This document shows, one piece after another, positions 1 to 64,000 of a DNA stretch of 64,000 nt. The stretch covers positions 23,948,635 through 24,012,634 of the forward strand of contig OX421967.1 of assembly GCA_949128115.1 (NCBI GenBank). Reading direction: 5' to 3'. Origin of the DNA: Anaspis maculata (Eukaryota > Arthropoda > Insecta > Coleoptera > Scraptiidae). Positions within the stretch are counted from its first letter, which is position 1; the number at the start of each line of letters is the position of its first letter. Under the pieces are notes generated by a model, which saw only the letters and a program-made list of their open reading frames with translations, searched no databases and was not told where the DNA came from. A program made the position numbers and the translations under genes.

Positions 1-417
1 TCATAATTTGCACTTTGCAGAAACTTGAGGAGGTGCTAGGCAGTATCTTCAAATACCTTTGAATTTTGCCAAGTGTAAAGTAAAAAGTTGCCAAGTAGCT
101 TCATGAAATAGTACCAGGCATTGGAATATTTTGTCGGAAGACTCGGAAGCAGTCAACTCACTAATTCAACTAATCAAATGTAGAATTGATTGAATTTATA
201 ATAATAATTTCAAGATTCTTATTGTTTGTTCTGTTTCAACTCACCAGCATATTCTAAATGGTTATTGTATTATGTTTAGATGACGATAACTTTGAATTTT
301 GAAGAATCTGTGAATTCATTTGACTTGCTTTTGATATACCACCTTGATCAAAATAATGTTTCAGTACTTGAATTCCCATTTTGGGCCATGTGAAACAACT
401 GCAGTATAAATCCCTTA
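1..417. other. Non-coding, no recognised feature
   Basis: AT-rich sequence without a convincing coding exon. The short ORFs entering from the right lie inside the transposable element that starts at 418 and show no protein-like composition. Confidence 0.5.
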
Positions 418-921
418 AGTGGCCCATACACACGCATGCAAGTGCTAAGACTTACCTGCACAGGTCTAGGCTCGCGTGCAAGTATCAGTGTGTATGTGTC
501 AAAACTGACGGCGCGTTCAGTTCTAGGCACGGCTCGAAGCGAATCTGTCAACGACTGATTTTTAGAGCAAGTGCGAAGGTGAGTGTGTGTGTGTATGTTC
601 AGATTTCCCTTCGCGCCAAGCCCAGCTGGACATATTCTACATATTTTTGTATCACTCAGCGGCAGGATCCCCAAAAATGGCAAGATGGTCCAGGAAGCAA
701 GAAACCGTCCTGAGGGAGTTGATTGAATTATGTAAATAAAATTATTTTTCGTTCATTTTGACAGCTTTTTAACCTCGTTTTTGACTGAACTGACAAATCT
801 TGACGCACTTGCCTGAATCTCGGCCTGAATAGTGTGTGGTCAAAAACACGTTTCGAACTTGCGCGCGGACTTACCTGAACGTGCTTGCTCGCGTGCTTGC
901 ATGCGTAGTGTATGGGCACCT
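418..921. mobile_element. PIF/Harbinger-like MITE with TTA target duplication
   Basis: The left end AGTGGCCCATACACACGC and the right end, read on the other strand, AGGTGCCCATACACTACGC form terminal inverted repeats. Weaker inverted similarity continues inward for about 50 bp. The element is flanked by TTA at 415-417 and TTA at 922-924. A 3-bp TTA/TAA duplication is the hallmark of PIF/Harbinger elements, so that assignment is an inference from TSD and TIR. It is 504 bp long, encodes no transposase and is therefore non-autonomous. Overlapping ORFs on both strands are by-products of its GC-richer interior. Confidence 0.75.
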
Positions 922-1611
922 TTAGAGGTGGAAGCTTGGCTTCTTGTGGTCAATTGATGAAACAAAAATAAAATTATGAATTACGTTAGCAGGTACCTAC
1001 CTACCTACTCAGTATAGGTAGGTATGTACCCAAACAGCAATTTTATCTTGAATGTTCATTAGTATTGAGAACTTATATTGTAAAATTGTGATATAGCCAC
1101 AGATATAGCCTTATTTTTATTACTCATCTAACAGATATTATTTTCATGAAAATAAAAGCTGCTATGTTACACCTCATGACTTTCAATTCTTAGGACATAA
1201 AAAGAAGCCAGCAATACTGTTTCATGAGGTGTATATTGATTAAATAGATATTAACCTAACCACTGAACTATGTAATATAGTACCATATTCAAACAGCAAT
1301 TTTTTTCCCAATGGGTCCCTCGGATAAAACTATTTTTGTGAAGCGCAAAAGTTTTAAAGTAAAGGAACCGTTGGGAAAAATTTGTTCGTTTCACTTATAT
1401 GTATATTATTGTTGAAATTCAACGTGAGCAAAAGTTCAGTGGTTAGTTTGATCTCTTTTTAGTCTCTGTACATTTCGTGGAAGGAAAAATTTCGGATCCA
1501 GCAATAGGCTATTTCAAATTTCCCGCCTATAATAGTTCTTGGATGCAAATAAGAGATGGCGCTTTGTAGGAACAGCGTAAACCCGGTAACTTGGCTTTCT
1601 ATAATGGGGCT
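922..1611. other. Non-coding, small inverted repeats only
   Basis: No coding signal. Small dyads are visible: a pair of CCTACCTA/TAGGTAGG runs near 1000-1025, an ACACCTCATGA motif near 1170 with its inverse near 1223, and a TTTTCCCAATGGGTCCC stretch near 1305 with a diverged inverse near 1366. The motif CAAACAGCAATTTT occurs twice in direct orientation (near 1032 and 1291). These could be remnants of old MITEs. Confidence 0.4.
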
Positions 1612-1778
1612 CTTCGCTGGTCGCATGAACCTTCTGCACTTTTCTGCCCTAAGTGCACTTTACCGTTCGCGTCGCAGAAAAAGTACAGTTTGGTGGTGTT
1701 CGCGTCGCCGAAAAAGTTCTCAGTGCCAGAAAAAAGTGCTGCACCTTCTACACCCAGTCGGAGGGTGGTGCCAAAAGT

Positions 1779-2347
1779 TCAGAACCCAGAAAGTTTGCCA
1801 TTTATGACATTTGGATGATTTAGCGCCTGATTTGACGTTAGCTTCTGTCTGTACGATGGACTTGTGGAAAGTTGCTGAAGAAGGAGACTTCGTATATTTT
1901 GGCGATCAAAGAAGAAAGATCCACCAAGAAGTGGAATGACTTGTTCTACATAATTTTTATTTGCCTTCTTCATGGTGTTGAAATATAACGTCCGTCCGTA
2001 AAAAATGTCTGTTTCTCTGTCATCGTCCTCGTCGGTGGAAAGTTGCTGAAGAAGGAGACTTCGTATATTTTGGCGATCAAAGAAGAAAGATCCACCAAGA
2101 AGTGGAGAGACTTGTTCTACATAATTTTTATTTGCCTTCTTCATTGTGTTGAAATATAACGTCCGTCCGTAAAAATGTCTGTTTCTCTGTCATCGTCCTC
2201 GTCGGAAGAAGCTATGTTGTGTGTAATCAGTCCAAACATCATCATAAGAGCGTTTCGGTTCTGCTTGGCGATTGCTTCGCTCTTGGCAGTCTTGGCACAG
2301 CTCTTGGCTTTGCTCGACATTTTACAAATGAATTCTGAAGCTATCAC
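1779..2347 (-). pseudogene. Degenerate minus-strand ORF, possibly transposon-derived
   Basis: Read on the minus strand there is an N-terminal segment starting near 2323 (MSSKAKSCAKTAKSEAI), followed by an acidic SSDEDDDRETDIF stretch. Next come two tandem copies of a segment beginning MKKANKNYVEQV and containing GGSFFFDRQNIRSLLLQQL. The frame changes between the copies because one copy has an extra A in the homopolymer, so the reading frame is broken. The acidic-rich N-terminus followed by an aromatic/basic segment would fit the start of a transposon protein, but no domain is recognisable. I do not assign a function. Confidence 0.4.
1864..2204. repeat. Two-copy tandem duplication, 171-bp period
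   Basis: Copy 1 is 1864-2034 and copy 2 is 2035-2204. They are nearly identical; the only obvious indel is one A in a poly-A run (near 2009 versus 2175), with a few substitutions such as AATGAC versus GAGAGAC. The near-identity indicates a recent duplication. Confidence 0.9.
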
Positions 2348-2526
2348 TCAGAATTCGGAAAGTATCAACACTGTCAACTATCAACTATCAAATCTGGTTC
2401 TACAAGATTTATTGCACTAAACCGTTCGCGTCGATTTGGTGTTTTAATCTGCACCAACTACCCCTCGTACATGTACTTCAAGGTTCATATGAACTTTTGG
2501 GTGCCAAAGGTTCATGCGACGCGAAC

Positions 2527-3522
2527 AAACCTTTTGTACGCCCAAAATTTTTATCACTTTACCAATCCTCCTAGCTTTACCATTGAAACTGATTATTTCC
2601 ACGTCAATTTCTGCAAGCTGTCGCTCTTGTTAGTGTCAGTCTATGACGCTTGTGCTGCACCAGATCCAGCCACATCCTTCCTAAAGATGATCGTTGGATT
2701 CCACTCACCTTTACTTATTGGCATTTTTGTCACTAACTTCGTGGTAGGTGATAGTCCGTACCAGAAGTTCCACCAAGATAGGTTTACCTAGGTACTTTTC
2801 ATTGTAATTATGTCATAGACCTTGAAGTCCACACAGGCCTTAAGATTGGCTGTTCATAAGGTTTCCAGAGTACCTCTTTCGCTGTTCAGTGTGGTTCAGT
2901 GTAGATTACAGAGTGTAGTAGATCAATAGGTGTATCAACAGTGCTGACCTCACAAATACGTGGTAGAATCTAGGAGGGTAGAATCGGACTGCTCGTTTTC
3001 TGCTTATTATTTTAGGAATTTGCTGGTCATTCTCATCCTTGTTTAACATTCTACTGAAACATCGGACGACCCTATGCTACAGGTAGAGTCCTTGCAGGTA
3101 GAGGCATGCATCTTCCCTCCGGCAGCTTCGGCTCACATTGATGGGATATTCTTCATACATCATATTGTATCCAGCGCACGTAGCCTCTGTCTTTCCCACA
3201 CCTGGGAGAGCTGATCTATTCAGCTCTAATAGATGAAGCACCACCCACACCCAAACAAGATCCCATGCACAAAGATAAAAGATATCACGCAGGACTCATT
3301 TTATGTCAACCAAAAAAATCTCAATAACCTCAAATAGTTTCAAATTATTTCAATAATGTCAGTTCAGCTTACAAAAGTCAAAAAAATCTTGACACTAGAT
3401 GCAATTTTTGGGCGTAGTTGCTACCTCACCCCTTACGTCACCTGATTTCATTTCCCCGCGCCCACAAGCTGGGTTATACTCTTTCCCTATTCTTATATCT
3501 TCCTAGGGTCCTAGGCTGTATA
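2527..3522. other. Intergenic, no recognised feature
   Basis: No exon-like ORF, RNA gene or clear repeat. A small palindromic CTAGGGTCCTAG sits near 3504, directly outside the foldback element that begins at 3523. Confidence 0.4.
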
Positions 3523-5355
3523 CAGGGTCCTGCAACAGTGCGTCGGGCTTTCCTAGCGCCCTTCCCTTACAAGATAGAGGCAAAGGTGTAATACATAGAA
3601 TCATTGATTTGAAAAGTTCTAACAAGTAAAATTATTTTCAACTATACAGGGTGTTCCATTTTACTGAGAACCTAATCTTGTCTCGTATGAACCTTCTTAT
3701 TTTCAAGCTGAGTTTCATGATTCCGCCGCCATATTGAAATTTCTCATCAGTGGAACGATTTTCATGGAACTTACCTTTGTTTCTTCGATCATTCTCATTT
3801 TCTAGCCAAACTTCAACATTCCGCCGCCATATTGAAATCTCTTATTACCGGAACGATTTTCATAAAACTTCGAACTTATTACCTTTGTTTAGTTCGATCA
3901 TTCTGATTTTCAAGCCGAGTTTCATGCTTCTGCCGCTAGTTTGGTCGCAATTATTGGATTTTTTTTAAAATAACGATAGAACCCTAATCAACATCTTGCG
4001 TCCAATAATCCTTCAAGAAGGAAGTGCGCTACTGAGCCTCATGCCTCGCTTGTTGTTTCTCCAATTTGTGGCAGTGCTACCAGCTAAAAATAAAAAATTG
4101 AAATTTTTTGCAATTTCAAGGTTTGTTTTGAAAAATCGTAGGAGCCTCGTTTTTTGCAATCAAGTAATGAAATTTGGCACAACAATAGTCGAATAGGAGG
4201 TGAATAATTTCATGACAAAAAACTTCAGATTCAGTGATCAGGGTGTTCAGAATTTTTTTTCGAACTTCAAAAATTTCAAAATGCCATAAGTCATTTTTTT
4301 CCAATGGAATGCCCCCTATTTTATTCCGCCATTCAATAGCTTTTTTCTCCTCTTCCATTTTTACCGGGGTACCTTACCTCTAAATTTGATAATTTTCGAG
4401 ATAATCGTTAATTTTGATAAAAATTGCTATTTATTAAAATTTTTCACCCCGGGCAGGCCATGGTGATCAACAACAAATGTCGGATTGACATATTTTGTTT
4501 GGATTGATGTTAGAAACAAGTTTTTTTATTAAATAGCTGCGCTAAATTCCAATCTGAAGAAAATGCTTCAAAAAAAAATTCGTTGCGCGATGGAACAGAG
4601 AAAATTCAGATTGAGATTAGTAAAGCGGTTTTCTCGACTTCAAAAACCTTCAAACTGTCAAATCGAGAAGTGGTTTTATTTTGACATATGACTTTCTGTA
4701 TCAGGACCTACTAAGAACATCGAAAATCCAAATAAACGACAATTTTTATCAAAATTATCGATTATCTCTGAAATTATGGAATTTAGGGGTAGGGTATCCC
4801 TAGTAAAAATGAAAGAGGAAGAAAAAAGCTATCGAATGGTGAGATAAAATAGGGGGCATTTCTTTTGAAAAAAATGACTTATAGCATTTTGAAATTTGCG
4901 AAGTTCGAAAAAAAAAAAATTGCACACCCTGTATAATTGAACCTCGAGTTTTTTGTCACGACGTTATTCAGCTTCTGTTCGACTACCGTTATGCCAAATT
5001 TCATTCCTTAATTTCAAAAAACGAAGCCTCCACAATTTTTCAAAGTGAACCTTGAAATTACAAAAAAAATCGATTTTTAATTTTCAGTTGGTGGCGCTGC
5101 CACAAATTGGAAAAACAAAATTACACTTGTAATAGAGCTTGAAAATCTGAACAAGAAAATGCAATCAAAAGTGGGGCATTTCATTCAAAAAAATCTTTGT
5201 TTTTGTCATAGCGCAAAAATTGAACACCCTGTATAGTCAAGAAGAATTTCACGCGATAGAACTTTTCAAATCAATAATTTTATGTATTACACCTTTTTCC
5301 CTATTTTGCAAGGTAAGGGCGCTAGGAAAGCCCGATGCACTGTTGCAGGACCCTG
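3523..5355. mobile_element. Long foldback element with concentric CAGGGT ends (TA flanks)
   Basis: The outer ends are CAGGGTCCTGCAACAGTGC at 3523 and its inverse ending at 5355, each flanked by TA (3521-3522 and 5356-5357). The inverted arms run about 125 bp to a second, concentric frame, TATA-CAGGGTGTTC at 3647 and GAACACCCTG-TATA ending at 5231. Further inside, a third pair of inverted arms at about 4040-4432 and 4740-5130 (roughly 390 bp each) surrounds a 300-bp spacer. There is no transposase ORF. TA flanks fit Tc1/mariner-type (IS630) insertion, but family assignment is inference. Confidence 0.85.
3660..3960 (-). repeat. Short tandem repeat of about 100-120 bp, shared with 63.4-63.85 kb
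   Basis: The phrase TTCCGCCGCCATATTGAAAT occurs at about 3721 and 3819, with a decayed third copy near 3935. Each is followed by AACGATTTTCAT and by TCGATCATTCTCATTTTC-like sequence. The same unit in opposite orientation forms the tandem block at 63400-63850, so the two TIR elements share an internal satellite. Confidence 0.75.
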
Positions 5356-5357
5356 TA

Positions 5358-6289
5358 GAACAGATCACAAGTTTGGTGTCTTTTTCGACTGAATTCAATC
5401 TCGTGAACTCCAATCCGATTTGCAAATTTGGATGAAAAGAAGTTCGAACAAGTTAACTTGAAAAAACTTGTTTTTTTTCTTTAACAATTTTGACTTTTTT
5501 TTTACTGTTAGAGGTGTTTATCTTCGAAAATATCTCAGGGGCCATTAGACTGAAGTGTATTCTATACGAAAATCGTCCACTTGATGTATAATTTTGTTTT
5601 TTGAAATTAAAAAATCGGTTGTGTCACCTCAAAACTTTCCCGGGTAAGTTGGTGCGATTTCGAAAAATTTTCCTCCAAGAATTAGCTCAATCCTTCTCCA
5701 ACTTTCATTCCCAGCATGTCTGCACCTAAAATTATTATTTCGTGGGGCCTACACTTGACCCACCGCATGTAGAAGTTTGTACTGCGTTTTTTTTCAAACT
5801 CACGGAATGTGAAAATTTCATTTTGAAAAAATTACCGTCGGAAAACCATGTCGATTTTGAAAATAGGCCTACACGACGCCCAATCCAATCTACTTTCGAT
5901 ATCAGTTGGAGTTTTTTTTTTAAGTCGATCCCCCACCAGGAAAGGACGGCCGAGTTGAGTCCTGCACCAAACATGGGTCGTCCTGGTCAAAATCCAAGCG
6001 AGCGGCCATCTCCGGTGGTAACGACCAGGAGAAAATTTGAAAAGTCATAACGTCCAACTGGGAATTGGTGGAAAGCTGCAACCACGGGCTTAATTTGGTT
6101 CTTTTGTGATTACATAAGCTCCTGGACTAGACGGCATAAATTTGCTTTTTTTTTGGTGATATATCGCCAGTTTCACACAATAACCATGAAAAAGAAAACA
6201 AAATTTGCTATGATTTCTTGTGAACGAGGCACTTCGAATTAAAGGGCTTAAATAAGAACTTGTTGGAAATTTAATTTCCCACAAAAAAG
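5358..6289. repeat. Dispersed repeat fragments
   Basis: 5358-5640 is a diverged direct copy of 18380-18640 (shared order: GTAGAACMGATCAC, GACTRAATTCAATCTC, TGGATGAAAA, ACTTGTTTTTT, GAAGTGTATTCT). It appears again, inverted, in the right arm of the 18.0-19.7 kb palindrome. 5670-5855 is an inverted, diverged copy of 36650-36870, seen in GACGGTAATTTTTTCAAAAT and the paired CAGCATGTCTGCACC motif. 5855-5890 resembles 39258-39290 (CACACGACGCC followed by AATCCAAT). No coding capacity. Confidence 0.7.
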
Positions 6290-6480
6290 GTCCTTACACT
6301 CTCTCACCAGTCCATTCTTTCTCCTTCAAAATGCAAGTGCTGGAAACTGCATGAACCTTGAATTTCATGATGCAGGGATGGCATTGGTATGGGTGTTACC
6401 TGAATCATTCTCTTTCGATTGAGACTTGGAGACATCATCACCAACCACGCCAGCGGTATATACAAGGTGAAAGTATTAGT
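6290..6480 (+). repeat. Diverged copy of the 40.59-40.81 kb repeat arm
   Basis: AAAGGTCCTTACAC, a CAGTCCA, a CTTC-rich run, TGAACCTTGA, TTTTATGATG-like, CCA-CGCCRGCGG and TATATACA occur in the same order as in the left arm of the foldback element at 40585-40805. The element end itself (CAGGGTG) is decayed here to CAAGGTG near 6463. Confidence 0.6.
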
Positions 6481-6532
6481 CACATTATTCACATATTCAC
6501 AACAGAGTTGTATGGATCCTTTACGATAGAAA

Positions 6533-6645
6533 CAGTTGGGAGCGAAATAATTCATACGGGTCCGCTAGGAAGTCGGCTGGATTTCAGGAATGTTAGCCGC
6601 TTCGACCGTTCTTGAATTCCATTTTTGATTATGATCAATTTGTTA
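6533..6645 (+). mobile_element. Half copy of the CAGTTGGGA palindromic MITE
   Basis: Starts CAGTTGGGAGCGAAA and continues through TTCATACGGG, CTAGGAAGTCGGCTG, ATTTCAG, GCTTCGACCGTTCTTGAAT and a TTTTGATTATGATCAAT loop-like segment. This matches one arm plus the loop of the complete hairpin element at 14656-14864. The second arm is missing, so this is a truncated copy. Confidence 0.75.
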
Positions 6646-8340
6646 TCAAAACTGTACCTATCGCGAAATTGAACGTTGTGGAAATAATTGGTAAAACAAT
6701 AAAATCTATTAATAAACAAAATCAAACTTGGTGTTAAATTCGAACTGAATAACTGGGCTTAAGACGGGGGAAATGGATTACACATTTCCTTTTCCTATCT
6801 CATCTTTCTGCAGAAATCGATTGGCGACAATCAGGCGAAACTCGTTGCTTACCAAGTAATTTGGAACCTTCGCAGAGGGTTGCAAGCGTGCTTAATTCGT
6901 TTATATCTAGCAGGCCGCCGGTCTTGAGACTTATATACCAACGACATGGCTATCGGATAGATAAGCGATGGGTGGAGATGCAAGAAGTGTTTACGCTTGG
7001 TCATGCGTGCTTGTGAGATATTTTTTGTTGAGAGAACCGCCTCAAAACATCCCCCGGAATCTCAGATGCTGGCTTCACTCCAAAAGGCGTAAGCCGAATC
7101 CAGCCATATCGTTGGTGACTTTCAACACCAAAAGCTAAAATAGTTGCCAAATTTTCAATGCTTGCTGAGTAGAATCGATTCGATAATATTGAGCGCCCAC
7201 TTTCTGTCCAGTGTTTCAGTTACTGATTGATTCTAAATACACTACGCAACAGTAAACGCGTGGTGGTCTGGAATTTCGATTTTTGTCAAAACGATGACTT
7301 TGTTTTCATTTTCTGTGATTAGATTTGTGCCGGCGCAACCCGAAGTAAAATCATTGGTGCCAATGAAAAGTTGTATCATTATTTCGAAAAAAAAACTAAG
7401 TTTGGACCATGGCACATTCGTTAGTTCAATCGGTTTTTTTTATTGGTGGTTCAAAGCTGTTTTTCCTTTGTTACAATGTTATTTTTGAATCATGAAGTTT
7501 TTTACATTATACATTCGTTTTCAGTGATTAAACTGGGCTATTATACACGCCTTTCACATAATTCATCAAAATTGTCTTCTGCTTGATTTATTTGGCAGAA
7601 CATCTCAATTTTAGTTTGTTCCGGGCCTGGATGATCAAGCCACATGATCTGCTGACAGAAAGTGGCTGTTCACTTCGCAAGTGCGTTTCCGTCAACTTGG
7701 TCACGAGTATTTTTCAAATTTAGCGCGCCAAGGAGAGTGTCGAAGTGTCGTCTGCACCGACTGCGTCCACTAAATCCAATACAACTACCGTGACGTCACA
7801 CCTATTGACACATTTAGGGCCGCTATTTCCATCTCCTAATAACTTCTAAGGGTCCAGTACAGATAACGGCCACACGCAAATCTACACGAAAAAATAGGCA
7901 AATGACTCAGAATGGCGTGTGGAATAACAATCTGAAATAAAATTTGCGGATTATCCAGAAATTTTTGCTGGATGTTGTTGTATTGTTGGTTGCCTACATC
8001 ACTTCAGTGGAAAATTAGAGCAGGTACGCAACGGTGACTCATGACTTACCAACAAAACAATGTTGCGCGTGGGCCTAAGATGGGCACCGCGAAGAAGAGT
8101 TGTACGACGTAAACAATTCAACTGCAAAGAAACTATAAGTGTATATTGTAATTTCCCCCTCGGTGGGGACTAATCATCGTGAGTAGACGGCAACAGAGTT
8201 TGGTTGTAAAAAGTGTTCAAAATGTAGCCGTTAAGTGTACTCGACCCACTTCTAAATAAGCTGTTTATTTGCTAAGTAGACTAACTGGAACTTTACTAGG
8301 AGATGGAAAACCGGCCTTTAGTCGTCTTGGTCCTGTTCTA
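6646..8340. other. Intergenic, no recognised feature
   Basis: No convincing exon, RNA gene or repeat family was seen. Sequence is mixed AT-rich with ordinary complexity. Confidence 0.4.
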
Positions 8341-8348
8341 AAACCAAA

Positions 8349-8420
8349 GTGGCCGTGGCTCAATGGTAACAGAGACCTGCTCTTGGGTTGCACGTCTGGG
8401 GGTTCGATCCTTCTGTCCTA
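8349..8420 (+). repeat. tRNA-derived SINE head (A and B boxes)
   Basis: An A-box-like TGGCTCAATGG at 8356-8366 and a perfect B-box core GGTTCGATCC at 8401-8410 are 45 bp apart start to start, the spacing found in tRNA genes. The T-arm can pair five positions using G-U pairs. The acceptor stem does not pair and the anticodon arm is poor, so it is not a functional tRNA. The pattern is that of a tRNA-derived SINE promoter. The SINE body probably continues to about 8560; its 3' end is not defined. Confidence 0.6.
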
Positions 8421-8812
8421 TTTTTTTCTGCGAGTTACCCGTTCACGTCACCAGTATCTTACAATACGTCTCCCTCAACAGCACATTTTACGGTAACGAA
8501 ACACACCACATTAATATCGACCCACATTTTCCCCATGATTTGGATACTGAATAACATTCGGATTTCTTGACAGTTACTCAATTCCGTCGAGCTATTTTCT
8601 CGGGCGCAATCCATTTGGACACATGCTTACACCAATCGCACACCGGGATCTCGCATTAAAACGCCATGGAGTAAGGATACATAAGCGGTACGTGTTCCCT
8701 TCTGGTTGCTTCCTTCCCAATATCCTTCCTTTGCGAAGATGTTTATGATTATTACCATTGAACAAGAAACTGCATGGATGATCCGCATTTTTTACTCTGA
8801 TATACAGGGTGT
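8421..8812. other. Probable SINE body and intergenic sequence
   Basis: Overlapping short ORFs in all frames but no protein-like signal. The sequence follows the tRNA-like head without a recognisable boundary; no poly-A tail or duplication was found. Confidence 0.3.
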
Positions 8813-8814
8813 TT

Positions 8815-9381
8815 CAGGGATGATAGCAAAAAATTTAACTGTGGGTAGATCTCGTGAAAATATGACGAAAATCTATATACCATTTTGCAAAGTTCGGCTT
8901 AATGGCGAAGATACAGCCCTCCAAAGTTCACTTTTTTCGGATTTCAAAAATTTGTAACTCAGGAACGTTTCGACAAATTTAGCTTTAATTTAGCGTAAGC
9001 TGGTTTGTCATAATTATCTATCAACCTGCCAAATTTGGAAAGAATCCAATTAGTGGCGTGGAAGTTATGAGGGGTCACCTTATATCAATATTTCTTCGGG
9101 TGCTTCTAAATTATTGACCCTCATAACTCCTACACCATTGGTCGGTTTCTTGTCAAATTTGGCAAGTTGATAGATAATTATGACAAACCAGCTTCTGCTG
9201 AATTAAAGCTAAATTTGTCAAAACGTTCCTGAGTAACAAATTTTTGAAATCCGAAAAAGTGAACTTTGGAGGGCTGTATCTTCTTAGGCCGAACTTTGCA
9301 AAATGGTATATAAGTTTTCGTCATATTTTGACGAGATCTACCTACAGCTGAATTTTTTGTTATCATCCCTGAAACACCCTG
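8815..9381. mobile_element. CAGGGTGTTTC palindromic element (TA flanks)
   Basis: Ends CAGGGTGTTTCAGGGATGAT and its inverse, flanked by TA at 8813-8814 and 9382-9383. Arms of about 260 bp (8815-9080 and 9115-9381) form an imperfect hairpin with a short loop. The paired ORFs on opposite strands (QGVSGMIAKN and QGVSGMITKN) are a mirror effect of the palindrome, not genes. Confidence 0.9.
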
Positions 9382-10038
9382 TACACACACGATCCCTACT
9401 GATTGCATTCCTTTCTTTCGTCCTCAAGATTCCTTTATAACTTTTCCGAGCTAATGTTGGTCACCTGTCACTGTTGAATGGGGAACCAATTTCTCTAGCG
9501 CGCAAGCAAAGTTTCAAATTCGTGCCAGCTAGAGTGGACAGAAACGCACCGTGCTCTAAATCATTTTAGGTTACGCCGCATCTCATCTCACCCAACCAGC
9601 CTTTCGTCATGCGTGTCTGCAACGTCACGTTTTTCTCATCGTGTCCTTTTTTGTATAAAGTAAAAAACTAGTCCACCTCGTATGTATAACTTTTTTTATT
9701 ATGTTATTTTCCAATTATTTATTCGCCTATTTATTATTATTACTGAGTATACGTACGCAGTGTGTTTGTAATAATTTAAAATTGTATTTATTGTATTGAT
9801 AAAACTTATTCCAAGACCGATTTGGAATAAAACAACATTATAATATCGACTATTATAATAATAATAGAACAGGAAACAGAAAAATATAAAGAATAAAAGA
9901 ATTATGAAACTGCACTATTCATGGGTTTTTGTTTTTCGTTTGTTGACAGTATGAAGTAGCGGCAGTAGCGTTCATCTATTTACAGTGTGTAGTCTAGGTA
10001 ACGAATAGGAGGCGCTATACCAAATACTGTGGAGAGAA
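9382..10038. other. 3' flank of the phosphate carrier gene, AT-rich
   Basis: AT-rich sequence downstream (in gene orientation) of the phosphate carrier stop codon. May include part of its 3'UTR if the proximal polyadenylation signals are not used. No other feature seen. Confidence 0.4.
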
Positions 10039-10048
10039 TTTATTTATT
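10039..10048 (-). terminator. Candidate polyadenylation signals AATAAATAAA
   Basis: Two overlapping AATAAA hexamers on the minus strand, about 20-30 nt after the phosphate carrier stop codon at 10069-10071. They are very close to the stop, so a more distal site in the AT-rich flank may be used instead. Confidence 0.4.
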
Positions 10049-10068
10049 ATGTTACGTGTTAAATTAAA

Positions 10069-10152
10069 TTATTTCTTTTCCTGAGCCGCCAGCTTCTTCT
10101 TGAGGGACTCTGGCATTTCCGCTGGTGCGGGACGTGGCATGCGCATCGCCAC
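10069..10152 (-). CDS. SLC25A3: SLC25A3 last exon (C-terminal tail)
   Basis: Acceptor TTTTTTTTCAG; encodes residues 335-361 and TAA. Joined to exon 5 it gives DAFKVAMRMPRPAPAEMPES, as in insect homologues. Too short to be found by ORF length alone. Confidence 0.92.
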   Translation of the reverse strand: MAMRMPRPAPAEMPESLKKKLAAQEKK

Positions 10153-13100
10153 CTGAAAAAAAAACGTTTTTTAGATTACGTTTCATCAAGTCTTAGCAGC
10201 TTGCTTCTCTGGTCACTCATATGGAACAGAAACTGCATGGCCTACATTCTGAAAAGGCTCCGACGTATCTCTACGCCGGCCACCCGTTCGAAAACAGTAC
10301 CGCGCTAGCGTTGCTGAACTCGAGATTTCTCTTAAGCTCTGTACAATAAACGGTAAATTTGGCATCGAGTGCATTACCTTGAACGCGTCATAGATGAACC
10401 ACTGCAGCGCCGTCAGTGTACCGATCATGACGATCCTGGGCATCAGGCCCTTCCACAGACCGGCCATGCCGAGCTTCTTGGCGGCTTCCAGCGCCGTCGA
10501 GCCCTTCTCTTGATTCAGCTTGGAAACGACGGTGTCGGCGGGGTGACTCACGATGGCGCAGAACACGCCGGCAATATAACCAGCGGCGAAAGTAACAATC
10601 AGCTGTTCGCCTTTGGTGCAATCGGCCCTCGGTTTGGGCACGACGTTCTTGTACAACAGCTCCACCGTTCGCTCGAAGCAGGCGAACTTCATCATGGTGT
10701 AGGGGATCTGTCTCATCCACAGTGGTACTAAACTCTTGTAAAACCCTGGCGGAAAAAAAACATTAATACTTGAGGTAATTATTTTGGCGCAATGAATAAA
10801 CAAACCATTAGCTCCTTCCTCTCTGTAAATCCTGGGCCATGCCTCGCGCAGGGTGTTGGCGAAACCAGGGGTGGTTTGGATTTTGACCTTGGCGGCCTCC
10901 ATGGGAGACAGGGCAATGTCGGCGAAGAACTCGGCGGAAGCGCTGGCGCCAAGGTACAGCCAGGTACGGTACAAGAAGGCGTTCTCTTCTCCAATTAGGT
11001 CGGTGTACATTACCTGTAAAATATAAAAAAAATCAGTAATCACCCTGTGCCTATATCACCTATTATTCAATCATCTGATGTCTGCATCATCAACAGCTCT
11101 GCAACCTATTTTACCCATTAAAGCAGTTTTGTGTTTCTGACTATTTATATTAAAAAGTCACACTTCAGTTCACCAGTTCACCACGGATCCCAAACCAGCA
11201 CAAATCCATTTCATAGGCTCGCTCAAAGCTCGGGTAATATGCACGGCTTACTTTCCACACAAGCTGTGGCGCCCACCCGTCCAAGAGTAGTACCGCACGT
11301 GCGTTGCTCGACTTGGAGCCAAGCGAGCCTCAATACGCTACGCTTTCTCTTTGAGCGAGACAATTTCAATCAAAGGTACAATAGTGCGGCTTTATGACGA
11401 CGTAATATGTGCAAACATACCTTGAACACTTCATAGAGACCGAACTTGCAGAGACCCTGAGCGGAATAACCGAAGAAGGTGGGTGCCCAGCCCTTGGCCA
11501 GACCTTTGACGCCATCCTCACGAAGGGTGACCTTGAAGCCGTTGACGACGCTCTTGTACTTGGCGGGGTCGACCTGGATGCGGCATTTGACCAAATCGAG
11601 AGGAACGACGGCAGTGTGGGTGATGCCGCAAGATAAGATGCCTGTGGAAAAAATTACAATGAAAACAAAACTAATTCATCAGTTCAAGAATGAGGAGTGC
11701 TTTTTATTTCGTCAAGGTGAGACTGGTATTCACAGTGCGGCTCGGTGCGTCCGAAACTCTCAGAAGGGTAAAAGAGGTCACAAGACAACTGGTGGAAGCA
11801 ACTATTGTCAATTAATTTGGCAAGTGAAATCTGTCGAGCTTTTACTTACATTGACAGGTGAGTAATTAGGGCTCAACTCAACTCCGACTTGCGTCCGGAG
11901 CTTCGTCGGATTACCATGACAAAGGCGTAAAACAATCTGCTTTAGCCAATTAGGCCGCATACCAGCTTGTAGGTATGCATCAACTTACTTCGTGTACCAA
12001 ATTTGGTCAAAATACAGTAATTAAATTTGGAATTATAACACAAAAACCATTTTTAAAACTCAACTTTGAAAGCCTCCCATCTCCGTTATGATGCGTTTCC
12101 GATGTACATTTTTTTGATAAAGTCTGTTTATTTTTTGATGCTCTACCATCTCCTACAATATCGACAAAAAAAGTGTAACACCCTGTATACACACTCAAAT
12201 GGTGAGATCACCCCAAAATTTTGTCTCGGTTAAAATGACAATTTCTCGAGAAAACATTGCCCGATTTTAAAAGGTTTTGTGGTGCTCGAAAGACTAATCT
12301 TTTGACTACAAGGTACCACTTCAGGTCACCCAGTTACTGAGCTTATGGATGACAACGGAAGGAGACCAAAAATGACCAGGTTTCAGCAAGGTCCCGTTTT
12401 GAGAGAACAAGTCGCAGAATTTCTTAGCTAACATTTTTGGAAAGCGTAGATCAATATCCCGAAACGGTTTTGGATTTTGATTTTTTACTGTATTTTGTTT
12501 TTCCAAGTGAATCTGAAAAATAAGTTAATTTTTCTCCCCTTTTGTATGTTCTACAAAGTTTACTAAAATCTTATCAGATAATAAGACTAACAGAGGGCAG
12601 AGCCTCCTTTTAACTCTATGACGCGAGTTTTTGGGACACTTGTATTTTGACAGTGACCTTACGATTTGATATGTATTATACAGGTCAAAATCTTCATTTC
12701 AGAAAATCTCAAAATTCCAAAATAGTCATTGCATATTGAGTTAAACATCATACTGACCGTTTTGATGAGTTCTATTGAATGCAGTTTGCAGTTTGGAAAA
12801 ATTCTCATTGACTCTCATTTTATACATGAAAACGTGTTTTTCCAGGTTTTTGAAACCGTGTTTTGCCAGGTTTTTGTTTTCTATCATAAAATGAAAACCG
12901 CTGGAAATTTTCGGAAACTTTTTGCACTTGTCTATTGGAACTTTTCAAGGCCTTTTCAACGACATATCACTCAATATTGTGCAGGGTAAAGAAAAATTGG
13001 CCAAAATTTTGAGGTGCCCCCGTACTCAGAGTTTTCGTGAAGCAGTTTTGTTGTCATATCAAATTTGATCAGAAAAAACATCTGAATCCAACGGTCTTTA

Positions 13101-16100
13101 CCGCAACTCGCTAGCTTCAACGGATCTTGAGAAAAATAGGGGTGGACATTTTTTTGAATGACCCTGTATAGTGTATAATTATGTAAGTAATACCAAATAG
13201 ATGGGTAAACAATTTGGCAATGAGCTTAAAATTTGACAAGGTGTGAAACTTGACAAAATTACCTTGGGAGTTTTAACTTTTATTAACGCCAGAAACTTAG
13301 TTACGGAATTTGGGATCCATGAACGACGAATTAAATACTACACAATCTTGAATTTTCCGGGCTTCTGGTAAATATCTCCAAATGAAAACTGTTGATTTCA
13401 AATTCAGAGATTTAAAATGCCCATTTGGCTAGAACTACGTCCACAGGTTGTCCCATAATCGACGGCGAAAAAGTAACCATAGAGCCCTTAGAAAATGGTC
13501 AGATCGGCTGAAGTTTTGTATTTTGAAAATCTGACTTTTTTGTCACTTCTGTCACTCAACTTTGGAACCGCTAATGGAATTTTTCTGAAATCTGACTTCA
13601 AGGAAGGCAGTGAGTCAAACTATTACTGTCAAATGGGGAACTATAGTGGCAAACGCCTGAAGTAATGGCGCCCGTGTTCCATGCACCCCAGCTATCATTA
13701 GTGTCATAAGCGTACATAACATAACCTCAGCTTTGAAATTGTCATTTCATTTTCATTTGTCAGCATTCAGCATATAACATATGTATAACCAGCGGTTTGC
13801 GTCACTTCGCGAGTTAAAAAGAAGAGAAAAGTAGAAAAGCCGACAAGCGAAAAGTCGCGGTAAAAAAAAAAGGTGGTGATGTATTATGTGCCAGGCTGCA
13901 CCTTTGCACCAGCTCTTTTTTCCCTCTCAGTGGGGTTCCTCTCCGCCTCACTCTTTGACTCTCCAACTCTTCTTTGAGCATCAGCACTTTCCGTACATTT
14001 CTTTAAGGTTATGTACGATAACTGTCAAAAGTGACAGTCATGGAACACGTCGCCCTCTACAATCCATTTCGCCTATGGTTCCCCATTACAACTTGATGTG
14101 TCCAGCTTTTTTGAGTTGTTAGCAAAAAACATGAAAAAAGGTGAACTTGAGGTGTCACATTTCCGTGATGGGAGCTGAATTTTGGAAAACAAATTGCACA
14201 GAGGAGGTCTTCCCACCAAATGAGGAGTTGTATAGATACTATGAAAAATCGAGACAGAAATAACAATCAATAGAATAACACTTCAACTTTGAACCTCACT
14301 CCAGTAGATAAGGAATAATAATAATGAGAAAATGTTTAGAGTTTAGAGCACCATTCAAATTGTACGCATTCATTCCCGCTAAGGCAATATTATGCAATAA
14401 TTATTTTATATTATTACCATAATTATTATTCATTATACCTATGTACGTAAAATAGTTATTTGTGTGACAAGTCATTGAAGGTATACTGGGTGTTTCAATG
14501 GTTATGTCCGACGCCGAAATGAATAAATTATGAATAATACGCTATAATATCGCCGCATCGTATGTTGTAATTTTTTATGACGTCGCAGTGATTTCATCAG
14601 GAACTAAAACGTCAATTGCTGCCACACTATTTGGAATGAGAAAAAATTTGATGTACAGTTGGGACCGAAACGATTCATACGGCACTGCTAGGAAGTCGGC
14701 TGAATTTCAGAAATTTTAACTGCTTGGATTGTTCTCGAATGTCAGTTTTGGTTAGAGATTGATAATAATCAAAACTGGCATTCAAGAACAATCCAAGCAG
14801 CTAACATTTCTGAAATCCAGCCGACTTCCCAGCGGGGCCGTATGAATCATTTGGCTCCCAACTGTACATAAGAAATTCCGTGAAAAATTAGGAAAAAAGT
14901 TATATTCAATTTTGTAGTTAAACTGGATCGCCCCAGTCGGGCTCATTCCAAGTCAAGCGAAATCAATCAAACTGCATAGCAAGATTACACACAGACGTTG
15001 GCTATTCATGACTAAAAAAAATATAGGATAGACCTTACTGTGCGGGGTTCGAATGCCGGTACCTTTTCAGTACAGAGTCGGAGTGACATCCATTGCACAA
15101 CTAGTTAGATTTAGCACTAGTTGTACAATAATGACCTACTTTTTTTTAAGAAACGAAAACAGTTGCCATATTCCAGAATGTAAGCCAAATTTTGCCTTTG
15201 CAAAATTGGAACTAGCTCTAGTGGAACAGAGTCACCCGAAAACCACTGAAATCTAGTCTAAATAAATGGGGTTCCAAATCGCCAAAATCTGCCACATGAA
15301 GGATAAAAATGACGGAAATCTACGGAATCTACGAAAAACCGATGTTTCTCCGCAGTTCTGACTTCTTTACAGTGTTTTTTTTTTTAGATACAGGGGATTT
15401 CTAAAGCTGTATTCATGATGGTTTTTCACAGCGGAGTGGGGCTGGGCAGAGCGATTTTTTGCTTGGATCTATCATGTCCATTCATCAGGCTTTGTCACGG
15501 GAAATCATGGATCGTGGATTCAGCCTAACGCTATCGCCTAGACAGTTGTGAATAGACATTTTTCAATAATTCTGACGAGTAGGTGATCAAAAAGTCAAGA
15601 ACTACAACGTACAAAATAAATGATAGACAGGGGAGTGAATAACCAACTGAAATATGACATAGGTGCTAAAACAAGCAAAACTGCAACAAATATTTCATAA
15701 GTAGGTGATGACAACTGAAAAAATCGAGGAGAAACTCTTTCTCAAATTCTTTTTTATACTACCTACACACCTGAAACTTGGGATCCAAGGGCAACTCCCA
15801 ACAGGTTGCAATTACATTATTTTAAGCAATGTATGAACCAAATTTAAATTTCACTTGTTGCTCAATAGAGTACAAACTTCAAAATAAATCACCGACACAC
15901 ACTTTTTGGAGTACAGCCAAGCGGATTTTTCTTCAAATTGTCTTAAACCAAACTTTATGAACCCTAATTATTATGATCGAAAGTGTTGGTTAGTGGTATT
16001 ATAGTGTCATTATGCAATTAAAAAAATAATTTTATTAATACGCTAAAATAGAGCTGACATTATGACAATAAAGTCCAAGGTCATCAAAGTTTGTGCTGGG

Positions 16101-17115
16101 TAAACTCAATCCATACTATATTGGTAGAAGCTCAATGGTATACTCAAAGGTAGAAGTTATTGACTCTTTGACTGACATTAAGATTTATGGGGCTTGATTG
16201 AGGAGAGGCCCATAAAGTATTGAAGAAAATCTGTTGTTGTGTACAACTTGTGGTTTCCTTTTCTTTTGAAAGGACAAAAGCTTTTCTGGAACTGAAACTG
16301 TCTGACTACCTCAACTTTACCATTGTCATCAAGAGGTGTGCAATGAACCTGTGATTATGGCACTAATGGCTACCTGTGTGAGGGACCATTCATTGTCTGC
16401 TAATTATTATCACTTATCATATATTGTTGTAGCAGGTACTTTCTGTAAAATGGAACTTTTTCAGGCATCAGCAATGTTTACAAGGAGACCATAAATTATT
16501 CTCTTTATACTTTACACAGGCAGTTATTCATGCTATGGAATCCCTGCTTAGTGCTCCCAACTGAAATTGAAATGCTTTGGAGCTGGCTGTGGTTTACTAA
16601 AAGTCCGTGCAGTTCTTCAATTGTTTCTTTTTCTGAACTGTCATTTCTTCAGATAGTTTTTGTTTTTGACCTCACTATATCTTTTGATAACTTAACATTT
16701 TTCTTCTATAAAAATGAGCATTTGAATAAGTCTTTGGCATTATGGGAGCCACTATGATTTTTTAGTCATCGGCGGCCACCTCTGTGCTTGATTACTCGAT
16801 CAATAATTCACCCTTGACTTGACAGTAGTTGTGACACTTGAACTAGCTTGAGGACACCTGTATAAGGGCTATGTGAAAAAGGTCAAGATATGAAAATTGG
16901 GCCAACATACCTCCGAGACCGCAGAGGGCGAAGTACTTCATAGAGCCGAACTCGCAGCTGTCTCCTACCGGGGTGGCCGCACAAGCGATGGTCCTGTTGG
17001 ACACCAACTGTTTGAAGTTTGGCTGGGCGACGCTCAAGGGGCTGCTGGTGCTCCCCATGATCTCCTTTTGCTGGGACTGTTGGCACGCGGCCCTGGTTAA
17101 GAACGAAGAGAACAT
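10069..17115 (-). CDS. SLC25A3: Mitochondrial phosphate carrier protein (SLC25A3/PiC)
   Basis: Inner-membrane carrier that imports phosphate with H+ into the mitochondrial matrix for ATP synthesis. Coding exons (minus): 17115-16911, 11641-11421, 11013-10806, 10745-10378 and 10152-10069. They join in frame to 361 codons plus TAA, and every junction is GT-AG. The three carrier repeats are visible: PLDLVK at 82-87, PMEAAK at 179-184, and the third repeat's SHPADTVVSK at 278-287, whose altered signature is normal for this family. MRQIPYTMMKFACFE at 222-236 and the C-terminal MPRPAPAEMPESLKKK are family hallmarks. The poorly conserved first 55 residues are a likely mitochondrial presequence. Length matches animal PiC. 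Start chosen at the ATG giving MFSSFLTR, as in insect homologues. No sign of the alternative exon pair known from vertebrates. Confidence 0.97.
10378..10745 (-). CDS. SLC25A3: SLC25A3 exon 5 (carrier repeats 2-3)
   Basis: Acceptor TTCCGCCAG, donor GTAATGC. Encodes residues 212-334 from GFYKSLVPLWMRQIPYTMMK to LTALQWFIYDAFK, the most conserved part of the protein. The apparent ORF that continues past the donor is intronic. Confidence 0.95.
10806..11013 (-). CDS. SLC25A3: SLC25A3 exon 4 (carrier repeat 2)
   Basis: Acceptor ATTTTACAG, donor GTTTGTTT. Encodes residues 143-211 plus one base: IGEENAFLYRTWLYLGASAS, AEFFADIALSPMEAAKVKIQ. The following intron (10805-10746) is only 60 nt, divisible by three and without a stop. 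Confidence 0.95.
11421..11641 (-). CDS. SLC25A3: SLC25A3 exon 3 (carrier repeat 1)
   Basis: Acceptor TTTTTCCACAG, donor GTATGTTT. Encodes residues 69-142, including the first carrier signature VVPLDLVKCRIQVDPAKY and GYSAQGLCKFGLYEVFK. The intron before it is 5.27 kb, the one after it 407 nt. Confidence 0.95.
12681..13166. mobile_element. Possible decayed CAGGG-type element
   Basis: TATA-CAGGTCA at 12677-12687 and TGACCCTG-TATA ending at 13170 face each other and both carry TATA flanks, but the interior arms show little inverted similarity. Supported only by the ends. Confidence 0.3.
14656..14864. mobile_element. CAGTTGGGA hairpin MITE, complete (TA flanks)
   Basis: Ends CAGTTGGGACCGAAACGATT and its inverse, flanked by TA (14654-14655 and 14865-14866). 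Two arms of about 95 bp share TTCATACGGC, TAGGAAGTCGGCTGAATTTC and GCTTGGATTGTTCTCGAATG, and face a small loop near 14755. It is a 209-bp near-perfect hairpin with no coding capacity. TA duplication suggests a Tc1/mariner-mobilised MITE. A half copy lies at 6533. Confidence 0.92.
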
Positions 17116-17145
17116 CACGAGTTTCTGTCACTTGAGTACTTCTCC
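16911..17145 (-). CDS. SLC25A3: SLC25A3 exon 2 (start codon and presequence)
   Basis: Acceptor TTTACAG at 17152-17146; ATG at 17115; donor GTATGTT from 16910. Thirty nucleotides of 5'UTR precede the ATG. Encodes residues 1-68 and the first base of codon 69, ending in KYFALCGLG, the start of the first transmembrane helix. Confidence 0.93.
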
Positions 17146-17508
17146 CTGTAAATGTGCCATGAATTTATAGGTATTCACAAAAAATTACACAACAATCACA
17201 CAAATCCCCCGTAACGTCAGTGCGTTACGCAACATTGCATTTTTGTACCTTTCGACCCTTTCGAGCGACACTTTCGACTGACAAGGGGTTGGTTCGGTAT
17301 GGAAAATTTGACGTGTCGCGTGTAACCCCCGATCGTCGATTGTTACATAAGACGCACGGATTACATAAAAGCACCGCCGAATTCGCTGCAAATTCACCGG
17401 CGAATTGGCCGTTTAAACGCGAACGGGGCCGCAAAGGGTGAGCGGAGCGAAAACGGCGTACTTGCAACGGGAAATCGGGGTGGAAAGGCGAAAAGCAAGC
17501 GGGCTTAC
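17146..17508 (-). other. SLC25A3 5'UTR intron, GC-rich
   Basis: Bounded by donor GTAAGCCCGC at 17508 and the acceptor at 17146; 363 nt. It is CpG-rich compared with the surrounding DNA, as is often seen near promoters of housekeeping genes. Confidence 0.7.
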
Positions 17509-17690
17509 CTCGAAAGATGGCTGTGACCCTGTCAAAGTGGTTCGGAGGGCCGCCGTGGACTGCGGGAGAGGCGCTGGCTGCGTTTGCGGGCACGTGGTCA
17601 AGGTGACGTGACGTTGGCTCGTCACGTTGCGGTTCATGATTCGCACGTGACGTTGGTTTAAAAAAAAACTGCATTCGTTCTTTCATCTTT
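17509..17690 (-). other. SLC25A3 first (non-coding) exon, 5' end not defined
   Basis: A strong donor, GAG followed by GTAAGC, ends this exon at 17509. It fits an exon joined to the acceptor at 17146. Its own long minus-strand ORF is not in frame with the carrier, so I treat the exon as 5'UTR. The transcription start is not determined; 17690 is only an outer guess. Confidence 0.6.
17591..17653. promoter_or_regulatory. E-box / CRE-like cluster near the SLC25A3 start
   Basis: CACGTG occurs at 17591-17596 and 17644-17649. TGACGT occurs at 17604-17609, 17609-17614 and 17648-17653. A TCACGT lies near 17621. Such clustering within 65 bp in a CpG-rich first-exon region suggests bHLH and bZIP factor binding. 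This rests on motif matching only. Confidence 0.4.
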
Positions 17691-18029
17691 TTTCGAAAAT
17701 CTGGGCCAATGGGGAAATGTCAAGGTGGTTGGCAGTAGTGCGTGCCAAAAATTTGGCGCGTATATGAAAAAAGAGAGCTGGAAGCTAATACCTACCTTCC
17801 TTTTATTATATTCTGTTTAGCAGAGACCATCCTATTCTCTTTTGAGATCTTGAGATTCTTGAGGTCTTGGCACTGAACTCCATTGAGGCCTAGCAGTAAT
17901 TTCCATCTTGGGCTGAATCGTTGACTAAATCTACGCCTACCTAATAAGGCTAATAATTAAAGGATAGGTACCTTTATCTATGAAGGATACCTCCAAACTT
18001 GAAGTTAACGGGGTTTCTGTTTCTAATGT
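17691..18029. other. Upstream flank of SLC25A3, no recognised feature
   Basis: Short stretch between the first exon and the large palindrome; AT-rich with a few GAGATCTTGAGATTCTTGAG-like imperfect repeats near 17842. No second, divergent gene was seen. Confidence 0.4.
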
Positions 18030-19712
18030 TTCTATAATAGTACAGGAAAAATAGTTAAAAAAATCGGCAAAACCTCGGAATAAATATGGACGTCCGTCAT
18101 GAGAATTTGATATTCTGTTCAGAGTTGAGTGCTCTACAACATATCCAAAATCGCCAAAAATCGCACCCGGGGGTTCTGAGTTATTGGAGAGGGGGTAAAA
18201 AATTGCAGGTAAAAATGGAGGGGATGGAACCTGTCAATCCATTGGATGCGGATACATTATAGTTCGACGTATCATATCCCATTGATACCATTTTGGCACA
18301 AAAAGTGTCCATCATTGTTGAAGGGGAGTAGTGGGGGGGGCGAAGCTCTGCTAGGTGGTCTATTTTGTTTTTCTGGCCATGTAGAACCGATCACGACAAG
18401 TTTGGTATCTTTTCCGACTAAATTCAATCTCTTGAACTCGTATCCGATGTGTAAATTCGGATGAAAACAAGTTTGAACAAGATAACTTATTGAGAAAACT
18501 TGTTTTTTCTTTGACAATTTTGACGATTTTTTTTTACTGTTGGAGGTGTTCATTTTTAGAAAATTTTCAGGGACCATTAAATTGAAGTGTATTCTCCACA
18601 AAAATCATCCACTGGATGTATAATTTTGTTTCTCGAGTTTAAAAAATCGATTTGAACTTGGACCGGCGCGGCGCGTCGTCTACTACTGACCAGAACACTA
18701 CAGCATGCACCTTTAAATGAAAACACCTCAAACCGAGCCTCAAACTATTGGAGAAATAACAACTCATCTTCGAAAATTGGAGGATTTATGCAGAACTGAA
18801 TTCCCTATAATATGAACAAAATCGCCATGGATCGCAATGCAGGATTTCGAGTTATTCGAGGAGGAGAATAACACTTTAACAGGATTCATACTCTATGAGT
18901 TGTTACCTCTCCCCTTGAATAACTCAAAACCCTGCAGTGCGATTCATGGCGATTTTGTTTATGTTATAGGGAATTTAATTCTCCACAGATCCTCCAATTT
19001 TAAAAGATGAGTTGTTATTTCTTCAATAGTTTGAGGTATTTTCTTTTGAAGGTGCATGCTGTAGTGTTCTGGTCAGTAGTAGACGACGCGCCGCGCCGGC
19101 TCAAGTTCAAATCGATTTTTTTAACTCGAGAAACAAAATTATACATCGAGTGGATGATTTTGTGGCGAATACACCTCAATTCAATGTTCCCTGAAAATTT
19201 TCTAAAAATGAACACCTCGAACAGTAAAAAAAATTCGTCAAAATTGTCAAAGAAAAAACAAGTTTTCTCAAGTTAACTTGTTCAAACTTGTTTTCATCCG
19301 AATTTGCACATCGGACACGAGTTCAGGAGATTGAATTTAGTCGGAAAAGATACCAAATTTGTCGTGATCGGTTCTACATGGCCATAAAAATAAAATGGAC
19401 CACCTAGCAGAGCTTCGCCCCCCCACTACTCCCCTTCAGCAATGATGGACACTTTTTGTGCCAAAATGGTATCAATGGGATATGATACGTCGAACTACAA
19501 TGTATTCGCATTCAATGGGTTGACGGGTTCCATCCCCTCCATTTTTACCAGCAATTTTTTACCCCCCCTCCAATAACTCAAAACCCCCGGGTGCGATTTT
19601 TGGCGATTTTGGATATGTTGTAAAGCACTCAATTCTAAACAAAATATCAAATCTTCAGGACGTCCATATTTTTTCCGAGGTTGAAATCTATCTTTCTTGT
19701 ACTATAAAGCCA
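18030..19712. mobile_element. 1.7 kb near-perfect palindrome (foldback element)
   Basis: Arms of about 830 bp (18030-18860 and 18905-19712) are inverted copies with only scattered differences; the central spacer near 18885 is some 25-40 bp. Paired landmarks: CACCCGGGGGTTCTGAG near 18172 and CTCAAAACCCCCGGGTGCG near 19578; GGCGCGGCGCGTCG near 18664 and CGACGCGCCGCGCCGG near 19085. Neither end shows the CAGGGTG terminus, and no clear target duplication was found. ORFs from the two arms mirror each other. A transcript through it would fold into a long hairpin. Confidence 0.93.
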
Positions 19713-19804
19713 CTGCGAGCGAAAGTGGATTTAGTAACAGGATACACTTAAGTATTTTGGTAGTTTAGTAGGTACCTACCTCGTTTTAGTACAACCATAT
19801 TGTA

Positions 19805-20905
19805 CAGGGTTATTCAAAAGTCCGGAATAAAATTCATTTTTTTTTCCATATTTATTTCGGAAAAAAACGCTCGAACAGGTCGATTTTTAAAAACGGTAAG
19901 CCGTTTTTTCATGACACGTGTCATGTTCTACCGTCAACCCCCTAACCCCAAGCCACCCTTAGTATTTTTTTTCAAATAGCACTCTATGACTTGTCTATGA
20001 CTGTCTATGACTTGACTTGACAAGCTCGTTGGAAAGCTTGTCAAAAACTCTATCCAGATCTACCATTGAAAATTAGATCGGACGCTTCACCATGAAGTTT
20101 TGAAGAACCCCAGTTTTACTTAAGAGTCCGGAATAAAATTCATAATTTTTTTCTATATTTATTTCGGAAAAAACGCTCGAACAGGTCGATGTCTAAAACC
20201 GGTAAGCCGTTTTTTCATGACACGTGTCATGTTCTACCGTCAACCCTCTAACCCCAAGGCACCCATTTGCCGGGTGCCATTTGAAGAAAAATACTAAAGG
20301 GTGGCTTGGGGTTAGGGGCCCTCGCCCCCTACTTCAAAGGGGTGGTTAAAAAAATTGGGAATAATTTTGACGGAAAGACAATTTTATTGCCTTCAATTTG
20401 ATGATCGCAAGATAAGTAATGCTCGAGGTAATGCTACTCAAAATTTTGAAGCAGGGTAGAGTGGGGGCGAAGGGGTTGAAGATGAAAATTTGGCCATATG
20501 TGTCTTAGATGACCCCCTAAAAATAAAAATCGACCTATTTTTGCTGGAAAGTCTATTTCTCAAGAATCGAGAGTTTATAGGGGAAAAAGTTTCCTTTCAT
20601 TAACAAAGAGGATTTTCGCACGATTTGAGGGGTGGTTTAAAAAATTAGAAATATGTTTGACGGAAAGAGAATTTTATTGCCTTCAATTTGATGTGTCACA
20701 AGATAGGTAATGCCATTTGAAATTTTAAAGTAGGGTAGGGTGGGGGCGAAGGGGTTAGGGGTTGAAGATAAAAATTTGGCAGTCTGTTTGTGTCCTAGAT
20801 GTCCCCCTCCTCCTCAAAACAAAAATCGATCAGTTTTGGCGTTTTCCTGTGAAAAATTTTGGTGGCGAGAAATCAGGGGTGACAACTTTTCAAATGAACA
20901 CCCTG
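19805..20905. mobile_element. CAGGGTTATTC element with two internal direct repeats (TA flanks)
   Basis: Left end CAGGGTTATTCAAAAG and right end CTTTTCAAATGAACACCCTG, flanked by TA (19803-19804 and 20906-20907). Unlike its neighbours this one is built of direct repeats: 19822-19970 repeats at 20129-20275 (AGTCCGGAATAAAATTCAT, AACGCTCGAACAGGTCGAT, TCATGACACGTGTCATG), and 20330-20510 repeats at 20625-20810 (TTTTATTGCCTTCAATTTGA). A short inverted pair lies at 19951-19985 and 20272-20318. No transposase. Confidence 0.75.
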
Positions 20906-20998
20906 TATGTACAACCTTAATTTTGAAAATGGAAAATTCAAATTTGACATATGACTCGATCCATTGGAGAAAAATGTAGGTACCTATACAGGGTGTTC

Positions 20999-21394
20999 AG
21001 AAAATGGCGGTAAAGCTCTCCAGTATAGTACGGGGAATTCCGAAAAAATGAAAAAATTAAAATTTCTTCGACTATAATTTTTGGGGTTATCAAGAGTCAA
21101 AAACTGGTCCTCCGAATAATAATTTTCTTAGTTTCTGACTCACCCTGTAAAAAAAAATCAATACACACATCCAGTGGTAGATATTTCTTTCTCATAATTC
21201 TGCCGTCGACAGTACCTACCTACACTGAAATCTTTTAATTAACAAAACTAGAAGGGTTCAGAGGACCGTCCCTTGACCCTTGATGACCCTTGAAAAATAA
21301 AGGTCGTAGAATTTTTTCAACATTTCTTCGGAATTCCCTGAAGGGTCCCTTACGACGTACTGAAGAGCTTTTCCGCCATTTTCTGAACACTCTG
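20999..21394. mobile_element. CAGGGTGTTCAGAAAATGG TIR element (TA flanks)
   Basis: Left end CAGGGTGTTCAGAAAATGGC; right end CCATTTTCTGAACACTCTG, with one mismatch in the terminal motif. TA flanks at 20997-20998 and 21395-21396. Inverted similarity extends about 60-110 bp inward (GGGGAATTCCGA paired with TCGGAATTCCCT). 396 bp, non-coding. Confidence 0.85.
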
Positions 21395-21712
21395 TATATG
21401 GAAAATACCATATACTGGCAGTATACCATACTTACTTTAACCATATACTAATTACAATCAAAGCAAGACATGTCGCCTTTTTAGGAATTCCTAAGAATTT
21501 GACACCCAGTTTTATTGATTATTGCCCACCACTGTACCTACCTGTTAGAAGTATCAAGTACAGGCTGTTCACATTAAAATTGATCCCCTCACATTAGCCG
21601 CAGGACAATTTCAAAAATGAAAAAGTTTTATTTCATGATTTTTCCCGTAGTATCTGAATCTACTATCAAGTATAATTTTCCATCTCATGCCGATGCCATG
21701 TACAGGGTGTCG

Positions 21713-22111
21713 GGTGTCGCCACATTTTTGGCATTTTTTTAGAAACACCTGGTATATTATCATCACAATCAATGCACTTTATCAACCTGATTACAAATAA
21801 GTACCTACGACACTCCCAGATTCGTCCAGGCGTCCAGGATATAGTTTTTGTGATCTTATGTCATTATTTTATGTCATTCAAAAGTAAAACAAAATATTCT
21901 GGATTTCTGGACATAATTTGATTTCTGAAATGGACCCATCATTCTAAACAAATGTTTTTTGAGATGCCATTTTTGATTTTTTTATTTTTATTTCAGAAGA
22001 AAAAATTACGAGAGTCATATCCATTTGTAGGTAATCAGAATAACAAAGTGTATCGATTATTGTGATGTTGAATTACAGTAAATTCCTGCAACCATTTTTT
22101 GCGACACCCTG
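21713..22111. mobile_element. CAGGGTGTCG palindromic element (TA flanks)
   Basis: Ends CAGGGTGTCG and CGACACCCTG, TA flanks at 21711-21712 and 22112-22113. Imperfect arms include CACAATCAATGCACTTT near 21761 paired with AAAGTGTATCGATTATTGTG near 22044. 399 bp, non-coding. Confidence 0.8.
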
Positions 22112-22640
22112 TAAATGGCATGTGATGGGAAATTATTCTTGACAGCTGACTCGCAATTTCAGCTGCATACACACTACCACCTCCTGGTGGGGTACTGTTG
22201 AACGTGTTTGCAGCTGGGTCTAGCCACCTTGGATCACAGATTCACAGCTAGCTCGGAATAGTAGCTGTACCATAGGCTGTACCCACTACAGCCTCCTGGC
22301 TACATCAGAAGTGGGATGAACGTTCATTTGGTCCCCTTATATTTACATCGATACCAGGAGCTTCACACCAGTTCGTGCGGTTTCTTCGGGCTGAATTTTA
22401 GTAAGCGGCGCATCTTACGCCACTTATTCACGGCATCGATAAGCCAATCGTCGCGTCGGATTGTGTTTATGTTGCCACAGTGACCGGACTTACGCCACAC
22501 TTGCGCGGGCGGATCTCCGACTTGAAATCTAGCCCTTCTTCGGTCCTCTGGTCTCCAATCCCCTGTCCTTCCCGCTGTGCGCGCACCCTCCCCACCGCCG
22601 GAAGGCCGGAGGGTGAGCATTCCAATATAAAAATCGATTT
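22112..22640. other. Intergenic, no recognised feature
   Basis: GC-richer than average around 22480-22620. The overlapping ORFs here show no recognisable protein family. Confidence 0.4.
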
Positions 22641-23338
22641 ATTTCGAAAACGGTGCATTCCATATTATCGATAATGTTTAATGAGAAGACTTTTTTCCAC
22701 AGAAAAGCTTCAAAATTGCATAACTCCGTGTCAAAACTGAAAAAAATCGGTTGTGTCACCCGCCAAAACTTTCCCGAATATAGTATCCAGGAACCCATGG
22801 AAAATTTTGTTCGAAACGTTCCTTCGTGTGGGAAGTTGGAATTAGAAGAAAGATTGAAAATAAACTGCTCAACAATTGAAGTGGTCCACTCGAAAATTTC
22901 GCCCGATTTCAAATACGAATATCTCGGAAAAAAATTGACCGATTTCAAAAAGTGCAGTGTTTTTGAATAGCTTATTCTTTTCGCTATAAGGTGCAATAAT
23001 AGGCCAAACAATTGAATACATGATGCATGATATACAGGGTGACAACGAAAGGAGTGATAAAATGTTGCATTTTAAAGTAGGTACGTCCCAGTTTTTCCAA
23101 AAAAATCGCCGAGTCTTTCTGATAACATTTTTAAGTAGTGCATATCCATGGCTCGGAACGGTTTTTGAAATTTACGCTTATCTTCTTTGGTTACAGGGTG
23201 ATGTAAAATGAAACAACTTTTGTTTTTATAGTGGTAACTTTTTTATTTGTTAACCGATTTTCACAATTTGGAGCTTATGTTGAAGCGAAGACCTCAGTTA
23301 AGAGAAATCGAATCACAGAATTGAATTAACACATCATT

Positions 23339-25778
23339 TAAAAACAAGCGAGTATGCCTTCACGTGCGTGAGTCTCAGTAGCGCATTTTCTCAAAGAGTC
23401 ATATTGTGAACGTAAAGATATTTGGTTGAAGGAGATGAAACACCATTCCTTGCCCACTTTCTTCACTCGAAACTCATTGTGATATTGTGTTATCAGAATG
23501 GGGTACTTGCCAATGAAATAGATTTGAATGAAAATTCTTTCACTCATCAATATATTTTTTTGATTGAGGGCGGGAGCTGGGAGCGGCGACTAATCAGCAG
23601 TAGTCTATTCTTTCCCATTTTCAGTCGGCTATCCATATAGCGAAAGAATTAGATCGCTATGTCTTCGGGTTCATGTTTTCCATTTATCTCTTACTTTGAG
23701 GGCAGCGTGTAGAGGTGGCAGCATTCTGCAAAGTAACTGTTGTACAGTTGGAGTTGAGAGTTTCTAAATGTTAAAGGAAATATGACAATCAATGAAAATT
23801 GTAAAAGTTGCATTTTTTTGTTTGGGGGCGGGAGCTGGAGGCGGCGACTAATCAAAAGTGGCCTATCTCTTCCCATTTTAGTCAACTATCTATATAGCGG
23901 ACCAATTTAATCGCTATGTCTTCAGGGTTATGTTTTACATTCATCTCTTACTTTGGAGGCGGCATGTGGGAGCGGCAGAGTTTGGCAAATAAATTCTTCC
24001 ACAGTTTGAGTTGGGAGTTTCTGAATGTTTGAGGTAACATTAAAATGTAATTCAGTAGGAATTACTCAAAGTTGCACTTTTTCTCTTTTGGGGGTGGAAG
24101 TTGGAGGCGGCGCCATGTCAAAGGTAGCCTATTCTTTCCCATTTTTAGTTAGCTATCCATCCATATAGCGAAAGAATTAGATCGTTATGTCTTCGGGTTT
24201 ATGTTTGTCATTCATCTCTTACTTTGAGGGCAGCGTGTGGGGGCGGCAGCATTCGGCAAAGTAACTATTGCACAGTTTGAGTTGGGAGTTTCTAAATGTG
24301 AGGGAAATATGACAATCAGTGAAAATTGTGAAAGTTGCATGTTTTGTTTGTTTGGAGGCGGCAGCTGGGGGCGGCGGCTAATTAAAAGTGGCCTATATTT
24401 TTCCAATTTCAGTCAGCTATCAATATAGTGGAAGAATTAGATCGCTATGTTTTCGGGTTTATGTTTTTCATTCATCTCTTACTTTGAGGGTAGCGTGTGG
24501 GGGCGGCAGCATTTGGCAAAGTAACTGTTGCACAGTTTGAGTTGGGAGTTTCTAAATGTGAGGAAAATATGACAATCAGTGAAAATTGTGAAAGTTGCAT
24601 GTTTTGTTTGTTTGGAGGCGGCAGCTGGAGGCGGCGGCTAATTAAAAGTGGCCTATATTTTTCCAATTTCAGTCAGCTATCAATATAGTGAAAGAATTAG
24701 ATCGCTATGTCTTCAGGTTCATGTTTTACATTTATCTCTCACTTTGGGGGCGGCGTGTGGGAGCGGCAAAGTTTGGCAAAGAAATTCTTGCACAGTTTGA
24801 GTCAAGAGTTTCTAAATGTTCGAGGTAACAGTATCAGCTAAATCAGTGAAAATTGTTGAAAGTTGCACTTTTTTTCTTTTGGGGGCGGAGGCTGGAGGCG
24901 GCGCCATATCAAAAGTAGCCTATCCTTTTCCATTTTTAGTCAGCTATCCATATAGCGAAAAACTTGGATCACTTTGTCTTTGGGTTCATGTTTTTCATTT
25001 ATCTCTTACTTTGGGGGCGGCGTGTGGGAGCGGCAGCGTTCGGCTGAGCAAATGTTGCACAATTTGAGTTGGCAGTTCTTAAATGTTCAAGGGAACATCT
25101 CAATCAGTAACATTTGTGAAAGTTGCACTTTTTATCGTTTGGGGGCGGAATCTGGGGGCGGCGACTAACCAAAAGTAGCCTATCCTTTCCCATTTTTAGT
25201 CAGCTATTCATATACCGAAAGAATCAGATCGCTATGTCTTCGGGTTTATGTTTTTCATTTTATTGCACTTTTTATCGTTTGGGGGCGGAATCTGGCGGCG
25301 GCGACTAACTAAAAGTAGCCTATCCTTTCCCATTTTTAGTCAGCTATTTATATACCGAAAGAATCAGATCGCTATGTCTTCGGGTTTATGTTTTTCATTT
25401 TAAAGTGATTGGGGGCGGTTTTTAGCAGTTTTTTCATGTCGGCGGCGCATATTGATGACGGAATGTTTCTTGGCTCACGTTTATAAGTGGCAACTATGTA
25501 TTATTCAAAAAATGAGAACACCAGAGCATCAGGTCTGGTAGAAAGTGCAATATTATGTTATTTCAAGTTTATCGGGGGCGGTTTTCTCTATGTTGGCGGC
25601 GCAACATAGACATCCAATATAGCCTAGCCCTCCTTTGGGAGTGGCAGCTATGTAACAGCGAAAAAATTAGAAAGCTAGGTCGTCTAGTTTGGGAGGAGTT
25701 CGAGGAACGGACGGACGGACGGACGGACGGACAAAGCGGTTGCAATAGCGATTTTCATCAAGATGGAAAATGCGCTAA
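23339..25778 (+). repeat. GGGGGCGG tandem-repeat element, copy 1
   Basis: Begins AAAAACAAGCGAGTATGCC and ends with an imperfect hairpin plus CTAA. It contains about seven to eight tandem units of roughly 260 bp. Each unit carries CTATCCATATAGCGAAAGAA, TCGCTATGTCTTCGGG, a GGGGGCGGCGTGTGGG block, GCACAGTTTGAGTTGGGAG and a second GGCGGCGACTAATCAAAAG block. An (ACGG)n run at 25707-25732 lies near the end. It sits in the left arm of the 23.32-28.22 kb palindrome. The intact right arm gives the empty site: left side ...CATCATT, right side AAAAAGG. No protein is recognisable from the repeated ORFs. Confidence 0.85.
25707..25732. repeat. (ACGG)n microsatellite
   Basis: Six ACGG units; the homologous site in copy 2 (about 38314-38360) has about eleven, so the tract varies between copies. 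Confidence 0.9.
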
Positions 25779-27828
25779 AAAAAGGTTGGATCAAATGTGA
25801 CCTAAGCATGAAATGAAGCCGAGATCCGATTTGGGGGGATTTTTTAACAAGAATCAACTTGTCGTTGAAGGAACCACTCATTGCGAGCATTTTAAGATCA
25901 GTCTCGCTTATATAAGGCAACAATTAACGACGGAAAACCCAAATAGCCCAGGCATATTAGGTTTTAACCCGCAACAAATTCCCACAAAGCTGAAATTTGG
26001 TATACGGGCCTTGTAAGACCTAAGGAATAACATATCAAAATACTCGGTGGCACACCCTTGTGCGTCATTGATTGTGGGGGAGGGGGCTGAATATTGCCAT
26101 TTTGAATGCGTAAATGACACCCTGTAGCTTATATGAATGAAAAAAATCATATTTAGATGCCTCAAGGCTTCACAATATTTGCTTGACGTTTAATTTGTTG
26201 ATAAATGGTTTGGGTTGTCTGGAAAAAAAAGAAGATCGGCAAAATTTATTTTGTTTTTCTCTCAAAAACCTCAGATTGATATCGGCAAGTGTGGTATCGT
26301 TTCCAACTAAATCTCGGCCTCTGATATCAAATATGGTGTTTAAGATTGAATTGAAACATGATTAAACAAGTTTTACTGAAAAAACGACGATTTTTGCCAT
26401 CTGAAATTGTCGTTTTGTAATTTCGGTTTTTGTATGGTTAGAATAATCTCAATTGAGTATTTCCAACAGAACTCATTGTTCTTAACCATTTTATACCTGG
26501 AAACAATAAAAACATCGTGTCTGTATTCATTACAAGATCAAAAAATTGATATGTTGTGAAACTGATTATATGCCCAATTTTCTCCCGAAAATGCATACAA
26601 TTTTTGCATTTCTTTTTTTTTACTGATGAATGATGAAGCGGTTTCACTGTTTTTGTGTGTAATACTGAGTGAAGTTCTTCCTCTATCAGAAAATACCAAA
26701 AGCTATTGTATCTATCGGGCAATAAAAACATAAAATAATTTTTTCTATAACCGTTATTCCATTTTCAGAAAAAAAGTAGGTGTAAAACTTGTTTAATAAA
26801 AAATTGATGCTCTGACTTTGTGATATAAATAGGCGTGAGCAATTGATGCTGTTTTTGTCTAAGATAAACGTAAATATAGGATATGTCGGTAATTTTTATT
26901 TTTGACAGCTTCAGACAATGATGCCCCTGAATGAAGAAACCACAAATTTTTTGCAGAGAATTCATTATTTCCGGGATGAGCACTGTGAATATCAACTGTT
27001 CACTCATCAGTCTCAATACTTGGGTCTGTTTCGAAGATGAGAAGAAGAACCTATTACCAATGCTCAGCTTTGTTGCATTTTGCTTTGCTTGCTTTGCACA
27101 TGTTTCTCATTTAAAGATCCAGGAGAGAAATTCCACCTTGCGCGTACTATTCACGCCACTATCAAGCAGAAATGTTTCATGGGCTACCGGAGTCCACTTC
27201 GTAGGCAACAACATACCGTGTTTCCTTTGAGACCTACTTTATATTGTTAAAATGATTGGTTCGTCCACAGATACAGTTTTAGAGAAAAGTGTCTGGGTGA
27301 ATTTTTGACTAGATATTCAAAGCCCCAAGATCGTAGGAGGCACAGAGGTGTAAGTCCAAATATTTTGATATGTTCTTCCTTAGGGATCATACCAGTTATA
27401 TATCAATATTCAACTTTATGCGACATTGCTTGAGGCATTAAATTCTCACATGGTTTTCGTGAAATATCCGAGCGACAAATTAACACTCAACCGCCTTTCC
27501 CGCAGAACTCACCAATCGGAAGAGTTACAAAGGCTCCCTCACACACTTGAGCACCAACGACAAATCTCTCTCGTTCATTTGAAACATATCTTATATCGAT
27601 CGGATACTCCGTTCACTTGCAGGAACAACTTGGAGATAGGTATCTCTCTAATTCTTAGAACTTGACCTTTGAGGATGAAAATCAAAGGACGCACGAGGGT
27701 GTAAGTCCGAGTATTTTGATATGTTGTTCCGTAGGTCCAATAGAACATATATACCAAAATTCAGCTTTGCGGGAATTTGTTACGGGTTACCACGATTTTT
27801 CGACTAAAATGCCTGGGCTAAAATGGGG

Positions 27829-28026
27829 ACTGCATGTTTTCACAGGATAAGTGATGCCTTTGCTCACCTGAAAACACACGTACTTATTGTTACTTTTGAC
27901 TGTTTCGGTCGGCCCTCTGTTGACTGTCCAAATCGCGAAGGAAACTCGATCAGTGATTCTCGTAACATAGGTTACGTGTATTTTCAGGTGAGCAAGAGCA
28001 TCGGTTCTCCTGTGAAAACATGCAGT
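27829..28026. mobile_element. ACTGCATGTTTTCACAGG hairpin MITE
   Basis: Ends ACTGCATGTTTTCACAGGA and its inverse; inner landmarks TTGCTCACCTGAAAACACACG and CGTGTATTTTCAGGTGAGCA continue the hairpin for about 85 bp per arm. The corresponding place in the left arm of the host palindrome (near 25940) lacks it, confirming insertion. About 200 bp, non-coding. Confidence 0.85.
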
Positions 28027-28839
28027 CTTAATTTGGGTTTTCCGTCGTTAATTGTTGCCCCAAATAAGCGAGACTGATCTCGAAATGTTCGTAATGAGTG
28101 ATTTCTTTAACGACAAGTTGATTCTTCTTGAAAAATTCCCCCAAATCGGATTTCGGCCTTATTTCATGCTTCGGTCACATTTGATGCAACCCCCCTTTTT
28201 GGAATGATGTGTTAATTTGTAACAGTTGAAATTTTCAAGAACATTCGCAGACTCACCCTGTATATTTCAACATATTCGATTGAAAATAATTTCTAGTGCT
28301 CGCAAAAATGAACGGGTTTTCCTGTGCGTTGGCCGGGACGATAAATTTTTGTCGTACTATTTGTTGGATTTCTTCCGCGAGCACACTTTGTTTTTGTCTT
28401 GGCCGTGATTGAAATTAGCACCTCGCTGTTCGAGCGGATTAATGGTGTACGGCAAAAGATCCGAATTTGAAGTCGAATTATAAAATTTCATTAATTGTCG
28501 TCGTTTATATTATCGCCGGGGTAAGAATCAAATAGGTAGTAATTGTTTTCAGCATTTAATGTTTGATATTTTAGTTTGGAAGAATAGCCGCTGCGGATTG
28601 CTTTCGTAATTCCATTTCGGAATTGATTGTGAGGGATTGTTTCGTTGTCTGTTGAACAGGAATTCTATCTACATCAGGTAGATATTTTCGAAATAGGCAT
28701 CATCCTGGAAATTATGGTGTAATATTTCAGGTTGAGGTCCGCCGAGTCGTCGATTGATTGAAAGCGCTACCTACGTGAAATATTTGAACGATAAAAGCCG
28801 TTCCGTTTGTCAAATTAAAAACCCTTATTGGATATATAG

Positions 28840-30965
28840 TCGTAGCGGTACACCAAATTATTCTGCACTTCTAACGATTTCGATTATTTTCGGCACAGAT
28901 GATCATTGGACCTATTCAAGCGTTTTGACCCGCAGCACCACCAAATTTGCACCTCAGGAATGGAGGGGTGGGTGTATCTTCAGAATTTGAAGCTCCAGGT
29001 CTAGTATGGTCCAATGAAGACCCACAAAGGCAAGTGAGTAGTCATTTTCGAATGATTTTCATCCGCTGATGTCGATTCTGACGTTAAAAATGAGTTGCGC
29101 AATCATTTGACAAAGATAATTGGTAATAATAAGAGATAAAGATGAAATCAAGTGGTCATCTATTGAGCTCTGTGGGAACTTGTTTTTTGTGATAAATACA
29201 TGAAACTTGGTGTGACTGTTCATTATTACTTACTTCCCAAATATGAAGGGAGCACCATGCGTTCCGACGAATGACGTTGCGACGACGCTCGCGACGGAAT
29301 ATCAAAAAACAGTGGTCGCCATTTCCAGAACAGTCGATAGGAATATTATAATTTCTTTGATTTCTTCCATCAAGCCATATGCTTTCAAGATTCAATAACA
29401 TATTTCTGTCGATTTGGGGAAACGGTGGGCTACGCTACCAGTGGTGAACCAGGTGCCTGTAAGGGGAACTGCGAGGGGAACTGTGAGGTTTCTTCACCCC
29501 CAAATTTCCGCGGTCAACATCTTCGAATAAAACCGAGGATAAAACTAACTATTTTGAGGTCTGTGCATACGAATATGTTATCTGGTTAACATTTCTCGTG
29601 TTTCGTCCTTCTAGGGACTCCTCAGTATGTTTATACAGATCTAGCGATCAAATGAAAGGCACTCAGAAAGGTACTTTTGATCACTGGAAAAAAGTGATCT
29701 TTAATGTTGTAGCATATTGGGTACATTACATACTCGGTTACAGAACTCTCACAAACTGAACTATAAATTATTATAACGATTAATCGCCTGTTATTATCGA
29801 TGCCACCGTACTGAAAAAAAAAGAAATCGCTTTGTATGAGACCGTATCAAATGATTGAACCATTATTGTTTGTTTATTTGTTGTTTTTATTTATCCTTAT
29901 CGGCATTTCTTATGTCATAGGAGTTAGCTGAATTTGATTCCCAAATATCACAAGCTGAGAAACTTTGTTTCTACAGCACAAAGCACTGTGCCAGGAATCG
30001 AATTTAAGAATTCAAGTTTTTGATATTGGTGCTTTTTTCAGACGTATTTACTTCATTCATATCCGAGACTTTATTCATACCCTAACACTAGAATCACAGA
30101 AATTGCATTTACTCCTTTTTTACCCATTTCAAACAAAACGGTATTCCAGAATCGGTTACTTTACTAGGTAGTCTGAATGATCTCGCGCGGTTGCGAAATC
30201 TGTATAAACCATACTAAGGAGTCCCTAGAAGGACGAAACATGGAGAATGTTGACCAGATGACATAATTGTTCGTATGGACAAACTTAAAAATAGTTTTAT
30301 CCGAAGATGTTAACCGTGGAAATTTGGGGGTGAAGAAACCTCACAGCTCCCTCTAGCAGACACCTGACTCACCACTGGTAGCCCACCGTTTCCCCAAGTC
30401 GACAGAAATATGTTATTGAATCTCGAAAGCATATGGTTTGATGAAAGAAATCAAATAAACTATGATAATATATCGACTATTTTGGAAATGACGACCACTA
30501 TGTTTTTTGACATTGCGTCGCGACGTCATGCGTCGGAACGCGTGGTGCTCCCTCCATATTTGGAAAGTAAGTAATAGTGAACAGCCCTACCAAGTTTCAT
30601 GTATTTATCACAAAAAATCAAGTTCCTACAGAGTTAAGTAAATGACCACTTGATTTCATCTTTATCTCTTATTATTACCAATTATCTTTGTCAAATGACT
30701 GCGCAACTCATTTTTCACGTGAGAATCGACATCAGCGGATGAAAATCATTCGGAAATGACTACTCACTTGCCTTTGTGGGTCTTCATTGGACCATACCAG
30801 ACCTGGAGCTTCAAATTCTGAAGATACCCCCACCCCTCCGTTCCTGAGGGGCAAATTTGGTGGTGCTGCGGGTCAAAACGCTTGAATAGGTCCAATGATC
30901 ATCTGTGCCAAAAATAATCGAAATCGTTAGAAGTGCAGAACTTGGACGATTTTAGGCCCGTACCG
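28840..30965. mobile_element. 2.1 kb palindrome
   Basis: Left arm 28840-29650, right arm 30190-30965, about 800 bp each, around a 540-bp spacer. Landmarks: GCACTTCTAACGATTTCG near 28865 with its inverse near 30925; CAAGTGGTCATCTATTGAGC near 29150 and inverse near 30630; CGTCCTTCTAGGGACTCC near 29605 and inverse near 30215. No TIR motif of the CAGGGTG type at its ends. Non-coding. Confidence 0.9.
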
Positions 30966-31884
30966 CGACGACTAATAAGGTAGTAGGAAAATCTAAATTG
31001 TCGTGCGTCCGATTCACCGATTTGTTTTAGGGTTTTTCCTTGTAGGAGAGTATTCCTAGATTGGGTTCAGTCCCGTGGCGTCGTAGTGCCTAAATTTCGT
31101 CGAATAGCTGGTGCAGGTCGTTCGTTTAGTGCCACCTACTACTACACTAGTCCACCTAAACCACGGATAGGTACCTAACCAGATCAGCGAAAAGTCCAGA
31201 GACGTTGCCGAAAATTGAGACCTTTTTGGAAGCGGTGAACAGTTTCGTGAATCATCGCGAATTGCCACACAAAGTCAGCTAAGTCATAACGTTCGCAAAA
31301 TAAAGAGTTATTTGTGTTTTATTTCGAATTGTAAATTGTTATTCGCGCATTGCACTGTTGGCGCCTCCGTACCGGTGGCATAGAAAGAAGCTTCGAGCAA
31401 AGCAAAATTGAGCCGCGTATAACCTAGGGCCCTCGGTACCGACAAATAAATTTACAGTGCCCCTTTTGCGAATTAGCGACAACAGTCACGTGTCACTTTA
31501 AATTACATTCACTCTTGTACTATTTTTTCTTGGAGTCACTCTGTTTTGCGTAGTTATTGACCAAATTTCCATCTATTTTCTCACGAAATTGTGTACCAAA
31601 TTATTGTAAACTTTTCAACCTAACTGGTGTTAGTTTTTCCCCAGTTTTCCTATTATAGTAACTTGAAGGAAAACATATTATCGTAAATTCCGTTGTTCAT
31701 TGATTTTAAATTATTAATTCACTTTCAATTCAAAATATAACATCTCATGTCATAATTGTTTCCCCTGATTGTTTTATCAAATACACCAACTGAAATTGTG
31801 ATGTACGTGTATCATTGTCTCCTGTCCAGCAATTCCGAATCGGGGTGGCAACACTGAGCCAACCCACTCCCTGAGAAAGCGGCT
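30966..31884. other. Non-coding interior of the outer palindrome
   Basis: Unique-looking sequence between the 28.84-30.97 kb palindrome and the outer right arm. No exon or repeat recognised. Confidence 0.4.
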
Positions 31885-32395
31885 AAAATCGTTTAGTCCG
31901 TTGCAAATTCAATTATGTTAATCGATTCCTCTTACCTGAGGTCTTCGCTTCAACATAAGATCCAAATTTTGGAAATCAGGTCAACAAATAAAAAAGTTAC
32001 CACTACAAAAACAAAAAGTTGTTTCTTTCATATCACCCTGTAACCAAAGAAGATGGGCGAAAATTTCAAAAACCGTTTCGAGCCATGGATGTGCACTTCT
32101 AAAAAATGTACTCGGAAAGACTCAGCGAATTTTTTTGCAAAAGTGGGACGTGCTTTAAAATGAAACATTTTAACACTGTTTTTGTTGTCGCCCTGTATAT
32201 TATGCATTATGTAATCAATTGTTTGGTCTATCAGCGCACCTTATAGTGAAAAGAATAAGCTATCGAAAAACACTGCCCTTTTGAGAATCGGTCGATTTGT
32301 TTCCAAGATATTTGTATTTGAAATCGGGCGAAATTTTCGAGTGGACCACTTCAATTGTTGAGCAGTTTAATTTGCAGGAAACTGAAGATTTTGTC

Positions 32396-33552
32396 AGTAA
32401 AATTTGAATTTTCCAGGAAAACCTCAAATCTTATTCCAAATCATCTTATTGTGAAAATCTTCACTTTCACACACTAAAGCTTCACTTTAAGCTCCATCAT
32501 TCAAGTCCGGTCTCGAAAACCCATCAGGCCGGTTTTACATTTTCAACCGGAAATTCCCGGGAACTTAGGAACTGGCTAATTTCGGGAAACCTAGGTGACG
32601 TAGCTGACGTTTGATGTACAAATCTACTGATTGTGAGATACAAGAAACAGTGCTAACAATTTGCGTTCTAAAACTGCTGGACAGGCGCTTCGGCACTGAA
32701 AGCATGCATAATCGAAACATAGGTGTCCGCAAGATTCGGTTCGTCTTTTTCAGCAGAAAATTACCGTAGCCTTCGTAATATTAATAAATAATATTCAAAT
32801 CTGTCTACATTTGGTGAGTGGACATTTAAACGTGTGCGGAAATCTCGTAAGCCACTGTTTTGCCAACGACCTAACATCGAAAAAAGTACGAATAGTGTAA
32901 ATAAGTTTAATTCATATTATCACATTGAGGGAATGCACGTATAACAAACAATCAAATAAAATCATCTAACATTTTTCAACTAAATATTTAGACTGAAATA
33001 CTTCTTATAGAGGGCTTCTAACCAAATAAATTCACATTATCCATTCAAGTTTGACTTCTATTCCAATAGATATGTATAGAAATCAATATTGCTGCAAGTA
33101 GTCCATTCACAAGACTGAAAAGGCTCTAGAACTTTGTACTAGTTAGTTTGACACGGCATTAACTTCAAAATACCATGAAGTCATTTGAGACATCGGCATC
33201 GCACAAAAGCGATCAAACTAAAATCGCCTTGACCCCTTAGGACAAAATGCATCCCATTAGAGAATGTAGGTAAAACGTGTGAAGCATTCTGGAGCATTAG
33301 CATCATTATGAAAGGACCGAAATTATTGTAAATTTTTGTCCAGAGTTCAATTATTTCAATTTACATTCTCTAACGAAAGGATTTACTTGCTTTAAACTAA
33401 TTAAGTTTCTTCGCCAATCCTTTCTGATTCGAGAAGTTGACCTGTAATCTCTTTTAGAACAGACACTCTTACAATATTAGTGCACTTTTCAATACCTGGT
33501 TGCTCCATTTAGAAGTTAGTTTTTGAATTCTCGACTATCTGAAACCAGGTTA
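32396..33552. other. VPS53 3' flank / possible 3'UTR
   Basis: Lies directly downstream, in gene orientation, of the VPS53 stop codon. No clear polyadenylation hexamer close to the stop on the minus strand was identified. No other feature seen. Confidence 0.4.
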
Positions 33553-34074
33553 CTATCCTTTCTGTGTTTTGAAAACTTCGACTAGCACCGCCTGTTCCTG
33601 TCGCTTCACGCTCTTCATGTCCAGCACTTTGTAGAAATCGCCCAGCTGACATTCTGGCAGCAGCTTGCGGTACTGTTCGACGAACGCCTTTGACGGATCC
33701 ACCGGCGTCATGACCACTTTCAGTATCATTTCCGCCTTGGTCATGCCCTTGGTGACCACTTTGGTGTACGAGGCCGGCGCCTGCCGGTTGATTTGCGACG
33801 CGATCGATGGCAAATTAAGCAGGACCGTCTTCAGCATGTGCGTGTCCAGCAGCAGCTGTTCCGCACCCTCGGTGTTGATCGGTTTGCACTTGTAAATGTT
33901 CTGGATGAATTTCGGTATGAAGGAGTTGGCGAATTTGATGCAGAACTGCGTGAAGTATTTGCGAGAATGGGACAGGTTGTCGCGGATGATGGGCACGGTG
34001 GTCTTCAGGTGGGTGGTTATGGAGGTGATGTAGGGGCTCTGGTCGCCGACGGTGTCCACGTTTTGCCATTGGAT
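33553..34074 (-). CDS. VPS53: VPS53 last exon
   Basis: Acceptor TCGCTCCAG; encodes residues 589-761, from [19 protein letters not shown] to [11 protein letters not shown], then TAG at 33555-33553. Conserved features: [52 protein letters not shown], and a [20 protein letters not shown] segment near the C-terminus. Confidence 0.96.
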
Positions 34075-37000
34075 CTGGAGCGACAGCAAAAATATTTCAA
34101 ATGCCTCGGTAATTTCAAGAGAAATGGGGGTGGTGTAGTGCAACTTACTTGAAAATTCACTATTCAGTCAATCCCGATTTACAGATCAGATGGACCAACC
34201 ACTCTCGCAATCACTATCAACCAGTACCTGACCTGACCTGACTCCTCCCTTCTGGTCCATAATGATTGAGGTATGAATCAAGAAATCGGATTTCAAACTT
34301 CTTAGTTCTTAAGTTACAGTTGCGGTTACGTTACGGCGTCAATCTATAAATCGAGCTCACCACGTTCCACGCTTGCTTGGTCAATGTTATCATGAGGGTA
34401 TGGAACCTTACTGTTGGCAAACTAACTCGTGATTACAGATGACGGCTTGAAAATAAGTACTTGGCCGAGACTTGACTGATTAGGTCTTCCAGCGTAACTG
34501 ATCAGCGCGAATGCGAGCGTAATACCGTTGTTAAGACACCAAAATCGCACGAATTTGACAGAATTCGGGATTCGTGTTGACAGCGACACAAACTCGTCTC
34601 GCATGGGCCCCAAAACGAGGCATGTAATGACATTAATTTCAGTTAAATACGCAACTTTGAACGACTGAGTTCTTTGAAATTGGGATTACTGGACTTTTTA
34701 TACGTAAATTCTGCTGGTCGATGCTTCCATTGCGACACTTTCTTTGAAACAATGGCATCGCATTTTTTACACACAAGGGACAAGGGGCTTGAAGTATTGG
34801 GAGTTAGGCAACGTTTCGTAAGGTCATTGACCCTTCCATATCTTCAAAATTAAACGTCAATATTTTTCTTGTGTTCTAGACTGGATTCCATATATCGCTT
34901 TGAATTCGGAATGCGGTACTTTCGAGACACCTGTATGGATGGGTTACCCATCAGTGTCAACGTTACGCTGTCCCTTTATCTCGAGAATGATTTTCTTTTA
35001 CTGACTGTGCCAAATCAAAAATTGCCAAATATCACCAGTGCAACCAACAGCAACGTTTTGGGGAATTCCTATAGTTCAGATTTGGAAACATAGAAACAAA
35101 ATCTCTTAGGGTCACTCAAATCACGGTTACGCTAGAAAACCTGTACTTGTTACAAACGATAGTAATTAATTCTCATTTGGTGGAATACTACAAAGCCTTA
35201 CATCTTACAGACAAAGAGTAGTGTTTGGTCAGTGCTTACGGTTAACGAATTCATGCAAGAAAACTTACAGAGGCCTCAAATGTGATTAAAATAAAAGATA
35301 ATGGATTCTTACCTTGCTCATAGTAGTCAGTGCCGGTTCACAAGCATTCTCCAAGTCTTGGACCAAAATCTGGATGCAGTTCGAAATTACCCTGGAAAAT
35401 TGACCAATTATTACTTTCCCGGCTCCCCATTAATGGAAAGGAAAGTATTGTGATCGTGTTGAAACATTTTTTGGATAACGACAAATTTTGAGGTCCCCAA
35501 GACGATCAAGACCATTTTCAGAGTGACGTCTGTCCGTGTGTATGTGTTTAATCTGACACTATAACTGCCGAGCCATTGATTCGATTGAGTTGAAATTTGG
35601 TATACAAGTGTTCACTGTTCATTTATATTGGAAGCGGTTTTTTACAGCGAACTTATCTGATTGATCGTAATTATTTTTCATAGAATTTATTATGTATCAA
35701 ACGTACTTTATTTTAATGACAAGCAAAACTTTTTCGCTTTTCCAGTTTGACCGGTTGGAAAAAATGAAAGAAGCTATCCGCTATGTGCGTTCACCAAAAA
35801 AGTGGGAGGAGTCGACACAGGCGCTCAAAGTGACGATTTACGAAACTGAAATAATGTCTATTTGTTTTGTTTTCGGTAGCTAGATGTCGCTCCTCGACTG
35901 AATGCGCATGGTGATTCCTCTATGTGCGTTCGTCGGGAGGAGTCGACATCAGCGCTCAAAGTGGTGATTTACGAAACTGAAGGATGCCTATTTGTGATGT
36001 TTTCGGCTGCGAGATGTCGCTACTCGACTGAATGCACATAGGGAATATCTCAAGAAACTTAACTTGCAATAAAACCATTTGGAAGACCCTCAAAAATTGT
36101 ATTTAAAACAGTTGAAAGTGTATGGTATATTCATCCGTTCATTCTCTTCCAGTGAGGGAAGTTGTATTGAAAGGAAAATAAACTGCTCAACAACTGGAAT
36201 GACGGTATCGAAAATTTTGCCCTTTTTCAAAATGACGTAACTTTGGATTGACACGACCGATTTTAAATTTGTTTTCACAGTTTTTTAGATCCATCTTTCA
36301 GCAATCCATCCCATTGACGAGATTTTGTTTTAAATTTCAATTACTTTTTTTACAGAGTGGATTGTAAAACGTTGCAAAATTGTGCTAAGATCCCCGTTTC
36401 TGCAAAAAAATTTTTTTTCGAATTCTAATGAATTATTCCTGAAGCCTGATGTGTAATCTCGAAATGATTTTTGAATTTTCCAGATCAGGAGTCCAACAAT
36501 GACGATATGATTTTTTTACTTTCCCGACCCACCACCCAACGAGGAAGGGAAGTATTGTGAACGCGCTAAAAATTGTTCCCAAGATTTCGACGGATATATT
36601 CGTTTTGAGGTCCCCTATGACAATTAAGACCATTTCAAAAGTGTAGACCCATTTTCAAAATCGACACGGTTCAAGTTTCCCGACGGTAATTTTTTCAAAA
36701 TGAAATTTGCACATTCCGTGAATTTGAGAAAACTGCAGTGCAAACTTCGACATGCGATGAGCTCCACGAAATATTAATTTTAGGTGCAGACATGCTGGGA
36801 ATAAAAGTTGGAGAAAAGATTAAATTAATTTTTAGAGGAAAAATTTCTGAAATCGGACCCACGGTTCTCGAGTTTTCCTCTCTGGAAAAACTGCGAATTT
36901 TTCAGCTTTTTATCCCGTGAACAGATTTTGCTGGGTCGGGAAAGTAAAAACAAGTGAGTATGCCTTCACGTGCGTGAGTCTCAGTAGCGCATTTTCTCAA

Positions 37001-40000
37001 AGAGGCATATTGTGAACGTAAAGAAATTTGGTTGAAGGAGAAACACCATTCCTTGCCCACTTTCTTCATTTGAAACACATTGTGATATTGTGTTATCAGA
37101 ATGGGGTACTTGCCAATGAAATAGATTTGAATGAAAATTCTTTCATCAATATATTTTTAGTCGGCTATCCATATAGCGAAAGAATTAGATCGCTATGTCT
37201 TCGGGTTTATGTTTTCCATTGATCTCTTACTTTGAGGGCAGCGTGTGGGGGTGGCAGCATTCGGCAAAGTAACTGTTGCACAGTTTGAGTTAAGAGTTTC
37301 TAAATGTTTAAGGAAATATGACAATCAAAGAAAATTGTGAAAGTTGCATTTTTTTTGTTCGGGGGCGGGAGCTGGAGGCGGCGACTGATCAAAAGTGGCC
37401 TATATCTTCCCATTTTTAGTCAGCTATCTATATAGCGGAACAATTTGATCGCTATGTCTTCGGGGCTATGTTTTACATTCATCTCTTACTTTGGGGGCGG
37501 CGTGTGGGAGCGGCAGAGTTTGGCAAAGGAATTCTTCCACAGTTTGAGTTGGGAGTTTCTGAATGTTTGAGGTAACATTAAAATGTAATTCACTAGAAAT
37601 TATTGGAAGTTGCACTTTTTCTCTTTTGGGGGTGGAAGTTGGAGGCGGCGCCATGTCAAAGGTAACCTATTCTTTCCCATTTTTAGTTAGCTATCCATAT
37701 AGCGATAGAATTAGATCGTTATGTCTTTGGGTTCATGTTTTTCATTTATCTCTTACTTTGGGGGCGGCGTGTGGGAGCGGCAGCGTTCGGCTGAGCAAAT
37801 GTTGCACAATTTGAGTTGGCAGTTCCTAAATGTTTAAGGGAACATCTCAATCAGTAACATTTGTGAAAATTGCACTTTTTATCGTTTGGGGGCGGAACCT
37901 GGGGGCGGCGACTAACCAAAAGTAGCCTATCCTTTCCCATTTTTAGTCAGCTATTTATATACCGAAAGAATCAGATCGCTATGTCTTCGGGTTTATGTTT
38001 TTCATTTTAAAGTGATTGGGGGCGGTTTTTAGCAGTTTTTTCATGTCGGCGGCGCATATTGATGACGGAATGTTTCTTGTCTTACGTTTATAAGTGGCAA
38101 CTATGTATTACTCAAAAAATGAGAACACCAGAGCATCAGGTCTGGTAGAAAGTGCAATATTATGTTATTTAAAGTTTATCGGGGGCGGTTTTCTCTATGT
38201 TGGCGGCGCAATATAGACATCCAATATAGCCTAGCCCTCCTTTGGGAGTGGCAGCTATGTAACAGCGAAAAAATTAGAAAGCTAGGTCGTCTAGTTTGGG
38301 AGGAGTTCGAGGAACGGACGGACGGACGGACGGACGGACGGACGGACGGACGGACGGACAAAGCGGTTGCAATAGCGATTTTCATCAAGATGGAAAATGC
38401 GCTAAAAATCATATCGTCATTGTTGGACTTCTGATCTGGAAAATTCAAAAACCGTTTCGAGATTAGACATCAGGCTTCATGAATAATTCATTAGAGTTCG
38501 AAAAAAAAATTCACAGAAACGAAGATCGATAGAACTCGGCACAATTTTGCAATGTTTCCTGTAAAAAACCTGTAAAAAAAGTAATTGAAATTTAAGACAA
38601 AATCTTGTCAATGGGATGGATTGCTGAAAAATGGATCTGAAAAACTGTGAGAACAAATTCAAAATCGGTTGTGTCGATCCAGAGTTACGTAATTTTGAAA
38701 AAGGGTAAAATTTTCGATACCGTCATTTCAGTTGTTGAGCAGTTTGAATGAGATTCTTTTCTGAAGTCCATTCAATTGAAAATTTGGAACTTTGTACCGT
38801 ATGATCAGAAACTTTCTTACTCAAGGGGGGCTGTGGTCCTGGTCATTGGCAGGCAAACGAGGCTGATTTTGGCCAGGCCACGGCCTCCCTTGGGTGAAAA
38901 AGTTTTTAATGAAACAAAGCTCTCCGACTACCAGAACATCAGACGGTCGAACCGAAACTGCACAGACAGATGTTTCGCCCCTATTGGGGGCTCATCAGTG
39001 CGCAGGCATTCAGCTCAACCATTCGATGCTGTGGCAATCAGAGAACTCATGGTAATATACACCCAAGAGGACTCCTAATATGTGAGTCTTCCAAGCGGCG
39101 CCATCTATCAAAGGCATTCCGCAGATGCTATATTTCAAAGCATCAGGCATGCGAGGGAATTAATAGAATTCCACGTAAAGCAACACCGTCGCCAAGAGCA
39201 TCGATGGTAGGTGTACACATGTATACTCAAGCAGAGTAGAGCTTGAGCGTGTGGGTGAAAATGTACCCACACGACGCCAAATTTAATCCAATTTGGGTGC
39301 CAGTCGAAATTTTTCGGTAAAAGTCGATCTTCCGACAGGAGATGCCTCCTCCGGAGACTCACGCACAATCGTTCTGACCAAAAAAACAGGTAGTCCGCTT
39401 CGGTTCCCGTTGCGTGAAGGCAGCATTCGGTTTTCTCGAGTGATTTCAACCGGAAAAGGCGTTCCCGTAACTTTAAAAAATTCGTAGCATCTGACCAGGA
39501 AACAGTGGAACACCCGGATTGCTGACCAAAAGTTGCTTTGTTGTTGCCTTGTTCTTTTTTTTCTTAATTATTATTACACCATGCATTTTTGCCCGAATTT
39601 GGTTAAAAATCCATCAGGTAGTTTTTGAGATATTAAATTTTACTTCGACAATTTACAACTTTCGACAGATGACAGATGGAGCATTACATCAACTATTATG
39701 AAGTCAGTTTTTCAAGGACTTTTAAATGGTATATATCAAAAGTCCAGTTCCGTAAGAAACATCGTGTGCCATTTTTTGACAGTGACACTTTCGCTTGACA
39801 GATCACGACCAGAATCTATAATTTCAAGATAAAACTATGTATAGGTACCAAATTTCAAGTCGACCGGGTCGAAGGTTAAGCAGTTACCGTGGGAGACTAC
39901 AGGCTGACATTTTCTGGAAATTACCTTAATCGTTTTGGGTGACCTCAAAATAGATATATCCGTCGGAATCTCGATCATTTCTGAGCGATCACTATACCTA

Positions 40001-43000
40001 TAATAATCAATTTTACGGCTTTCTTCATTGGGGAAAATGTGTTGTGTTGGCACGAATGGTAAGATCCTACATACATTTTGAAGCTTTGATAGATTTGCTA
40101 TGTATAGCGTGACAGTTGTCACCGTCGTCTCAACGCAATGCACCCGTAAGTGGAAATTTATATGACTGCGCAGCGAAATTAGGGAAACGTGAGCCCCCTG
40201 TAGTGGAAGTTGCTGTGGTCGACAAAAGACATCGTCTCTACCATGGTCGGCGGCTCCTCGCTGACGCTGTTAGGTGAGCGGCGGTCACTGATGAAATTTC
40301 ACGGCCAAGCGCGGCAGTACTATGTAAAATGCAGGAAAACTCCAACTGTCCATAGTCCAGGAATTTTAGAAAAAATAGCGAACAAAAATGAAAGCGAGCC
40401 GGATTTTTGTATATAAGCTCAGGTAAGCATGTAGTTTAACATAGTAAAAGTCCTCAAGAATCCGGTGTGAGCTTCGGCCGTTGTGGTCTCGAGAAGAACT
40501 TGAGGATCATAGTTTTTCGCGTATATCTCGTGAACAATGGCACTTAGAAAGAAAGTGTTTGAGAAAAATTGTTGAAAATTTTATTGTCTATAAGAAAGGT
40601 CCTTACACATTCCATCGTCAGTCCACTTCTTCTTCGTCAAAACACAAGAAAATTAAAATAATCCAGATGCTCGATGCTGAAGACTGTATGAACCTTGAGT
40701 TTTATGATGGCGGGGTGCCACTTGGTGGAGGTGTTGTTCGATCTATTCTGTTTTGACTGAAACTATTTGCCATCAATACCAACTATGCCGGCGGCATATA
40801 CAGGGTGGAATAAAAATAAAAAGTTGAACAAATGTACCTCAAGAACCAAAATAGGTGAAGACTTATAAATCGACAAAAAGATTTCTTATTTCATGGTCAA
40901 GAAGTCGTCGTAAATTTGGATCAAATATGTTGAGCCGTTTCTGACATATCTTCAGGAGACTGAAGTCGTTACGAAAAAAAACTGGTTTTCCGTATATCAG
41001 TAATTCTTCAGATATTGAATCGAGACTTGGTGTTTCGAATCGAAACAATGATATATAATATTTAAAATCAAATAATAGTGAAAAACACTCTCTAGGCCAA
41101 CTACTTTTAGGAAAAACACCGTCAACTTTTTTTCTGATGAGTAGGCGAAAACATTATTTTTTTCGATAACAACTTCAGTAATTTGAAGATATTTCAAGAA
41201 CGGCTCAAGATATCTAATTCAAGTTTACGATGACTTCATGACCATGAAATCAGAATTATTTATGGCGATTTACATGTCTTCACCTATTTTGGTTCTTGAG
41301 GTACAAATGTTCAACTTTTCATTTTTATTTCACCCTGTATAGGCCGCCGGCATAGTTCGTATTGATGGCTTCAAGTTTCAATCAAGAAATAGTGGACCAA
41401 CCAACAACTCTACGAGGTGGCACTCCGCCATCATAAAACTCAAGGTCCATACAGTCTTCAGTATCGAGCATCTGGATTATTTTAATTTTCTTGTGTTTTG
41501 ACGAAGAAGGAGTAGACTGACGATGAAATGTGTGAGGACCTTTCTTATTCGCGATTTAAATTAATTTTTCCCGCCACAAAATGGCCGCGAAAGGCGGAAT
41601 TCAACTGGCAGGTCGAGGTGACATGAGATGTCATACTCACAACTCACAACCCCACTTTTATTGTATCAATCACCCACCTCTGTCAGTCTGTCACCCACCA
41701 CTCAGTGTTTTCTGTTTACTCCAGTTTACTCCTTGCTTGGCTTCCTAGTGTGGTCCCAGTTAGAGATAGTGCGTCTGTTTGCTGTATTCGAGTTTTGCGA
41801 GTAAATTGAAAGTGATTGTTGTGTTAAGTGGTATTACTGTATCCCATCGTTAGTCACAGAACGTGAACAAGGAAACTTTGGTGGACAAGAGAAATGGAAA
41901 GAAGACTGGGCTCAACAAACTGTACCCGAATGAAACCAGCTCCTAAATGTCCATGGAGCACCTTCTGGATTTGAACTCCCCGGAACTTCAAGAGGGTTCG
42001 CACAGGTCCCGGACCCGGACGATGTGCTGATTCGTTTTACACAACACAACAATCACTATGAATTTACTCGCAAAACTGGAATACAGCAAACAGACGCACT
42101 ATCTCTAACTGGGACCACACTAGGAAGCCAAGCAAGGAGTAAACTGGAGTAAACAGGAGACACTGAGTGGTGGGTGATTGATACAAAAAAAGTGGGGTTG
42201 TGAGTTGTGAGTGTGACATCTCATGTCACCTCGAGCTGTCAGTTGAATTCCGCCTTTCGCGGCCATTTTGTGGCGGGAAAAATTAATTTAAATCGCGAAT
42301 AGACAATAAAATTTTCAACAATTCCTTCTCAAGCACTTTCTTCGTAAGTGCCATCGTTCACGAGATATACACAAAAAACTGATCTTCAAGTTCTTCTCGA
42401 GGCCACAACGGCCGAAGCTCACACCGGATTCTTGAGGACTTTTACTATGTTAAACTACATGCTTAACTGACCTTATATACAAAAATCCGGCTCGCTTTCA
42501 TTTTTGTTCGCTATTTGCGATTACAACAGCTAAAATTCCTGGACTACCAATGAACTCCGTTAGATTAATTTCTTAGATGGGCCATAAGTTCTAGAGTTGG
42601 ATTGCGCGAGACGAGACACGTGTGAGTGAGTGCACTGTGTTGGAATCTTGTCCATTTCCTGTATGTATCTTCTCCTTCATATACAGGGTGGTCCAGTTTT
42701 TGATACATCAATTTTGAGAGATGATTAAGAATCAAAAATGAATAACATAATAACGGAGATATAGCCCTTCAAAGTTAGAAATAAAAATCGTTTTTTTAGC
42801 ATAGCTTTTGAACCGTTCAACTGATTTTGTTCAAAGGACCCCGCACGATTCTTATGGAAAATGGGTCTCGGTCAAATTCCCTGATTTTCTTATATGTTGT
42901 AGCCCAATTTGACACAAGCCAAAAACCATCGTCCGTTACCCAAAAAAATGGACAGTCTTTTTTCTATAAGGGGTTGAAAATGGGTTATTTCAAGGTAAAA

Positions 43001-46000
43001 AAATATGTTCCAACGTAAGTGAGAACATTTCAACGTCCTTTTTAACACATATCGCTCATGACAATTCCCTTTTTCTTTTGTGAAAAAATCAACCCCCTCC
43101 CTCACCCCCAACCCTTACTTGTGAGTATAAAATTCGAAATTACGTTTGAAAGTCTTACAGATAGTTCTATTTTGTCGAATTATCAATTTTGGCACAAATT
43201 TTTTTTCCAACCCCCAAATAGGGGGTGGGGTTGAAAAAAAAAACATCGGTCAATTCGACTGAATTTCTGATATTGTGCTTTACCAGTTACGCTAAACAAG
43301 ATTACCAAGGGAAAACTCATTCGTATGACCAGTTTCCACCCCACAGAGGGTTGAAGTTGACTATAATGACGCATAAAACATTCTTCCATGTCATAAACCA
43401 AATGAATGGAAATAGTGGACTTTCATATCATCTTGTTTCGTGAAAATGTCTATTCTCCAAAAATACTTTCAATCCCGTCCTTCATCCCCTATCCCTGTTT
43501 CTGAACATCATATTCGAAACAAATATTGGAATTCATATCAATTTTTATTTCATCCTTCAAATAGTCGCAGTAGCTAGAATAAGAGTGTGACATAATATTT
43601 TGCTTTGATTGAACAGCTTTCGCTCCAAATGACATAAAATTCTTCAATCTAAACTTCGATCTAAACTATAAGTAGAGGTGTATCCGTACAAAAGAAAAAA
43701 GTTAGGAACTATAATCAATTTCACGGCTATCTGCATTAGAGCAAGCTATGGAAAAATTATTTTTTGTTGGTAGGAATGAGTAGGAATCCATAACCGTCGT
43801 CGTAGAAGATTTGTGTAAATGTGGTATGTGAAAAGGCTAGGTCTTGTGGCATTTGTGGCAGATGTCACCCGTCGCGTGGTGTGATGCACGTCAAGTCAAA
43901 ATGTTCAGTTTATTTGAGGAAAACAGATAAACACGTGTTCCTCGAAGTGTCAATTAGCTGGACACGGGTTGGTGGCTCTTTACTTGTGCTTTGGTAGTGG
44001 CGGCCAGTGAGCCAGTGTGTTGAATGACGCCCACAGATGATGACGCCAAAGGAAGTCAGCGGTAGCACCAAAGGGAAGTAAGACTGATAGTGGGAAGTAC
44101 TACGTGCTCTACAACACTAAAACAGCATACAAGCCAGAAGAAGATGAAGAAGGGAATACATACATGAAATGGTCAATAATTTCATGTTGAGAAGATCTTC
44201 CAACACAGAGTGCACTCACGCGTCGTGTCTCGACTGTCTTGTCTTGTACAGTGCAACTCCATAAATCAATGTCCATGGAAGCGAATTTTCTCAACCTCAC
44301 TGGGGCCACTGGACAGGCATTTTCAATAATTTTTCTTTCCTTTAGTGCTGCCGCTGACTTCCTTTGGCGTCATTTTATACACTGGCTCACTGGCCGCCAC
44401 TACCAGAGCACAAGCAAAGACCCACCAACCCGTGAAGACGGTTTCTAGCAAATTTACACTCCGAGGAACACGTTTTTATCTGTTTTCCCCAATAAAACTA
44501 AACATTTTGACTTGATGTGCATCACACCGCGCGACGGGTGACATCTGCCACAATACCTAACCTTTTCACATACCACATTTACACAAACTATCTGCGACGA
44601 CGGTTATGGATTCCTACTCATTCCTACCAACAAAAAATAATTTTTCCATAGCTTGCTCTAATGCAGATAGCCGTGAAATTGATTATATGTAGGTACAGGT
44701 AAACATAATTAACCTGCTGTAAAGTTGAGACTTGATAGGAGCACCAATATTTTTAATAATAATCCAGGCAAAAAATCATTCAATCAAATGTATGTCTCAC
44801 CCTGCTGTAAGGGTGCTAGCATACCTAAGCATAATAGTGAAAGTGAATTTTGAGAGGAGATTCACAATCAGATGCAGAGAATCCGACCGTAGACTTTCTC
44901 CTTCATTTTCAAGATTTATTTCGAATATGATGTTCAGAAACAAGGATAGGGGATGAGAGACGGGGTTGAAATTATTTTTGAAGGATAGACATTTTTACAA
45001 AACAAGATGATATGAAAGTCCACTATTTCTATTCATTTTGTTTATGACATGGAAGAATGTTTTATGAGTCATTATAGTCAACTTCAACCCTCTGTGGGGT
45101 GGAAACTGGTCATACGAATGAGTTTTCCCTTGGTAATCTTGTTTAGCGTAACTGGTAAATAGCCCAGGCGCCAGGGAGCAAAAATCAGCTCAATAAGGAA
45201 ATAATTGTTTCCTGGCTGGAAACTAGCTTAAAACGATCTGTGTGGCTCAGGTTTTGACATACTAATTTCCCCCCTTTCGGAAATGTCAGCGTCATGTCGC
45301 CATCATCAACAAGAAGTGCACCAGCGTGGTTTTTGCCGAATATCTTGATTTTGGGCCATCTGACAGCAAAAGATGTAAGAAGTCATTTTGAAACCAATAA
45401 AATTTCCTACGGAATAGTTTTTAAATGGCCTTTCTGCAACCTATGGTTTTTGAGATAGAGCTTCTGGAAGCGAGAGGCATTGTCGTAAAAGATCCATGGT
45501 CACTTGATTCGAAAAACTAAAATGACGATGTGACAAAAAAAATTCACAATGAGATTTCTCAAGAATCCTTCATGTTATAGTTGCGGTGATGGTCTTAAAC
45601 CCTTTCTCTTGAACCGTTGATTACGAATATAGAAAAGTCAAAAACGTCACATTGTACATATACAGGGTGTACTGAAGGAATCAAATCAGATCAGAGAAAT
45701 TTTACATATTTCTTCGATTTAGCCTATATGCGACACTCTAAGCACCTAACACGAGTCCAATATCAATATGGATTTGCTCTATAAGCTTCACTTAATACAC
45801 TAAAGAAGTGATCAGCTCACAGCTTCACTGTAAAATGTTTTGAAGGCCCTCTGAAATCATCAAAATATTAAAAATTTACAGTACCAAGGAATGTATATAA
45901 CAGTATATTATATACCAAAGGACCAAAGTGAATTTTGAATTTGGGGATTTGGACCCAAAGGGCCCTCGAGCAACAAACTTCACCCAAAGGATCAAAAATT

Positions 46001-49000
46001 CACTTTGGTTCCTTGGTATATAATATACTGTTACATACATTTCTTGCTACTGTAAATTTTGATGATTTCAGAGGGCCTTCAAAACATTTTACAGGAAGGC
46101 TGTGAGCTGACCACTTCTTAACTGTATCAAGTGAAGCTTACAGAGCAATGCATATTGATATTAGACTCGTCATAAGTGCTTAGAGTTTCGCATAGGCTAA
46201 ATCGAAGAAATATGTCAAATTTCTCTGTTCTGATTTGATTCCCGTAGTACACCCTGTATATGTACAATGTGACGTTTTTGACTTTCCAATATTCGTAATT
46301 TACGGTTCAAGAGGAGGAGTTTAAGACCATCACCGCAACTATAGCATGAAGAATTCTCGAGTAATCTCATTTTGAATTTTTTTTTGTCACATCGACATTT
46401 TAGTTTTTTAAGTCAAGTGGCCATGGAGCTTTCCAGCTTTCATCACAATGACTCTCGCTTCCAGAAGCTCTATCTCAAAGACCATAGGTCGCAGAAAATT
46501 GATTGAAAAACCAAACTGTAGGGAATTTCATAGGCTTAAAAATGACTCCTTACATCTTTTGCTGTCACATGACCCAAAATTAAGATATTCGGCAAAAACC
46601 ACGCTGGTGCACTTCTTGTTGATGATGGCGACATGACGCCGACATTTCTGAAAGGGGGGAAACTAGTATGTCAAAACCTAAGCTACACAGATCGTTTCAA
46701 GCTAGTTTCCAGCCAGGAAACAATTATTTCCTTATTGTTTTCCCTGGCGCCTGGGCTAAAAGCACAATATCCGAAATTCAGCCGAATTGACCAATGGTTT
46801 TTTTTTCAACCCCCCCCCCCCCCTATTTGGGGGTTGGAAAAAAAATGGTGCCAAAATTAGTAATTCGACAAAATAGAACTATCTGCATGACTTTCAAACG
46901 TAATTTCGAATTTGATACTCACAAGTGGAGGTTGGGGGTGAGGGAGGGGGTTGATTTTTTCACAAAAGAAAAAGGGAATTGTCATGAGCCATATGTGTTA
47001 CAAAGGACGTTGAAATGTTCTCACTTACGTTGGAACATATTTTTTTACCTTGAAATAACCCATTCCCAACCCCTTATAGAAAAAAAACTGTCCATTTTTT
47101 TGGGTAACGGACGATGGTTTTTGGCTCGTGTCGAATTGGGCTACAACATATAAAAAAATAAGGGAATTTGACCGAGACCCATTTCCCATAAGAATCGTGC
47201 GGGGTCCTTTGAACCAAAGTTTACTTAGGCAAGTCTTTATCGAACAATAATAATACGTCTCATTAAACTTATCCAGGGGCGTAGATAATAGGGGGCACCC
47301 CTCTTTTTGCCCCCTAATTTTTTACCCATTTGAAAACTTTTGAAAATTGTTCATATGTTTGGTTCTATTTTCTATGGTTCTATGGTTCAATGGTTTTAAT
47401 TTAAAAAAATACTCTTTTTAAATTAAAGGCTTCGTTTTTAGAATATCTGGGTTTGAAACTTTGAAAAACATCTCGAAATCCTAACTTTCAGAGCCTAAAA
47501 ATTTTGTTCCCTGAAAACTTCTTGTTTGTCAGCAGAAAATGGTAGTTCAGCAGCTTGCAATACCTAGAGAACTTATTTCAGTTGAGAAATCATGACCACT
47601 CTTAGATTTTAATTTTTAGGCACTTGAAAGTGGTGTTTCCAAGATAATTTCCGAAATTTCAAACTCAAATATCTTGAATATCTCGAAAATGAACCTCAAA
47701 ACAAAATTTTGCAAGAGTAACTTTTTTCTTTTGAATTGAACACAGAACTCAAAAATATGAAGATTTAAAAAAAAATCAAGGGGGTAAAAAATTTGGGGAC
47801 AAAAAGAGGGTTGTCTCCTATTATCTTGGTCCCTGGATAATTTTGATAAAACGCGTCATTATCGTTCGATAGAGACTCGTTTAAGTGAACTTCTTCTCCT
47901 TCTTTTTCGATTCTCTATCGTCTCTCAAAATTAATGTACCAAAAACTGGACCACCCTGTGTGCTTGCTATATCAGTAGGTATAAGATAGAGTAGGAGGAA
48001 GGAGGAACTCACTACTCAGTGATTTATATTCATTCTCTTTAGTACAGCCGAGTTTGGCCATAATTTTCTTCAGTGACGCCACCGCTCACCTAGCAGCGTC
48101 AGCGAGGAGCCGCCAACCACGGTAGAGATGATGTCCCTTGCCGCAACTTCCACCGCAGGGGGCTCACGTTTCCCTACTTTCGCTGCGCAGTTACAAAAAT
48201 TTTCACTTGCGGGTGCATCGTGTCCAGATGACGGTGACAGCTGTCACATTATACACAGCACATCTATCAAGGCGTCAAAATCTAGTTAGCATTGGACCAT
48301 TCATGCCAACACATTTTTTGCATAGACTGCTCTAATGAATAAAGCCGTGAAATTCATTATACTTTCCCTTTCATGGTTATTGGGAGCCAGGGGAGCGCAA
48401 AAAGGTTACCACAAGTTCAACTTATAATTTTTCATGTTGGCATGTTATCTGATATCCTATAGAGCATGTTTCATTAGAGCTTTAATAGCTTAGTGAAAAC
48501 TTCAGAAATATTCTTGTGAGAATGCCAACGAAACGTTTCTAAACCACACATACTTGTGGAAATTATCCTGTTCCTTTGACAAATCGATTTGATCGGCCAG
48601 CGCTGGCTCGATCTTCTCCTTCAACTTCTCGCCCAGCTGCTGCGTAGTCTCCAGACAGTACTCGGCCGTGGACAAAATGCAGCAAATCTTGGCCAGTTCG
48701 TCCTTGGTGAACCTGACGATTTCTCCTTCCTTGAACACGGACGAGAAATTGTGTATCAGCCCGGAAGTCTTGAAATTCTGCAGATCTCTGGTGAGCATCT
48801 GAACGCCCGAGCCCAGAGTCTGGATCTTGGGCAGGGCGTTCTGGAGGAGCTTTTCCGAGTACTCGTGCAGGTACTTCTGGAAGGTCCTGGTGAGGCTCAG
48901 CATGGACGATCCCCGGTCGAGCTGGTTGCACTGTATCATGCTCTTCTTGTAGAACACGAACAGGTCGGGGCAGCTGTTGAGAATGGGGGCTTGCGTTTCG

Positions 49001-50292
49001 GTCGCTTCGGTGATGTTCTGGCGTTCGTCTTGGATGAATCTGTCGATCAAATCCGACAGGTTCCTGTCGACGCTTTCGATGTAAATCTCCAAGTGCGGTA
49101 TGAAGCACCGGCCGATTATCCCCGAGAAATCGTTCGTGGCCCCGCTTTCCACCAGCGTGATGCCGGTGAAACGTTTCGAAAGAAGCGCTTCGAAGCCGGA
49201 AGTTTTCTGGATGGCATACAGCAATAGCTTTACATCAACTTCCGATTTTCTTTTCGTCATGATCCTGGACAGTTCTTCTCTGGTATTCACGCAAAACTGC
49301 ACGGCGATTCGTTCGGAAACCTCCCAGTTTTGCGGAAATAAATTTCCTAATTTATCCTCAAATTCTAGCAAGTGCCTTTTGATCCAGGCGTATCTCTTGT
49401 CTATCTTATCCAACCAAGCTGTATCTTCCGTCTCTTGGAACAAATGGTTGTACTCTTGTAGTTGCAAATCAACGAACCATTTCAGCAGTTCTCTTTTGAC
49501 TCTCGGATCCAAGATCGACACGACCAAGCAGGCTTGAGCTAGTTGTTTAGTTGGAATCTTTGAGTTAGGATTCGAAAACGCTTCTTTGAAATCGAACGTG
49601 ATTTGCTCGGCTAAATCCACGTGTATGCTTTTGACTTGATCGCTCAAGTTTTTAATCTGCTCGATGGCCAAGTAGTTTTCGAAATGCGTCATGACTTCGC
49701 TGATCGCTTGAAGAGGTAAGGCTATTTCACCATACAGGCGTTTCTGTGTTAGGACTTTGAGCGTATCGACGCCGCCTTCAAGCATATGTAAGTGATTCAA
49801 TATAGTTATCGCTAGCGTCAAGTTCTTTTTAGCGCAATCTAATTGTTTGATATCTCGAGTGATTTCACGTACCATCTCTTCAGATTTCTCCGCACGTTCT
49901 TTGATGTCCTTTATGTGGACGAACAGTTGCTTGATTACTTTTTGGGCTTCATCCAGGGCTTGTCGACCCTCTTGACTGGCGGCTATTTGCCCACGGACAA
50001 CGCTGCTGATCTCGTTGTCAATTGAGAATATCTTGTTTTCGGTTTTGGCCACGACTTCATCTATATTTGACAGTGATTGTTCTGTGGGGAACAGCGAGTT
50101 TATGTGGTCGATGCTGTTGAAATCGGGCTCGTCTAGCGGTCCTTTGCTCGGCAACACCTGAAAATTCACCCTTGATAAGCACAATCTTTTGGGACCAATT
50201 TTAGCGGTTACCTCGTCGATAGCTTTTTGGACTTCCGCCGGAAAATTGATGACGTAATCTTGGATTTCGTCGAGTTCTTCTTCGTTTTCCAT
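33553..50292 (-). CDS. VPS53: VPS53 subunit of GARP/EARP tethering complexes
   Basis: Subunit of the GARP (with VPS51, VPS52, VPS54) and EARP tethers, acting in endosome-to-Golgi and recycling transport. Coding exons (minus): 50292-50212, 50157-48554, 35391-35313, 34074-33553; all introns GT-AG; they sum to 2286 nt = 761 aa plus TAG. N-terminal region: [18 protein letters not shown], then LFPTEQSL at 49-56. A coiled coil spans about 58-150 ([27 protein letters not shown]). [14 protein letters not shown] is at 275-288. The C-terminal helical part has [27 protein letters not shown] and [20 protein letters not shown]. Order and spacing match animal VPS53 throughout. Splicing out the 54-nt first intron is required to match the family. 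Intron 2 is 13.2 kb and full of nested transposable elements. Confidence 0.97.
34075..35312 (-). other. VPS53 intron 3 (1.24 kb)
   Basis: GT-AG intron without a recognised repeat or RNA gene. Small plus- and minus-strand ORFs have no protein-like features. Confidence 0.7.
35313..35391 (-). CDS. VPS53: VPS53 exon 3 (79 nt)
   Basis: Acceptor TTTTCCAG, donor GTAAGAAT. With the last two bases of exon 2 it encodes [19 protein letters not shown] then PALTTMSK, residues 562-588, a highly conserved stretch. Too short to show as an ORF; identified by phase and homology. Confidence 0.95.
35413..36050 (+). repeat. ACTTTCCCG dispersed repeat with internal duplication
   Basis: Starts ACTTTCCCGGCTCCCC and continues GGAAAGTATTGTGATCG, GAGGTCCCCAAGACGATCAA, AAGACCATTTTCAGAGTG. 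The first 120 bp are homologous to 36518-36640 at the start of GGGGGCGG copy 2. A 139-bp tandem duplication follows: 35781-35919 and 35920-36041, each with CTATGTGCGTTC, GGGAGGAGTCGAC, GCGCTCAAAGTG, ATTTACGAAACTGAA and GATGTCGCT-CTCGACTGAATGC. No coding capacity recognised. Confidence 0.7.
36512..38405 (+). repeat. GGGGGCGG tandem-repeat element, copy 2
   Basis: Starts TTTACTTTCCCGACCCACC. A 430-bp leader ends in the inverse of that start (GGGTCGGGAAAGTAAAAAC, near 36932), after which ACAAGTGAGTATGCC and the tandem units follow as in copy 1. About four to five 260-bp units are present, fewer than in copy 1. It ends with the (ACGG)n tract, the hairpin GCGATTTTCATC/GATGGAAAATGCG and CTAA at 38402-38405. 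The hairpin-CTAA end recalls Helitrons, but the next base is A rather than T in both copies, so this is not a canonical Helitron end. Confidence 0.8.
38314..38360. repeat. (ACGG)n microsatellite, longer copy
   Basis: About eleven ACGG units; the corresponding tract in copy 1 has six. Confidence 0.9.
38761..39999. other. VPS53 intron 2 segment around the ribozyme
   Basis: 38780-39240 presumably derives from the retroelement carrying the hammerhead; its ends are not defined. 39240-39300 contains GTGTGGGTGAAAATG followed by CACACGACGCCAAATTTAA, matching fragments at 5840-5890. 39500-40000 shows nothing recognisable. ORFs crossing the ribozyme on either strand have no protein-family features. 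Confidence 0.5.
38958..39005 (-). ncRNA. Type I hammerhead ribozyme
   Basis: Reading the minus strand from 39005: stem I strand CTGCGCA; the conserved core CTGATGA (38998-38992); stem II of five GC pairs, GCCCC/GGGGC, closing a CAATA loop (38991-38977); the conserved GAAA (38976-38973); a two-pair stem III (AC/GT) with loop ATCT; then the GTC cleavage triplet ending at 38965; and the second stem I strand TGTGCAG (38964-38958), pairing 7 bp with the first (one G-U). Every core position of the hammerhead consensus is satisfied. Type I hammerheads with a very short stem III are established in Penelope-like elements and animal retrozymes. No reverse transcriptase, GIY-YIG or second ribozyme copy was found here, so it is probably a truncated or non-autonomous element. 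Confidence 0.88.
40801..41337. mobile_element. CAGGGTGGAATAAAAATAAAAA palindrome (TATA flanks)
   Basis: 537 bp. CAGGGTGGAATAAAAAT and the inverse ATTTTTATTTCACCCTG, flanked by TATA on both sides (40797-40800 and 41338-41341). It lies at the centre of the host palindrome, because GCCGGCGGCATA on the left is mirrored by GGCCGCCGGCATAG on the right. Landmarks ACCTCAAGAACCAAAATAGG and its inverse. Confidence 0.92.
41548..42299. mobile_element. TTCGCGATTTAAATT palindrome (TA flanks)
   Basis: 752 bp. Perfect-looking ends TTCGCGATTTAAATTAATTT and inverse, TA at 41546-41547 and 42300-42301. Arms of about 270 bp include CCGCCACAAAATGGCCGCGA, GAGATGTCA, CTCACAACCCCACTTTT and ACTCCTTGCTTGGCTTCCTA. The spacer is 41831-42039. 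It interrupts the right arm of the outer element between CTTTCTTA and AGACAATAAAA; the uninterrupted left arm shows the junction. Confidence 0.92.
43710..44687. mobile_element. Palindrome with ends like the 40.0 kb element
   Basis: Ends TATAATCAATTTCACGGCTA and inverse. Arms of about 365 bp (43710-44075 and 44330-44687) share GCATTAGAGCAAGCTATGG, GACGGTTATGGATTCCTACT and CGCGACGGGTGACATCTGCC. The terminal 20 bp match the outer ends at 40001 and 48361, so both belong to one family. Confidence 0.88.
45160..46758. mobile_element. TAGCCCAGGCGCCAGGG element with AAA target duplication
   Basis: 1599 bp. Ends TAGCCCAGGCGCCAGGG and inverse. AAA at 45157-45159 is repeated at 46759-46761. The undisturbed left arm of the host (near 43280) reads GGTAAAGCACAAT on the corresponding strand, so removing the insert and one AAA restores the host exactly. 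Arms run several hundred bp (CCAGCCAGGAAACAATTATT, GCTTCCAGAAGC-type and GACGTTTTTGACTTT landmarks). Confidence 0.93.
45663..46256. mobile_element. CAGGGTGTACT palindrome (TATA flanks), centred in host
   Basis: 594 bp. Left TATA-CAGGGTGTACTGAAGGAAT, right inverse -TATA. The sequence outside is also palindromic (ACATTGTACA on the left, TGTACAATGT on the right), so this frame is exactly concentric with the 45160-46758 element. Landmarks GAAATATGTAAAATTTCTCT-type and TATATAATATACTG. Confidence 0.92.
47214..47905. mobile_element. Inverted-repeat insert in the right arm
   Basis: About 690 bp interrupting the right arm of the 42.68-47.96 kb element. Arms of about 120 bp pair: TTATCGAACAATAATAATAC with GATAATGACG/GTTCGATAGAG; ATAATAGGGGGCACCCCTCT with its diverged inverse near 47805. 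The ends are not sharply defined. Confidence 0.65.
48554..50157 (-). CDS. VPS53: VPS53 exon 2 (main coding exon)
   Basis: 1604 nt encoding residues 28-561 and two bases of codon 562. Donor GTATGTGT starts at 48553; the ORF that continues past it is intronic. Contains the N-terminal coiled coil and the middle helical domains. GC-richer than the surrounding introns. Confidence 0.96.
50158..50211 (-). other. VPS53 intron 1: 54 nt, stopless, multiple of three
   Basis: GTAACC...TTTTCAG. Read through, it would insert 18 residues ([18 protein letters not shown]) between IDE and [10 protein letters not shown]. Other VPS53 proteins pass directly from this helix to the PLD...F-N segment, which is the reason for calling it an intron. 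The splice sites are ordinary; the length is near the minimum for insects. Confidence 0.85.
50212..50292 (-). CDS. VPS53: VPS53 exon 1
   Basis: Encodes the first 27 residues, [20 protein letters not shown] then VQKAIDE. Donor GTAACC starts at 50211. The ATG is the first in frame, and the acidic N-terminus followed by an EVQKAI-type motif fits the family. Confidence 0.88.
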
Positions 50293-50658
50293 CGCTTCAA
50301 CTGGAGAGAATCACAAAAATATGCTAAATAAAGGAGACGTCAAACTGACAAACGAGGTTATGTTCGAGGTGTCAGTACTGTCAGCCAACTCAACTGTCAA
50401 CACTCAACTTGTCAATGCCAAACAGCAACTTCGGCTTAGCGCCATAGTGCCGAAAGCACTATTTAACGGGATTTGAAAAATAAAAGAAAACTCGCATTGA
50501 ATTTTGAATTAGTAAAGCCATCCTTTCTCTTCCAATATTAACGTAAACGGTGAATTTCTGTTGAAAAATAAGGTCTTTCACACGAAGGCGTGATCGCATT
50601 GAACCATTTGTACGGAAGCGTAGAAGGGCCAGGCTGCGAATCTTTTTACGGACACAGA
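50293..50658 (-). promoter_or_regulatory. VPS53 5' region
   Basis: Immediate upstream sequence between the VPS53 ATG and the minisatellite. No TATA box or initiator could be called with confidence. Short repeats of TCAACTGTCAA/ACTGTCAG occur near 50375-50410. Confidence 0.35.
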
Positions 50659-51081
50659 GTCGAGTTTCAAAGTCGACCCGGTCGAGTTTCAGACTCGACC
50701 CGGTTGAGTTTCAAACTCGACCCGGTTGAGTTTCAAACTCGACTTTCTGCGTAAAGTCGAGTTTCAAAGTCGACCCGGTCGAGTTTCAAAGTTGACCCGG
50801 TCGAGTTTCAAACTCGACTTTCTGCGAAAAGTCGAGTTTCAAAGTCGACCCGGTCGAGTTTCAAACTCGACTTTCTGCGTAAAGTCGAGTTTCAAAGTCG
50901 ACCCGGTCGAGTTTCAAAGTCGACCCGGTCGAGTTTCAAAGTCGACCCGGTCGAGTTTCAAACTCGACCCGGTCGAGTTTCAAACTCGACTTTCTGCGTA
51001 AAGTCGAGTTTCAAACTCGACTTTCTGCGTAAAGTCGAGTTTCAAAGTCGACCCGGTCGAGTTCCAAAGTCGACCCGGTCG
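50659..51081. repeat. Minisatellite of self-complementary GTCGAGTTTCAAA units
   Basis: About 20 repeats of a 21-22-bp unit, GTCGAGTTTCAAAGTCGACC then CG, interspersed with variants that include TTTCTGCGTAAA (about 32 bp). Many units contain the perfect 19-bp palindrome GTCGAGTTTCAAACTCGAC. Starts 367 bp upstream of the VPS53 ATG. The plus-strand ORF through it only translates the repeat. Confidence 0.95.
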
Positions 51082-51141
51082 TAAACTGCTCGTCATAAGT
51101 TCAGGATATGTCAAAATTTGCTCCAATTTCAAGTGAGGATA

Positions 51142-51175
<34 letters not shown>

Positions 51176-51880
51176 TGTGTAAGATGTCCTTTGGCCTCTT
51201 TTGTACATATCCAACATACCCTATAACCTCATTTTCAACCTTTTGACCTCAAGAGGCTAAAAGGTTGGATTACAACGACACATCCAAAACCTCCATTGGC
51301 TTCATTGGCGATTGCAGCGCCACTTGACCATTTTGAGGCGTTTGAGTGGGGGATTGGAGTGGATCGGCCCAGATGGGCATTTCGTCAGTCGATCAACAAC
51401 AGAGCAGGGATGCGGCTGCTTGTCGGCCGGCACACACTGTGGTGGTGATCGTAGTGTGATTTTTGGGGGTGCGGAGCAGTTAAACCCTGCAATGATATTA
51501 TTTGCAACGCACGTTTACCACCTCGGTGTGTGTGAGCTTTGTTCCAGCGCTCAGTCCTGCATTAGGAATAAATGTTTTGCTGGATACCTCAGTTATGGTT
51601 TTGTGTTTGCGCTTAGCAGGTGGGGAGAGTGCGAGTGAAAAATAAATTGCCGTGTTTCAACCTAGGACGTTTGGTTCCGAGTCGGATACAAATGTTTTAT
51701 TTCGGAATTTTATTGCTAGATGTTTATGAGCCTAATCTTGGAAATCAGTGAACATGACCCGTGGTGCTGGAACTTTTTTCCAATTCACCTACCTAGCTTG
51801 GGGAACAAGAGGGTTGAAAATACCTGAAATGCATTTTTGAATATACACCTACCTCATTTCTATTGCAACAATTGCAAAAT
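51082..51880. other. Non-coding, with a (TA)n tract
   Basis: (TA)n at about 51143-51173. The ORF at 51312-51638 (plus) has no recognised features apart from several cysteines. Nothing else recognised. Confidence 0.4.
51143..51173. repeat. (TA)n microsatellite
   Basis: About fifteen TA units following GGATATC. Confidence 0.95.
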
Positions 51881-51889
51881 TGAGTGTTT

Positions 51890-54800
51890 GTGCAGTTCAG
51901 TGATTGTCACTGATCCAAATTGGTCGTACACATGCAGTTGATCCTTCGACCTCACTGGTTAGAGTGTAAATGATCATCGGGCTCAGAATACACACGAAAA
52001 CTGTCCATCGGCCTCTTTCGAAATATATTGTCACATCAAAACTGATGTTTTTGTGAGTCAACTTCTTTGTACACATGCAGAGATCCATCCGGCCTCACCG
52101 ATAAGAGTGTAAACGATCTTTCCGGCTCATAATACACATCTAAACAATCTATCGGCCTCATTTTCGGAACAAGTTCTTGTATTTGTGGAAATTTGATGGA
52201 AATTTTCGAGTTGCTTGCAGTGGAAGAGCACAAGAAGGCTTGAAGACATAATTCCAATCACTTTAGCGGAATAAATCAGGAAAAAAACATCCAAGCACGG
52301 AGATATCGTCCTTTAGCCTGTCGGTAGTCTCACTGCATTTTTTTGGTCAGAAATAGCAAAATTTTTCATTCAAAAATATTATTTTTTTGTCAACATGCAA
52401 TCAGAGGCGGCACCACGGTAAACCTATGGCTGAAACGGCATAGAAAATGATTTGTCCATGAAAAACGGCCAACTTTGTTGTACACATGCAGTGATCCACT
52501 CGGCCTCACCGGTAATAATGTAAAGATCTTTCGGGCTCATAATACACTGTAATATAATACATTTGTGGAAATTCGATGAAAATTTTCGAGTTGCTTGAGG
52601 TGGAAGAGCACAAGGAGGCTTGAAGACATAATTTCAATCACTTCAGCGGAATGAATTGGGAAAAAAACATCTCCAAGCACGGAGACATCGTCTTTCAGCC
52701 CGTCGGTAGGCTCACTGCATTTTTTTGGTCAGAAATAGCGAAATTTTTCGTTCAAAATCTTTTTTTTCCTCGACATGCAATCAGAGGCGGCACCACGGTA
52801 AACCTATGGCTAAAACGGCATAGAAAATGATTTGTTCATGAAAAAGGGCAAACTTTGTAGTACACATTTAGCAAACCATTCGGCCTCACCAGTAAGAGTG
52901 TTAACGATCTTTCGGGCTCATTATACGCAGTCAGGCACAGACATTCAGGATCAAAATCCAATTGTTTTTCCAAAATTATTGAAAACCACGCGCAAAGTTG
53001 ATGTAGGGCGTAAAAATATATATAAACTGTATTGCTTTGCAAAAGGCATCCCTCGAGGCATCCAACTTGGTTATAGACATGTAGCGGGTAATTAAGCCTC
53101 ATTGGTAAGAGCATAACTAATTAATCGGCCTCGTTTCGCTCCTAACACCCCCTGCTCACCTGATATCGTTTCTTCTTTATTTCCAAGTATTCGCTGATTG
53201 CCGAGTCGTTGCATGTGGGAGGCTTCTCGACATAATCACAGACCGCAGTGTAACGGTTGTAATATGGCAAAAAAATATTAAAACTGATGTTTTTTGTGAG
53301 TCAACTTTTTTGTACACATGCAGAGATCCATCCGGCCTCACCGGTAAGAGTGTAAACGATCTTTCGGGCTCATAAAACACACCTAAACAATCTATCGGCC
53401 CTATTTTTGGAACAAAGTCTTGTATTTGTGGAAATTTGATGGAAATTTCCGAGTTGCTTGAAGTGGAAGAGCACGAGGAGGCTTGAAGACATAATTCCAA
53501 TCACTTTAGCGGAATGAATAGGGAAAAAACATCTTCAAGCACGGGGACATCGTCTTTTAGCCTGTCGGTAGGCTCACTGCATTTTTTTGGTCAAAAATAG
53601 CAACATTTTTTGTTCAAAATCGTTTTTTTTCTCAACATGCAATCAGAGGCGGCACCACGGTTAACCTATGACTAAAACGGCATAGAAAATTATTTCATAT
53701 ATGAAAAACGGCCAACTTTGTTGTACACATGCAGAGATCCATCCGGCCTCACCAGTAAGAGTGTAAACGATCTTTCGGGCTCATAATACACATCTGAACA
53801 ATCTATCGGCCTCATTTTCGGAACAAGTTCTTGTATTTGTGGAATTTTGATGGAAACTTTTGAGTTGCTTGAAGTGGAAGAGCACGAGGAGGCTTGAAGA
53901 CATAATTTCAATCACTTGAGCGGACTGAATTGGGAAGAAATATCTCCAAGCACGGAGACATCGTCTTTAAGCCTGTCGGTTGACTCACTGCATTGTTTTG
54001 GTCAGAAATAGCCACATTCTTTGTTCAGAATCGTTTTTTTTCTCAAAATGCAATCAGAGGCGGCACCACGGTTAACCTATGACTAAAACGGCAGAGAAAA
54101 TGATTTTTTTCATGAAAAACGGCCAACTCTGTTGAACACATGTAGCGACCCATTCGGCCTCACCGGTAAGAGTGTAAACGATCTTTCGGGCTCAAAATAC
54201 ACATCTGAACAATCTATTGTCCTCATTTTCGGAACAAGTTCTTGTATTTGTGGAAATTTGATAGAAATTTTCGAGTTGCTTGATGTAGAAGAGCACGAGG
54301 AGGCTTGAAGACATAATTTCAATCACGTTACCGGAATGAATTGAGAAAAACATCTCCAAGCACGGAGACATCGTCTTTTAGCCAGTCGGTAGGCTCACTG
54401 TATTTTTTTGGTCAGAAATAGCAACATTTTTCGTTCAAAATCTTTTTTTTTTCTCAACATGCAATCAGAGGCGGCCCCACGGTTAACCTATTGCTAAAAC
54501 GGCATAGAAAATTATTTCTTCATGAAAAACGGCCAACTTTGCTGTACACATGCAGATATCCATCCGGCCTCACCAGTAAGAGTGTAAACGATCTTTCGGG
54601 CTCATAATACACATCTGAACAACCTATCGGCCTCATTTTCGGAACAAGTTCTTGTATTTGTGGAATTTTGATGGAAATTTTCGAGTTGCTTGAAGTGGAA
54701 GAGCACGAGGAGGCTTGAAGACATAATTTCAATCACTTGAGCGGAATGAATTGGGAAGAAATATCTCCAAGCACGGGGACATCGTCTTAAGGCCTGTCGG

Positions 54801-57800
54801 TTGGGTCACTGCATTGTTTTGGTCAGAAATAGCAACATTTTTCGTTCAGAATCGGTTTTTTTCCTCAAAATGCAATCACAGGCGGCACCACGGTTAACCT
54901 GTGACTAAAACGGCAGAGAAAATGATTTTTTTCATAAAAAACGGCCAACTCTGTTGAACACATGTAGCGACCCATTCGGCCTCACCGATAAGAATGTAAA
55001 CGATCTTTCGGGCTCATAATACACATCTAAACAATCTATTGGCCTCATTTTCGGAACAAGTTTTTGTATTTTTGGAAATTTGATGGAAATCTTCGAGTTG
55101 CTTGAAGTGTAAGAGCACGAGGAGGCTTGAAGACATAATTTCAATCACTTTAGCGGACGGAATTGGGAAGAAACATCTCCAAGCACGGGGACATCGTCTT
55201 TTAGCCTGTCGGTAGGCTCACTGCATTTTTTTGGTCAGAAATAGCAACATTTTTTGTTCAAAATTGTTTTTTTTTCTCAACGTGCAATCAATGGCGGCAC
55301 CACGGTTAACCTATGGCTAAAACGGCATAGGAAATGATTTTTTTATAAAAAACGGCTAACTTTGTTGTACACATGCAGCGACCCATTCGGCGTCACCGGT
55401 AAGTGTGTGAACGATCTTTTGGGCTTAATACACACCCAAGTGCAGACTTTGAGGTTCACAATCAAATAGATTTTCCAAAATCGTGAAAAAATTAGGCGCA
55501 CAGTTAATATGTATATAGCATAAAATCGAGCATAAAATTTAATAGAAACTGTATTGCTCCGCAAAAGGCGACCAACTTGGCTGTACACATGTAGCAGATC
55601 GTTTGGACTCATTGGTAAGAGCGTAACCAATCAATCGGGCTCGTTGTGTTCCTAACACCTCCTGCACTCCTGATACCGTTTCTTCTCTATTTTCAAGGAG
55701 TCGTATCTGTCAAGTGGTTGCAGTGCAGATGAGAGAACGCGGGGAGGCTTCTAGACATAATCTCAGACCATGTTCATCATCCAATATGGGATTTAAAAAG
55801 AAAAAAGTTCAATACGTATTTTAATATTGAAATCGACCGGCTCTTTAGCCTATAAAAAATTGAATGTAAAACATCGTGAGCTATGGTATTACACCTGAAA
55901 AGGGAGTGGCCGTCGTCAAGTAACGGGAAGTTGAAAGGTAGAAAAAAAAGTCGGCAGATGTCTGAGAGAAGAACACAAGAAAAACTGGGTATTTCCTGCT
56001 CCAGATCATAGAAAAGAGAAGATACAAGTCTATTCCGATGATGAAGACCTCCAGAGTATAGCTGCCGTGCCTTCAGAACGCTCGAAGATAAGTTATTTAG
56101 CACCTTTGTTGCCTGTCAGTTAGACATTATCAATTGTAACAATTAGCGGGATAATCACATTCAGGGGATAAAGGGAATACACGTAGCCTGTAGGTCACTG
56201 TTGTTGATGCTTGAGAGAGACGAAAGAGTAGCACGATGTCGCCACAAGATATCCAGATGACCTGCGGCCGAGCTACCATGAGAGACAGCACCTAGCGGGA
56301 CAACAAGGTGATGACCTGTAGAACAGGTGACGTGGTTTTGAGAGCTCCGAGGTATGCTGTCATACTTGATGGACCTGGTCGGGTTATTCTCCTCCATCTG
56401 AGTTGAATTGCTTTAATGATTTCTTCATACTTTTGTTTACTATGATGCATATTACACTGATCAACTATCTCCTGTATCCATGCCTGGATCTTATGTGAGA
56501 AAGGGATCTGTACACAACAGATGTTTTTCTTATTGTCGTGTCTTGTGAAAGAAGGGTATCTCGTGAGAGAACATATCTTTCCTTACTTTGTTATCTGATG
56601 AAATAATATACGTCTTTAACTGTTGAGACCTGGTTGTTGATATTGTTGATTTACATTGAATCATGTGGTGGTATTTATTGTGATAAATAACTGATGATGA
56701 TTCCATTGACCATGTTCATTATGTATGAACCCATGTACTGTGATTATTCACAGTTTCGTTTTATTGGTAATATTGATTGTTATTGATTTGTATGTCATGT
56801 GTTCTCCCTCTTCTTTCGGCAGCAGTGCTCGGCCACTGTCCTTGCCAAAATCTTATCTATTTTCCCTACAGATCCCTCGTCAACTTAGGTCACCGTAGAA
56901 CTTACTAATAAACCTTTGTCTCTGTTTCACACTGTCCCAAGTGGCTACACTGTGCTGAGCACTTGGTCTGCAGTATTCTTTCCCGCTAACAGGTTCCTCA
57001 ACAATCTAGGTCCCTGGAACTAATATGATCTGTTCTAGCGAGAGCGATACTCTCTCTCGTCTTTCTCTTGTTCTCTTTGCATCAGTGGCTTACACACTGC
57101 ATTTCAAATAGTGGGTGGGGAAGGGTAATTGAATTGAATTTATTGTGTTGTATGAAATTGGTTGCATTGTAATTGAATTGATATTGCATTCTTGAACATG
57201 AGTTGATATATTTGTCTTTGGAATAAAATTGTTCTTTGTTGATTTTGAAGTCTCTGTGTTTCATTTCCAAGCCTTCACTTACCTGTACTACTTTGGGGTT
57301 AACTACGGAACAATTAAAGTCATAACGAACACCACTAGACGAACACGAACAGCCAACCTAAGTCTTCAACTTGAAGGGGATTCTTCTGCTTCTTTGGGGA
57401 AAGTTTATTTTTATAAGAGGGGTGGGTTGTGAGATTACAATATCTCCCTTTAGATTGTCGGTGGGCTCTCCAATTTTTTGTGTCAAATAATACCAGCGTT
57501 TCAGGTTTAGAAACGATTTTTTTTATCAAACAGAGGCCGCGGTGCCTCGGTTTAAAACTGACAAAAAAGAAATGAGAATTGATTTTTCTTGTGGGTAACG
57601 GCCAACTTCGTCGTACACATGCAGCGATCCATTTTGCCTCACCAGGAAGAGTGTAAACGATCTTTCGGTCTCATAGTACACATCTTAACAATCTATCGGC
57701 CTCATTTTTGAGACAAAGTCTTGTATTTGTGGAAATTTGATGGAAATTTTCGAGTTGCTCGAAGTGGAAAAGCACGAGGAGGCTTGAAGTGATAATTTTA

Positions 57801-60800
57801 ATCACTTTAGCGGAATGATTGGAAAAAAAACATCTTCAAGCACGGAGACATCGTCTTCTAGCCTGTCGGTAGGCTCACTGCATTTTTTTGGGTCAGAAAT
57901 ACCAACATTTTACGTTGAAAATAGTTTTTTTTTTCTCAACATGCAATCAGAAGCGGCATCACGGTTAGCCTATTGCTGAAACTGCGTAGAAAATGATTTT
58001 TTTTACGACAAACGGCCAACTTTGTTGTACACATGCAGAGATCCATCCGGCCTCACCGGTAAGAGTGTAAACAAACTTTCGGGCTCATAATACACATCTA
58101 AACAATCTATTGGCCTCATTTTCGGAACCAGTTCTTGTGTTTTTGGAAATTTGATGGAAATCTTCGAGTTGCTTGAAGTGGAAGAGCACGATGAGGCTTG
58201 AAGACATAATTCCAATCACTTTAGCGGAATGAATTGGTAAAAACATCTTCAAGCACGGAGACATCGTCTTCTAGCCTGTCGGTAGGCTCACTGCATTTTT
58301 TTGGTCAGAAATAGCAACATTTTTCGTTCAAAATTTTTTTTTTTTACCAACATGCAACCAGAAGGGGCACCACGCACGGTTAGCCTATTGCTAAAAAAGC
58401 GTAGAAAATGATTTTTTTTATGAAAAACGGCCAACTTTGTTGTACACATGCAGAGATCCATCCAGCCTCACCGGTAAGATTGTAAACGATCTTTCGGGCT
58501 CATAATACACATCTAAACAATCTATCGTCCTTCTTTTCGGAACAAGTTCTTGTATTTGTGGAAATTTGATGGAAATTTTCGAGTTGCTTGAAGAGGGAGA
58601 GCACGTGGAGGCTTGAAGACATAATTTCAATCACTTTAGCGGAATGAATTGGGAAAAAACATCTCCAAGCACGGAGACATCGTCTTTCAGCCTGTCGGTA
58701 GGCTCACTGTATTTTTTTAGTCAGAAATAGCAACATTTGTCATTCAAAATCGGTTTTTTCTCAACATGCAATCAGAGGCAGCACCACGGCTAACCTATGG
58801 CTAAAACGGCATAGAAAATGATTTTTTTTATAAAAGACCGCCAACTTTGTTGTACACAGGCAGCGACCCATTCGGCCTCACCGATAACAGTGAAAACAAT
58901 CTTCTGGGCTTATATACACACCCAGGTGCAGAATTTGAGGTTCACAATCAAATTGTTTTCCCAAAATCGTGGAAAACCTACTGAAATGTATATAGCATAA
59001 AATTTGATAGAAACTGTATTGCACCGCAAACGGCGACCAACTTGGCTGTACACATGTTACAGATCGTTTGGACTCATTGGTAAGAGCGTAACGAATCAAT
59101 CGGGCTCGTTGTGTTCCCAACACCTCCTGCACTCCTGATACCGTTTTGTCTTTATTTTCGAGGAGTCGTATTTTTCAAGTTGTTGCAGTGCAGGTGGAAG
59201 AACGCGGGGAGGCTTCTAGACATAATCTCAGACCATCTCCGCCTTCCAAAATGGGATTTAGGAAAAAAATGTTCAATACGTATATATCACCCTTTAGGTT
59301 GTCGCGGTGGGCTCTCCATTTTTTTTTTTGGCAAATAATACCAGCGTTTCAGGTTTAGAATCGATTTTTTTATCAAACAGAGGCCGCGGTGCCTCGGTTT
59401 AAAACTGACAAAAAAGAAATGAGAATTGATTTTTCTTGTGGGTAACGGCCAACTTCGTCATACACATGCAGCGATCCATTTTGCCTCACCGGTAAGAGTT
59501 TGAACGATCTTTCGGGCTCATAATACACATCTCAAGATCTATCGGCCTCATTTTCGGAACAAGTTTTTGTATTTGCGGAAATTCGATAGAAATTTTCGAG
59601 TTGCTTGAAGTGCAAGAGCACGAAGAGGCTTGAAGACATAATTTCAATCACTTTAGCGGAATGAATTGGGAAAAAACATTTAAGCACGGAGACATCGTCT
59701 TTTAGCCTGTCGGTAGGCTGACGGCATTTTTTTGACCAGGAATAGCAACATTTTTCGTTCAAAATCGTTCTTTTTTCAACATGCAATCAAAGGCGGCACC
59801 ACGGTTAACCTATGGCTGAAACGGCATAGAAAATGATTTTTGTTATGAAAAACGGCCAACTTTGTTGTACACATGCAGAGATCCATCCGGCCTCGCCGGT
59901 TAGAGTTAAACGATCTTTCGGGCTCATAATATACATCTGAACAATCTATCGGCCTCATTTTCGGAACAAGTTCTTGTATTCGTGGAAATTTGATGGAAAT
60001 CGGATGGAAATTTTCGAATTGCTTGAAGTGGAAGAGCACGACGAGGGTTGATGACATAATTTCAATTGGGAATGAATGAATTGGGAAAAAAACATCTTCA
60101 AGCACATAGACATCGTCTTTTAGCCTGTCGGTAGGCTCACTGCATTTTTTGGTCAGAAATAGCAACATTTTTTGTTCAAAATCGTTTTTTTCTCAACATG
60201 CAATCAGAGACAGCACCACGGTTAACCTATGGCTAAAACGGCATATAGAATGATTTTTTTATGAAAAACGGCCAACTTTCTTGTACACATGCAGAGATCC
60301 ATGCGGCCCCACCGGTAAGAGTGTAAACGATCTTTCCGGCTCATAATACACATCTAAACAATCTATCGGTCTCATTTTTGGAACAAGTTCTTGTATTTGT
60401 GGAAATTTGATGGAAATTTCCGAGTTGCTTGAAGTGGAAGAGCACGAGGAGGCTTGAAGACATAATTCCAATCAGTTCAGCGGAATGAATTGGAAAAAAA
60501 CATCTCCAAGCACGGAGACATCGTCTTTTAGCCTGTCGGTAGGCTGACTGCTTTTTTTTGACCAGAAATAGCAACATTTTTTGTTCAAAATCGTTTTTTT
60601 TTCTCAACATGCAATCAAAGGCGGCACCACGGTTAACCTATGACTGAAACGGCATAGAAAATGATTTTTTTCCATAAAAAACGGCCAACTCTGTTGTACA
60701 CATGCAGCGACCCATTCGGCCTCACCGTTAAGAATGTAAACGATCTTTCGGGCTCATAATACACACTCAAACAATCCATCGGCCTCATTTTCAAAACAAG

Positions 60801-61500
60801 TTGCCGTATTTGTGGGAGTTTATCGGAAACAACTTTTGCTGCTGGAAGTGGAAAAGCAAGAGGTTGCTTCTAGACATACTCTCAATCACCCTGGCGAAAT
60901 AGATCAAAGAAAAAGCATTACCTAGTTTGAATATATCGCTTTTCAGCCTTGCAGTACGTTCACTGCATTTTTTTTTGTCAAAAGTTGCAGTCTCTTTTTG
61001 TTTAAATCAATTTTTTTTTCAATACAATTAGAGGCGGTGCCACAGTTGAAATAAGGCAAAATCCACAAAAAAAAACTGATATTTTTAAATTGAAAACCGC
61101 CAACTTTGTTATATACACATGCATCCATCCAGCCAGCCTCACCAGTAAGAGTGTACACGATCTTTTGGGCTCATAATACACACCTAGACAATCCATCGGC
61201 GTCATTTTCGAAACAAGTTGTCATATTTGTGATATTTTTCTTGATAATTTTTTAGTGGCTGGGAGCACGAGGAAGCTTCTAGGCATAATCACAATCACTC
61301 TTGGGGAATGAATTGAAGGAAAAGCATATCAGGGGTCGCGGTGCCACGGTTGAGAACTGACAAAAAAGGAATGAAAACAGATTTTTCTTGTTAGTAACAG
61401 TCAATTTCGTCGTACACATGCAGCGATCCATTTGGCCTCACCGGTAAGAGTGTAACCAATCAATCGGGCTCATTCTACTCTTAACACCTCTTGCTCCCCT
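51890..61500. repeat. 411-bp satellite array, about 20 units
   Basis: The landmark GGCCTCACCGGTAAGAGTGT recurs near 52091, 52501, 52881, 53333, 53743, 54155, 54565, 54978, 55388, 57634, 58048, 58464, 58877, 59482, 59889, 60304, 60718, 61135 and 61434. Spacing is mostly 407-417 bp. A second unit type with GGACTCATTGGTAAGAGCGT and ATCAATCGGGCTCG occurs near 53094, 55605 and 59072. Each typical unit also has GAAAAACGGCCAACTTTGTT, ATTTTCGAGTTGCTTGAAG, CAAGCACGGAGACATCGTC, AGCCTGTCGGTAGGCTCACT and GGCGGCACCACGGTTAACCT. Most units keep a 70-aa minus-strand ORF. Confidence 0.95.
55819..57440. mobile_element. 1.6 kb insertion in the satellite array
   Basis: The array reads GTTCAATACGTAT then CACCCTTTAGGTTGTC at 59272-59300. 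In the sister unit these two parts are separated by about 1.6 kb (55818 and about 57441). The insert is not palindromic. It has an AATAAA near 57221 and a TTGTTCTTTGTTG motif after it, which would fit an LTR-like end, but no paired LTRs, primer-binding site or protease/RT motifs were seen. The minus-strand ORFs 56161-56397 and 55777-56103 have no recognised family. Confidence 0.65.
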
Positions 61501-61796
61501 GATGTCATTTTTCCTTTATTTTCCATTTTCTTGCGTTTTATGAGAGCCCTGTGCCTTTTCGGCACTCAAATTATGTTGTCGGACCAGCAACTCACTCTCC
61601 TCCACCCTCTAATGATCTCATCTCGTCAAGTTGTGATGATAAAAATGGGAAATAATCCTTATTCCCAAAATATGCGCCAGAATGTCGGCAACCAGATATA
61701 CTTGAGGTGCATTTTGAATGGTGTCAGTTCCAGATTTGGCCGCGAAGCCAAAAGATACATAAGCTGATGATCAAGTCCTGAAGCCAATTGATGTGA
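61501..61796. other. Non-coding between satellite and microsatellite
   Basis: Contains a 78-aa plus-strand ORF (61531-61767) without recognisable features. Confidence 0.35.
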
Positions 61797-61802
61797 TAGA
61801 TA

Positions 61803-61867
<65 letters not shown>

Positions 61868-61905
61868 ATCTATCTATATCTATATATATATATCTATATA
61901 TCCTC
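61797..61905. repeat. (TA)n / TATC microsatellite
   Basis: More than 80 bp of near-pure TA flanked by TATCTATC-type units. A likely place for length error or polymorphism. Confidence 0.95.
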
Positions 61906-62162
61906 CTAGGGTAAAACATATCCGATCTTGAAAAAGTTGATGACCCCTGAGAGCTTATTAACCTTGGTTGCAGGACGCTTATCGACTCATGTCATAACTG
62001 ACTCAGTTCATTATATACAGGATGCTAAAGAAGGGAGTGACAAAAGGGTTGATTTTTCAAGCCGTGTAACTTTTCAGCGTATTTTCGCGAGGAAAAACTT
62101 CTTCCAATGGATAGCTGATATTCCCAAGGGTAGCCAATATAGGCATTATTTTTTCATCCATA
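61906..62162. other. Non-coding, possible decayed element end
   Basis: TATATACAGGATGCTAAAG at about 62015 resembles a mutated TATA-CAGGGTG left end; no partner was found in the window. Confidence 0.3.
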
Positions 62163-62836
62163 CATGATTATTATTATCACAAAATAAAGATTTCCTGTTC
62201 ACTTCAAAGAAGTTGAACTCCTCCTAGGGGAATGAAGCTAGAGCCCTGTAACTTTTTCTGATGGATAGTCTGAGTCGTCAAGGTTTGGTTTATACCCCAT
62301 GGATGGCGTAGTCGTATTCGTGCAATATTGGACAATTCTAAAATTGTCCGGACAAATATCATGTTGACCGGGCACACAAGGACAATTGAGGTCTCCAATT
62401 TTCTGTTGTCTCTCTTTACTGTGACGTCATGCGTATAAGATACGGTTAATCGAGGTCATTGGGCGCTTCCCAATAAGGCGTATAAGGACACAATTCGACA
62501 CAATTTGACACAGCTAGCGTTCCAATAGCAGTAATAGCACCACATGTCGACACAATCGAAACATTGGCGAGGCTGAGTTTAGAATTGAGCTGGCAAGTGC
62601 ACTTTGACATTGTGTATCCGTCTTGTCGCAGTTATTGGAAAGCGTCCTATGTTTCTTGAGATATGACATTTCGTTTCTGACAATGGGAAATTTTTCGAAT
62701 CTGACAAGCGCTCTGTCGTGTATTTATTTGATTTCAGCATGGATTTCATGATTTCACTTGTTCTTACCCTCGTTCTTGCCAATAAGTGTGTTATATGTAG
62801 TGGAAAACTGAGAAGATACTGAAGATACTTACAGAA

Positions 62837-63046
62837 ATGGTTCAAGGGTGTTGTGTCGCTCTATGCGAGTGCGAGAATAAGACGAATACACCCGGCATCA
62901 CCATGCACCGGTTCAGGAAAGACCCAAACTTGATGGAAGTGTGGCTGCACCAGCACCACCAGGGATCACGCTGCACCAGACACGTGCATTCCATACTTCG
63001 TCCATTAAAAACTCCCTTATGGGTTCTAGTGACTTTCCCCACATGA
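62837..63046 (+). CDS. Small THAP-type zinc-finger protein, possibly truncated
   Basis: 69-aa ORF starting MVQGCCVALCECENK. The C2CH layout of THAP domains is present: C5 (or C6), C10, then C46-x2-H49, the 35-residue gap being at the short end of the family range. HRFRKDPNLMEVWL (24-37) matches the typical H-R-F-P-K-D-P...W-L segment with the invariant P and W. After the zinc ligands the conserved F and the C-terminal AVPTIF-type motif are missing, and the ORF stops at 63046. It is either a first exon, a truncated transposase N-terminus or a remnant. THAP domains bind DNA. It is framed by the TIRs of the surrounding element. Confidence 0.65.
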   Translation: MVQGCCVALCECENKTNTPGITMHRFRKDPNLMEVWLHQHHQGSRCTRHVHSILRPLKTPLWVLVTFPT

Positions 63047-63394
63047 TAATGGGAACAGTATAGCTAACCGATTCAAAATTCCCGCAAAAGTCAGAAACGA
63101 AACGTCCAAACGTCATAAACGTCAAAACGTCAAAGGTGACCTCGAAAAACCATGTACTTTCTATCTCCTAAAATTGGAAAGGTCAATTGACCGGGTATAT
63201 TTAGACACTTTTCAGAATGTCTTACACCACTTCCTCCCATCAATTGAAAGAGATCAATTCGAAAAAATTGCACATCATGCTTGAATGGCCAGTAATGTGT
63301 CAGATTAAAACCGAAACAAGATGGAGACGGAAGCGTAAAATCACATAATAGCGTGAAATTCAGCTTGAAAGTTAGAATGTTAGTGCAAAACAAG

Positions 63395-63850
63395 AGTAAG
63401 TTCCAAGTTTCATGACAATCATTCCCCTAATAAGAGATTTCGACTATTTACACAGAATAAAAGATACTAACAACCAAGATAGCGATGGAATCATGTAATT
63501 CAGCCTGAAAATATAAGAATGATCATACGAAACAAGGGTAAAGTTCCAAGTTCCACGAAAATCGTTCCACAAATGAGAAATTTCAGTATAGCGGCCAAGA
63601 TGGCAGCGGAATTATGAAACTCAGGTTGAGAATAAGAATGCTCATATAAGACAAATGTAAGTTCTAAGTTTCATGACAATCGTTCCACTAATAAGATATT
63701 TCGGAGGCAATTCCAATATGGCAGCCAAGATGGCCGAAATTTAGATTGAGAATAAGAATGATCATATAGGACGAATGTAGGTTCCAAGTTCCACGCAAAT
63801 CGTTATACTAATAAGAAATTTCAATATGGTGAACTAGATGGCACCGCAAC
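63395..63850 (+). repeat. Tandem repeat of about 120-140 bp, four copies
   Basis: AAGTTCCAAGTTYCATGACAAT-like phrases start near 63399, 63541, 63661 and 63780. Each is followed by CGTTCCACTAATAAGAAATT and most then by ATATGGCGGCCAAGATGGC. The unit is the inverse of the short tandem repeat at 3660-3960. Confidence 0.85.
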
Positions 63851-64000
63851 CCTCAGGTCCAATCTGCTCATTGGTCACCCTTAAGGACCTAAGCTATCTA
63901 TCGGAAAAACTTCCAGGGCTCTAGCTTCATTCCCTTAGGAAGAATTCAACTTCTTTGAAGTGCACAGTGAATCTTTGTTTTCTGATTATGATAATAATAA

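What the first reader, a model, noticed from the sequence alone, without database searches (positions are those of the whole stretch)
38958..39005. Complete type I hammerhead ribozyme inside VPS53 intron 2
All conserved core parts (CTGATGA, a GC-only stem II, GAAA, a GTC cleavage triplet) and both stems I and III are present on the minus strand in 48 nt. Stem III is only 2 bp, the form established for hammerheads of Penelope-like elements and animal retrozymes. No RT or GIY-YIG ORF is nearby, so this may be a non-autonomous element. It lies on the same strand as VPS53, so the unspliced transcript would contain the ribozyme and could be cut there unless the short stem III limits activity.
Basis: partly seen in the sequence, partly recalled or inferred. 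Interest (0 to 1): 0.88.

Follow-up and report, generated by a model that had tools for sequence, protein, structure and literature searches.

The report
Hammerhead ribozyme in beetle VPS53 intron
An intron of a VPS53 gene, likely a beetle's, carries on the gene's own strand a sequence with every part of a hammerhead ribozyme; it is predicted to cap a long RNA hairpin, was likely left by a small retrozyme-like mobile element, and would, if it folds as predicted, cut the gene's unspliced RNA.

Summary
The minus strand at 38958-39005 carries a complete type I hammerhead: CTGATGA, 5-bp stem II, GAAA, 2-bp stem III with tetraloop, GUC, 7-bp stem I. A descriptor scan finds it once in the window; 3 of 1200 shuffles have any hit. 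Best Rfam match is HH9 (31.4 bits, E 6.5e-4), below its gathering score of 52. It lies, sense, in VPS53 intron 2 (48553-35392) of a likely tenebrionid beetle. New here: it caps a 132-nt rod (38917-39048) with the largest strand difference of 2129 windows (-77.5 vs -40.3 kcal/mol) and 12 G-U pairs to 1 A-C mismatch, which suggests shaping as minus-sense RNA. Helix III has the published invertebrate form, not the usual PLE form. No RT/endonuclease domain, second hammerhead or tandem repeat was found beside it. Most likely a lone retrozyme-like copy. Activity is untested; the energy model favours a competing core pairing by 5.7 kcal/mol. The genome-copy search did not complete (20 tries), so domestication cannot be excluded.

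The parts
38958..39005 (-). Type I hammerhead ribozyme core with stems I (7 bp), II (5 bp), III (2 bp); cleavage expected after C38965
   Evidence: Rfam RF02275 match 38941-39018
38992..38998 (-). conserved core CTGATGA
38977..38991 (-). stem II (5 G-C pairs, loop CAATA)
38966..38973 (-). stem III, A-U and C-G pairs closed by tetraloop ATCT
38941..39018 (-). Match to Rfam Hammerhead_HH9 over its whole length, including the outer part of stem I beyond the internal loop
   Evidence: 31.4 bits, gathering 52
38917..39048 (-). Predicted RNA rod with the hammerhead at its tip: 54 pairs in the minimum-energy fold, 12 of them G-U; far weaker on the plus strand
38799..38915 (+). Adjoining imperfect hairpin, more stable as plus-strand RNA (-67.1 vs -47.0 kcal/mol for 38795-38915); possibly part of the same element, possibly separate
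39055..39300 (-). Several short hairpins in the upstream flank, about equally stable on both strands (-86.8 and -90.0 kcal/mol for 39050-39300); part of a 521-nt stretch (38780-39300) with minus-strand fold z-score -9; membership uncertain
35392..48553 (-). VPS53 intron 2 (GT...AG, 13,162 bp) that holds all of the above

Best explanation
The minus strand of VPS53 intron 2 in what is likely a tenebrionid beetle contains every conserved part of a type I hammerhead ribozyme, which is predicted to cap a 132-nt RNA rod, likely came from a retrozyme-like non-autonomous retroelement, and would cut its transcript after C38965. Shown by sequence and calls: the complete core, the position and strand in intron 2, the low-E but sub-threshold HH9 match, and the strand-asymmetric predicted rod rich in G-U pairs. 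Inferred: the sequence once lived as a minus-sense structured RNA that was reverse transcribed and inserted into the intron in sense. Read-through transcription of VPS53 would make the ribozyme, which would cut the intron co-transcriptionally, leaving a 2',3'-cyclic phosphate and a 5'-OH. The long helix I should hold the two products together, and cleavage deep inside a 13-kb intron would probably do little to VPS53 splicing. Untested: activity. A weak helix III and a competing core pairing suggest slow cleavage as a single motif.
For: Full core and descriptor scan: one hit, 3 of 1200 shuffles with any hit. HH9 match over the full model. Rod: z -8.07 for 38920-39069 on the minus strand against -2.51 on the plus strand, 40 shuffles each; largest strand difference among 2129 overlapping 150-nt windows. 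12 G-U against 1 A-C (binomial P 0.003; 0.013 if 2 A-C are counted); in a neutral fold-back simulation at four mutation rates, 20,000 runs each, at most 0.0003 of runs have 12 or more G-U with 2 or fewer A-C and 3 or fewer other mismatches. The hairpins of equal or greater strength at 50.7-51.1, 18.8, 14.7 and 45.9 kb fold nearly alike on both strands, as DNA fold-backs do. Helix III of 2 bp with a tetraloop is called similar to invertebrate hammerheads, and retrozyme circles are described as highly self-paired (PMC7229834).
Against: No hit above Rfam gathering scores. Only one hammerhead in the window, whereas animal retrozymes are described as tandem repeats from dimers upward and below 50% G+C; the rod has 53% G+C, the 521-nt stretch 48%. 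No exact flanking direct repeat of 9 or more bases except one 10-mer 361 bp apart, and 35 of 300 shuffles share a 10-mer too. The hammerhead fold lies 5.7 kcal/mol above the ensemble in the nearest-neighbour model (HH9 consensus: 1.0 with a 4-bp helix III, 1.9 with Rfam's 3-bp helix III), because GAUG of the core can pair with CAUC. Strand-asymmetric folds are not unique to the rod: differences of 20-28 kcal/mol occur elsewhere, e.g. at 24.2-24.5 kb, inside VPS53 exon 4, at 35821-35970 (5 G-U vs 0) and, at 18 kcal/mol, 51421-51570 (8 G-U vs 1). The A-C count is a lower bound, since the fold was chosen to maximise pairs. Genome copies never searched.
Confidence: 0.6

Rival explanations
1. Domesticated intronic hammerhead: the ribozyme is kept by selection in the VPS53 intron and tunes processing of the pre-mRNA, as proposed for the intronic hammerheads of amniotes (PMC6155905; PMC3088659 passages).
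For: Same strand as the gene; all core positions intact; best Rfam model is HH9; rod asymmetry on the sense strand.
Against: No comparative evidence at all; the match is far below HH9's own gathering score (31.4 vs 52); the stretch of intron examined (36-42 kb) is rich in repeats and fold-backs, so a mobile insertion is the simpler prior; the HH9 match reflects shared type I form, not orthology.
Confidence: 0.15
2. Fossil of a Penelope-like or other autonomous retroelement whose coding part is lost.
For: Type I hammerheads are conserved in PLEs (PMC7761336 passages; PMC11167929 passages).
Against: PLE hammerheads usually lack helix III and/or loop contacts; here helix III is a 2-bp hairpin and helix I is long; no RT or endonuclease domain in 36901-41802, six frames; no second hammerhead in the window.
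Confidence: 0.1
3. Dead, decayed copy: the element inserted long ago and no longer self-cleaves.
For: Competing GAUG/CAUC core pairing and 5.7 kcal/mol penalty; single copy with no detectable ends.
Against: No core position is mutated and the rod has few mismatches, so decay cannot be advanced. This rival shares the origin of the best explanation and differs only in activity.
Confidence: 0.25
4. Ordinary DNA fold-back or hairpin-RNA (siRNA-type) locus with a chance hammerhead at its tip.
For: The window holds several other long hairpins, some strand-asymmetric folds exist elsewhere too, and an inverted repeat of 2 x 392 nt lies 1.6 kb away in the same intron.
Against: The hairpins of equal or greater strength are nearly strand-symmetric with 0 to 5 G-U, this one is not; Rfam E = 6.5e-4 and 3 of 1200 shuffles with any hit make a chance core unlikely.
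Confidence: 0.05

Closest known systems
Non-LTR retrozymes of animals (type I hammerhead, PMC7229834)
   Same: Type I topology, full core, helix III of 2 bp with a tetraloop, highly self-paired RNA with the hammerhead inside it.
   Different: One hammerhead only and no 150-450-bp tandem repeat carrying it in this window; no convincing ends or target-site duplication; rod slightly above 50% G+C.
Rfam RF02275 Hammerhead_HH9 (that this family is an amniote intronic hammerhead, of the C10orf118/CTCL intron, is recalled; no call gave it)
   Same: Aligns over all 77 model positions including the outer helix I; intronic, sense strand.
   Different: 31.4 bits against a gathering score of 52; helix III of 2 pairs where the Rfam consensus has 3; different gene, insect host; no evidence of conservation.
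Minimal hammerheads of Penelope-like elements
   Same: Type I, weak helix III.
   Different: PLE forms usually lack helix III and/or the loop contacts and sit in tandem pseudo-LTRs beside an RT-GIY-YIG ORF; none found here.
RAGATH-1 hammerhead (RF03152)
   Same: Weak match to the same site.
   Different: 17.6 bits, E = 4: not significant.

Membership tests
Hammerhead ribozyme, type I | Conserved catalytic core and NUH cleavage triplet between three helices | tested here: met
Hammerhead ribozyme, type I | Open end in helix I, helices II and III closed by loops | tested here: met
Hammerhead ribozyme, type I | Covariance-model support | tested here: inconclusive
   E = 6.5e-4 to HH9 over the window but no model reaches its gathering score
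Hammerhead ribozyme, type I | Loop I - loop II tertiary contact | tested here: inconclusive
   Helix I has an internal loop in the place where HH9 has one (alignment), but the loop bases differ; the contact cannot be shown by secondary-structure tools
Hammerhead ribozyme, type I | Self-cleavage | not testable with these tools
   needs in vitro transcription
Animal non-LTR retrozyme | Canonical type I hammerhead with helix III of 2 bp and a tetraloop (invertebrate form) | tested here: met
   form described in PMC7229834
Animal non-LTR retrozyme | Two or more hammerheads in tandem repeats of about 150-450 bp | tested here: not met
   single hammerhead in the window; no tandem array at 38.8-39.3 kb
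Animal non-LTR retrozyme | G+C below 50% | tested here: inconclusive
   rod 53%, 38780-39300 48%; the ends of the element are unknown
Animal non-LTR retrozyme | Many genomic copies | not tested
   The genome search gave no answer in 20 tries
Animal non-LTR retrozyme | Small circular RNA in tissue | not testable with these tools
   no RNA data
Penelope-like element | RT and GIY-YIG coding sequence | tested here: not met
   no Pfam hit up to E 0.1 in six frames of 36901-41802; the rest of the intron was not scanned
Penelope-like element | Minimal hammerhead without helix III, in tandem pseudo-LTRs | tested here: not met
   helix III present as 2 bp with tetraloop, single copy
Amniote-type domesticated intronic hammerhead | Intronic, sense strand | tested here: met
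Amniote-type domesticated intronic hammerhead | Conserved across species at the same intron | not tested
   no eukaryote genome collection was within reach

The most novel reading that the evidence does not exclude
An insect counterpart of the intronic hammerheads of amniotes: a domesticated ribozyme at the tip of a selected 132-nt RNA rod that cuts the VPS53 pre-mRNA inside its 13-kb second intron, the long helix I holding the cut ends together so that cleavage and religation can act as a switch on intron processing.
Probability: 0.12. Interest if true: 0.85.

Novelty: new member of a known kind. Interest (0 to 1): 0.5.

Why it matters
PMC7229834 places most classical type I hammerheads of animals, insects included in general terms, in tandem retrozyme repeats. 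A solitary, complete, rod-capping copy in a housekeeping-gene intron is a clean place to ask whether such copies cut host pre-mRNAs and how single ribozymes pass from mobile elements into gene introns, the route proposed for the intronic hammerheads of amniotes. Three paper searches aimed at beetles listed no hammerhead from a beetle genome: 1 paper; 0 papers; 15 listed of 3,715; the library holds only open-licence papers, so this is weak evidence of absence.

Tried and rejected
Rfam at gathering threshold: nothing in the window. The microRNA-like Rfam matches beside the ribozyme (mir-939, mir-61, mir-240; E 0.46-4.4) and at 50.7-51.1 kb (E down to 1.5e-5) were set aside as hairpin look-alikes below gathering score. 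A second ribozyme in the plus-strand hairpin 38799-38915: no ribozyme family matched it at E up to 10. A second hammerhead elsewhere in the window: none listed. Target-site duplications: one 10-mer only, which 35 of 300 shuffles also show. Exact pattern scans for the core with its stem III: 0 in viral contigs and 0 in genome contigs; an insect element is not expected in either. Related sequence inside the window: 39256-39340 resembles 5858-5941 at about 71% and 38878-38913 resembles 4430-4463 inverted; in opposite senses, so not one common element, and neither match covers the ribozyme. RNA editing (A to I, then reverse transcription) as the source of the G-U pairs: none of the 12 G follows a G, which fits but is too few to decide. 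Circular folds of six guessed units gave no preferred unit. Two papers (EMBO Rep 2010, MBE 2014) are not held. PMC4191386 came up for 'HH9', but its HH9 is an unrelated designed ribozyme.

Full report
Observation. Reading the minus strand gives CTGCGCA-CTGATGA-GCCCC-CAATA-GGGGC-GAA-AC-ATCT-GT-C|TGTGCAG at 39005-38958. Every conserved core position is present (numbering recalled); stem II has five G-C pairs, stem III two pairs and a tetraloop, stem I seven pairs, and cleavage would follow C38965. A mechanical scan for core plus stems of at least 5/4/2 pairs finds this site and no other on both strands of the window; 3 of 1200 dinucleotide-preserving shuffles have any hit. Rfam at gathering thresholds lists nothing in the whole window. 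With an E-value threshold the site matches Hammerhead_HH9 (RF02275) over positions 1-77 of 77, 31.4 bits against a gathering score of 52, E = 8.1e-6 in 801 bases and 6.5e-4 in 64 kb against 4227 families. It is the only hammerhead site in the 25 rows. The E-value needs care: palindromic repeats at 50.7-51.1 kb reach E 1.5e-5 to microRNA families in the same search, also below gathering score, and those I take for look-alikes.

Host and gene. The large minus-strand ORF 48502-50310 has Vps53_N (E 4.9e-137) and 33553-34167 has VPS53_C (E 2e-24). The closest named proteins among the 120 listed of 1556 are from Asbolus verrucosus (83% identity), Tribolium madens and Tenebrio molitor (79% each), so the host is most likely a tenebrionid or near-tenebrionid beetle (inference). 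tblastn and splice sites read by eye give four coding exons: 50292-50212, 50157-48554, 35391-35313, 34074-33552. Intron 2 is 48553-35392, 13,162 bp, and holds the ribozyme on the gene's strand, about 9.6 kb from its 5' end and 3.6 kb from its 3' end.

Folding 101 nt around the site shows stem I continuing beyond a small internal loop (z -5.79, 0 of 200 shuffles as stable). The full fold is a rod from 39048 to 38917 with the hammerhead at its tip (54 pairs). It is specific to the minus strand: z -8.07 against -2.51 for window 38920-39069. In a scan of 2129 overlapping 150-nt windows (4258 folds) it has the largest strand difference, -77.5 against -40.3 kcal/mol. The hairpins of equal or greater strength, at 50.7-51.1, 18.8, 14.7 and 45.9 kb, fold nearly alike on both strands with 0 to 5 G-U pairs each, as DNA fold-backs should. 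Against uniqueness: differences of 20 to 28 kcal/mol also occur at 24.2-24.5 kb, in VPS53 exon 4, at 38.2 kb and in the weaker hairpin 35821-35970, and 51421-51570 has 8 G-U against 1. The rod has 12 G-U pairs against 1 A-C mismatch (binomial P 0.003; 0.013 if 2 are counted). A simulated neutrally decaying fold-back has 12 or more G-U with at most 2 A-C and 3 other mismatches in at most 0.0003 of 20,000 runs at each of four mutation rates. The test is biased to some degree because the fold was chosen to maximise pairing. The reading is that the rod was shaped as minus-sense RNA. Next to it lies a hairpin (38799-38915) that is more stable as plus-strand RNA (-67.1 vs -47.0 kcal/mol); I do not know whether it belongs. 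The whole 521-nt stretch 38780-39300 folds strongly on the minus strand (z -9), but nearly as well on the plus strand (-203 vs -213 kcal/mol).

Mechanism. The site would be made whenever VPS53 is transcribed. If the three-way junction forms, the RNA would cut itself after C38965; helix I would hold the ends. Against efficient cleavage, GAUG of the core can pair with CAUC at helix III, and the nearest-neighbour model puts the hammerhead fold 5.7 kcal/mol above the ensemble, against 1.0 to 1.9 for the HH9 consensus treated the same way with a 4-bp or Rfam's 3-bp helix III. The model gives no credit for the non-canonical core contacts, so this is a caution, not a disproof. Published work says that a weak helix III in many cases prevents self-cleavage of type I motifs as monomers but not as dimers (PMC7761336), and an axolotl motif with a 2-bp helix III cut 22% in an hour (PMC7229834). 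Activity here is untested.

Origin. PMC7229834 states that most classical type I hammerheads of animals lie in non-autonomous non-LTR retrozymes, tandem repeats of 150-450 bp, expressed as highly self-paired RNAs of about 170-400 nt, and calls a helix III of two pairs with a tetraloop similar to invertebrate hammerheads. That is this ribozyme's form. Penelope-like elements usually carry minimal forms without helix III and/or loop contacts, and no RT or endonuclease domain is within 36901-41802. But the tandem repeat that defines animal retrozymes is missing here, no convincing target-site duplication was found, and the rod's G+C of 53% is a little above the published range. So I file it as a type I hammerhead that looks retrozyme-derived, not as a retrozyme.

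Limits. The decisive comparison, copies in this genome and in other beetles, could not be made: the genome search did not answer in 20 tries. Pattern scans of viral and prokaryote collections gave 0 hits and say little about insects. Without copies, a domesticated intronic ribozyme and a lone insertion cannot be told apart; I give the first 0.12-0.15. Literature searches aimed at beetles listed no hammerhead from a beetle genome, showing 15 of 3,715 papers; PMC7229834 mentions insects only in general.

Noticed in passing
36180-38745: Element-like unit with inverted ends (176 nt at 93%, 108 nt at 94% complementarity) enclosing about three diverged copies of a ~260-bp unit and an ACGG array; a 6.5-copy array of a 260-bp unit at 23555-25259, with another ACGG array at 25707, looks like the same unit by its consensus. 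Its end lies about 170 bp from the ribozyme rod.
   Followed up: partly
38799-38915: Imperfect hairpin next to the ribozyme rod, stronger as plus-strand RNA (6 G-U) than as minus-strand RNA (2 G-U).
   Followed up: partly
40590-41548: Large fold-back in the same intron: 392-nt arms, 86% complementary, 175 nt apart.
   Followed up: no
50659-51081: Array of a 22-bp palindromic unit (GTCGAGTTTCAAACTCGACCCG) just upstream of VPS53; gives strong, nearly strand-symmetric hairpins and sub-threshold microRNA-family matches.
   Followed up: partly
53302-60815: Three blocks of a ~411-417-bp tandem repeat; weak, sub-threshold U6atac matches (E 0.04-0.5) fall in two of them.
   Followed up: no
1864-2205: 171-bp tandem duplication (97% match) inside a minus-strand ORF with a weak BRCT match.
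   Followed up: no
39256-39340 and 5858-5941: About 71% identical stretches in the same orientation: a dispersed repeat at the upstream edge of the structured region.
   Followed up: partly
18811-18960, 14701-14850, 45901-46050: Long, nearly strand-symmetric hairpins, probably DNA fold-back elements.
   Followed up: partly
35821-35970 and 51421-51570: Weaker hairpins that are strand-asymmetric on the plus strand (-58.3 vs -38.3 and -57.9 vs -39.6 kcal/mol; 5 vs 0 and 8 vs 1 G-U).
   Followed up: no
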